Positions 1 to 64,000 of a DNA stretch of 64,000 nt are shown here, piece by piece. Source of the DNA: Tetrahymena thermophila SB210 (Eukaryota; Ciliophora; Oligohymenophorea; Hymenostomatida; Tetrahymenidae); NCBI RefSeq assembly GCF_000189635.1, contig NW_002476554.1:587493-651492 (forward strand), given 5' to 3'. The notes under the pieces are model-generated. The model had not been told where the DNA came from. It ran no database searches and saw only the letters and a list, made by a program, of their open reading frames with translations. The position numbers and the translations under genes were made by a program. Position 1 is the first letter of the stretch. Every line of letters begins with the position of its first letter.

Positions 1-59
1 TAAAAAAGGCTAGCCTATAAAATGGTGTGCCAGACCACACTTTTCCCTTTTATATAATT

Positions 60-2860
60 TGTCTATCAATATTAATCATACTTAATTTATTACCATTAAA
101 AAATTATATAATCATTAATTAAATATAAAATATTAATCAAATATAAAAAATTAATAAATTGTATTTTAACATTTTTAATATTTATGTTTCATGGTTTGCA
201 TTCTCTAATTAATCAATAAAGCAGCTAACTAAATAACTTACTAGCTAATTAATTCTTTGTGCTTTCCAAAATATTTGAAATTATAAAATCAAAAAAATTT
301 TCTTGACAAAAATATTTCATACATATTTATTTCCTTTTTAATGATAAATAAAGAAAAAAAATAGAAGCTTTTATAAGGTATTATAAATAATAATAGAAAA
401 TACACCCAAATATTTGATTTATAGATATTTTTAATTATTAAGAGGAAGGTATTTATTTAATCTAAGAAATTAAAATATTTATGAAAGCATTTATATTGTT
501 TATCTAATTATATAAAATACATATGCCATTCTATGTTCATTATTTATTTTTTTTTTTTCAGAATATTATCTAAAGCTATATATATTACCTACCTCATTTT
601 TCTAAGATTTTGTGATGCTTTACTTCTACTTTCAAAATTAACTAAGTTGAATCTATTTCAAATTTATAATAAAGTAATTTTTTTATTCTTAAAAGATGGT
701 GATTTTAAATAGTGATTACGTTAAACTGATACTTAAATTTAATAAGCTTATTGATACTTTTAGCCCATCTACAAACTGCACAATTCCTTAATTTACAATT
801 TCATTTTAGCTTTGTTTTATATTTAAGTTTAACATTATATTTAAAATGCTTAATATTTATTAATAGACATCGCGCTTAAAACTAAATTATAAATATATCA
901 GAATTGAATATTTTCCTATTAAAGTGCCAATATTTACAAAACTTTACTAGTTTATTGTGCATTAACTATTTTTAAAAATAAAAAAGTTATTATGAGATTT
1001 AGTATAATAGTTTATACGATAGATCAATCTTAAATTTTTATAGATTTTTACATTTATATATTCCTTCAAAAAGACACACCACTAAAGATTTCTCCACTTT
1101 TAATTAAATAATTTTTAAAAGAGTCTAATTAACCTTTTTAATTTCTTTTGAAGTGTTCAATAATGGTAACATTTACTTCAGCATGAGTGTTAGATTTGCA
1201 AGATTATTACACACTGCTATCTAAAGACCTAATGTAGAATATCCATAATTGGTAATGTCATTATAACTTTTAAACAATAAAAAATTATATTTCATTAGCA
1301 GCTAGCAATAAAAATAACATACTCTGATAATTCAATGAATAATGATAAAAGCTGCAACAGGCTTTAATCCCCTAGGCTAAATGGATAATGCCTTATGAAT
1401 TTATCGAATTACCTCTGTAAAACAATATTTTAGATTTTATCTCAACTGAAAAAAATTACTAAAGATTTAGTTATAAAAAAGTCAGATTTTAGCACTTTCC
1501 AATTTCTGTTCCTAAAAAAGTAGCACGAAATAATTTAATTATAATCTTTTAATTAGAAACTAAGAAATAAATATCAGGAATTTGTAAATAAAAAAAATTA
1601 ATTTTAAAATGATTAAATTATTATTAACTATAAATTTAAGATTAGTTGCTCTAAACTTTAATTATGACCTATTCCATTCGATAATTAAGTAATCCCTTCA
1701 GTTTCAATCTATTTTTGCTTTATTAATCAAGTAAATAAGAAAAATAATTAAATTATTTAAAATATTAATTTCAAAATAGTTCATTTAAAAATATGGTTTT
1801 TAACAATAAAATATAAATTTTGAATAAAATACTATATATTGAGATTTAATTTAATTAAATTATTGCTTTTTCCTAATGAGTTTCCTAATTCAGTAGCTCC
1901 CTATTAGCATATATTATTATCCCTATATGAAATAAAAATAAATTTATTTTGTAAATGTAAAATAAAATATTTCAATATCTAAAATTTGTTGGAATTAATT
2001 AAAGTTGTAAAAATTAAAGAATATTATGTTCTTATTTTAAATAAAGTATTCAAAATGTACGAGATGTTAAGGGTTAATGATGAAAGATTATTGCAGTTAA
2101 ATAAAGCTTCTCCTAATTTAGAGACACCAACATCATTTAATTTATTTTATCTTAAATTAATATTTTAAAATAAAAATAATTTTAATAACTGGCCAAAATT
2201 AAATAATATGATTAATGAATTATGTTTACTGAACATTAAGCATTAAAGAAATTAGGTTTTGACATTTTTTAAAAAATAGACATAAATTCGATATCTCATA
2301 TTCCTCTTTTAATTTTTAACTTTATTTATTTAATTATTATGTTGTGAGATTAAAAGTTTTTAAAAAGAATTTTAAGCTACTCTAACTGAAATGAAAAATT
2401 AAAAATGTTTTCTAAATTACTTTCTAGAATATTAAATAGATTTTAAATATAACTTTAATTGTGTATAACTAAAATTTAAGTTTATACTTTTTTGAGGCTA
2501 TTATAAATAATATTTTATTACATTATTTTTTTATCTCAAAGGTGTTTCAATAGAAAGATAAAAAATTATTGATTATTGATTTATGATTTCAAAAAATTTT
2601 GATTGAAATAAATTAAAAGAATTTAAATGCTATTAATTTTGTACTTCAATATCTTTTCTGATTCTTTCTTATTATTTTTTATCAGAATTATGTTCAAAAA
2701 TTTTTAATACTTGAATCAAAGTTATATTTGATATTTAAGAAGCGATTTCATGCAAACTTTAAAATTTAATTTAATTTAAATAATTTAATAAAACTAGATT
2801 TACTTAAAATGTAATTAATTTAATTAGTAAATAAATTATATTTTTATTATGTATAAAATA
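60..2860. repeat. Left copy of a segmental duplication carrying an LRR gene
   Basis: This stretch matches 6,066-9,036 almost base for base, with scattered substitutions and small indels. Both copies begin near the phrase gtctatcaatattaatcat and run through the whole LRR gene and its 5' flank. The membrane protein gene at 3047-5269 lies between them and is not duplicated in the window. Copy-specific differences are a block of about 190 bases present only near 7,540-7,735 and a 10-base segment present only near 7,083. Confidence 0.85.
558..2452 (-). pseudogene. Decayed leucine-rich-repeat gene (sister of 6564-8614)
   Basis: Minus-strand exons still spell the ciliate LRR signature, for example SKLGEALFNCNNLSSLTLNI in the exon 2150-2061 and GATELGNSLGKSNNLIKL in the next. 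Exon positions correspond one to one with the copy at 6564-8614. Compared with that copy this one has single-base deletions in two LRR exons (near 1,705 and 1,345), has lost one whole LRR exon and half of the next (near 1,530), and has a 10-base deletion in another (near 1,075) that brings a TGA into frame. The acceptor and donor of the most upstream LRR-like block are also lost. It is a host gene that has decayed since the duplication. A correctly spliced full-length product is unlikely, though the 5' part (about 2,790-2,061) is still open. Confidence 0.7.
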
Positions 2861-3046
2861 TGAAGTAAAAAAAATTTAATAAAGAAAAAATTTTATTAAA
2901 AAATTTAATATAATTGTAATTTTATTTATTTTTTTAATACCAAACTCTGATTGAATTAATAAGGAATCATGCTAGTTAATTAATATACATTTAAATTTAT
3001 TTATAATTATAATTCAAAAAACATATAATAAATATTTATTTTAATA

Positions 3047-5269
3047 TCAAGATAGACCTTATTTATACATTGAAGTTAATATTTTTTCATCTAGTTAATC
3101 AATTGATTCACTCTCTTAACATCTCTTTAAGAACTTATTAACATATTTATATTAGAGTTCATCTGATAAGGATATTGCAAACTATTTTTCATAATGACTA
3201 ATGTCTTTTTGAGTTTCTTTTTTTAAATAGTTGATAAAATAAATGTAAAATAAATTTAAAGAATCTAACCAAAATCTAAAAGTTGAGAATCGAGAAAACT
3301 TGATGAACATCCAATCAATCTGATAGCTGCTAACTAATCAGTTGTAAATAATATCATGATCGCTTTTTTTAAGAATATAATGTCTTAGTATAACTCCAAA
3401 ATATCTAAGTCTTTATCAATCTGACTCTTAATAATCTTAAATGATTATTTATTGAGTCCTTATGATTTTAAAAAGTTTTCTTTGTTACAAAGCCTTTTTG
3501 CATAAATTAAAATTAAGAAAAATTATATATATATATATATAAGTAAGATTTAAAATTTACTTTGCTCCAAAGACTATTGTTTTTATTTTATCAGATATTT
3601 TTTTATCTTTTAATGCAACAAATTTCATAGAATAATGTTTATTGGTGTCATTTTTTTACTCTAAATTTTTACATTTAAATCTGTTTGGAGAATAATCACC
3701 AGTAAAATTACTCTTTTTAATTATGGGTACATTTGAAAGCATAGTCATAAACGTGATATTTTACAATTTACTTTTTTCAGTAAAATATCTATTTGTAGAT
3801 TATATTTAGTCTTAATATTAATGCACATTTTCATTTTAAATTTTAGCATTTTCATAACTCTAAATATTAAATTACTCTGTTTATGACTTTTTATCTGAAA
3901 AATTGTATCTTTAGGACAAATCAATTTCAGGAAAATCCTGCTTTTTTTATGTAAAAGTAGTATCTACTTATTTTATTTCATCTTAGTTTAATTCTTATAA
4001 TTTTAGGATGTTGCTCATTTCAGATTAATTATTTACCTATACTTCTTATTTGAACTTATAATTGTTCGTTGGGATACTAATAAATTAATTATCATCTTTC
4101 TCTTATCTCTCAAGATTTTCTTCAATTTACATTTATGACAAATGTTTCTAATAGATTTTATTTCTATTATCTAAATCTTTTATTTCAAGAAAATTATTAT
4201 TTCTTAAAATCTCAAAGTACTTCTCCTAAAATACATTTTTCAGTAGAATCATTAAGAAATCGTTTCTTAAAGAACTCTACGAAAACTGCTTTCCTATTAT
4301 ACCTAAGAGCATCAAAGCTGCTATAGTGCTATTAACCTGCGCAAGGACTTAAGGTAGAGTAGAATACTAAACTTGAATTTGCTGCACAATTTCATCCATT
4401 TCAACACTAATTTAAATGAACGGGCCTTCTCCAACTTGAGTCAGTGCATATTATCTGTCTAAAACTTAATTTTATAATTCATACTAAATTGGAGAAGTAA
4501 ATCTTGTTTAAGATTAAACAAAAAAGCCTTCTTTAATTGAAGTGATTTACTTCTATGTCCTAAAAGTACTTAGAATATACTAAGTGGCTAAAGTATAAAC
4601 AAAAGAGTTTCTATAATTAATTTATATTTGTTGAGAAGTGACGTTATATTAAGAAGTGTAAAATTTCATTCGTTAACCTGCATTTACACCATTTACAATA
4701 CTATCGATCTCTGGTTATGTTGCACAATTATCAGGAATAGTTGTCTTTAATTAATCTAAATCTAAACATCCATATGAGAAAACTTATATCTGAGATTGAA
4801 TATTATCAATTGTACTGAGCGTTAAAGTGTAGTTAGCTATTTTAGAGTAGTCTAAGCAGTAATATCCGATTAGATTTTCATCAGTGCATTAAATTATATC
4901 TAATGGAATATTTTGATAAAAGTCATTATCGTAGTAAAAAAATAGAGCAATGAAAACTAAATAGGTCTTATTTTATTGTGCCTCTAATTGCTAAATACTC
5001 TTATTGACATCATACTCAAACCTGAACCCAACTAAGTTGTTATTTAATTCAATATCTATTTTTTGTTGAGTTATGAAGCTCTGCTCCCTGTAATTAGGTT
5101 CAATTCCATTTGTGAAATACTAATAAAGGATGTAAATAAAATAAGCAGAAGCTAGTCCAATAATGAGTATTGATAGCAGCATTCCGAAAACTGTACCTTT
5201 TCTGATCTATTACCCACCTACATTCATGTAGAATTTAGAAGAAAATAAGTCGTATTTAAGAAAACTCAT
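3047..5269 (-). CDS. Two-pass transmembrane protein of a ciliate-expanded family
   Basis: Three exons (5269-3561, 3493-3270, 3216-3047) with introns of 67 and 53 nt give 700 residues ending in TGA. A membrane helix at about residues 27-50 (GTVFGMLLSILIIGLASAYF) follows a short basic N-terminus. A Cys-containing ectodomain of about 250 residues comes next, then a second helix near 314-330 (STIAALMLLGIIGKQF) and a long Gln-rich cytosolic tail. The tail ends in a conserved block, FLKKAIMILFTTDQLAAIRL then GCSSSFLD, which I recognise from the many 'transmembrane protein, putative' genes of Tetrahymena. Molecular function is unknown. The first intron contains a short TA repeat (about 3,523-3,541). 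The start is the first ATG, closely preceded by A-rich DNA. It lies between the two LRR copies and was not itself duplicated here. The frame is intact. Confidence 0.85.
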
Positions 5270-6563
5270 TTTTATTTTATCTATTTATTGCTTACTTTAA
5301 AAACTTCTACTTTTGGAAAGTTAATTTTAAAATTTCCTTATATTACTTCATTCACTAAATAATAAATTTTAAAATACTGAAAGAAATAATAAATGAAGAA
5401 TAGGAAAATCTGTATGCTAGAAAAAAAGTATGGAGAAATATTAAATTTTTTTACTCGGATTGCTAAGTTATTTAAAAGTTAAAATGGTTTGAATTAAAAG
5501 TCGAAATCACTTTCCAAATAAAAGCATATTTAAAATGGATTTTTTAACTATTCCAACATAAATTACTTACTTTTAATCATTTCAATAAACTATGATTTTT
5601 CTTGTTGTTTTTTTATATAATTTATAATGCATTTATCTTTATGTATTAAAATTGAGATCATCTCATTAATTTATTCTCGAGCAGAAATTTTTCAATTTAC
5701 AAAGTGATTTAAAGTTATTTCAAGATAAAATTTCTTATTTATATTGAATTAAAATAAATGAGCTAATTAATAATCTAGACTTTCTTTTAATTATCTAAAT
5801 AAAAATTATATTTTGGAAGAAAATAATAAATAAAGTCTGGCTTATTAAGGATTTTGTTAAGAATAAAAAATTAGTAAAACAGTTAAATTATTTGAATGAA
5901 ATTAAATATCTTTCTTTTTGCAGTTAATAAATACATTTATTAAAGCTTTTGAATAAAAGGTTAGAAATTGTATTTCACGCATCTATTGTAAATAAAAATT
6001 AAAGCATTAAATTTAGAAGACATTAATCAATTCAGTAAAAAAAATTGTATTAATACATATTAAATTTGTCTATCAATATTAATCATAATAGATTACTCCA
6101 TTAAAAATTTTTTTAATTATTAATTAAATATAAAAAATTAATAAATTGTATTTTAATCATTTTTAATATTTATTTATGTTTCTTGGCTTGATTTCTCTAA
6201 TTAATCAATAAACCAGCTAAATAAGTACTTACTTAATAGCTAGCTAAATAATTCTTTGTGCTTTCCAAAATATTTAAAATTATAAAATCAAAAATAAATA
6301 AAATTTTCTTAACAAAAATATTTCATACATATTTATTTCCTTTTTAATGATAAATAAAGAAAAAAAAAATAGCAACTTTAATAATATATTATAAATAATA
6401 ATAAAAAATACACGCAAATAATAGATTTATAGATCGTTTTAATTATTAAGAGGAAGGTATTTATTTAATCTAAGAAATTAAAATATTTATGAAAGCTTTT
6501 ATATTGTTTATCTAATTATATAAAAATATTTATGCCATTCTAAGTTCATTATTGAATTTCTTT
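5270..6563. other. Intergenic: 5' flank of membrane protein gene plus duplicated 3' flank of LRR gene
   Basis: From 5,270 to about 6,065 I see only very AT-rich sequence, presumably the promoter side of the minus-strand gene starting at 5269. From about 6,066 the sequence is the duplicate of about 60-557 and forms the 3' flank of the LRR gene ending at 6564. No coding signal was seen. Confidence 0.6.
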
Positions 6564-8614
6564 TCAGAATATTATCTAAAGTTGTATTAGCTACCTCATT
6601 TTTTTGAGATTTTGTGATGCTTTACTTCTACTTTCAAAATTTACTAAGTTGAATCTGTTTCAAATTTATAATAAAGTATTTTTTTATTTTTAAAGATGAT
6701 TATATTAAATAGTGATTACGTTAAACTGATATATAAATTTAATAAGCTTTTTGATACTTTTAACCCATCTACAAACTGCACAATTCCTTAATTTACAATT
6801 TTATTTTAGCTTTGTTTTATATTTAAGTTTAATATTGTATTTAATATGCTTAATATTTACTAATAGACACCGCGCTTAAAACTAAATTATAAATATGTCA
6901 GATTTGAATATTTTCCTATTAAAGCGCCAATATTTACAAAACTTTACTAGTTTATTGTGCATTAACTATTTTTAAAAATAATTAAAGTCAATATGAGCAT
7001 ATATAGTATAATATTTTATACGATAGATCAATCCTAAATGTTTGTAGATTTTTGCATTTCTATAGTCCTTGAAAAAGACACGGTTCACCTACACCACTAA
7101 AGATTTGTCCACTTTTAATTAAATAATTTTAAAAAGTGTCAAATTAACCTTTTTAATTTCTTTTGAAGTTTTCAATAATGGTAACATTTACTTCAACATG
7201 AGCGTTAGATTTACAAGATTATTACACTCTGCTATCTAAAGACCTAATGCAGAATATCCATAATTGGTAATGTCATTATAGCTTTTAAACAATAAAAAAT
7301 TATATTTCATTAGCTGCTAGCAATAAAAATTATATACTCTGATAAGTCAAGGAATAATGACAAAAGCTTGCAACAGGCTTTAATCCCCTAGGCTAAATGG
7401 ATAATGCCTTATGAATTTATCGAATTACCTCTGTTAAACAATATTTTATATTTTATCTCAACTGAAAAAAATTACTAAAGATTTAGTTATAAAAAAGTCA
7501 GATTTTAGCACTTTCCAATTTCTGTTCCTAAAAAAGTAGCACCTTCTGAAGATATTTTGTTCCATCTTTTTTTAAACGTGTTAACATTTCATAAATTTTA
7601 TTATTGTACCTGTATAAATCAATTGATAGATATTAAAGTTTGGAAATATTTTTTATTCCACTTGCTAAACCATATGCTCCTTAAGCTTATATACTATTCT
7701 CTCTTATAATATAAAAAATATTTTTATTATAGAAATAATTTAATTATAGATCTTTAAATTAGAAACAAACAAATAAAAATCAGGAATTTGTAATTAATTT
7801 TAAAATGATTAAATTATTATTAACTATAAATTTAAGATTAGTTGCTCTAAACTTTAATTCTGACCTATTCCATTGGCTAATCCAGTAATCTCTTCATCTT
7901 TTAATCTATTTTTGCTTTTTAAATCAAGTAAATAAGAAAAATCATATATTGTTTAAAATAATATTTTCAAAATAGTTCATTTAAAAATATAATTTTTAAA
8001 CTATAAAAAAAAAATTTTTGAATATAATACGATATATTGAGATTTAAATTAATTAAATTATTGCATTTTCCTAATGAGTTTCCTAATTCGGTAGCTCCCT
8101 ATAAGCAAATATTATTATCCCTATATGTAATAAAAATAAATTTATTTTGTAAATGTAAAATAAAAAATTTAAATATCTAAATTTAGTTAATTTATAAAAT
8201 TAAAGGATATTATGTTCTTATTTTAATAAAGTATTCAAAATATACGAGATGTTAAGGGTTAATGATGAAAGATTTTTGCAGTCAAATAAAGCTTCTCCTA
8301 ATTTAGATGCACCAACATCATTTAATTTATTTTATCTTAAATTAATATTTTAAAACAAAATAATTTTTATAACTGGCCAAAATTAAATAATATGATTAAT
8401 GAATTATGTTTACTGAACATTAAGCATTAAAGAAATTAGGTTCTGACATTTTTTAAAAAACAGACATAAATTCGATATCTCATATTCCTCTTTTAATTTT
8501 GAACTTTATTTATTTAATTATTACCATGTGAGATTAAAAGTTTTTAAAAAGAACTTTAAACTACTCTAACTGAAATGAAAGATTAAAACTGTCTTCTAAA
8601 CTACTTTCTAGAAT
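6564..8614 (-). CDS. Leucine-rich-repeat protein gene, one repeat per 90- or 93-nt exon (5' end unresolved)
   Basis: The LRR exons read on the minus strand are 8503-8414, 8335-8246, 8120-8031, 7914-7825, 7702-7610, 7565-7476, 7430-7338, 7281-7192, 7111-7022, 6965-6876 and 6809-6720. The last exon, 6654-6564, ends in TGA. Each LRR exon is 90 nt (two are 93), begins in phase 2 and encodes one repeat such as ISSEGATFLGTEIGKCQNL or ITNYGYSALGLQIAECNNL. The terminal exon ends LKKMRQLIQLQIIF, parallel to the end of the plus-strand LRR gene at 25463. A further 90-nt LRR-like block (8614-8525) would need a 21-nt intron and is doubtful. The exon 6965-6876 is followed by GC, not GT. The first coding exon was not found: the upstream sequence carries small indels relative to the sister copy, so the gene may be damaged at its 5' end. 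LRR proteins of this type are protein-interaction scaffolds; the role here is unknown. Confidence 0.65.
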
Positions 8615-9262
8615 CTTATATAGATTTTAAATATAACTTTAATTATATACAACTGAAATTTAAGTTTATACTTTTTCAAGGCTATTATAAATAATATTTT
8701 ATTACATCATTTTTTTATCTCAAAGTATTTCAATACAAAGATATAAAACTATTGATTTGTGATTTCAAAAAATTTAGATTTTGATTGAAATAAATTATTA
8801 GGCTTTAAATGCTATTAATTTTGTACTAAATATCTTTTCTGATTTATTCTTATTATTTTTGATCAGAATTATGTTCAAAAAATTTTCAATACTTGAATCA
8901 AAGTTATATTTGATGTTAAAGAAGCGGTTTTATACAAACTTTAAAATTTAATTTTAAATAATTTAATAAAACTAGATTTATCTAAAATGTAATTTAGTTA
9001 GTAAATAAATTATATTTTTATTTTGTATAAAATATTAATTAAAAAAAATTTTAAAAATTTAAAAATTTAAAAAAATTAATTACATATATAAAAGTCAATT
9101 AATAATAGCAGCTATTAATTTTTTTAAAGTATTATTTTTATTTATTTTATTAATTAATTTAAAAAAAATAAGTTTTAATTCTATTATTAATCTAAAATTT
9201 AATGAATTACAAAACAATCAAATAAATTTTATTTAGTTTTTTAACTTTTTTATCCAAACAAT
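8615..9262. other. 5' flank of LRR gene, including a segment found three times in the window
   Basis: The stretch about 8,900-9,036 is repeated at about 2,720-2,863 and, more diverged, at about 25,640-25,800. In the first two places it lies just upstream of a minus-strand LRR gene. From about 9,060 the larger duplication unit starts. No gene was recognised in it. Confidence 0.5.
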
Positions 9263-12040
9263 TCATTAATTTAATTAGCTTTAGCCCTTTGGGTTAGAAT
9301 TCTCAAATTTATGAATTTCACTTTATTTTAGCTCAGCTTCATTTCCCGCTATATCTGAATACATACTCTTCTCAGTATCTAATCGGGGACTTAATATGTG
9401 GTTATCTTTTGCTATGGTAAGCATCTGCTAGTTTTCGCTTTTTGGACTGAAGATGTATTGATGCTCTTCTTTTGTATTTGGAGCTGGTTAATTTTTTAAT
9501 TTAGAATTGGATATATCTTAAATTTTTTCATTTTTATCATCATCAGAGTTCGAATTGGATACAGAAATAGACTAGATCTATATTTTATCTTTCACATTTT
9601 TAAGTACTGAAGTTGGATCCAAAGATTAAGAAACTTCAATATTTTATGGTATTAGTTAAATATTTTAAATTAAAGAATCTCTTTAATTCTGGCTAAATCC
9701 AAATAATGAAAGTAGCTTTTAATCCAAAAGCTGTATTATTTTAATATCCAGAGCACTTAAATTTTCTTTATTTGCTATATTCTGATATGCTTAATAAGCT
9801 TACTGAGCCTTTTAAAGTTCTGTCCTGTTATCTTAATAATGATCATCTATTTCAAATTGAATGTCTTCTGCCTTTTTACAAAATCCATAGTTTGACCTAA
9901 TTGTAGGCTTGGGGATGTATTCAAATAATTTAAGCTAATCAGGATTGAGGAGTATGTTCTTTAGCTTATCAACTTCCATCAGTTTTTTAATAACATAGAG
10001 AACATCTAAATGATAATAAAGCTAATCTATGCTATAATCAATAACCTTCTTTTTTTGTTAAATCTTTTAGCCAAATGGCCACAGAAAGAACTTCAAATAC
10101 TCTAATGTATTTAGAGTCATGCTACTTGTCGCTTTTTACATCAATCTTTTAAAAACGCTTTCCTTTAACTTTTGCTCTTTTTCTTCTAATTTTTATTACT
10201 GCTATTTCAATTTATAATGGTCTGAAGACAAGTGAAAATTGTACTCTTCTTAATGACCATTGCTTTTTACTGTTGAATTTTTGTTTTATATTAAGTAGGA
10301 TAAAAATTATTTTTCATTTTCATCTTACTGTTGTGGATTTACTGAAATTTATTGCTTGCTTGATAGCATGTCTTCTAAACCTTTTTTTTCTTCACAAGCA
10401 TGCAACTAAATTTCAGGTTTAATATTATTTCTAAACGAGCTTCTCTTTGTACCTAAATTTTGGTTTGTATTGCATTAGATTGTTTAATTGATAAAAGATT
10501 ATTAATGACTTTAATTTATATTTCCATTAAATGAAATCGATTGGTTATTATTATTGCTATAAGATTGATTAGGGTCGATTGAAATTGGCTTTATCAAATT
10601 ACCTTTATTATCAGATTAATTTATACAAGGCTGATCTTACTTAAAAAGCTATTTGATTTAATGTTTTTGATTTTGATTTTACTAATTGTTTTCAAATTTT
10701 TTTTTAAGTTAACTTTATTACATATTATCAAAAGAAACATCTTAACTAATTGGCGGGCTAATATTTTATTAAACACAAGCAGCCATTTCATTTTAACCAT
10801 TTAGTTTATACATTTTGAATACTTTCTCTTCTTCAAAGTTAACATTTTCATAGTTGAATGCTTCATTTATAATTTCTTTGTTTAGGTCAAGCTGAGATAA
10901 CCTTGAGCATATTATAAAACCTATAGCGAGTAAAGACTAAGTAAACCCTCCTATTTGGGAAATTATATCATTTAAATTTTAATACTTCCTAGTGTAAAGA
11001 TTCTCTTTTTATTTTTCAAAGCGAAAGACTAATTAGAAAAAGAAATCTTAGAAAGAGCTTGGGTAAACCTATTTTAATAAATAAATAAATTCTTAGTTAA
11101 TTTCATCTTCAAACAAGAAAAAAAAAATTGAGGTAAAAAATAAATAGCTATTTAATTCGGTAAAATTTAATATTTAAATAAAAACTAATAAATAATCTTT
11201 TATGGTAAAATTTCATTTTCTTACATTTTATTCGGCGTAACTGAATGATGGAAAATTAACAGTCTCTATATCTGAGGTTATCCACCCATAATCACTTTAA
11301 ACGTAGTTGTTTCTCATGTAGAAATCGACTTCTTTGGGCATTTATAAGCTTGTTGAGAAAAAAGTATCTCTAGAATAATGTTTAAATGGATTTGTTTTTT
11401 GAGTAGGATCAACAATTATATCTGAAAATTACATTGAGAAAAAAGAATAACCTAATTTATTCTATATATAATCGTCGGGTTTGCAATTTTATGAGCACTT
11501 TTAAATATTAATGTTAATAAATTAGAAAGTCTCAGCATTGAAATCTCCTTCTATTTATAAATCGAAATTTAGAGGAAAACAATACATATTAGTATAGTCT
11601 ATTTATTGATAGTAATGTAGATTATCTTAATCTGGAAAATTAGCTAAAGAGCATCTTGTAATTGGTACTTAAGTTGTTATATAATTATCAGTAGGCTTAC
11701 CAGTAGTAGGATCCACCATAGTAGTTTTATGCACATTTGTAACGGTGATGTTATAAACTTGTTCATCGATGAATTAATTAAAATTAGAATCTTGCATGCC
11801 AAATGCCATTTAGAAAGTGTTTTAATTTATTGTAAATAACTTTGGGCTATCAACTTATCTCTCTTAGTAAATGACAACAGGATTAGTTCTCTACACAACA
11901 GAGGATATAATTAAAATAAGACGCAACGCTACTATGGATACTATAGCTATAGTGAAAATTGATCCAAAACGAGTATAGTGAGCTGGCTCTCTGTTAAATC
12001 TAAAAAGAATTTAGCTGCCAAAAAGATCTAACTATTTCAT
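9263..12040 (-). CDS. Two-pass transmembrane protein, ciliate-specific (copy 1)
   Basis: Two exons (12040-11225, 272 codons; 11068-9263, 602 codons with TGA) around a 156-nt intron give 873 residues. A helix at about residues 25-48 (FGSIFTIAIVSIVALRLILI) is followed by a roughly 220-residue ectodomain with several Cys. A conserved stretch, DIISQIGGFTQSLLAIGFII (about 306-325), forms the second helix. The remaining 550 residues are a Gln/Asn/Ser-rich cytosolic tail containing a short coiled-coil-like part (KLEEKEQKLKESVFKRLM) and the motif VDKLKNILLNPDQLKLF. That motif corresponds to the end block of the gene at 3047-5269, so the two look like distant members of one family. No enzymatic motif is seen and the function is unknown. 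A near-identical intact copy lies at 14939-17731. Confidence 0.88.
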
Positions 12041-13349
12041 GATTTTAGTTTGTATTATACTTAAATTTAACTAACTAACTAACTAATATTTTTGTTGGAA
12101 TTTGATTTTCTTTTGTTTTTTAATTATTACTCAATTTAATTTTCTCTATTATTTACACCAATAAATAAATAAATTTTCATTTAATGGACTTTTTAATTTA
12201 ATTACTCAATATTGAAAATCAAACATTCTAAACCAACTTGTAAGTGGATGTAAATGAAATTTATAAATTTATAAATACCTTTTCCATTTTTATTTGATTT
12301 CAGTTAAATAAATTTATTTAAAAATAAGCAGTTTTTTAACTTATGTATATTGAAAACACATGTAATTACATTTATAATAAAAGAAATAGATATTTTTAAA
12401 GTATGATTAAATTGTTTCAAACATAAAATTTTTACTTACAGACAATTAGGTATAAATAATTGTAAAAAAAGTATATTCCGAACAGAATAATAAAATTTCT
12501 AATAAGAATTTAATTAAAAATCTTCTATTAATTTTTTTAATTCAGTATCTGATATATTCATTAAATAATTTACAAAATTTACCTTTGCAATAAAAGCCTT
12601 TAAAATAGTATTTATTGGATTTTATTTGAATACTTTTGTGAAAATTAATCAATTTTGGTAAAAACAATTAAATTTTTTAATTAAATAGTGTCAATAAAGC
12701 TAATATATTGGTAATTATCAAAAGAATATTTTATCAAAGTAATACTTAATTCATCTTATTACATTTTTAAAATAAATAGCAGCACCCGAATATTCCTTAA
12801 TTAATACTAATCAAGAAGTTCTTTCTTACTAAATTTTCTTTAAATCTATAGAAATTCAGATTTATTTTCTAATTTTAGTAAAATAAAAATTTAATTTTAA
12901 TTTGAAATAGTAATAAATAAGTACATGCTTGAATCTATTTTAAAAAAATAATTTATTTCGATTGAAATTTAGAATTTTTTAAAAAGCGAGCATTAAAATA
13001 AATATAAAGATGAAAGATATTGACAAAAATTTTTTCTATTTTGATTAATTCCTGTCCGTATAGTTAGGGCAATCATAAAAATTATAATATTGATAAGGAA
13101 TAATGAGTAAACTAAATCTAATGATGCAATACTAAGATTTACAAAAAAAATTCTTATTAAAGAAATAATTATCATTTTTATTATTACAATTTATTAGCTG
13201 TAAGCTAAAAGCTGAGATCTATTTACTCCTTTATCAAAAATTTTTTAATAATCAATAAAATTTCTAATGTATTTACAATTGATGTTTAAAAGAAATATTA
13301 TTTCTGCGTAAATCTATAGAAGAATCATCTATTATTCATAAAAGTCTTT
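12041..13349. other. Intergenic, upstream of membrane protein copy 1
   Basis: AT-rich sequence between the ATG at 12040 and the tail of the truncated relative. A minus-strand frame of 60 codons (13175-12993, beginning MIIISLIRIFF) is hydrophobic and partly kept in the second unit at 18855-18643, but its end differs between copies and nothing else supports it. I see no convincing gene. Confidence 0.5.
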
Positions 13350-14535
13350 TTATTAAATTTATTTTTCTTCTTTTTATTTGGTTGTCTTGCTTACAATGAA
13401 GCCATTAACTTAATCGTTTTGAAATTCCTCACCTTCGCTTGCATTTTCTTAACCTTCAGATTCGATTACTTCTCTTTAGCTGGCAGTAGCATTTTTTTCA
13501 GAGATGCTAATATGAAATACCTTCAAATCTGGACTGCTATTGTTATTTGTTTCAATCATACTAATCTGATCGGAAAGCTTTATTGCATAATTTTACTATG
13601 TTATTGTATTATTTTCTTAGATTATCGATTGGTTTTATATTTCTTATATTGAAATTAACTTTTTCCTTTTGTGTGTATTATCTTGTTAAATTTATAACTT
13701 TACTTTTGATGAAGTAATTAATTTATTGGGGAGGATTAATTTTATTGAGAAGAAGTTAGTTAGTATTTGTTGGATCTAATTATTTTTTAGTTAAGTGTGA
13801 TTATATTGTGATTTAAAAAATTTATTATTTTTTTATTATTAATTAAAAAAGCTGTTTGCATTTTGATAGGATACCACTTTGAAGTTGAAGTAATAAATTA
13901 TCTGATTTCCTAGCTGATTATAAGCTTTAAGAATATTAATGTTTTTGTAAAAGAAATTGTTGATTGTTAGTTAAGGTTTTATTAATTTATATTCAAACTA
14001 CTTCTCTTTGAAGGTAATCCAAATAATTCTAATAACTTAAGATCAATCAATTAGTTAATACATTATCATACTATAGAATAAATTTTAATGTTCTTTATTT
14101 GCTATATTTTGATAAGCATTCAAAGCCTATTGTGCCTTTTAAAACTCAGTACTTTTATCTTAATATTAGGTATCAATATTAATCTGCAGATCTTTTTCAT
14201 TCTCTGTAAAGCCATAATTAGATGTTATTGTTGGCTTATGAATTATTTGAAAAGATTAAGTTAATCTTTATCCAATAATACCTATTTTAGTTTATCTACT
14301 TCTAAAAGCTATTTGGTTGCATTAATTGCATCTAGATAATATTAAAGTGTATCAATATTAAAATCGAAAACTTTTTTTTTCTTTTAATTTCCTAAATTGC
14401 CAAATAAGTAATTTAACACCTAAGCTCATATGGCTAGCCAATTTTAGCATTAGTTTTTTGAAAATAGACTCTTTTACTTTTTACTCTTTTTCTTCAATTT
14501 TTTATTATTATTTGTTTACTTTTTGATGATCCCTA
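13350..14535 (-). pseudogene. 5'-truncated relative of the membrane protein genes (copy 1)
   Basis: Minus-strand frames reproduce only the cytosolic tail of the neighbouring membrane protein. In order they are SIFKKLMLKLASHMSLG, NIDTLQYYLDAINATKQL, LLEVDKLKQVLLDKDQLNLF and YQDKSTEFQKAQQALNAYQN, followed by an acidic tail containing VIESEGQENASEGEEFQ. The matching parts of the intact gene include VFKRLMQKATSSMTL and LMEVDKLKNILLNPDQLKLF. The two membrane helices and the ectodomain are absent, and the pieces do not stay in one frame, with at least two frame changes near 14,420 and 14,250. I read it as the remains of an older, more diverged family member whose front was lost when the intact gene's flank was joined to it. 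A similar remnant is found in the second unit. Confidence 0.65.
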
Positions 14536-14938
14536 GAAATGAAAGCTACAAATCCTGCTATTTCTGTTTTTTTTTATTCTTTGTATTAATTTTATTAGAT
14601 CTAACCTCGATAAATCGAACCTTTTTTGAATTTGCGCTTTGCGAGTTAACGAGGTTTTACGGTATTAAAAAAATATTTATTGATGCTTTAAAGAAAAATA
14701 ATTTTTAAAGCCAATCAATTTTTGTTTTTTTAAAAATTTAGAAATTTAAAAAAATTAGTTATATATATAAAAGTCAATTAATAATAGCAACTATTACTTT
14801 TTTAAAGTATTATTTTTATTTATTTTATTAATTTTAAAAAAATAAGTTTTTAATTCTATTATTAAACTAAAATTTAATTAATTATAAAACAATGAAATAA
14901 ATTTTGTTTAGTTTTTTTAACTTTATTATCCAAACAAA

Positions 14939-17731
14939 TCATTAATTTAATTAGCTTTAGCCCTTTGGGTTAGAATTCTCAAATTTATGAATTTGAATTT
15001 ATTTTAGCTCAGCTTCATTTCCTGCTATATCTGAATACATACTGTTCTCAGTATCTAATCGGGGACTTAGTATAAGGTTATCTTTTGCTATGGTAAGCAT
15101 CTGCTAGTTTTCGCTTTTTGGACTGAAAATATATTGATGCTCTTCTTTTGTGTTTGGAGCTGGTTAATTTTTTAATTTAGTATGGGATATATCTTAATTT
15201 TTTTCATTTTTATCTTCTTCAGAGTTCGAATTGGATACAGAAAAAGATTAGATCTATATTTTATCTTTCACATTTTTAAGTGCTGAAGCTGGGTCCAAAG
15301 ATTAAGAAACTTCAATATTTTATGGTAATAGTTAACTATTTTAAATTAAATAATCTCTTTAATTCTGGCTAGATCCAAATAATGAAAGTAGCTTTTAATC
15401 CAAAAGCTGTATTATTTTAATATCCAGAGCACTTAAATTTTCTTTATTTGCTATATTCTGATATGCTTAATAAGCTTACTGAGCCTTTTAAAGTTCTGTC
15501 CTGCTATCTTAATAATGATCATCTATTTCAAATTGTATGTCCTCTGCCTTTTTACAAAATCCATAGTTTGACCTAATTGTAGGCTTGGGGATGTATTCAA
15601 ATAATTTAAGTTAATCATGATTGAGGAGTATGTTCTTTAGCTTATCAACTTCCATCAGTTTTTTAATAACATAGAGAACATCTAAATGATAATAAAGCTA
15701 ATCTATACTATAATCAATAACCTTCTTTTTTTGTTAAATCTTTTAACCAAATGGCCACAGAAAGAACTTCAAATACTCTAATGTATTTAGAGTCATGCTG
15801 CTTGTAGCTTTTTACATTAATCTTTTAAAAACGCTTTCTTTTAACTTTTACTCTTTTTCTTCTAATTTTAATTACTGCTATTTCAATTTATAATGGTCTG
15901 AAGACAAATGAAAATTGTACTATTCTTAATGACTATTGCTTTTTACTGTTTAATTTTTGTATTGTATTAAGTAGGATAAAAATTATTTTTCATTTTCATC
16001 TTACTGTTGTGGATTTACTGAAATTTATTGCTTGTTTGATAGCATGCCTTCTAAACCTTTTTTTTCTTCACACGCATGCAACTAAATTTCAGGTTTAATA
16101 TTATTTCTATACGAGCTACTCTTTGTACCTAAATTTTAGTTTGTATTGCATTAGATTGCTTAATTGAGAGAAGATTACTAATGACTTTAATTTTTATTTC
16201 CATTAAATGAAATCGATTGGTTATTATTATTATTATTATTATTATTGCTATAAGATTGGTTAGGGTCGATTGAAATTGGCTTTATCAAATTACCTTTATT
16301 ATCAGATTAATTTATACAAGGCTGATCTTACTTAAAAAGCTAATTGATTTAATGTTTTTGATTTTGTGAATTGTTTTCAATTTTTTTTTTAAGTTAACTT
16401 TATTACATATTATCAAAAAAAACATCTTAACTAATTGGCGGGCTAATATTTTATTAAACACCAGTAGCCATTTCATTTTAAGCATTTAGATTATACATTT
16501 TTAATATTTTATCTTCTTCAAAGTTAACATTTTCATAGTTGAATGCTTCATTTATAATTTCTTTGTTTAGATCAAGCTGAGATAACCTTGAGCATATTAT
16601 AAAACCTATAGCGAGTAAGGACTAAGTAAACCCTCCTATTTGGGAAATTATGTCATTTAAATTTTAATACTTCCTAGTGTAAAGATTCTCTTTTTGTTTT
16701 TCAAAGCGTATGACTAATTAGAAAAAGAAATCTTAGAAAGAGCTTGGATAAACCTATTTTATTTGTAAAAATAAATAAATTCTTAGTTATTTTCATCTTT
16801 AAACAAGAAAAAAAAAATTGAGGTAAAAAATAAATAGCTATTTAATTCGGTAAAATTTAATAATTTAAATAAAAACCAATAAATAATCTTTTATGGTGAA
16901 ATTTCATTTTCTTACATTTTATTCGGTATAACTGAATGATGGAAAATTAACAGTCTCTATATCTGAAGTTATCCAACCATAGTCACTTTAAACATAGTTA
17001 TTTCTCATTTAGAAATAGACTTCTTTGGGCATTTATAAGCTAGTTGAGAAAAAAGTATCTCTAGAATAATGTTTAAAAGGATTTGTTTTTTGAGTAGGAT
17101 CAACAATTATATCAGAAAATTACATTGAGAAAAAAGAATAACCTAATTTATTCTATATATAATCGTCGGGTTTGCAGTTTTATGAGCACTTTTAAATATT
17201 AATGTAAATATATTAGAAATTCTCAGCATTGAAATCTCCTTCTATTGATAAATCGAAATCTAGAGGAAAACAATACATATTAGTATAGTCTATTTATTAA
17301 TAGTAATGTAGATTATCTTAATCTGGAAAATTATCTAAAGAGCATCTTGTAATTGGTACTTAAGTTGTTATATAATTTTCAGTAGGCTTACCAGTAGTAG
17401 GATCCACCTTAGTAGTTTTATGTATATTTGTGACGGTGATGTTATAAACTTGTTCATCGATAAATTAATTAAAATTAGAATCTTGCATACCAAATGCCAT
17501 TTAGAAAGTGTTTTAATTTATTGTAAATAACTTTGGGCTATCAACTTATCGCTCTTAGTAAATGACAACGGGATTGGTTCTTTAAACAACTGAGGATATA
17601 ATTAAAATAAGACGCAGCGCTACTATGGATACTATAGCTATAGTGAAAATTGATCCAAAACGAGTATAGTGAGCTGACTCTCTGTTAAATCTAAAAAGAA
17701 TTTAGCTGCCAAAAATATCTAGCGATTTCAT
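14939..17731 (-). CDS. Two-pass transmembrane protein, ciliate-specific (copy 2)
   Basis: Two exons (17731-16916, 272 codons; 16753-14939, 605 codons with TGA) give 876 residues. Layout is as in copy 1: a helix near residues 25-48, a Cys-bearing ectodomain, a second helix just after the splice site, and a long polar tail. Exon 1 has exactly the same length as in copy 1. Length changes in exon 2 are whole codons: an expanded AAT (Asn) run near 16,212-16,246 and a 6-base loss near 16,367. Substitutions often leave the protein unchanged. Keeping frame through repeated indels suggests both copies are under selection, though the duplication may simply be young. Function is unknown. Confidence 0.88.
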
Positions 17732-19059
17732 GATTTTAGTTTATATTATACTTAAATTTAACTAACTAACTAATATTTTTGTTGGAATTTGATTTTTTTT
17801 TTGTTTTTTAATTATTACTCAATTTAATTTTCTCTATTAATTATTTCCACCAATAAATAAATAAATTTTCATTTAATGGACTTTTTAATTTAATCACTCA
17901 ATATTGAAAATCGAAGATTCTAAACCAATTTGTAAGTGGATGTAAATGAAATTTATAAATTTATAAATACCTTTTCCATTTTTATTTGATTTCAGCTAAA
18001 TAAATTTGTTTAAAAATAAGTGGTTTTTTAACTTATGTATATTGAAAGCACATGTTATTACATTTATAATAAGAGAAATAGATATTTTTAAAGTATGATT
18101 AAATGGTTTCAAACATAAAATTTTTACTTACAGATAATTAAGTATAAATAATTCTAAAAAAAGAATATACTGAACAAAATATTAAAATTTCTACAAAGAA
18201 TATAATTAAAAATCTAACAATTTTTTTAATTCAGTATCTGATATATCCATAAATTATTTACAAAATTTACTATTGCAATAAAAGCCTTTAAAATAGTATT
18301 TGTTGGATTTTATTTGAATACTTTTGTGAAATTAATCAATTTTGGTAAAAACAATTAAAATTTTTAATTAAATAGTGTCAATAAAGCTAATATATTGGTA
18401 ATTATCAAAAGAATATTTTATCAAAGTAATACTTAATTCATCCTATTACATTTTTAAAATAAATAGCAGCATCCAAATATTCCTTAAATTATACTAACTA
18501 ATCAAGAAGTTCTTTCTTGCTAAATTTTCTTTAAATTTATACAAATTCAGATTTATTTTCTATTTTAGTAAAATAAAAATTTAATTTTAATTTGAAGGAG
18601 TAATAAATAAGTACATGCTAGAATCTATTTTAAAAAAATTATTTATTTCGATTGAAATTTAGAATTTTTTAAAAAGCGAGCATTAAAATAAATATAAAGA
18701 TGAAAGATATTGACAAAAAATATTTGTATATTGATTAGTAAAGTTAGGGCTATCATAAAAATTATAATATTGATAAGAAATGATGAGTAAACTAAATCTA
18801 ATGATTCAATGTTAAGATTTACAAAAAAAATTCTTATTAAAGAAATAATTATCATTTTTATTATTATAATTTATTAGCTGTAAGCTAAAAGCTAAAATCT
18901 ATTTACTCTTTTATAAAAACTTTTTTAATGATCAATAAAATTTCTAATGTATTTACAATTGATGTTTAAAAGAAATATTATTTCTGCGTTAATCTATAGA
19001 AGAACCATCCATTATTCATAAAAGTCTTTTTATTAACTTTATTTTTCTTCATTTTATTT
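17732..19059. other. Intergenic, upstream of membrane protein copy 2
   Basis: Duplicate of about 12,041-13,349. AT-rich, with no convincing gene. The hydrophobic minus-strand frame at 18855-18643 is the partner of that at 13175-12993 and diverges in its second half. Confidence 0.5.
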
Positions 19060-20080
19060 GGTTGTCTTACTTACAACGAAGTCATTAACTTAATCTTTTT
19101 GAAATTCCTCACCTTCGCTTGCATTTTCTTCACCTCCAGATTCGACTACTTCTCTTTAGCTGGCAGCAACATTTTTTTCAGATATGCTAATATGAGATAC
19201 CATACCTTCAAATCTGGACTGTTATTGTTGTTTTTTTCAATCATACTAATCTGATCAGAAACTTTATTGTTTAATTTTACTATGTTATTGATATTATTTT
19301 CTTAGATTATCGATTGGTTTTATATTTCTTATATCGAAATTAACTTTTTCCTTTTGCGTGTATTATCTTGTTAAATTTATAACTTTACTTTTGATGAAGT
19401 AATTAATTTATTGGGGAGGATTAATTTTATTGAGAAGTAGTTAGTTAGTGATTGTTGGATCAAATTATTTTTTTGTTAAGTGTGATTATGTTATGATTTA
19501 AAAAATTTATTATTTTTTTATTATTAATTAAAAAAACTGTTAGCATTTTAATGGGATACCATTTTGAAGTTGAAGCAATAAATTATTAGATTTCCTAGCT
19601 TATTATAACTATTCAAATTGAATTTAGCTTTAAGAATATTAATATTATTGTAAAAGCAATTATTGATTGTTAGTTAAGGTTTTATTAATTTATATTCAAA
19701 CTACTTATCTTTGAAGGTGATCCAAATAACTCTAATAACTTAGGATCAATCAATTAGTTAGTACATTATCATACTATCCAATAAATTTTAATGTTCTTTA
19801 TTTGTTATATTTTGATAAGTCTTTTAAAACTCAGTCCTTTTATCTTAATATAGGTATAAATATTAATCTGCAGATCATTTTCATTCTCTGTAAAGCCATA
19901 ATTAGATGTTATTGTTGGCTTAGGAAGTTATTTGAAAAGATTAAGTTAATCTTTATCCAATAATATCTATTTTAGTTTATCTACTTCTAAAAGCTATTTG
20001 ACAACATTAATTGCATCTAGATGATATTAAAGTGTATCAATATTAAAATCGAAAAAATTTTTTTTTCTAGCCAATTTTAG
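19060..20080 (-). pseudogene. 5'-truncated relative of the membrane protein genes (copy 2)
   Basis: Second copy of the remnant at 13350-14535, sharing the acidic tail (19,060-19,250) and the LLEVDKLK-like segment (about 19,960-20,030). It is more eroded: a segment around 19,820 that encodes part of the KAQQALNAYQN region in copy 1 is shortened, and the 5' part is deleted to a few bases. No start codon or membrane helix remains. Confidence 0.6.
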
Positions 20081-20362
20081 CAATAAAAATACATGTAATA
20101 TGTTAAAAATTTATTTTATTCTAGTGAATTAGCATTCTAGTTATCCTTTATATCCAATCTCTTATTCCACTATATTTTTAAATACACATGTTAAATAGTA
20201 GTATTAAGATTTAATAATGAATTTTATCCTAACATTTTTTTGATTTCTATTAATAAATGTAAATTTATAAATTCAAGTAATTTATTTGTTTTATTTATTC
20301 ACTTATAATTAATTAAATTTCCATAGATTGCTATTCAATATTGTTGAAAAAAGAAATAATAA

Positions 20363-23300
20363 ATGATATAATAGATTTAATATTACGAAAAATTAGAAGA
20401 AGTAATTATTTATATTTTAATGAAAATACTTTAAATTTATATTTACTAATATTAAAAGTTTTTAAGCTCTTCATTTTAATCTCACTAGGTTCTTCATATT
20501 AATCTAAGGTATATTTAATTTATAAATATTATTATTCTTATTATTAATGTTTTCTTTATTTTTAACTTTCAATTTATTTAAAATATTAATTTACAAATAA
20601 AAATTATCACCACTTTTCTATTTTTATTAACAAAAATGAATTTAAATCAAAATAAATTTTTTAATTTGTTTATTTGCTATTTATTTAATTTATTTATCTT
20701 TTTTTGTTATACTTGTGCTTTTTCTTCTTTTTCTATAAAATGATTAAAAAATATGAAATAAAAAGAAATGAATAAATAAATAATAAAAGCGAATGTTTAA
20801 AATAAAAAAATGAGTTAAATTAAGAAATAATTTTTATATTTTTTCTTCTAAATTCAAAAAGTGACAATTAAATTAGCAATTAATTTGCATCAGACTTAGG
20901 TTCTGCTTTATCAAGTTGCACTAATCTCACAAATTTGACTCTTAATCTTATGTAAAAAACTGTTTATTTGTTTTGGATTGTGATATTTTTACTTATAAAA
21001 ATGAATTTAAAATAATTTAATTCTTTTAATTTGTTTATTAGCTTTTTATTTAATTAATTTTTCTTTTTCCTTTTTTTTGTATATTATCTATTTTTTCTAC
21101 TATCATTCTTAATTTAACTCATTTTTTTTTTTTCAAGATTTGATTTTAATATTATTAATTCATTTCTTATTTTTTCTTAATTTTTTCCTTCTTACAATAA
21201 AATATTTTACTTCAATATTTAAAAAGTCACAACTAAGCCTTAGATAAAAATAGTTTTTAGTTATAAAAATGAATTTAAAATAATATAAATCTTTTAGTTT
21301 TTTATTAGCTTTTTATTTGATTTAATTTTCTTTTTCCTTTTTATTGTATTTATCTATTTTTTCTATTATCTTTTCTAATTTAACTCATTTTTTTATTTTT
21401 AACATTCTTTTTTATTATTTATTTCATATTCTTTAATCATTTTTTCCTTCGAAATAACTAATTATATCTTTTTTCTTCAATATTTAAAAAGTAACAATTA
21501 AATTGGTGATTAAGGTACATCAGACTTAGGTTCTGCCTTAGCAAATTGCACTAATCTCTCAAATTTGACACTTAATCTTAGGTAAAAACTGTTTATTTAT
21601 TTTAAATTGGGAAAAATGAATTTAAGACAATATAACTTTTAATTTGTTTAATTTAATTTCTTTTTCTTTTAATTGTATTTGTGTTTTTTTTATACTATTA
21701 TCTTTCTTAATTTAACTAATTTATTTATTTATTTTCTACATTTGCTTTTTTTATTCGTTTCTTATTATTTAAAATTTTTTAATTTTAAATAACTATTTAA
21801 TTTTTTATTTTTTCTTAAATATTTAAAAAGGTACAATTAAATTGGTGATTTAGGTTCTTCAAAATTAGGTACAGCTTTAGCAAATTGCACTAACCTCTCA
21901 AATCTATAGCTTCATCTTAGGTAAAATCTATTTATTTGTTTCGGATTGTGATATTTTTAGTTAAAAAAATGAAAATAAAATTATATAACTCATTTAATTT
22001 GTTTATTTACCTTTTATTTGATTTATTTTTCTTTTTATTTTTTATTTTTAATTGGTTTTTTTTATAATCTTTTTAATTTAACTAATTTTTTTATTTTCAA
22101 CATTTGATTTATTTATTTATTTTTCTCAAATATTTAAAAAGCTACAATTAAATTAGTGTAACAGGTGCATCAGAATTAGGTTCTGCTTTAGCAAATTGCA
22201 CTAATCTCTCAAATTTGATGCTTGATCTTGGGTAAAAACAGTTTATTTGTTTTGTATTGTGATATTTTTAGTTATAAATTTGAATTTAAAATAAAAAAGC
22301 TCTTTTTATTTGTTTATATTTTTATTTGATTTATTTTTCTTTTTTATTTGTGCTTTTTTTTTTTCTATTATCTTTCTTAATTTAGCTCATTTTTTTATTT
22401 TTAACATTTGAAATTAATTCATTTTTTAATATTTCATATTTTATAAATCGTTTTTTCCTTCTAAATAACTAATTAATTATTTATTTTTCTATCTTTAAAA
22501 AGTCACAATGAAATTAGTGCAACAGGTGCATCAAGCTTAGGTTACGCTTTAGCAAATTGTACTAACCTCTCAAATCTGGCAATTAATCTTAGGTAAAAAC
22601 AGTTTATTTGTTTTAGATTATAATATTTTTTAGTTGTTAAATGAGTTTAAAACAATATAAATCTTTTAATTACTTTATTAGCTTTTTATTTGATTTATTT
22701 TTTTCTTTTTTTTTATATTTATCGTTGTTTTTATTTTCTATTATCTAATTTTTCTTAATTTAACTAATTTTATTATTTTTAACATTTATTATTATTATTT
22801 ATTTCTTATTATTTCAAATATTTTCATCAATTTTTACTACTAAATAGCTAATAAATTAATTATTTATTTTTTCTTCATTATTTAAAAAGTAAGAATTAAA
22901 TTGGTGATTAAGGTACGTCAGACTTAGGTTCTGCTTTAGCAAATTGCACTAATCTCTAAAATCTGACGCTTTATCTTAGGTAAAAAGTTTGCTTGTTTCG
23001 GATTGAAATATTTTTAATTATAAAAATGAAATATCAAACAAAACAACCCTTTTAATTTGTTTTTTTACTTTTTATTTAATTTCTTTTTCTTTTTTATCTT
23101 ACTTGTGTTTTTTTTCTATTTTTTTTCAATTTTACTCATTTTTTTATTTCCAAAATTTGCTTTTATTATTTATTAATTTATTTCTTATACCTTCATATTT
23201 TATAAATCTTTTTTTCCTTCTAATTAACTATTTTATGATATATTTTTTCTTGAATCCTTAAAAAGTCACAATTAAATTAGAGCAATAGGCGTATCAGGCT

Positions 23301-25463
23301 TAGGTACTGCTTTAGCAAAATGCACTAATCTCTCAAATCTGACACTTTATCTTGAGTGATATTTTTAGTTAAAAAAATGAATTTAAAACAATAAATTTTT
23401 AAATTTATTTATAAGCTTTTTAGTTGATTTATTTTTCTTTTTTTACTTTACTTATGTTTTTTTTCATATATCTTTCTTTCTTAATTTAACTCATTTTTTT
23501 ATTCAACATTTGATTTTATTATTTATTTATTTACTTATTTTTATTTATTTCATATTTCTTCCTTCTAAATAACTAATTAATGATATATTTTTTCTTCAAT
23601 ATTTAAATAGTTACAATTAAATTGGTGTATCAGACTTAGGTTCTGCTTTATCAAAATGCACTAATCTCTCAAATTTGGCTCTTAGTCTTTCGTAAAAACA
23701 GTTTATTTGTTTGAATTGTGATATTTTTAGTTATAAATTCAATATAACTCTTTTAATTTCTTTATTCTCTTTTTATTTGATTTATCTTTCTTTCTCTTTT
23801 TAATTTATATTTGTGTTTATTTTCTATTATCTTTGTTAATTTAACTCATTTTTTATTTTCAACTTTTGCTTTTATTATTAATTTCTTATTATTTCATATT
23901 TTTTCTTCATTTTTAGTCCTAAATAACTAATTAATTATTTATTTTTTCTTCAATATTTAAAAAAGTGGGAATATAATTGGTGATTAAGGTGTATCAGTCT
24001 TAGGTTTTGGTTTAGCAAATTGCACTAATCTCTCAAATCTGACAATTGATCTTTAGTAAAAACAGTTTATTTGTTTAGGATTGTGATATTTTTAGTTATA
24101 ATGATGAATTTAAAACAATTTAGCTCTTTTAATTTGTTTATTAGCTTTTTATTTTATTTATTTTTTTTTTCTTTTTTATTACTACTTGTGTTTATTTTCT
24201 ATTATCATTCTTAATTTAACTCATTTTTTTATTTTCAACATTTGCTTTTATCATTCATTTCTTATTTTTCATCATTTTTTCCTTCTAAATAACTAAATTT
24301 TTTATTTTTTCTTCGATATTTAAAAAGTGAAAATGAAATTGGTAATTAAGGTACATTAGATTTAGCTTCTGCTTTAGCAAGATGTACTAATCTCTCTAAT
24401 CTGGCACTTTATCTTAGGTAATGACAGTTTATTTGTTTTAGATTATGATATTTTTAGTTATAAAAATCAAAATAAAACAATATAAAGCCCTTTTAATTTG
24501 TTTATTTGCTTTTTATTAAATTTCTTTAAAATTGTACATGTGTTTTTTTTTCTATTTTCTTTCTTAATTTAACTCAATTTTTTTATTTTCAATATTTACT
24601 TTTATTATTTGCTAATTAATTGATTTCTTATTTATATTTTTTGTTCATTTTTTCCCTCTAAATAAATAATTATTTATTTTTCTTTATATTTAATAAGTAA
24701 CAATTTAATTAGTGATTAAGGTGCATCAGAATTAGGTTCTGTTTTAGCGAATTGCACTAATCTCTCAAGTCTGACACTTAATCTTATGTAAAAGCTGTTT
24801 ATTTGTTTTAGATTGTTATATTTTTATTTATAAAAATGAATTTAAAACAATATTTTTAAGCTCTTTCAATTTATTAATTTGCTTTTTTATTTTATTTATT
24901 TTTGTTTTTCTTTTTGATTGCACTAGTGTTATTTATTCTTCTAACTTTATTAATAAAATTCGTTTTTTATTTTCAATATTTGCTTTTATTATTTATTAAT
25001 TCATTTCTTATTATTTGATATTTTTTAATTAATATTTTTTTTTTTCTTCTAAATAGCTAATTTAATAATTATATATTTTTTCTTCAATATTTAAAAAGTG
25101 ACAATTAAATTGGTGCAACAGGTGCATCAGACTTAGGTTTTGCTTTTGCAAATTGCACTAGTCTCTCAAATTTGAAACTTGATCTTAGGTAAAAATAGTT
25201 TGAATTGTGATATTTTTAGTTATAAATTTGAATTTAAAACTTTATAACTCTCTATTTTGTTTACTTGCTTTTTAATCTTTTTTTATTTATTAATTTTAAA
25301 TATAATTTTTAATTAAAAGATTTTATTCAATTTAATTTTTTTAGTATTTTATTTTAAATTAATAAAAAGTGAAGACTAATTCAATCAATTATAATAATTG
25401 AAAATAAAAAGCAAATGTATTAAATCTAAAAGATTAGTTGCCCTTTAAATACGTTTCTATTGA
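20363..25463 (+). CDS. Leucine-rich-repeat protein encoded as one repeat per exon
   Basis: Fourteen exons sum to 1,311 nt (436 residues plus TGA). Exon 1 is 20363-20508 (MIQQIQYYEKLEEV...) and the last is 25370-25463 (...KSKRLVALQIRFY). Between them are 20862-20951, 21492-21581, 21831-21920, 22142-22231, 22503-22592, 22890-22979, 23266-23355, 23611-23691, 23966-24055, 24328-24417, 24698-24787 and 25099-25188. Eleven are exactly 90 nt and one is 81 nt. All begin after AG and end before GT in phase 2, so splicing yields an unbroken 30-residue repeat with core LGSALANCTNLSNLTLNL and turn NQIGDQG. TAA codes for Gln in the turn. Introns of about 250-310 nt are related to each other (recurring gatatttttag and tttgtttattagctttttat). 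LRR arrays usually bind proteins; no other domain is seen. The LRR exons and last exon are strongly supported; exon 1 rests on frame and splice phase only. Confidence 0.85.
20862..25188 (+). repeat. Tandem array of about 360-bp exon-intron units
   Basis: Thirteen units recur at starts 20862, about 21226, 21492, 21831, 22142, 22503, 22890, 23266, 23611, 23966, 24328, 24698 and 25099. Each has a 90-nt coding block and an AT-rich intron block. Coding blocks are better conserved than introns: the phrase gcaaattgcactaatctctc recurs nearly unchanged. One unit (about 21,226-21,246) has lost its coding core. Confidence 0.92.
21226..21246 (+). pseudogene. Vestigial LRR exon inside the array
   Basis: Here the usual acceptor side (aaaaagtcacaa) is followed directly by the usual donor side (ccttagataaaaa). 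About 70 coding bases between them are missing and the donor GT is now AT. The vestige should therefore be skipped, giving one long intron 20,952-21,491. It shows that units in the array can be lost without breaking the frame. Confidence 0.7.
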
Positions 25464-25862
25464 TTATAAACTAGTAGTGAAAAAAGGATGAATAAATATT
25501 AAATATTTGAATAATAGAAAATAATATGTTTTATATTTATTTTTTAATAATATATTTTACCCTAAAAAGATAAATAAATTTATTATATTTTTTATTTAGT
25601 AACTTTCAAAATATGATTTTTATTTTTTTTTTAAATATCAAATACATAAAAATCAAAGTCCCTCTATTTTTTGTTTAAAAGTGTTTTCTTATAAATTTTA
25701 AAATTTAATTTTAATTTAAATAATTTAATAAATAAAATAAAATTAGATTTTCTTAAAATGTAGTTTAATTAGCAAATAAGTTAAATTTTTATTATTTAAA
25801 AAAATATAAATTGATACAAATTTATTTTATATTCTTGATTATTTATTTATTTTTCACTTTGC
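25464..25862. other. Gap between convergent genes, with a remnant of an LRR 5' flank
   Basis: No gene seen. The part about 25,640-25,800 resembles, in the same orientation, the 5' flanks of both minus-strand LRR genes (about 2,720-2,863 and 8,900-9,036), sharing phrases such as taatttaaataatttaataa. Confidence 0.5.
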
Positions 25863-28713
25863 TCATTTATTTTCTTAGTTTTTTAACTTTTCTAATTCAA
25901 GATTTTCTTTGTAAAATTCAATATCGTTAATTCTAAATTTATCTTCTTCCTCATCTTCATTTTGATTTTCTGATTTTTCTTAATTATTTTTTTCATTTTA
26001 AATGTATGGCATTTATAATAATTTAAGTCTTTCTTCAAGCTGCTTAATTATTTTTATAACTTCTTCGGTAATTTCAGATTCAGGCAATTATGAGAAACCC
26101 CAAGTTAGAATATAAGTTTGATCATAGTTAATATTTTTTAAGTTAAGACTTTCTTGTGTTTTTTCTAAAAATTTGTTGATTAAATCTTTGTTGATACAAT
26201 TAACTTCAAGATAACTTCTAAAGCAATAAATAAACTCTTCAGGAGACATTTCATCTAATAATTCTATCATCTGTTCTTAAAGATCAACAAACATGTCATA
26301 GCTATCATATTCCTCGAATTTAGTATAACTCCATAATATCATGCTTAGATCCCAGCAGTCTAATTCCTTTCTATCCCTCAAGATAATTCCTCTCATAAAT
26401 TCAATACTGTAAATTGTTAAAGGGTGGTTTTAGGTATAAGCCCACAATAGCTATGCACAGTCTTTTCCTTTTAAGATATTAAATCTGTTTTAAATTTCTT
26501 TTTCTACTTTTTAGTAAAATTCAGATGAGCCTTTCTGTACTCTTGCAAAACTCCAAACCAAAGTGCTTAAATCTTTAACACTAAAATCTTTTAGCTTTAT
26601 CAAAGAAGCCTTTTTTTATAAATTTTGTAAAATTTTTAATTTATTAAATTGTTTTCTTTTACTAATTTAATAAGAATTTTGTTAAATTTTCTTAAAATAT
26701 ATAAAAAGTATTTTTAATTAGAATGTTTTTTAATTAATTTATCAAAATTTACTTCTTCTGCTTTTTTATAAAATAAATCTCCTTTGTTTGTTTCTGCAAC
26801 TGTGAATCCCCAGGTGCATTTAGCTAATAATTCAGGAGACATGTTGTGAGACATAGAAACAAGTTTGTTTTCTACCACTGTGTAAAATTTATCTGAACCA
26901 ATTGAGTTTTCGCAATAGTTAAAAAATATTAAAGGAAGTGTTTATTCGTTTAGTTTTTCTAAATTTTTAAGCACAAAAGCTTCAACTGCAGCGAAAACAG
27001 TCTTTTTAGATTCACTTCTATTAGAAGCAATGATTAATATTTTATTGATTTGTTGGATGTTGAAATCTTCAATTAGCAAAAATATTCTCTCCTCAAGACT
27101 TCTAAAGAGTAAATCTGATCCCATACCTATCTTAATATAGCTGTAAAAGATTGCAATTAATTCTTAAGGATTAATAAATCTGCAAATTTTTAAAATTCTC
27201 TTCTCAAAAATATTCATCATTTTTAATCTGCTATCATGTTTTTCATTTTAATTATTAGAATAGTGTGTAATCAGCTTTGTTAAAGCCTCAATACTAATTT
27301 CATCTATGTTATCACCAATTAAAGTCTCAATTGTTTCATAAAAATCGTTACTTCCTTTTCATTATAGATATTTCAAAATTAGAAAGTTATTAAATAATTC
27401 TAATATGTTTTCAAAAATAGCTATTTAGCCTAAATTAAATTGTTTGAATATTACCCATAAAAATTGGTTAAATTAAAATATATAAATCAATATGTTTTTA
27501 GAAAAAATGATAATGATTAGCATTTGCTGTATGTTAAAGAGAAGAGTAAAGCAATCTATAAATTTATTTTAAATATCTTTTAATTGCTCAATATAAAATA
27601 GTCCTTCAACTTATTTCCTTAAATGATATTATGAACTTGATATTTAATAAAAATTTATGGATTATCAATAAACTGCTCCAATCATTTAAAAATTATTAAA
27701 AAGAAAATAACACTCTATAAAAAATATCATTTATATTAAAATAGTAGAATAATTTATTTATATTTTTCAAATAAATCCAAAATTATTTTTACATTTTTCT
27801 AAAAAAATAAATAAACACTTCTTTGGCTTTGTAAATATATTTTTTCAGTTAATTTATGAATTTAAAAAATGATATCTTGTATAATCATTACCTTAATTTG
27901 CATTTCTGTAGAGCTAAAGTAAAGCATACATTTTTTCAAAGTTAGGAATCTAATGGACTTGGACATCTTTTAAAAGCTCATTTTCAAAAATTTCAAAGAA
28001 GCACTCCATTTCTACATTTTTAATAATATTTGTAATATTTATTTATTTATTGATTACTTTATTTAAATTAAAAATTATCAATTTTAATAATTACCATGAG
28101 CATTGATATAATTAACACTGGATAATAATAACACTTTATCATTGGTAGAAAAATTAACATAATTGCTTGCAACAAAACCATTGAAGCACTCCCAAAGAGA
28201 AGGGTGATCGATTTATTAGACAGAGCAAAATGCAAAAAATAAGCAAAATTGTCTGAAATCTTTGAATAAATAGGACTTTTCTGCTCTCTCCAACAGTAAA
28301 TCTTGGAAATCCTTTCTTTCTAGAATGTTCTTGTTGTTAACTGTTTAAGATATTTTAGATAACAATTGAATAAAATTTTCTTCTATAAATGGCTGCTCAA
28401 ACTTGTATTCCTTTAGATATTTATCAAGCATTTCGTTTGCTTCCTTTATCTACTTTTAGCTCTCTTCAGGTGTGATATAAAAATCTTTTGTAAATGGCTT
28501 GCGTATCATAAATTTCTTTTCTTCTTTGTATAATTTTAATTGCTCCTTAAGTATTTCAGATCTCTCTTTACTTTTCTTGCTTTCATCTTTTTATTTACTT
28601 ATGTTGAAAATGCCAAATCTTAATTTATTATATAAACTCTTTTAATTCTATTATTTCAATTGCTTGCCACAGCCTCTTAAAACTATTCCCAATGACTTTT
28701 AAAGAAAATTCAT
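25863..28713 (-). CDS. Probable mitochondrial helical-repeat protein (FAST/OPR-like pattern)
   Basis: Exons 28713-28095, 28011-27892, 27354-26753 and 26609-25863 join in frame to 695 residues ending in TGA. The chosen start begins MNFLQKSLGIVLRGCGKQ, a basic amphipathic N-terminus like a mitochondrial presequence. An in-frame ATG at 28842 would add 43 residues. The body is helical with recurring Trp-centred motifs: AKCTWGFTVAET, STLVWSFARVQKGS, AQLLWAYTQ, SMILWSYTKF and ILTWGFSQL. These resemble the repeats of organellar RNA-binding FASTK/RAP and OPR families, but no RAP domain is visible, so the call is by pattern only. The C-terminus is acidic (NEDEEEDKF). Part of the 537-nt second intron (about 27,362-27,610) is also open in the frame of exon 3 and reads like protein, but a TGA at 27359-27361 separates them. 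The exon 3 start is therefore uncertain. Confidence 0.65.
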
Positions 28714-28842
28714 GACTCCTTCCTTTTATTTATGTTTTGAAATTTATTTGTTTAACTCCTATTTATATTAAAATATCTTTGTTGATTCTATCAAATTTAA
28801 TTTATTAATCAAAAATTTTCTATCAAATAAATCTTCTTTCAT

Positions 28843-29735
28843 ATCTTTAAAATCTTATTAATCAAAATAAATTAAAATATTTATGAAAATGATTTATTTT
28901 ATCTTAAAAACCAATAAAAATAAAATAAAATAAATTATTTTTATAAATGCAAAGCTATTGCTAAAGATTTAGTATAAAACTATCCATAAATATTTATTTA
29001 TTGAATGATAATAGAATTCTTTAAAATATCAACAGAAAAAATGTTTTATATGAATTATTTTATGAGCTAAGAAAATTTAAATTGCAAGGATGAAAATCAG
29101 TTAAATGTATAAAATAAATTTATTTATTTTGACTAATTTCTATCTTAATATAATTCTTATTAGAAATAAATAAGACAATTAATTTATAAAGAATGAAAAC
29201 AGCTTTACCAAATTACTTTAACAAATAGTTTTATGTTCATCATTAAAAATACAAAGAATGATTGAATAGGAATAATTATAACATTTATTTAATTAAATTA
29301 GAAAAATAATTTTTCTCCCAGAATAACTTCAGTGAAATTTTGGTTTCATTTTATCTGTATAATTTACTATGTGTGATTATATTTTTAAAATGTTTAGAAG
29401 TGATTTTGGTTTCATAAGCATAAAATTCTTTATTAATAATAGAATTCTTTTAAAATATATTTCGAAAAAAAGAATAATTCTAACATTCTTTTAACTATAA
29501 TAATTAATTTAGATTTCTTCTTTTGATTTTTGATATAAAAAAAAGAAATTAAGAAGATTTTATTTAACTGATAATTTTATGCATTCATAAGTTGATTCTA
29601 TTTCATCGATGCAAATAATAAAAATAGTTATTGTCAGATTATAATATAAAAATATAATATTTTTTTTATATAAAAATTTTAACTTAATTCAATATATTTT
29701 TAAAAATGTTTTATTTTATAATTTACTTTTTTGAA
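28843..29735. other. Intergenic between divergent genes
   Basis: Very AT-rich with no repeats or coding signal that I can support. It presumably carries the promoter of the minus-strand gene starting near 28713-28842. Confidence 0.5.
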
Positions 29736-29936
29736 ATGAATACTTTTAGCAATTTAAAATAAATAAAAAATGAATTGCTTGCAGTTTTGCTAGAAGAGTT
29801 TGAGCTATTAAATAGAATTTCTAATTTTCCAAAGAGATTGTAGACCACGTTTTTAATGATTTTTGAGATATAAATAATAAGATAAATATTGAAATTAATT
29901 AATTAGGTGAGCAAGGAGAGTAGTTTATTAATTTGA
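29736..29936 (+). CDS. Possible small protein, 66 residues
   Basis: An ATG-to-TGA frame begins MNTFSNLKQIKNELLAVL and continues LEEFELLNRISNFPKR. It is locally less AT-rich than its surroundings and looks helical and charged, more like protein than the usual chance frames here. There is no recognised family, signal peptide or second exon. It lies about 210 bases before the SRP receptor gene on the same strand. Since TGA is the only stop, frames of this length also arise by chance, so support is weak. Confidence 0.3.
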
Positions 29937-30145
29937 CGAATTCAATTAATAGAAAAGAATAGCCACGTAATTAACTCCCTTTTTCTATCTATCTATCTAA
30001 CTATTATTCATTTATAATTAATTAATTAATAAATTAGCTAATTTATATACTAGACCTTTTTGTTATTAAATAATTATTAAAACATATAAATTTTGAATAA
30101 ATAAAAAAAGGTGTAGATAAGAAATTAAATAAAGTCTAAAAAGAA

Positions 30146-32468
30146 ATGATTGAATTAGCTTGCATTTTTACAACTAGTGGTGTTATATTATTTTATAAGG
30201 CATTTTCTACTTTGAGATACGATTTAGTAGATGACTTAATCAAAAAGAACTTAATTAACGAAAGATTTAGCGAGTAGAGCTATTTGTTGGACAATTATAG
30301 AGTTATGTGGACTAGAGATTAAGAGAGAAATCTCGTTTTTATGATAGCTTATAGCGAGTTATTACATCTTTAGTCAACTGATAAGTTTATTAAGCTTTTA
30401 AAGGCTATCTATGTTGAAGATTACTACAACTAAATTAAAATTGAAAACCACGTTATCAAAGAAATTCCATCTTTTGATAAGGGATTCGAATAGAGTGTCA
30501 TGAAATGGTAAGAATACTTGAAAGTCGAAAGGGAAAGATAAAAATCAACTATGAAATCCTTTGAAGAAACAAAGAAAGGATAAGAACTTAAAAAGGGAGC
30601 AAGCGGGGTCTAGAAAAAAAAACCAGGCAAGGTTGGTACTGAAAAAGACGAGTACACTCCTTCTGGAAACAGCGCATTAAATAATAGTGTTGGCAGTGTT
30701 GGAAGCTATAATTCAATTGATTCTGCAGATGAATCTAAAACAGATGCCAAAAGAAACAGTATTGATAGTTCTGAATAATCAGAAATAGAAAAAGCTAGAC
30801 TTTTGTTGAAACGTAAATAAATAAATTGAATTTTCACTAAAAAACATTTTTTTTTCATTTTTTATCTAGAGAAATTTGAAAAGCCAAAAAAAGAACCTAC
30901 TCCTGTTGAAAAACCAGTAGTTGAATAGAAAAAGTAAAAGGATAAAGCAGTAGGAACTGCTGGAAAATATAGTAGCTAATTAGCTAAACAATTAGATCAA
31001 AGTTCGAACAAATAAGAAGAAGATATTAACTTAGAAAAGCAAAAGTACTTAGGAGGCGAAAATGAAAAAATAAAAGGTTTTGATGATATTTCTTCAGACG
31101 AAGATGAGTAGGAAGTAGAAAAAAGAGGTTTCTTCTCTAAAATCGTCAGCAATTTTAAGTAACTTACTGGTACCAAGGTAAAAAAAATATAAGAATCAAT
31201 AAAAATTTTAGTTAAAAAAAGAAAGAAAAGAAATAAACTTTATCTTTTTGTTCTTTAAAGGCTGAAAATCATATCAGATTTAAGCAAGTGTTCAAAATAT
31301 TGTTTCTAACTTTTAATTTATAAATATAGATATTAGATGCTTAGGATTTACAGCCTATTCTTGACAAGTTCAAAGAGTAATTGATGAATAAAAATGTTGG
31401 TGAATAAATTGCATAATAGTTATGTGATAGCATCAAAAAGAATTTAATTAACACTCAAGCAAAAGCTTTAACCTTGCTTAATAAAACCGTTAAGGAATCA
31501 TTATAAGACGCTATCAGCAAGATTTTAACACCAAAGAGAAATATTGATATTATTGCCGAAGCAATGAGATCAAGAGAAAAGGGAAAACCATATATCATAA
31601 CATTTATTGGTGTCAATGGTGTTGGTAAATCAACAAACCTTGCAAAAGTTGCATATCTCTTTAAGAAAGAAGTAATTACTTTATTCAATTAATTTAAATG
31701 TAAAAATAAACTAATCCAAAAACACATTAAAAATATTTTGATTAAATAAATGAATGCAAAAAAGCATCAATTTTAATTCAATTTATTAATAAAAAAGTCC
31801 ATTTAATTATTTTTAAAATTTAAAATTTAAATTTATGTTTTTATTAAAATCATTTTTTTATTTAAAAAAGGGTTTTTCTGTCATGTTTGCTGCTTGCGAT
31901 AATTTCAGAGCTGGTGCAGTAGAATAAATTAAAACTCATGGTAGATGTTTAGAAATACCTGTATTTGACAGAGGTTACAAAGATGAACCTGCTGATATTG
32001 CTTTCTAAGCCATCAGAGAAGCTTAAGCAAAGAAAGTTGATGTATTACTTATTGATACTGCTGGTCGTATGTAAGATAATGAACCTTTAATGAAGCAACT
32101 CAGTACTCTTGTTGTCTAAAATAATCCTGATCTTATTGTTTTCATTGGTGAAGCTTTAGTTGGTAATGATGGTACTGATTAATTAATGAAATTCAACAAA
32201 GCTCTTATCGATCTCTCCCCAAAAGACAGAATCAGAGAAATCGATGCCATTATCTTAAGTAAATTCGACACTGTCGACGACAAAGGTATAACTTAATTTA
32301 TTTAAAAATGGTTATCTCATTTTTGTTTATAATTAAATAATAGTTGGAGCTGCTTTAAGTATGACTTATAACACTGGTAAGCCTATTCTATTCTGTGGTG
32401 TAGGATAAAAATACACTCACCTTAAAAAACTCAATGTTAGAACTGTAGTTCATGCCTTGCTAGATTGA
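30146..32468 (+). CDS. Signal recognition particle receptor alpha subunit (SR-alpha)
   Basis: Six exons (30146-30812, 30870-31177, 31261-31287, 31330-31671, 31871-32285, 32344-32468) give 627 residues. SR-alpha docks ribosome-SRP complexes at the ER membrane and is the GTPase partner of SRP54. The N-terminal SRX-like domain ([20 protein letters not shown]) would bind the beta subunit, followed by a charged, low-complexity linker and the NG domain. In the NG domain I see the four-helix N region ([20 protein letters not shown]), G1 [18 protein letters not shown], the SRP-GTPase motif [15 protein letters not shown]3 [19 protein letters not shown] and the closing [16 protein letters not shown]. 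The length fits the family (about 600-640). Exon 3 is only 27 nt (nine residues) and in phase 0. Its exact borders are inferred from splice signals. Confidence 0.93.
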
Positions 32469-33086
32469 TTTATTTTCCATCATATCATATATCAAAACAT
32501 CTCTAATTCTATTTTAATTCACATTACTAATAATTTCAAATAAAATTATCATATATTTGCAACCAATTAATGTATCTATTTTTTTGTTGTAAAGTATATC
32601 CTTTTATCTTTCAATTAATCCTAACCTTTCCTTTGTTATATATTTAATAAAATCATACACTTAATGTTTAAGAAACTACACTCAAATATAATAAAATTCA
32701 TAATGATATTAAAAATTAAATTATTTGAAAAGCCACTGAAAAATAAAACTTTTTAACTGATTGAACTTAGATTAAAATATGAAGAAATTTGTTTTAAATA
32801 ATTGAAGTAAGATTAAGGATAACATTGACATTAAAAAAACTATTTTATATAGAAATTCTACATTAAATTTCGATATTATATTTTATTAAATATAAATGTA
32901 TATTTATTTTTAAATATTCCTTAGTTGGTTTATTGTTGTTTGCAAAATTTAATTGTATTTTTTTGAGAAATTTTATGAGATTAAGATAAATATTTGTTTG
33001 TAGAAATATTTATTTATTTTTGTTTGTTCAATTTAAAAAATTTGTTAATTTATCAGCTATATTTTTTTTCAATAAGCAAGTTGTAT
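32469..33086. other. Intergenic between same-strand genes
   Basis: AT-rich, presumably the 3' end of the SR-alpha gene and the promoter of the pseudokinase gene. Nothing specific was recognised. Confidence 0.5.
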
Positions 33087-34833
33087 ATGGGAGATAAACA
33101 AAAATAACAACAACAATAAAATGAATAATAAACTTTTGCCCATTTTTTCGGAAACTTGGAGGATTTTAATTCAGAAATTAAAGAATTGAAAGACATAAAA
33201 ATTGAATAAAATGACCCTTTTTAACGCGAAAGATTATAGATATTCTTAGGTGCATCAAGCACATCAAATATTTAAAAGAAAGTTTACAAAGATAAAGTTT
33301 GTGCTGTAAAGGAAATGCCGCTGATTAGATATTTTAACATCAAAAATTTAATAAATTATAACGAAAATTATAAGTATTTGTTTGAAGGGAGTGAGGATCA
33401 AGAATATTAAGCATCTAGATGTGGGCTTAGACTGATTAAAAAAATATATCAATTTAGAATTATTAAAGATAAAATTCCTAAGCCACTTTAATGTGTGGTA
33501 ACTTCATAAGACTCTTCAAAGATGTCTTTAAATCTTATGATGAAAAGAACTTCTAATATTATGCAATTTCCTTTAAATATTGCGTTTTTAATTGTTAAAC
33601 GGGTAGCTGAAGCACTCTAATTGCTTCACAGTAAAAATCTTTGTCATGGAAATGTTTGTCCTAACAATATTTTTGTGTCAAACTATATTATCGAAGACTA
33701 TCAATCTAGTTCTCAAGATAATTAGTCTGTATATCTTCATGATAGTGGTATGCATTATCTATGTAAATGGGATGCTTAAATTGAAAAGGGAATTAAAGAA
33801 ACAAGTGTAATTCTTTTGGCTTATAAATTCAAAAATATGTTTAATTTTAATTAAAAAAAAAAAATTCAAGATAAGTCGATTTTCTATTTTTAATTTAGAG
33901 TAAAATAAAGGAGGAGGACATTCATGTGCTAAACGAATTTCAATTTGTATAAAGAAATCATATTTAATTCATCGCTCCTGAATTGATAGCATGGTTTAAT
34001 CCTAAAGAAAAAAGTAACACAAAGAAAAAAAATGAAGGAGATCAATAAAACAACAATGATCAGCAGCAAGAGATAACTGAGTAAACATTTGAACCTACAG
34101 AAAAAAGTGATATTTACTAACTCGGTCTTTGTCTCCTTTGCATGTGCAACACAAGAGATATATCTAGTATTCTGAGTTTGCTTTCATTAAAGCAAGAGTT
34201 GTAAATCACTCTAATCGGCAATAAAATCGAGGAATTAGAGCTTAAATAAGTGAAAGATGTAAATATTAACAATTATTCAATATTTTTATTACAATTTACA
34301 TTTTTTTCAATTATGTTTATTAATGAACTTTAAACACGGAATAGAAAAATAGAGATAAAATAAAGTAACTCTTGAAGTAAATGTTAGAGTTTAATCCTAA
34401 GATCAGACTTTCTGCTTAAGCTGTGATCGAAAGAGCTGACTCAATTTACAAAAGCTTGATTAAAAAACCAATGAATGATGATGGCTTCTAAGAAATTCAT
34501 GATATTGAATAATATGAAATGAAGGGATTCATAGAGAACTTTGACGAGTATTTAGAATATTAAAGATAGTAAACAATTTAAAAACTGCAAGATGTTTGTA
34601 AAGTTGTCCCTAATAAACAAAATCCGAGGAGTGAACTAATTAAAAACGCTTTAAATGTAATTGATTAGCATATAAAGAGTACAAGAAACTTTACAATTAG
34701 CATGATGAAGTCTCAGTGCAAGCAAATTAATGAAAATTCAGAAAAACAGCAACTTATAAGCTAAATCAATGAATTCAATTTCGTTCATTATGTAATCTAA
34801 AAAACTATTCATTTTTTCATTTACATTAATTGA
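33087..34833 (+). CDS. SCY1-like protein pseudokinase
   Basis: Three exons (33087-33806, 33899-34258, 34345-34833) join in phase 0 to give 522 residues. Kinase-fold landmarks are a lysine in the N-lobe strand (VCAVKEMPL), a catalytic loop reading HGNVCPNNIFVS at about residue 187, IAPELI (APE motif, about 265), SDIYQLGLCLLCM, and a closing helix FNPKIRLSAQAVIERA. The loop has HGN in place of HRD and no catalytic Asp, and the DFG position reads HDSG or similar, so catalysis is unlikely. This substitution (HGN..P.N) is typical of the SCYL2/SCY1-like family, which works in clathrin and Golgi traffic without kinase activity. The HEAT repeats common in SCYL proteins are not obvious here; the C-terminal 130 residues are helical. 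Family assignment rests on the loop and is moderately secure. Confidence 0.75.
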
Positions 34834-35453
34834 AATACAAATAAATGGAAATTCAAAATGAGTTTAAAGTTCTATTTTGAACCATAAGTAATAATAAAAA
34901 CATATTCTCAAATCAATATTTTAAATCATAAATTATAATTAAAATGTAAGCTCAAACCAATATTTTTGATAAAATTTAACAAAATATTGATACATTTAAT
35001 AAAAAATAAGCTAAATCTAAATATATTAATTAATACCTCATCTTTAAAAAAACAATTCTAACTTTTAAAAAATCTTTCTAATTTTATAAAAAACATTTCT
35101 TACTTTTTTAAAAAAAAATGATCTAACAATTATAAAATTTGTTATAATAATGAAAAAATCTTTCTAACTTTGAAATATTTTTGAGAAAACCTCATTAAAA
35201 TAAAAATTATTTTAGAATTTTATCATAAGATTTTGCTTTTATTTAATATTATATTTAATAATATATTGTGGCAATAATTTAATTTATTTTTATCTTACTT
35301 TTTGTTAAATTTAAAAGTAATTTTGAATAGATTACAGCAAAATATTTTTACATAATTTTTGGTATTTATTTAATGATTAAAATTTAAAAAAGCAATTTTT
35401 AATAAAATTTTATATAAAAGTAGTCACAATACAGCCAGCATGGATACTTTAAC
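34834..35453. other. Intergenic between same-strand genes
   Basis: Strongly AT-rich with repeated short phrases such as tctaactttnaaaaa near 35,040-35,180. No coding or structural signal supported. Confidence 0.5.
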
Positions 35454-37000
35454 ATGATAGTTTTAGAAAAAAACAAAATGATAAGATTAAATCTATTTGA
35501 TTACTTGATATTCTCGTAAGAAATCAAACTAAATTACATTATTTTGATTTAATTAAATCAATATTTTTATTTTTATTTATAGAGAAGAAAAAACTGAGAA
35601 ATAGTAGCTAGAATCCTTTTAATATACACTAAATACTAATGAAAACTAAAAAAAACAAAGCCTCACCATATAATCTTGCATATTCTTAGATTCCATGAGC
35701 TTTATAACTTTGGATTCTTAGTTGGAAATGAATTTATGGAACATTGATTTAAATAAGCCTATTTTATCTAATTCACTCTCAGATTTCGATATACAAACTG
35801 TATAATTACTCAATTTGAGTTAAAATAAAATTATCATTTATGACAAGTTCAGTGTCAAAGTTTACAACATTTTAAAAGATCAGCTTTCCAAATTACCTAA
35901 AATTTTTATTGAGAAAAACCATGACTATGAACTGAGATTCTAAGAATATTAAATAAAAAAACTTATACCTTTAAATTCTCCAGATAATTTGTTTATAGTA
36001 CTGACTTAAAAATCTTAGTTCATTCTTTGCAATGCAAATTCAAAAAAATATGAATGCTAATTTTCTCTTATGAATATTCCTAAGATCTAAAACAATTATT
36101 ATAATGAAGAAAATATCATCCCTCAAGCAGACCTTTTGATTTCAGAAAATAGTTATTAGTAGATAATAGAAAATTAGACATTCTAAAATAATTCTTCAAT
36201 AATTTATTAAAATCCAAATTAATCTTACATTCAAAACTAATAACAAATGCAGCAGTTAATCCATTCAAACAATATAAAAAAGTAAAATGAAAACTCAAAT
36301 AGTTTATTCAAAAAATTTGTATCGTTTTTTAAAAAATGCAATTAAGAACCAGCATTTGAATAAGAATTAAAAAAATAAATAATACCAGATGTTCCCTTAG
36401 TTATTATTTTAGAAGCTAAATATATTTATTATATAAAATTAAGAGATTTAGTGTTTAAGTAATTTGATAAGATCTCTAATTAATAAAACCTACCATCCTA
36501 TGGCAAATATGTTTGCGGAATTTTCCACCCAATGAACAAATCTTAAATTCTATTTATAAACGATAGTAAAGAATTGATTATCTATGACTACATTAGTGAC
36601 TTAGCCATAATAAAACTGCACTTTGCAGAATCTCTTTTAGATTTACAATATTTCTCTTTTGAAAAGAGAAACTACTTGGTTATCAAAGATTTTAGCAATT
36701 TATTTATTTCAAAACTTGATCTAGAATATCCTGCAGTAATCAATAAATAAATAAATAATTATTATTTCATTCATTCATTTATTAGCTCTAATTGATAAAT
36801 TAACTTTTATATTTATTTTAAAGATTGATTCATTTCATTAGAAATGTATTAATTAGTGATATATTTTTTTATTCTATTAACAGGAGGCATAAAACTTTTA
36901 AAAGATTAAGTCAGGTTAAATAAGACAAGTTATCATGTTTCCAAGGTGTTTAGCATAATAGACAGGTACTTCTGTAAAATCTAGTTACAGAAACTAATGA
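35454..37000 (+). CDS. Hypothetical protein, possibly a WD-like beta-propeller
   Basis: Exons 35454-35515, 35583-36735 and 36884-37000 give 443 residues ending in TGA; exon lengths keep frame across both introns. I do not recognise the family. The first half contains strands reminiscent of WD blades (SCIFLDSMSFITLDSQ then MNLWNIDLNKPIL). A Gln/Asn-rich insert follows (about residues 200-260), then more alternating strands (QILFINDSKELIIYDYIS). There is no signal peptide or membrane helix. The last exon is inferred: without it the frame runs on to a TGA at 36793-36795, but GTAATC at 36736 and the AACAG ending at 36883 make a normal ciliate intron, and the joined tail (VIMFPRCLAQQ) looks like protein. 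A first ATG 24 bases before a second in-frame ATG was chosen. Confidence 0.6.
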
Positions 37001-38305
37001 AAAATATTAAATATTTAATTTATTAAAATAAAAAAATAACACATTTAATGAAAGATTTCATTTCTTTTTATCACTCTATGAAAAAATATTTAAAATAAAT
37101 TGAGAGATAATTAAAAAATATTTAAATATATTTATTATTTTTCATTCAAACAATTCTTAATGAAAATTCATTAAATAATATCCTTTTGAAAAACTTTATA
37201 TTTCTAATTCTTAATTAAATATCTAACTAATTTACTAACTTACTTACTACATTTTTAATGATATCTCTCTTAATAAAATGTAAATAAAATATATTTATGA
37301 TATTAAATAAATATTTTAAAAGTAATTCAATACATTTCAACAATTTTATATTTTAAGGAAAAATTTAATAAAAATATTATATGATAAGTGTTAAATTATC
37401 TAAAATTACAGATAAAAATTAATAACACAACCATACAATTAGAATAATTAAGATGATAAATATTAGCTATAAAAAAGATATACGGTAAAGGTTCATATAT
37501 TAAGGCTGGTTTTTTTAAAAAATTTTAATATGGTTTAATTGAAAATTTGGTTTATGAGATGTCTAAACTAAAATCGAGGTGGCCTTAATATAATAACCTT
37601 TACAGTATCTATTTTCTTATTTCTTCTGCTAATAATTTATATTTTATTTATCAATCATTATTTTTTACAATACATTTTAAATTGAAGTAATAAAATTAAA
37701 TAAAATATTTATAATAAATAAATAAATTAAAACTGAAAATATTATTTAAATTATTTTAGCTTAATTTATACTTTTTAATCACTAAATTAGTCTATCATTT
37801 ATTTGTTTTAATTTATGTAAAATCAATTTATAATCATGAATAAGTAGGTGCAGTTATACTTATTTAATTTTCATTAGCACTAAATAAGAATTAATTACAA
37901 TCGTTTTGTTGTTAGAATTTTTCTTTTTATTTAAATCTAAACTCTTAAAATATAAAGAAAGAACATTCAAATTTACTAAAAATACTTATATGTTAATAAA
38001 AACTGAAGATACCAATTTTAAGTTTTTTAAATTTGATTACTTTTTAATAATTAAATGAAATAAATAACTTTATTTTAATAGTTTAATGAAAAATAAATCT
38101 ACAGTTATGTAATTATATATTTATGAATGCATTTATGTGTTGATATTTGTGATTTTAATTATTTTTTTTTAATTAATAAGCCTAAGTTACTATATTTTAA
38201 TTGCTTAGCGTTTTTATATTTTAGTAATTCATTTTTAACTTTATGATTACAGTTATATATTTTTAGAGTAGAATTGCGTATTAACTGAATCAATAATGCC
38301 AGCAC
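37001..38305. other. Intergenic between convergent genes
   Basis: AT-rich with no gene recognised. It contains a conspicuous imperfect inverted repeat at 37,477-37,609, listed separately. Confidence 0.5.
37477..37609. repeat. Imperfect inverted repeat, arms of about 28-30 bp
   Basis: The left arm 37,477-37,506 and the reverse complement of the right arm 37,582-37,609 share GTAAAGGTT and ATATTAAGGC, with a few mismatches and small bulges between. About 75 bases separate the arms. The RNA would fold into a long hairpin. It could be a small noncoding RNA gene, the ends of a short transposon derivative, or a 3' processing signal; I cannot tell which. Confidence 0.6.
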
Positions 38306-38734
38306 TCATTTTTTTAAAATTATTGTTAATCCTACTCCTGTTTGTGCCATTGCGCCTGTAATTATAATTTGATTTCCAAGTATAATACCAGAATATGGAG
38401 AACCATAAGAATTGAGATTCAAAATGTTATTTTAGCATGTACCAAAAAAAGTTTTGAGAACTCCCTACATATATTAGTTAATACATGGCAAAAGTTCATC
38501 TACTTGTGTTTGCTTATCCTTAACAGTTCCTGATATAAGAATATTACTTCCTTGCACATTGATATCAGTTGGAAATGTAAACTTAGAATAAAAGTTGCAT
38601 ATCTACTCAACAGGATTTAACACTTCAAAAGTTATAAACCCATTCCAGCTGCCATTGATATTACTACAATCTAAAGCACTTGTAAGTACTAGAAGAAAAT
38701 GACAAAGAATTATTTTTTTTTGCATTTATTTCAT
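38306..38734 (-). CDS. Small secreted protein of unknown family
   Basis: A single exon of 142 residues ends in TGA. The N-terminus KKIILCHFLLVLTSALDC is a clear signal peptide with a likely cleavage site after Ala. The mature part has Cys residues in DCSNINGSWNG, QICNFYSKF, LLPCINQYM and FFGTCQNN and ends in a beta-rich, Gly-containing stretch (SGIILGNQIIITGAMAQ), consistent with a disulphide-bonded extracellular or granule protein. Two in-frame ATGs lie nine bases apart (38734 and 38725) and either could start it. Ciliates have many such small secreted proteins. I do not recognise this one, and no related gene is in the window. Confidence 0.7.
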
Positions 38735-39485
38735 TTTTTTAATTTTTTAAAAATGTTTAATATATAATTTCCTTTTTTTTTTCCCTCTTATTCTTTTAAT
38801 ACTAACTAAAATCGTATAAGTAAATCAATAATATCGAAAATTGCAAAAAAGTTTAACTAATAAACAATTCTTCTATTTCAATTTACTTATAATTTTAGAT
38901 GGAGATAGATGGGTTATTTCTGATTATTTATGATTCTGATTTTAATTCTATATCAAATAAGTTTTTTTATTGATTAATTAATTCCTAGTTTTTAATAAAT
39001 GAAATAGAGACTATTAATTAACTATAAATAGATTTGAAAAATATTAATTAGTATGAAATTTAATGTAATTATTTGAATGGAAATTAATGATTTTTGATAT
39101 TATGCAATAAAAAAGTTTTTAAATTAATTTGTTTTTTGATGTGACCAATGTTATGTCATTTTTGCAAAATTTAATGGATATGTGATGCTTTATTTTAAGC
39201 AAAACTAGAACTTGTATGCTTTTTTATAAGATATTGTTTTTCTTAAAAGATATCAAGAAATACTAAAATGTCTGATAGAACTAAATGTCAAATTAAATAA
39301 TAACAAAAAGTCTAAACTTATAAGTACATATTTATTAATGTAATTTTTTATGTATAAAAGATGTAATAAATGGAGAAAATCATTTTACTAGCATTCTAGC
39401 TAAAAAGAAATAGATTATAAAAAACAATAAAAATTAATAGATAGATGATAGTACAGCATTAATAAAAAAATAGTTATTAAGTAAA
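38735..39485. other. Intergenic between same-strand genes
   Basis: AT-rich; upstream of the secreted protein gene and downstream of triosephosphate isomerase. No feature recognised. Confidence 0.5.
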
Positions 39486-40730
<1,245 letters not shown>

Positions 40731-40745
40731 TTTTGATATACTTAA

Positions 40746-40767
40746 TTTTTTTTTTTTTTTTTTTTTT
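40746..40767 (-). promoter_or_regulatory. A22 tract immediately upstream of the TPI start codon
   Basis: Read on the coding (minus) strand, 22 consecutive A residues end about 15 bases before the ATG. Homopolymeric A leaders fit the A-rich 5' flanks of ciliate genes, and the tract may exclude nucleosomes. No direct evidence of function is visible. Confidence 0.4.
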
Positions 40768-41852
40768 GAGATAAGAAATAGTAAGTAAATAAAATTTTAT
40801 AATCAATTTGAAAATTTTTGGATATAGCTGATATTTTTATAGTAATTATTAGTTCGTCATTCGGTTGATATTAAAAATTATTGCAATACATATTATTATT
40901 TAATACGTCTCAACAATATTATTTGTGAGGGTTTTTAATACACACTTTGCTTCACTCCTCATACTTTTCTAGAAAATGGCATCTTTAAAATAAGCTAAAA
41001 TCTTCACTAATTTGTTTTAAAGCATTGAATTTCATGACATAAAACTATTCTAGTTTATATTTTGGCACTTTATAAATCTGTTACATAATTGATCTCATCA
41101 ATAATATTAAACTATATCCAAGATATCAATTATCCTAATCTATTTATATCTTTCAAACTCTCCAAAAGAAAAAAAGCAAAAGAAAAGATATTATATTAAG
41201 ATATGCATTCAATATTTTTCATTTATATAAAAATATTTATTTTATATTTTATTTATAAATTAGTTATTTATTTTATATCAGTTCAATTAAAATTATTCTG
41301 TTTATAAGTTTAGTTAGAAATATTCAAAGTATTTATGTATCATAGCATATTATTAAATTAAAAGATGAAAAAAAACTAGAGTACAAATATATTTATAAAG
41401 TAATATTATACAAATTAAAAAATATTTACAAATGCTAATTTATTTATTTATTTAAAATATTTTTATTAAATGAAACTATTTTTATATTATAAATTATAAT
41501 TTCATTTGAATTAAAAATTAAATAAAAATATAATAATATGTTCATTCAAAATTTTATTTTCATAATTTTTTAATTGTAATTTAAATATTTTTAAAATTTT
41601 GTGAATGAATTAAAATAATTTTCAAATATAAATAAAATAAAAAAATTCTTTTATTTGTTTTATATTATATATCTATGATTTATTAAAAATGTCTTTAATC
41701 AGATCAGAATATATTTTGTCTTTTGATGTATTAGAATATTTTGAAATTAAGATTCTTATTTTATCAGTTAAGATAGATAATAGTTTTTAGATTTTACTAA
41801 TTATCTTAATTTAATTAAAAATAAAGCAAAAAGTAGACAGACTTTCACAAGA
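40768..41852. other. Intergenic between divergent genes
   Basis: AT-rich shared promoter region of the isomerase (-) and the ADP-ribosyltransferase-like gene (+). The last 200 bases before 41,853 are repeated, diverged, before 44,323 (for example the ttagattttantaattatctta phrase), so the tandem duplication included upstream DNA. Confidence 0.55.
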
Positions 41853-43523
41853 ATGGAAGCCTTAAATAAAAATTCAGTAATGAGCCAACTCTGTAATAAG
41901 CATAACTCAAACTACATTTATTTAGAAAATGAATAAACTTCATAAGAAAATCCTTTAGCCTGCAGTTAATGTTACTTGGAAAATAGAGAAAAATAATATA
42001 TAATTATTTAAAAAGTAATAAATAGCGATAATAAAAAACCAGTAATGAATTGGCCAAAAGGATTTACAAATTAGGCTTACTAATTTTTAGATTCACAGCA
42101 AAAAGATAAGAAAGTAGAATTGAAACAGAAAATAATTGATTTCTATCAATAACTTGAGCGATAAATCTAATCAGAATTAGAATTGTCAAAATAATAGTAA
42201 ATAAAATAATTAGACGAATATTTCCTAGATTTCTCTGAAATGTAAAATTTCTATTATGAATATTTCAGACTTAAATAGCTGAAAGAGCTCATGGCATATG
42301 ATGATAAATTAATAACTTAATAATATTAAAGATTGCTAAGATAATTAAACAACTAAAATAATAATAATACAACTATTGAAACTTGTTTATAATATCTCTA
42401 TAGAAGTATAGAAATGTATAAAGATATTGATAAATAGATTATCTTTGAATTTGAAAAAGTATAATAAGATTTAAAGAAAGCTGTTTAAGAAATTAGAATT
42501 TTACCTCAAATGTCTCAACATTTTCAGAAACCTCAATTATTATCTCAAAATATAGGATTATCTCAATATAATTAATAACTTTAAGAAGTTTAATACTTTC
42601 CCTAATCTTAAATATCAAATAAGATTAAGTAAAATGAAATACTTAAAAAGGCTCAATAATCTCAAATAGAATAAAACTAAATAAATTAATCCAGCTATTA
42701 GAATAACTAAAGACTGATGAATACTTCGAAAACTAACAAGTTGCCTATACCATTTTACCCAAATATAATTGCTCCTTCCGAAATAGGAATAATTTTCTCT
42801 TAAGAAATAAAAGACCAAATGAGTTAAAATAACTCAATAAATTTTTTAAGATTTAAAAATGAATTTTTTTAAGAAAAACTAACAAAATTAATAATTGAAC
42901 CCATTGACATGAGCTATAATTAAAAGTTAAATTATTCATATTTTTTAAATAAGTTATAAAATATGTCCAAAGATGTTTTTAATATTTATAACTCAAATAA
43001 TGAATAATAACTAGCTTAATAAATAGTAATTTACATTAATAAAAATTTGCATAATGAAATTAATTAAATCTTGCTTTCTAAGAATTCTAAGCTAGTTGAA
43101 AAGTGGGTACCTTTGATATCATTGTATTAGAAGTCTCTCTGTATATACAGTGATATTTAACTAAAAAATAATTAATAATAAACGAACAAACATTTGTATA
43201 GACCAGCTTTAATACCAGAATATCACTTCAACTAACTGATATAAATAAATAATAATATTTGCTTTACTTCATTTTAGACTTTTGTTTCTTATTCCTCAAT
43301 AGCAATTCAGTATATTTTAAACTAAAAATAAAGCAATGAAAATATCAATGTGATATTTGAATACAAACCTGAAATCAATTATTCCTCAGCATAAAGAATA
43401 ATTTAAATAAATTAAGAATTTATAACTTAACCAATTATTGTCTATAAAATAATTGATATTAAAAAATTTACCTTAAATAATAAAATTTTCTATGAAGTTT
43501 AAATACAAAAAAATGAACATTGA
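41853..43523 (+). CDS. Zinc-motif, coiled-coil and ADP-ribosyltransferase-like protein (copy 1)
   Basis: A single exon of 556 residues ends in TGA. A putative zinc-binding motif C14-x2-H17-x19-C37-x2-C40 (LCNKHNS ... LACSQCYL) opens the protein; this spacing is common in ciliate B-box-like proteins. Residues about 75-330 are Gln/Asn/Lys-rich and coiled-coil-like. The C-terminal 170 residues resemble R-S-E class ADP-ribosyltransferases (PF01129-like): Arg450 in HLYRPALIPEY, Ser473 in ICFTSFQTF, a strand INVIFEYKPEI, and Glu522 in INQEFITQPIIVYKI, which matches the usual E-V-L-x-P-x-x-x-F-x-V strand. The residue two before the Glu is Asn, not the Glu or Gln of characterised enzymes, so activity and acceptor are open. 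No signal peptide, so probably cytosolic or nuclear. A tandem paralogue follows 800 bases downstream. Confidence 0.72.
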
Positions 43524-44322
43524 ATAAGAAAAACAATTATTGCAAAAGTTGCTGATAATAAAATTTATATTCTAAATTGCATATTTTTTTAATTATATTG
43601 TTAATTTTGTAAATCAACAAAATCTATTTTTTTTTTATGAAAGTTTTTCATTTTTATTTAGAAAATTTATTTAAATCAAACATAATTTATTGTGAGCTAA
43701 CTAACTAATATCCATTGTTATCAATAAAAAAAACTTTTTTTAAAAAATTTTTTATCTAGAATGTATGAATTATATTTGATTTACTAATAAACCCATTATC
43801 ATTTTTTTGGTATGTCTATTGAAATGAAATTTAGTTTGTGATTTAGACCAATCTTCAAAAATAATCTAAGAAACTAATAATATTTAAAACTTTTACCTTT
43901 TTTATATACCGTGGTTTCTCATATATTAAGGAATTTTTTTAATAAATTGTGAAAAAATTTGTATTAAGGACGAAATCTTTTTTTTCCAAAAACTAAATAT
44001 TTATTGATAAGTCGTAAGCTTAATTTACATTATATTTGATAATACTCTCCCTTTTCTAATATTAATTAAAGATCAATAAATAGATTTTAATAAATACTTT
44101 TATTATAGATTTTCTATTTTTATCTTTTTGATATATTAAAAACAAACATCTTTTATTAGATCAGGGATTTATTCTTTCTTCAGATGTATTAGAATATTTA
44201 TTAGATAAGATTCTTATTTTCTCAGTAAAGAATTTGATAATAGTTTTTAGATTTTAGTAATTATCTTAATTTAAGGTAAATTTAATCAAAGATAAACATA
44301 AAATAGATAGATATTCACAAAG
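43524..44322. other. Spacer between tandem paralogues
   Basis: AT-rich; its second half resembles the upstream flank of copy 1, consistent with a tandem duplication including the promoter. No gene seen. Confidence 0.55.
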
Positions 44323-45978
44323 ATGGAAGCCTTAAATAAATATTCAGTAATGAACCAATTCTGTAGTAAGCATAATTTAAGCTATATCTATCTAGAAATT
44401 GAATAAGCTTAGTAAGAAAACCCTCTAGCCTGCAGTTAATGTTGCTTGGAAAATAGAGAAAAATAATATATAAGTATTTAAAAAATAATAGAGAGTGATA
44501 GTAAAAAGCCAGTAATGAATTGGCCAAAAGGGTTTACAATTTAGGCTTACTAATTTTTAGATTCTCCACTGCAAAAAGATAAGAAAGGAGAATTGATTAA
44601 CAAAATAATGGATTTCTATCAATAACTTTAGCAAGAAATCTTATTAGAATTAGATTAGTCAAAAAAATAGTAAATAAAATAATTAGAGCAGTATTTCTTA
44701 GATTTCTCTGAAATGAGAAATTTCTATTATGAATCTTTCAGACTTAAATAGCTGAAGGAGCTCATGGCATATGATGATAAATTAATAACATAATAATATT
44801 AAAGATTGCTAAGAGAATTAAACAACAAAAATAATAATAATAAAACAATTGAAACTTGTTTATAACACCTCTACATAAGTATAGAAAGGTATAGAGATAT
44901 TGATTAATAGATTCGCTTTGAATATTCTAATTAAGCAAAATAAAATATAAAGTAAATCATTTAAGGAATTTAAATTTTACCTCAAATGTCTCAAAATTCT
45001 CAGCAACCTTAACAATAATCTTAAAATATGAGATTCTCTCAATAGAATTAATAATTTTAAGAAATTTAACTATCTCTATAATCTCAAATAGCTTAGTAAA
45101 ATTAAATACTTGATTAGGCTCAATAGTCTCTAATATAATCAAGCTAAATAAATTAATTTAGCAGTTAGAATAACTAAAATCTGTTTAATAATTTGCAGAC
45201 TATACCTTTTTACCCAAATATAGTGGCTCCTTCAGAAATAGGAGTAATTTTCTCTTAATAAATCAAAGAGCAAATGAATTAATATAACTCAACAAATCTT
45301 TTAAGATTTAAAAACGAATTCTCTGAAGAAAAACTAACAAAAGTAATAAGGGAATCTGTTAATATTAGCAATAATTAGAAGTTAAATTATAAGTCTTTTT
45401 TAAATAAATTATAATATATGACCTAATAGGTTTTTGATTTTAATAACTTAAACAATGAATAATAACTAGCTTAATAAATATTTTTTTACATTAATAAAAA
45501 TATGCATAATGAAATTAATTAAATTTTACTTTCTAATAACTCTAAGCTAGTTGAAATGTGGGTACCTTTGATATAATTGTATTAGAAGTCTCTCTCTATA
45601 TATAGTGGGATTTAAGTAATAAATAATTAATAATAAATGAACACAATTCTGTATAGACCAGCTTTAATACCATAATATCACTTCAACTAGTTGATATAAG
45701 TAAATAATCAAATTTGCTTTACTTCATTTTAGACTTTTGTTCCTTCGTACTTAACAGCAATTCAGTACATTTTTCACCAAAAACAAAGTGAAGAAAATAT
45801 GAATGTGATATTTAAATACAAGCCTGAAATCAGTTAGTCATCAGAATTAAGAATAATTTAAATAAATTAAGTATATATAACTTAACCAATTATTGTCTAC
45901 AAAATAATTGACATCAAAAGATCAACCATAAATAATAAAATTTTCTATCAAGTTTAAATTCAAAAAAATGAATATTGA
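44323..45978 (+). CDS. Zinc-motif, coiled-coil and ADP-ribosyltransferase-like protein (copy 2)
   Basis: A single exon of 551 residues ends in TGA, alignable to copy 1 along its whole length. The zinc-binding motif is kept (FCSKHNL ... LACSQCCL), as are the presumed NAD-binding Arg (ILYRPALIPQY) and Ser (ICFTSFQTF). At the position of Glu522 of copy 1 this protein has Val517 (INQVYITQPIIVYKI), while the strand around it is unchanged. If the Glu is catalytic, as in the R-S-E family, this paralogue would be inactive as a transferase and might act as a binding or regulatory partner. The frame is uninterrupted, and indels relative to copy 1 are whole codons, so it is unlikely to be a pseudogene. 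It shares the start MEALNK and the ending VQIQKNE with copy 1. Confidence 0.72.
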
Positions 45979-46743
45979 ATAAAAAATGCAATATTGTAAA
46001 GTTGATGATAAAATTTATATTCTAAATAGGATATTTTTTTTAATACTTTGTAAATTTTGTAAATCAACAGAATCTATTTATTTTTATTTGTTTTAGGATA
46101 TATATAATTCATTTAATGTATTCAATTTTAATTTAGTAAATTAATTTAAAATAAAAAATATTTAATTATGAGCTAAATAAATTTTTGATGAAAAATTTTT
46201 TATTTTTTTTGTTAGTTCAGGTTCTAAATCAACTTATTTTGATAGATATCTTTTTTTATTATTCTATTAAATATTTATTTCCTACTACAGAAATAATTAT
46301 CAGAGGATAGAAATATATATGTTTACTTATATTTGTTAGTGTTTGAATAAATTTAATTTATTGCTTTTTTCATAAAGATAAAACAAACAATTGATAAATA
46401 TATATTTTAATACCAAACAAATTAATTTCTAAATAACTTATTAACAATATAACTTAACTTTTTAACTAATTTTAAAATAATCAATAATTTTTAACAAATA
46501 TGTAACATAAATTAAATGCTAACTTACTAAATTAAACATTTTTTTAGTTATTACAATTAATAGAATATATTTATTTATTTATATATAATTAGTATTAATT
46601 TTTATTTTATTTTAGTATTTTAGATGAATTAAATTTGTTAAACTTAACTTAAATTAGTTTATAAATATATTTGAAATCACTTACTCCTACTACTTCTCTT
46701 TATATACAGAGGAAGTAATCAATAATTTCTTTCATTTATTGAT
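45979..46743. other. Intergenic between convergent genes
   Basis: AT-rich 3' flanks of the second ADP-ribosyltransferase-like gene (+) and importin alpha (-). Nothing else recognised. Confidence 0.5.
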
Positions 46744-49135
46744 TCATTAGTATTCGTAGAAATTGAGTATAATTTACTCACATTTTTCATAAATTCTTTC
46801 ATTTGGATCTTTTTACAAGCTCATTAAACTATTAGATAAGCCTAAATTTTCAAAAGCTAATAAAACCTGATTGCCATCATAGTTTTGTTAGCTTCTTTAG
46901 AACTCTTTACCAAGTTCCAATAACCTATAAATACCTTCTAGTGTGCTTAGAGTAATTTCTGAATCTTCATATTAAAAGCTATCCATCAAAATTGAAAAAA
47001 GACCTCTTTATCTCATAAAATTAATTTGTGATGATGTTCCATGTATGCAAAAGTTGCCAAACGCTAATATTAATTCTTTTTTATACTAATAAAAATTCTT
47101 TCTAAATTTATAATTTTTAATTTAAATATTTTTACAATAAAATTTCCTGTTTAAATATATGCCAAAATTTTAGAAAGTAAATATCTATGATTCAATATGT
47201 GCTCTATGGCCTAGTAGCTAGAACACATTAAATTATTAATCGACTAGCAAACTTCAATTTTTATGTTTTTACTAATCTTTTCAAATCCATAGCTCAAGTG
47301 ATCAAGAACCTCTAAATTAATTAATTACTTAAAAAGCCATTAAAAAATAAATTCGACAATAAAAAAATAAATAAATTTTACCATAATTTAATCCACATTT
47401 CCAAAAGTCAAGTTTGTTATGATCTAGTAAATATTCTAAGGTACTTTATCTTAGCCTTTGCTTGACAAATAGAGCAGCTTTTTAATATTTTTCATTTATA
47501 AAATTTACTATATTTTATCTTCATCACCTTCACTCAAATTTTTCAAAGCAAAAGTAATGTATTTAATATTTTCTTAGCTTTAGCCTTGTAGTCCAAGTTA
47601 TTCATCCAATATTGGTATAAAGCCTCTTATCTATTAAGAAAATTAAATTAAAAATTCTTTCATTAAAAGCTTTTGTTAATTTATTGATTACTAATTCATA
47701 GGGGTGAGGTCTTACACTAAAGATAGCAATAAACCAAATTAATTACTCAACAAAAGCTTTATTTGCTTTATTTTGTTTATATTTTTCTATAATGCATTCA
47801 GAAACTCCTCTTTTAAGTGCTTCGTCTCTAACATCTAAATATTCTTAAGACATATTGGCTAAACAATATATTGCCTATTTTTAAGTTTAAATTAAAATTT
47901 ATTTTCTCATTTAAAAAAACAATTATAAATTAATCAAGATTTTAGTTTATTTAATTATTTTTTTACATGAGTTGAGTATTGGTTGTCTTAGTCTTTTAGC
48001 ACTTGAACTAGAATATCAATTAAAGATAAATTATTTTCTAATATTTTTTCTATGTTGTCAGCATCTGAATAAGTAAGGTTAGAAATTATCTAAGCTGTGT
48101 CTAGTTATAGATTTTTTATATTTAGTGAAGGAACTGTTAAGATTTATTGCAAAGTTTAAATAATTTTATTATCCAGCACACAAGTAGCAATATGAGGATA
48201 TTCATCAATTTTAGATGTGTAGAGTTTTAATATTTTAATATTTTTTGCCAAATCAGGACTATCCACTTCGTTCCTCAAATATTAACTCTTAATGTCACCG
48301 CAAATCTTATCTAAGTAATCTTAAAGATGCTTTTTTAACAAAAAATAATGATTTATATAAAAATTAAAATACATTTAAAAATCTTTCATATTATTTCTTT
48401 TTATTCCATTTATTTATTTATATCAACTTTATGGTAAAATAAATAAATACTTGCTTATTTGTTCTACTTAAAAACTTCATATTATAAAATAAATATTTTT
48501 GTTTAGAGAATGTTCTTTTATTGAAAATCATATTAATTATTTATTTATTGAATTAAATGCAATTCTAATAAAAGTACTAAAAAAGGCTTTATTAATAAGA
48601 TGTAAATAAAATATCTTACTAAAAAACTACTAAGTAAGTAAGTATGCTGTTCAAGTGAATATTTTATTTGCTTTTAACTTGAAAGGATTTAAGTTCTAAA
48701 TAAAACCTTTAAATGGGATGAGTTAATATCATATAAAACAATTAGATATCAATCCTAATGCATAAAAAACATCTTAATTATTAATTCTACTCTTTATCTA
48801 TGGCTTAATAAATTTTTTTGTTGCTTTTCAAGTTTATTTAAAATTGCTCAAAAGATATATGAAAATTCATCTTTTATTTATAAAATATTTACCTTTTGGT
48901 TAATTATAATTTCTTATAATACTGAAGGCATAGCATTTTCAGTAGACATCATTTAATCAATAGGTTCTTTGCTAGAAGATTTGTCCTAATTTAAAAGCTC
49001 AAATCTCTTTTTATGGAACAATTCATTATGCTTTTTGGCTCTAATTTACTTTCTAAATATCTCCTTCTTTTTACTGATAATATACTTAGCTTCATCTATT
49101 TCATCAGCTATATTATTTTCTACATTAGTTTCCAT
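46744..49135 (-). CDS. Importin alpha (karyopherin alpha)
   Basis: Six exons (49135-48893, 48329-47967, 47874-47692, 47630-47382, 47309-47136, 47097-46744), all joined in phase 0, give 521 residues, the normal family length. Importin alpha binds nuclear localisation signals and importin beta. The N-terminus carries a basic importin-beta-binding segment (FRKQIRAKKHNELFHKKRFE). Armadillo repeats follow, recognisable by the H3-like pattern, for example TAQIISNLTYSDADNI, AIYCLANMSQEYLDVRDEAL, LKNLSEGDEDKIQQIL and ILAFGNFCIHGTSSQ. Several repeats lack the canonical WxxxN residues (AIYCLAN, ILAFGN), so cargo binding may be altered, as in divergent ciliate importin alphas. Splice borders of exon 6 (after AGAAAG) were chosen to keep frame. 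Confidence 0.82.
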
Positions 49136-49539
49136 TTTTGTATTGCTTAAATGAGTTTTTGCAATTTATCTATTGTTTGTTTATTAAGCTAATTTTAATT
49201 TTTTGAAATTTTAATAATTAATTTATTTAATCATTGATAAATTGCTATTAAGATTATATTCTTACTAAATAACCGCGTTAATTTTACTAAATAATAATAA
49301 TGTAGTGTTTGTTTTCCCTCCAATTATTGATAGCAAATATAATCATGATACCAATTTATTTGAAATTTATCCAATCAATCATAAATCATATGGCTTTGAA
49401 ATTAATTAATTCATTCTTTTATTTTTGATTAGAATATTAAAATTGCGTATTTAATTATTTATTTACATAGAAAAATATTAAGCAAGAAGATTATTGTTTT
49501 AATAAATAATAAATATATTTAAAAATACATACTTACTTG
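49136..49539. other. Divergent promoter region, importin alpha (-) and Skp1-like (+)
   Basis: 404 bases of AT-rich DNA between two start codons facing away from each other. No motif supported. Confidence 0.5.
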
Positions 49540-50136
49540 ATGTCTATCGAAAAATAGTAGAATATTTAATAAACAGAGATATTGTTAGTTGAGATTTCAA
49601 ATAAGAAAGTATGTCAGTTAGATAAAAGAATTATATAAGTTAGCAACTTGATTTAGTAATAAATTAATGATAATCCAAATGAGGTTATACACTTAGAATT
49701 ATTAACTGAAGATTAAAAAGAGTTTGTGCAACATTATTTGGATATGCATAATTATGATCTAACTGATTCAAAAGTTAAATAGCATATTTAATCCTCTATA
49801 TTATCAGATAATTTTGTTAATGCGTTAGATGTATAATTATTTGAAAACATGTCAGTTTTAGAAATATCTCAAGTATTAAAAGCAGCTGCATATTTACAAA
49901 TAGATTAACTCATACAATTATGTAATGTAGCTTTAGCTACAAAAATATACTTACCATATGATGAAACTTCTCTGCAAGCAATCAAAGAATCTCAAAACTT
50001 AGGAGAGTTAAATGAAGAAGATATCATAGCAATGAAAGAGAAATATCCATGTGCCTTTTCTAACTATGAATGCACTAACAATACAAATGAATATACATCC
50101 ATAAATTAAAATTAGCAATAATAAGATAATTTATGA
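49540..50136 (+). CDS. Skp1-like protein (SCF ubiquitin ligase adaptor)
   Basis: A single exon of 198 residues ends in TGA. Skp1 bridges Cul1 and F-box proteins in SCF E3 ubiquitin ligases. The Skp1 layout is visible: an N-terminal BTB/POZ-like strand (TEILLVEISNKKVCQLDKR, about residues 12-30), a linker, the helix VLEISQVLKAAAYLQIDQLI (PY.L..IL.AANYLdI..L in the family, about 113-132), and a C-terminal LNEEDIIAMKEKYPCAF in place of the usual F.PEEE..vr.EN.WaFe. The last Trp-Ala-Phe is Cys-Ala-Phe here and the N-terminal half is diverged, so it is probably a paralogue rather than the main Skp1. The tail is Asn/Gln-rich. ATG at 49540 is the first in frame and precedes the conserved strand directly. 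Confidence 0.82.
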
Positions 50137-51651
50137 TAACTGCATATATATAAATCATAGAATATTTGATTGATTTATTTATTTAGTTAAAAACATTCAT
50201 GAATTAATTCTTTTAATATAACTAAACTTTAAGCCAAATTTTCTAATAAATAGATTATAAAATGAATTAATAAATAAATAAATACCATAAATCCTCTGTA
50301 AGATTTACGAATCGTGTACGAGGGAACAAAATTTTTATCCATGATTATTGTTATACTCATTTAAGTTTTGATACAAATTGAGTAACGAAAGAAGAGGAAT
50401 TACAGTAAATAAAAAAAACCTAAAAAGATTATAAAAAGAAGTAAGTATTCAAGCATATAAATTTATTATTTGATATAATTTATTTTTGATACATATCATT
50501 TTTTATTTGTTAAACTTATTTGATTTGAAATGTACCTATCTAAATTATCTATATTGATTACAATTAAATGTGTTTTATACATAAAGAATAATTTATTTTT
50601 AAATCAGCATTATCAATTAAATTTATATTAAATTTATTTTGTAATCGTCATTTTTAATTTACAGATTAATGATTAAATATCTGTAATGTATTTATTTATT
50701 TATTTATTTTTAAATTAACAGATAAATAAATTTGGATTTTTAATGGTACATGCATTAATTATTTAATGCCTTGAGCTCAATTAATTTTTAGGTTTATCAG
50801 AATTACTTTGATATTGATTTAATACTAAAATTGTTTGTTTGAAATAATTAATTTTAAAATTAGATTAAATTTATTTAAATAATACACATAGATATCTGTA
50901 TTTTTATAATAAATGATTATAAATTTGTGGATTTAAACAATTTAGTGAATTTATTTATTATTATTTTAATAACTAAAAAACTTTGAATCAATTTTTAATT
51001 TTGTAATTTAGTTGAAATATATAAATAATAAAGCTAATATTAATGACCAAAGAAGATTTTTAGATTTTATTTCTTTAAAAAGAGAGAAAGAAAATCGGAT
51101 TAATAAATTTGAGGCAAAAATAAATGTCAATAAAATTGTTAATTTATTCTTTCTTTTACTTTTTTGTATAAATGTGAGCTGAATTTAGTGCAATTTAAAA
51201 TTCATAAATTTCATTAAAATAAATTAAATAAAACCTTTTTTTCTTTTTTTTTTGAAGTTATTGCAAAATTTTTAACAAGTAAAAAATAAAATTTTATTAA
51301 TTAAAATGAAATTAATAAATTGCTAAATATTTTTTTCCTTTAAAAAATAATTAAAAAAATGTTTTTTTTTTTACATTTTAATGAATTATTTTAATTTTTT
51401 GAAGGAGAGAATAAAATAAATGGATGAAAACTGCTAGTAGAAGTAACAAAATATATGATATAGTATGAATGTTATATAGAAGGACAGTAAATTAATATCA
51501 ATATATTTATAATTATTTATTTATTTAGGTGAGATGAGAATTTTTTTATATAATTTAATGATGTCGTAGTTAGTCAATTTTTTACAAATTAATTTTACAT
51601 TTTCAGTAAAAAACTCTAAAAAATGCTAATTATTTTATTAATTCAATAATC
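50137..51651. other. Intergenic 1.5 kb between convergent genes
   Basis: Mostly AT-rich. A less AT-rich part (about 50,262-50,445) has an ATG frame MNQQINKYHKSSVRFTNR that meets TGA at 50,379. In the same frame it continues with a charged stretch (VTKEEELQQIKKTQKDYKKK) up to a perfect donor GTAAGT at about 50,441. This may be a small gene or RNA, but I could not build a model. Confidence 0.4.
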
Positions 51652-52905
51652 TCAGCTTGCAGCAGCAACAGAAGAAGCAGAAGCAGCGTTATTAGATATG
51701 ATGGGAGCTATAGTGTTGAGAGGTTATTCAGAGTCTTACTTGTCTAAGGCAGGAGTGACTTAGGCAACTTCTTGGTTAGCAGGTTTAACATCTTCAACAC
51801 CAGTGACGTGGTGAGCTAAGTTGTGGAAATTGGCCTTCAAATTTCTATTGAATCCCCAGAAAGGAATAACAATAATTTCATAATAGATAAGACATCCAAA
51901 GACGACAACTATGTAACCACAGAATTGACCTACTCTGAACTTATCCCAACCGATAGCAATGGTGAACATCCAAACAACGAAGGGGGAAACTTGAGAAATC
52001 ATAGATCTTGAGAGAGCAGAGGCATACTTGACGCAATAGAAAGCAAGACCGTTCAAGATGGCAATAGCGATGATACCGAGGAAAATCATGATTAAGAGAG
52101 TAGGTTAGAAGGGTCCTTCAATGGTGAAGACAGTCTTAAAGAATTGAGGAACATCTTCCATCATACCGTTAGGGCAGTCATCAGCCATAGATTAAGGACA
52201 GGGAATGTAAGAGAAAATATTTAAAGCAACCCAAGTGATAAAAATACCAGTTGTACCTTCATAACCGACAAGCTAGTTAGGATTCAAGTAGATCATTTTG
52301 AAGAGCTTTTCTTCAAGGACTGATTGACCAGAGGAAAAGAAGAATGAACAGATAATTAAAATTATACCTAAAAGTAATTTGCTTGGATCGATGTCATCTG
52401 ATTTATTCAACAAGATTGAAGTTATACCAATAGTAGCAAATCCGCAAACAGCTAAAAAGAGACCTAAGACGTGTTGTCTGAAAAGCTTTCTTTTCAAGAA
52501 GATAACTGAAAAGACAGCAGTGATGACGATGTTACCACCTCTGATCATATAGTAAATAGAGAGAGGCATCATAGACATAGCAAAGAAAGAAATGGTGGAG
52601 GCGGTGAAATCGCAAGCAGTAGGAATAGCGAAAATCCATTTGCTGGGGTTAAGATTAAGACCTCTTTCTTTGGCAACTTTTAATTCTAATTCATAATCCT
52701 TGGGGTAGTACTTTTTCTAGAGCAAATAGATTAAGTAACACAGCGCTTCACCTATAAACATCAGCATCGTCTGCATAAACGGGTGATTAAACTGTACTCC
52801 GTTAACAATACTTCTTTGTTATTGCTTGAAGATAATACCTGTTCCTACACCTTCAAATAGAAGAATAACCAGTAGGAGGTTTACTTTGAATGTTGTCATA
52901 ACCAT
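51652..52905 (-). CDS. SLC35F6-like multipass membrane transporter
   Basis: A single exon of 417 residues ends in TGA. It has about ten hydrophobic segments in the drug/metabolite transporter (EamA / nucleotide-sugar transporter) arrangement, starting with LLLVILLFEGVGTGIIFKQQ. The hallmark SMMPLSIYYMIRGGNIVITA then FSVIFLKRKLFRQHVLG matches the SLC35F6/TMEM-type solute carriers, as does the C-terminal KYASALSRSMISQVSPFVVW. Family members sit in lysosomal, mitochondrial or Golgi membranes; the substrate is not established. Codons are enriched for C in the third position, as in the isomerase gene, implying high expression. The cytosolic tail is Ala/Ser-rich (NNAASASSVAAAS). The start is the first ATG and matches the beginning of the first helix. 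Confidence 0.88.
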
Positions 52906-54075
52906 TTTTGATGAGGGGGGTTTACTTTACTTAACTTTAATTTTGTTTCTTTGTTTAAGTTGCTTAGAACTTTTTTTGTTTGTTGTTGATTTGTTTTATT
53001 TAATTAAATTATGAAATTATCTCAGATTTTTGTCTCCTTTTTAAAACTCTTTATTTGATATGATAAGCTATTGGTCTATAAATATCATATATGTTAAATT
53101 CTATTTAAGTCTGACTAATAATTTACTAGAACTGTCTGTTCATACAATACAACACCATACTTTCATTTCATTTAATTAATTTCTTCAAGACTCAATTCAA
53201 ATACACTTAAATAAAATAAATCCTCGAAATAATCTATAACTTTACTAGTGAGTTTAGCCCTTTTTTAGTTTATCACTCATGTAAATTAATTATTTTTGTG
53301 TCTTGATTAGTGAAGTGATAGCTGATGAAATTGTAACAAGCTTAAAAAAATAAACGCTTAACAAATCAATTATATTACTTCTAAAATTAGGTTTAAATGT
53401 ATGATAAAAACCTTTTAATATTTAATCTTAGCTCTGATTTTTCATTTATAAAATTGTTTAATTTTTAGTTAATTTTTACTTTCTTGCGATATTAGCCATA
53501 TTTGTTCTAAATATAAGCTTGATGTTAGAAATTTGTTAAGGTCTGTTTAAATTTACAATAAATAAAATTTGTATAAATAATAATAGACAATTATGTATTG
53601 TTTCATGAAAATATTTTAAAAGTTGCGTTTAAAGTTAAATTTGAATAGTATACATTTTATTACGTAAGTATTCATTGATATAAATAACTCTAATAATCAA
53701 ATCAATTTTACTCATTTACCTTCCTAATGTAATTAATTTAAGACAAAATGTAAAAACTTTGTTTGTTTATTAGTCAATAAAATCAACGAACTTATTATTT
53801 TGCTAATGAATATACAAAAATTTAAATTCATAGTACAGAGAGAGGATAATTTATAATTTTCTTACATTACCACAAAAAAAGAATGAATTTAGTATATTAA
53901 ATTTTCATCACAAATTCAACATTTTTATCTTACGGATAAATTATATTTTTGTGGCAAATAGAAAATTTAAAAAACTATCATTTATAATAACCTTCATTCT
54001 AATCTCTTTTTTTATACTTTCAATTATTTTTTTTAATAAAAGAATACTTTGTTGCTAAAACAAAAACAAATTCAA
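52906..54075. other. Intergenic, first part of a 3.9-kb gap
   Basis: AT-rich promoter side of the transporter gene. No gene, repeat or RNA recognised. Confidence 0.5.
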
Positions 54076-54567
54076 ATGTGGTAAAAGCAAACATCAACAA
54101 ATACTTAAAAATTTTTCTTTCAAATAAAAATAATAGAAATTCTATTCATAATAAAATATATTTTTAAAGTAAATGAACAATTTTATTTCCTTGCAAAATC
54201 TCTTGAATAGAAAATGAAGAAAGAGAAACTGTAATTGGAATAAAGTTTAATTAAATATTTAGAAGCTCTATCAATCGCTAAAACTTTCACTAGAAGAAAA
54301 CTGTCTTAATAAAAAAATTAATATCAAACTAGCCACACAAATATAAAATATTTGAATTTCCCTTTATTAAAATTGAAATCTTAGGTTTGCAACAAGATAT
54401 TAAAATGACAGCAAAAAACCTCTCATTTATTTGATTTGGATTCCATGGCTTAAGGATTTAAAGAGGCCTTTTAGCAAATCAGAATTCTTTAAGTTGCTTT
54501 GTAAATTTATCTGACGATTCCTGGTGGCTTTTATAAATAAATTTATAAAAATAAATTTGTTTAATGA
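54076..54567 (+). CDS. Possible uncharacterised ORF with one internal in-frame TGA
   Basis: A frame from ATG 54076 to TGA 54565-54567 is open for 163 codons except for a TGA at 54406-54408. Both sides look like protein: before it LQLEQSLIKYLEALSIAKTF, after it FDLDSMAQGFKEAFQQIRIL. Base composition from about 54,200 to 54,540 is richer in G and C than the rest of this gap. The TGA could end a 110-residue protein, lie in a very short intron (a 27-nt GT...AG segment spans it), or mark a decayed gene. No family recognised. Chance open frames are common in this genome, so confidence is low. Confidence 0.25.
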
Positions 54568-56865
54568 TCGAAATTACAAATTTAATAACGACTCTTCTAG
54601 TTTTGGCATACTATATAAAGTAATCTAAATATAAAAAAATAAATGATTTATTTATTGATTCTAACTTTTGTTCTATTTATAAATCAAAATAAATTAGAAT
54701 TACCCAACTATTGTTGTAACTGAAGTCAATTGATATATTTAAAGGTCTTTAACTAGTAAAATAATAATTTCAACAATTGAAGATAATTTTTAAATAAATT
54801 TTGGGAAATTTACACTTATTATATTTATTCTTTCAAAACTATAAATTTTACTTCAAATAAAAAAATAGCCTTATTTTACATAAGAAAGCTCTCTCCTATT
54901 ATAAATACAAGTAATAAATATTTGTCTTAATCTTTACAATAAGTTGTCTAACTATTAATTCATTCAAATAGATATTTAAGAAGAACAAATAAAAATTCTG
55001 TTTATTAAAAAAGAAATACTAGATTTAAAAAAATATATTATAAGTTTTGTAAATTTAAAGATAAATTCAAGTAAAAATATAGCTTTTAAATGAAGAACTA
55101 ATTATAAATATTATAGTAAATTATATTTATTTTTATTCAATAAATGAGTTGATAGAAGTAATTCAAAAATTTAAAAAAAAGTTTCTATTTGACTTATTAG
55201 CAGATTTTTCAATAAAAAATAAAGTTAGTTTGTTAGTTTTTTTATTTATATTCAATATTTTATTTTTATCAATTGTAAAGATTGTAAGCCAGCCAACTCC
55301 TTTAAAATTCATACTTGAATAATTTATTAAAAGCCATTTTATTTATCTTGTTTTACAACTTAAAAAATTTTTTTTTCTAAAATAGATTTCAGTTTTAATT
55401 TTTTGAAAAACCTATTACAACTTTCTAAATAAAAATAGCTAAATAATATTTGAAATAATAGCTTAATTTTGAATGAAAGTTAGTTAAATTGTTGATTTGT
55501 TTGATGCGATTAAAGTCAATAAAGATTTCATTATAAATATTGTTTTTTTAATTCTTTTATAAACATTTATATATTCTTCTAAATTAAGACGTAGATTTAT
55601 TTCTTGATATTAAATCTATTCATGCATGTTTAATTACAAAACAATATGTATTAATTTAATAACTCATCTCAGCCAGATACGTTCTCTAATTTTTTCATAT
55701 TATCCTTATTAATATGCGTAAGAATACGTCTAATTATTAATACCTCAAATAATTATTTATTAACATTTTTTAATTTGTAAAAGCTCATTAATGTTTTTTT
55801 AAGCTAAACTAAATTATGTACATGCATATATCATTGAATCATAATTTATATTTATTTATGAAAAATTTGAAAACTACTATTGATAATAAAGACAAATCAA
55901 TTCATTTATTATAATATAATTTAAATAAATAAAGTTAATTTTTCAAAAATCAAATTCAATTTTATAAATTTCAAAGTCAATTTATAATAAATTAAGATAT
56001 AATTGAAGCATTTATTTTATCAAGTATTTTTTATTATAAAACAGAAAAACATTTTATTTTATATTCAAAAAAGGTAATGTTATTAATTTATAAATGATAT
56101 CATAAACCTTAAATTCATTTCAATATTTGGTAAAACTAAGTTAATAATATTTAAATATGTAATTATGACAATTAATCTTACTTACATAGATCAAAAATTT
56201 AAATGTTTATATATCGATTTAAAATTAATACACTAAAAAATAAAAATGTTTAATTTTTTAAAATTAATCTAAAAAAAGATATTCAAATACTCTAGTTTCT
56301 TACATATTAATGCTAGAAAGAAAAAAATTCTTTCTAAAATTAAAAGATTTAAATAAGTTTATTAAATGCAAATTTAATAGCTAAAATGGACTTAGGATAC
56401 ATAATTTGAAAGGTATCTAAAATATTTATTAAAATAAAACTTATTTACAAATTAAAAATCATCAATCAACTAATTAATTTTAATAAATATTTTCTTTTTA
56501 CTGAACTATTATTAAAAATCAAAAAAATTAATTTTGCATATTTAAAATGCTTCTGAATCGAAAGCATTATTATTTGTTTTAGTGTTAAACTGAAACAAAA
56601 TAATAGTTAACAAGTTAGTTAGTTAATCATCTATTTATTTATTTGTAGATTAAATTTTTTGAAATTTCAATATTTATTCATTCATTCATTCTTTTGATTT
56701 TGATTTATTAACTACAATTTTAAAAATAGTTAAAAAAAATATTAAGTATTTATTCATTCATTTATTTATTTGTTTGTTTTTGAAATACAGATTTGTTTTT
56801 TGGTTTAAAAAGAATCTTTTTTATTGATAATTAGATCGCAATAAAATTAATAAAATAAGTTAAAT
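54568..56865. other. Intergenic, second part of a 3.9-kb gap
   Basis: Extremely AT-rich with short microsatellite-like runs (attcattcattc near 56,679). No gene seen. The last few hundred bases presumably include the promoter of the multi-C2 gene. Confidence 0.5.
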
Positions 56866-59800
56866 ATGAGTCAAAGCAAAATAGGTTTTACAATATTTAG
56901 ATTTTAATGACGTTTAACCAAAACCATTTTATTTTATTTTAGAAAATTTTGTGATTCTGCCACCTGGATTTGAGCACATATCATAAATTATTTATGGTGA
57001 ATTGGAAGTAAGAATTAAAAAGCTTAATTTTTTGAATGTCTTACATCATGAAGGAGATGTTAGAATAAGGATGAACTTTTTTGCGGAAAAAGGGGCGAGT
57101 CACTTGCTAGTTCCTCAGAATGCGAAAAAAGAGCTTCTTAGATATTTTAAAACATCTTACAAATATTTGATTGGCTGCAGTATTTGGAATTTTAGTCATT
57201 ATCTATTTGATATGAATATCCTTAAATTATCTGTTGTTGATCATAATGATTTAATTTTAGGCTTTGTTGACATCCCTTTCGAGAATTTTTTAGAATAAAA
57301 GTAATTTTTTTTAATGTTAAATCTTATTTAATTATTCAATCGTCTTATACAATTTAGTTTTTAGCGTTAAGCATTTTATTCTGTTTTTATTTTTTATCAT
57401 TAATTTTAAAATTTGTAAATGATCTAATTACTCCAAATAAATAATGGGACTGATTGAGATAGTTTAAAGATGATTTTGTTTAAAAATTTGATAATTTGAT
57501 TTATAATTTATAGCATAACAGAACATACTGAATCTTTGTTTAAAAACTTGAAGGGGAATTTTGCGATAGTATCGCCTAAGAATCCAAATCAAAAAATAGG
57601 AAGCATAGAATTGGAAATTAGTAATATTTTTGATACAGATATTAGTAAATTTGTCAAGAAGGCTGAAGCAAAATACAATCAAGCAGAGTTTAAAGTGATT
57701 GAAGATTGTGTAATTCAATAAATATTATAAAAGTAAAGTCCCAATAACGGAGGAGCTATTAATCCTTAGTATAATCCTTCATTTGAATAAACTTAAACTC
57801 TAAGTGTAAAGCCATAGTTTCAAGATATGTTTGGGCAGAGAATACCTGCTTCTTTGGTGTAAAATAATGAGAATTATGATCCAGCAAGATATTCAGGAAG
57901 TAGTTTTTATTAATAAGAAGCATAAAATTAATAGGTTTAGATTTAAAATATAAACGATTAGCAATTATCAGTGCAAAATAATCTGAAATAAACACAAAAT
58001 TAACAGTAGAAATAATCATTTTAAAATAGTTAATAATAATATGGTAACCATTCAAATTAGAAGCAGTAAGCTGGCAACTAGTCTAATTAAAAGCAGTAAG
58101 CTCAGACTTAACATTCCTAATAAGTTAAAAACAATCAGACAAATAAAATTGGTGAAAAAATAAATGTAAACTAAAATAATTAGAGTAATGGGAATATAAA
58201 TAATTAAACTTTGAATAAAGATAGTACTAATCCTAACGATAATGCCTTTGTTTTATCTAGCCAAAACTCTTTATTTATTTAAAAATAAAATGAGATGCAG
58301 TAAGAGTAAGTTATTAAAATGGGAGAAATAGAAAAAACAAACAAGCAACTAGCTAATAAACTTGATAAGTTGGTAAATTTAGGGGAGTAGATATATGATT
58401 AATATTAAGAGCAAATTCAGTAGTAAAGAGCCTTGGAATAGCAGAGGATTAAAGAAGAGCAAGAGAGAAATTTAATTGAAAACAAAAGACTATAGCTTCA
58501 AACTTAAAAATTGTAGCTCAAAGAAAAAGAACTTTAAGAATAAAAGCTAGAAAGAGAAAGGCAAGCCTAAAAAGAAAACTAATAGCAAACATTTAAATCA
58601 CAATAAAATGTAAATATGCAAACTTTTTAGAAGCCAAAAGATTTTAAATAACCCTTCCCAGTTAATCAGTAAATCTTCTCTAAAAATAGACTTAAAGTGC
58701 AAATGTTTGAGTTTAATTGCACTGACAGTAACTTTTTGGCTAAAATATCCCAAAAAAATATTTATGTAGAATGCATTCTGCCCAACTATTTTAACTGTAA
58801 ACAAGCTAACTCTGACATCATGAAGTAATTATTCAAAATTTTATTTAAAAATTATCACTGGTGGGTGATAGATATTATTATCATATTTTATTTGAATAAA
58901 TTCAATTTTTACTTAAATAAGTAAAATTTTTACTATTAGATGAGTTTAAAATTAACTAAAAATAAATTCCATTTTTTTATCAATTATTTAATTTTTTATA
59001 ATTAATCATTCATTAATCATTATTTTCTTTTGAATAGTAAATATTTTTAATTATGATATGAAAAAAGCTGTTTTTATTTTTAAAGTTTTTATTCTAATTT
59101 TTTAAATTTATATTTAAAAAAAAAAAAACAGAACTGTTTGTAAGAATATTTAAGAGACACTGTTTAAGTTTAATAGCGAAATAAACCAAAACATAAGCAT
59201 TTTACCAGATTAAATAAATGATTTACTAAATCAGCAAATAGAATTCCAAATTAAGGCTTTTAGTATTCCTAAAAACACTACTGATATTAGAAGAGTAAAG
59301 AAATTAAGTTAGATAGTATTTTAATTATATCTATTTATTTAAATAATTAGGACAATAACGATTTGGTTACTTTACTAGCAACATCTGTTTTAAGTGTTAA
59401 GGAGTTTTTAGCTAAAAGCAGAGATTTTATTGGTTTGTTTCATTTAGACATGAAAACAAAATTTCAAAGTGCTGCCACTCATGATAAATAACAAGAAAGC
59501 AAGTAAATGGTGATAAAAAAATAAGATTTAAAGCCAATAGAAAAAAATAATGATTAAATTGTTGGTTCTTTCAAAGTAGGAATTTCTATGATTTAAGATA
59601 ATATATAATAAGGAACAATCTACTCTTAACACCACAAGAGTGTAGCTATGAAAAGCATAAATCCATATTAAACGTCCAACTAATATTCAAACTAACCTTT
59701 CTAGCAGCCTATTTAAATTATCAAACAGCCTACTGTCTCCTTCTAAATTTATCTTAAATTTTCTAATCTTCTCATTCTTAATAACTACATTAATGAGTTA

Positions 59801-62800
59801 AATGGAAAGAAAATATATTTACAATTTAAAGTCTATGGGACTTTAGAAAACATTCTAACAAAGCAAATAGAATACAAAAATACTTACATCAATTCATTTG
59901 AATCAGAATTCATTATGCCTTGCAACAAAGACACAATTATAAAAATGGTAAATTTCAATAAATCATTTTCTTCAATTGTTAAAAAAAATAAAAAAATAAA
60001 TCAAAAAAAGATTTAAAAAAAAATATTTTTTTTAAGAATTAATTTCAAATTTTTAAAATGAACATAAAATAATATAATGTCATTTAACTTGAAATCATTT
60101 TAATTTTTTAAAAACAAAGTATTTTTGAATTTTGTTTAGCAAATAGATTATGCTAATGAATAGAAAATAAAATAAAAATATAATTGAATTTTAAAATTTT
60201 AATTCATCTTTTCATTGAAATTTTACAACTTAAAATTTTACTAAAAAAATAAATATTAAAATTAAAATTTACTTTATGATTTTTAAATTTAAATGTTTCT
60301 GAGATATTGATTTAATTACTTACTTTTTTATATAGATTTATTTATTTATTTAGCTAGTTTTTTGTTAGTTTAAGATTTTAACTTAATTTGTCAAAATATT
60401 ATAGAGAAAAGTTCCTCTTGTTGTTGAAGTTTGGGCGAAAAGCTATGAAAAGTAATAAGATGATCTATTGGGATTAATAAATTTAAATCTTAGTAAGATA
60501 TCTAATAGTGTTTTAAATAAAAATAATAACTTTAATGATAATTGGTGCTCTAGCGATAATAATAGTATGATGGTAATTGTGTCTAATGAAAATTAGGAGT
60601 TCGCATAGATTCCTTCTAAGAGAATCATTGGGCAAGTATTTACATAGCTAGTCTTTGGATCAGTAGGATAGATTACTAAATTTAAAGAAACATAAGCACA
60701 AAATGTAAATCATTAATCAATTCCGGTTAAAGATGTTGCTAGTTTTGAATAAAAATAAAGCATAAATATGAATTCCTAAAATGCACATTTCAATTAGCAA
60801 TTACAAAATACTAATTTAAATTAGTAAATACAAAATATGCACCTTTCAGATATTCCAGAAATATAAATTGTTGATTAATATCTATAGGAAAATATCCCAA
60901 ATCAATTTTAAGATGCAGATAAATAAGAATAAGCTAATTCTAATAAAATTCAATAAGCTTAGGCATAGAAAACAAATAAATAGAGCACAAATAATAAAAA
61001 CAAATTAAGTTTAAATCAGTATTTACCTGAGAATAACATGACACCATCCGAAATAATTTATTTAGAGACCTTTGAATGTTTAAGGGTTAATGACTTGAAG
61101 ATAAAAAACAGGATCAGGGAATTTGTCAACTCTTTAAGGCCTCCTTAGTATTTTATCAAATAGTTTGATTTATTTAACTTCCTCTCTAATCTTCCAATTA
61201 AGTGGCCATCACTTTAGAATTTAGTTTACTTTTGCAAATTTTTTGACTTTCAAAATGTTTCATATTACGAAAGTGAATTATTCACTAAATCTTATAGTGC
61301 ATATTTGCTCGTTGAAGAATAAATTAGGAGTTCTCTGACTTCTACCATTCAAGCATTCGTTGAGGTTCTACGCATAAACAGGATCACTATCATTGAATTC
61401 GAAAAAATTCTAAACAGCAACAGCAAATTTGGGTACACTACTAAAGAGGAATTACAAAACACATTTGCACAGCTAGCTCTTGCTGGATTAGATTAACAAC
61501 TTGTAGAAAATATACTTAAATATTTAACCAAAGGTATTTCTTAATCTTATAATTTAATTTTAACTACTTGAAATAGATAGTGTCATAATTTATGAATAAA
61601 ATTATTTTTTAAAAAGAAAAAGACCAGGAAGGAGGCAATTTGATTAATGTAGGGCAAATTGTGGATTACTTGAAATAATTAGAAACATATTCTAAGATTA
61701 GGAATCTTTACTAATATGATGAATAGCTTTTTAGGGATCAAATTATTTAAAATTTGAAATAAGAAATTGCTGTTAACAAAATTCAAATTGGAATTATTTC
61801 TGAAGAAAAGGTAAAGAAAATTTTCATTTTAATACAATTTATTAATATTTGAAACATTGTTTTAATTTTTTTATTATGAATAAATTTTAGACTTAGAACT
61901 GCTTGGAAATTGACATAAAACTATGCAAAGATCTATTTTAACAAGTTGGTATAGAAATGAGTTTCTGGGAATGCTTTACTGTTTTAAAGGAAATTTAGGA
62001 ACTGAATGGTTAGAATACAAATATGAACTACGCTTTAAAGGTTCCAGTCCTTTAGTTTAATTCTTACTTGTTAAGTTTAGAAAATGCTATTTTAGAATAG
62101 CAAAAGCTGCCTAACAATAGCATAAAAAGTAATGATAGCGAATTAAGAGATTTAAATATGCTACTCAACAAATCATTGATGAAAAATAAATAATAAGATA
62201 ACTAATAAAAAGATGGATTAAACAATTAATAGGAAGAAGTAAAAAAGGAACCAGAAAAGAGCGAAGAACATTTATTAAACTACTAATTTAAATTTAGTGT
62301 AGCTTCTATGACTGAGTTGAAAATAAGGGAAGATTAAGATGGAAAAATCGTTTATATCAGATATTTACTCCCTCTGGAAGATGAAAATTGGATTGATTCA
62401 GGTATCTTTGAGCTGAAATACAAAAAGGAAAATTATTATAGACTGGCTTTATTTGGTACTCATAAAATATTCATTAAGAATACAGAAAATATTTTGAATG
62501 TATTCAAAAGTAATGACATATAAATAGAGATAAGAGAATTGACAAATATAAACGAAATAGAAAATAAAAGCGCTTTGGATGATAATTTGATAGCTAAAAC
62601 ATAATTAACAATAGATAGCATGTTGGATTTATTTGAAGATGGGTCCAATAATTATGTCACAAGGACCACTATTTTAGCTCTTGAAAACTCTGAAAATATT
62701 CCTATTGGTAATATCAACTTTAAGATAGAGTTTAAGAAAGAAATTGTACAGCAAGGAACTCAAAAGTACTAAGAAATTGTCTTTGCAAAAGAACAACAAG

Positions 62801-63201
62801 TACAAAAACTACTTCCAAAACAAGGATTTTTAACAGTAAATGTGAGAGTTAGCAACATTGAAGAGTAATGCGTAGTCTAGTTTAAATTATTTAAAGATGA
62901 CACTTACCTTAATCACCTCTTCAAGCCTATATAATAGAACAATGCAATAGAAAATCAGCAATATTTCATCTCGATATCCAAGGAAGTTATTAAATACCTT
63001 GAGGAAGGAAGCGCTTTGGTAAGAATTCTTGATGAGAATGCTTAAATTTTAATTGCTGAATATGAGTTCAATTTAATCAATATTCTAGTCAACCAATAAA
63101 TACAAATCAGTGAATCAGTTTTAAATTTAATAAGCTAACAACCAATTGGCTTAGATATTCACTTAACATATGAGAAACAACAAAACTAAAAAATTCATTG
63201 A
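56866..63201 (+). CDS. Large multi-C2-domain protein, 1,698 residues, probably cytoskeletal or ciliary
   Basis: Eight exons (56866-56884, 56943-57300, 57514-58824, 59132-59315, 59351-59947, 60405-61533, 61623-61810, 61891-63201) join in frame and end in TGA; the first is only 19 nt. The N-terminal part looks like a C2 domain without the Ca-binding Asp set (VRIKKLNFLNVLHHEGDVRI ... LKLSVVDHNDLILGFVDIPF). Then come a Gln/Asn-rich linker and a coiled coil (about residues 420-510, QLQTQKLQLKEKELQEQKLE). More C2-like beta sandwiches follow (VSFQIYLKFSNLLILNNYIN; LVVEVWAKSYEKQQDDLLGL), a second Gln-rich linker, a helical EF-hand-like part (AFVEVLRINRITIIEFEKIL; VGQIVDYLKQLETYSKIRNL) and C-terminal C2-like strands. 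Repeated non-calcium C2 domains with coiled coil recall basal-body and ciliary proteins such as C2CD3, CEP120 or RPGRIP1L, but I cannot assign one. Confidence 0.75.
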
Positions 63202-64000
63202 TCTCAATTAAAAAGAGTTTACTTATTTATTCAATTTATTTATGAGTATATTTTTATGTAAATCTATCTTTCTATCTACAATATTTATAATATAAATTAC
63301 AATATAAAAACATAATAATAAAATGCATTTAAATTAGATTAATCTAAATTAAAACTATCATAAAAAAATTTATTCATTAAAATAATAAATTTAGATTATT
63401 TATTATTCTTTTAAAAAGCTAGCTAAATAAATATTAAATTAATATAAATTAAAACAATCATAGAAATAATGTTTATTAATAAAATATTATAAATAAATTT
63501 AGCTTATTTGTTATTTTTTTAAAAAGTTTAATAAATAATAACAATTATTTATTATTTTAATAAATAAATAAATAATTTAAAAATATTTTTTAAGATATTA
63601 AGAATTTTTATTAAATTAATAAATTAATGAATTTTTAAATTTGAATAAATATTTTTCTCTCTCTAATATTCATTTTATATTTAATTAGGTAATTTTATTT
63701 TTATATTATTTACCAATTAATTATTCTTTTTAATTTTATAATTTAAATGAATAAGCTAAATTTATTTTATTCTTTTTTTTCTTTCATTCTTTAGCAAAAA
63801 AGTTTCATAAGTATTTTCAAAACTATCATTTTATATTGATATGAATTGAAATTTTTAAAAGACTCAAATCAATTTTAAATTATTTTATTTTCTTTCTTTT
63901 TTTAGGTTTTGAAAAAAAATAATTAATTAATTATCAGATACATTAAAATAAAAATACTTTTTTCATGGTAAAAATAAATAATACCTATGTGAAAGATAAG
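63202..64000. other. Intergenic to window end
   Basis: Very AT-rich 3' flank of the multi-C2 gene. A phrase taaattagattaatctaaattaaaactatcata near 63,329 recurs in altered form near 63,435 (ttaaattaatataaattaaaacaatcata), a short direct repeat. No gene seen. Confidence 0.5.

Follow-up and report, generated by a model that had tools for sequence, protein, structure and literature searches.

Genes in which arrays of 90-bp exons encode LRRs have been described in ten Tetrahymena species (Xiong et al. 2019, PMC6564038), with some 1,500 such genes in T. thermophila. According to that report, they show a bias towards phase 2, a 347-bp unit, a junction residue and from 1 to 51 exons, and group III represents the youngest subset, which lies in pericentromeric or subtelomeric positions of the germline genome beside REP elements (PMC6564038). 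The same authors proposed exon shuffling via unequal crossing-over, possibly with REP retrotransposition, and took the higher Ka/Ks of young LRR genes (median ~0.4) as a sign of relaxed purifying selection. RNA-seq support is given in their S8b legend for a gene other than the one described here.

The brown-algal LRR-ROCO genes likewise place one LRR in each phase 2 exon and undergo exon shuffling, with positive selection on sites 14, 16, 18 and 19 of the repeat, which lie on the concave face (PMC11378527). Their exons measure 72 bp and their LRRs 23 residues, and the genes also have a ROC-COR GTPase part and RNA isoforms (PMC11378527). The RI-like LRR proteins RanGAP/Rna1p, DRC5 and NLRX1 (PDB) share, by sequence, the repeat type and register of the Tetrahymena gene examined below. 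Gonadotropin receptors are single vertebrate genes with a transmembrane part, and we know of no mass expansion of their LRR exons. In these receptors, too, one LRR is encoded per exon and the introns are in phase 2 (PMC11378527).

We analysed a 64-kb stretch of T. thermophila DNA, referred to as the window, in which the plus strand between 20363 and 25463 almost certainly holds a protein-coding member of the group III 90-bp-exon LRR genes whose units would be shuffled in the germline without loss of frame. Both this gene type and its engine for changing repeat number are already published (PMC6564038), and the window gene itself is one more case of a described family. Diversification at the level of single residues, as read from the sequences, hints at a modest addition to what is known of that family.

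Exon anatomy and reading frame

An earlier note on this DNA had proposed twelve coding blocks, all of 90 nt except for one of 81 nt, bounded by AG and GT in phase 2, together with a short upstream frame and a terminal TGA exon in the matching splice phase. All twelve blocks were found, and the flanking frames correspond to exons of 146 and 94 nt that keep the frame open (Table 1). Seven consecutive 90-nt exons (20862–23355) are followed by the 81-nt exon and then by four more of 90 nt. The spliced coding sequence of 1311 nt encodes 436 amino acids and is open in ciliate code 6, in which TAA and TAG specify glutamine. All 13 introns are bounded by GT and AG, and all are in phase 2 in the open frame. 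G+C content is 30% in the exons and 11–16.5% in the introns. The inner 11 introns (median 274 nt) can be aligned with one another and are related, as the note had held in proposing that whole exon-intron units were copied, a proposal that our analysis supports; the exons of the gene have a mean nucleotide identity of 0.796. The suggested recurrence of about 360 bp applies to most of the array, where successive 3′ splice sites are 311–401 nt apart, but not to the first two blocks, which are separated by 630 nt. The corresponding distance from the last block to the last exon is 271 nt.

Table 1 Features of the LRR gene in window coordinates
Feature	Position	Strand	Length (nt)	Remarks
First exon	20363..20508	+	146	starts ATG, leaves phase 2; match from ATG in 19/20 other loci
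LRR exon 1	20862..20951	+	90	code 6 frame
Intron 2	20952..21491	+	540	contains decayed unit
Remnant of lost LRR exon	21227..21243	+	17	17 nt left, AT replaces donor GT; from alignment
LRR exon 2	21492..21581	+	90	code 6 frame
LRR exon 3	21831..21920	+	90	code 6 frame
LRR exon 4	22142..22231	+	90	code 6 frame
LRR exon 5	22503..22592	+	90	code 6 frame
LRR exon 6	22890..22979	+	90	code 6 frame
LRR exon 7	23266..23355	+	90	donor GTGATA; beginning of following intron deleted
LRR exon 8	23611..23691	+	81	in-frame loss of 9 nt; alternative of 90 nt to 23700, weaker donor at 23701
LRR exon 9	23966..24055	+	90	code 6 frame
LRR exon 10	24328..24417	+	90	best other genome match 90%
LRR exon 11	24698..24787	+	90	code 6 frame
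LRR exon 12	25099..25188	+	90	code 6 frame
Last exon	25370..25463	+	94	ends TGA; expected place after array in 14 other genes

Blocks that lie between AG and GT and bear the LRR motif number 12 on the plus strand of the gene region and none on its minus strand, and 300 copies of the region generated by a first-order Markov model yielded none. Blocks lacking the motif are frequent by chance (72 on the plus and 63 on the minus strand of the 64-kb window), so the evidence consists of motif, register and spacing taken jointly. Pfam families LRR_6, LRR_4, LRR_5 and LRR_1 exceed their cut-offs in the predicted protein, in which LRR families are the only ones at E ≤ 0.001 and ROC-COR is absent at that threshold. 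The minus strand of the window carries seven further motif-matched exons.

The predicted product of 436 residues would begin with a short conserved N-terminal segment, continue with twelve RI-like LRRs of ~30 residues and end in a short C-terminal cap. Sequence equivalent to one repeat, cut inside the β strand, would lie on each exon, with every intron separating the first two bases of the x7 codon of LxLxxN from the third. In LRR-ROCO genes, by our own reading of the ROCO exon frame (PMC11378527), the intron instead follows the strand. The window gene also differs from them in its 90- and 81-nt exons and its longer RI-like repeats, and it does not belong to that family because it lacks both the ROC-COR part and the 72-bp exons. 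It may work as the LRR part of the brown-algal receptors may work, in an unrelated family.

The resemblance to group III is closer, extending to 90-bp exons, phase 2 introns of similar length, six conserved leucines, a variable exon number and related introns (PMC6564038). Unlike the described genes, the window gene contains an exon of 81 nt and another that has decayed. As judged by exon length, phase, conserved leucine-type positions, intron length and likeness among units, the window gene fits group III, which that paper delimits by masking with eight consensus repeats.

The wide spacing of LRR exons 1 and 2 is due to a thirteenth, decayed unit between them, in which unit-like intron sequence flanks the 17-nt exon remnant on both sides. 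Units have therefore also been lost here, by decay within the resulting longer intron. Such a remnant, along with the truncated start of the intron after 23355, might be expected if the whole gene were a pseudogene of the family, already decaying but still intact in appearance, as might the dN/dS of about 1 between its units (1.07 overall by NG86, which ignores the strong AT bias), a ratio that is also compatible with relaxed constraint alone. We consider this very improbable, given that the reading frame contains no in-frame TGA compared to a mean of 7.9 in 2000 mononucleotide shuffles, not one of which was free of TGA. The unbroken set of phase 2 GT-AG introns likewise argues against decay, as do the in-frame character of the sole length change among the twelve blocks and a scaffold dN/dS of 0.23 within the gene, calculated for a residue set chosen from the consensus. 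These observations favour a protein-coding gene that is probably spliced at the junctions in Table 1.

Repeat number and history of the array

To survey paralogues, we used one exon as a DNA query and took 20 further regions of 9.9 kb each among its best matches, a non-random sample that favours close relatives. A profile built from the window gene’s eleven 90-nt exons was searched against these regions plus the window (21 sources). It produced 290 matches, the gene’s own exons included, of which 271 have a length of exactly 90 nt and an open phase 2 frame; the remainder comprise 10 of other in-frame length, 3 out of frame, 5 with no splice site within 12 nt and 1 partial match. Among 23 first exons (window gene included), the ATG is intact in 22 and replaced by ATT in one (L029); the last exon finds some match in 19 of the 20 other loci, several of them short. 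Introns between 90-nt exons have a median length of 262 nt (233 introns, 21 sources), similar to the published value of ~257 nt for T. thermophila and above that of 232 nt for T. malaccensis (PMC6564038). In the 101.0-Mb assembly of 445 contigs that contains the window, taken to represent the somatic genome, the telomerase gene agrees with PDB chain 6d6v_A, which is from T. thermophila, at every position of two exon stretches that cover about residues 430 to 641 of the chain and are separated by a single intron.

Fifteen genes, including the window gene, could be closed at both ends; 8 of the 23 could not. Similar first and last exons enclose differing repeat numbers in these 15 genes, which contain 3, 6, 7, 8, 9, 9, 10, 10, 10, 10, 11, 11, 13, 14 and 14 exons of exactly 90 nt, exons of other lengths being left out of the count. 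The paralogues thus support the engine for changing repeat number that the earlier note had envisaged. Its premise that gain or loss of units causes no frameshift also stands: since each unit has phase 2 at both of its ends, the repeats can change in number and in order while the frame stays open. The changes would arise when units recombine in the germline nucleus, whether within one gene or between genes, by unequal crossing-over or conversion.

The symmetry of the internal exons would preserve the frame equally well if exons were skipped during splicing, and the brown-algal analogue, with its 72-bp phase 2 LRR exons, does produce isoforms (PMC11378527). We nevertheless give hardly any credence to the idea that unit number and order are altered mainly at the RNA level, because the paralogues differ in unit number in the DNA itself. 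Exon skipping and alternative splicing are not mentioned in the portion of the text of PMC6564038 available to us. Germline recombination at the DNA level is the reading we retain.

The array does not bear out recent local duplication of units. Adjacent units in the window gene have an identity of 0.793 (10 pairs) and non-adjacent units one of 0.797 (45 pairs), and recent tandem duplication within the gene is not supported, as neighbours are not more alike. The best or tied-best sampled partner lies in the same gene for 6 of the 11 90-nt exons and elsewhere for 5; each of the three exons queried against the complete genome had its best other match outside the gene. Equal identity of adjacent and distant units and best genome matches outside the gene together indicate that the array does not stem from recent copying between neighbours. 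These data agree better with copying of greater age or with exchange among different genes.

Excess change at x5, x7 and x8

We numbered the exon product J-1-2…29, where J is the residue whose codon the intron splits. Leucine, phenylalanine or isoleucine occupies positions 12, 16, 22, 25, 27 and 29 of the 29-residue exon product, and these positions are among those with the lowest entropy in the 271 exons. Alignment to RI-type repeats gives L x L x L J 1 N x I for positions 25 to 4, and this LxLxxNxI register agrees, by sequence alignment only, with RI-type repeats of solved structures. Positions 28, J and 1 then correspond to x5, x7 and x8 of LxLxxN, the intron splitting the x7 codon. Side chains at x5, x7 and x8 point outward from the concave LRR strand. 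The same three positions have the highest entropy in the 271 exons, at 3.74 bits for position 1, 3.5 bits for J and 2.93 bits for position 28. J takes 17 residue kinds at 216 junctions. Because 200 of the 271 exons begin with T, joining half-codons has a modest effect.

Change at each position was compared to a neutral model with base-by-base rates taken from the aligned intron flanks of the tested pairs, using 100 disjoint pairs of nearest exons, each pair having between 1 and 14 differences, drawn from the 271 exons (71 exons were left unpaired). In these pairs, which possibly share ancestry and whose pairing is blurred by recombination, residue change was observed 54 times against 28.2 expected at position 28 (x5, p 7e-8) and 55 times against 30.4 at position 1 (x8, p 3e-7), while the first two bases of J (x7), scored for base change and not residue change, gave 57 against 27.2 (p 5e-10). 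Position 26 (x3) showed 42 against 32.9 (p 0.056), and no significant excess was found at the rest of the 30 residue positions in the 100 pairs under the intron-based model. Leucine positions lie far under neutral expectation, a result partly built in, as the profile search favours a conserved scaffold. Synonymous-changed codons numbered 157 compared to 180 expected, which indicates that the neutral model is not set too low.

The 37 pairs with no more than 8 differences yield identical top three positions (19 vs 8.0, 17 vs 7.7 and 14 vs 7.8), although position 28, at p 0.02 in this subset, fails correction for 30 tests. The top three are also unchanged whether pairs are taken within loci or between loci. 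Our first exon set had been picked by motif, which fixes the scaffold, and was without the seven minus-strand exons of the window; the analysis was repeated with the exons from the motif-free profile search.

The location of these positions raises the question of whether mutation or recombination at exon ends, and not selection, accounts for the excess. The x7 and x8 codons lie at the extreme ends of the exon, with x5 next but one, and the third positions of all three codons are also more divergent than those elsewhere, a rise that may itself reflect amino-acid change in codons that are mostly two-fold. Against an end effect, neither the exon-adjacent intron bases nor the leucine codons between and beside x5, x7 and x8 are raised. 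The single-step synonymous rate at x3/x5/x8 is 0.065 per site compared to 0.062–0.092 elsewhere (0.097 per site for x5 and x8 alone, from 9 changes), and the overall count of synonymous-changed codons is below expectation. We regard an exon-end effect as unlikely.

On balance, we favour the reading that the 90-bp-exon LRR genes form a germline-shuffled recognition repertoire, in which diversifying selection acts on the solvent-facing residues x5, x7 and x8 of units that diverged recently and, as the intron lies in the x7 codon, each exchange joins half-codons at a binding residue. The window gene would then encode a soluble recognition protein, and variable binding proteins, the product that had been suggested for this DNA, would agree with the site-specific diversification. 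The selected LRR-ROCO sites 14, 16, 18 and 19 would, by our own count, correspond to x3, x5, x7 and x8. Excess change at x5, x7 and x8 was not found in the part of the text of PMC6564038 available to us, nor did any of the titles inspected in one open-access collection refer to site-specific selection in Tetrahymena LRR genes. If the favoured reading is correct, the rise in Ka/Ks seen as relaxed constraint would in part be positive selection at three positions. Should the excess hold in a genome-wide codon model, the role of the many T. thermophila genes of this type would become testable, and a single-celled grazer would have a binding face selected to vary at the same residues as in the brown-algal candidate immune receptors.

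With NG86, a cruder measure on which we did not rely, the highest values in the window gene alone fall at positions 6 and 7 (3.67), where the larger sample gives 0.71 and 0.91. The class comprising the rest of the residues has a ratio of 1.17–1.34.

Long introns and an altered start codon in the paralogues

Introns of 430-900 nt in the 20 paralogue regions (L010-L029) account for 17 of the 233 introns counted between 90-nt exons. Some of these contain an exon of another length, and a simple scan found no exon-like sequence in the remaining ones; lost units may therefore be common. In L029, a paralogue on the minus strand (position 4217) carries ATT instead of ATG in its first exon and is possibly a dead copy.

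A diverged LRR gene pair on the minus strand

The minus strand carries two copies of a second LRR gene (128-2909 and 6115-9080) with 90-nt phase 2 exons. The copies are about 89-91% alike, and this gene is far more diverged than the main LRR gene. Seven exons of the pair were matched by motif.

Motif-matched 90-nt LRR exons of the second LRR gene
Position	Strand	Evidence
1177-1266	-	motif match
2061-2150	-	motif match
7192-7281	-	motif match
7476-7565	-	motif match
7825-7914	-	motif match
8031-8120	-	motif match
8246-8335	-	motif match

Tandem duplication and other reading frames

A 5.3-kb tandem duplication (9049-14315 and 14728-20000; 93% identity) ends approximately 360 nt upstream of the main LRR gene's ATG and contains minus-strand reading frames that match none of the Pfam families scanned. 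Elsewhere on this strand, the reading frame at 26600-27358 matches FAST_1 below its cut-off (20.7 versus 27.4 bits), and at 51652-53139 lies one whose matches to EamA and to nucleotide-sugar transporters exceed the cut-off.
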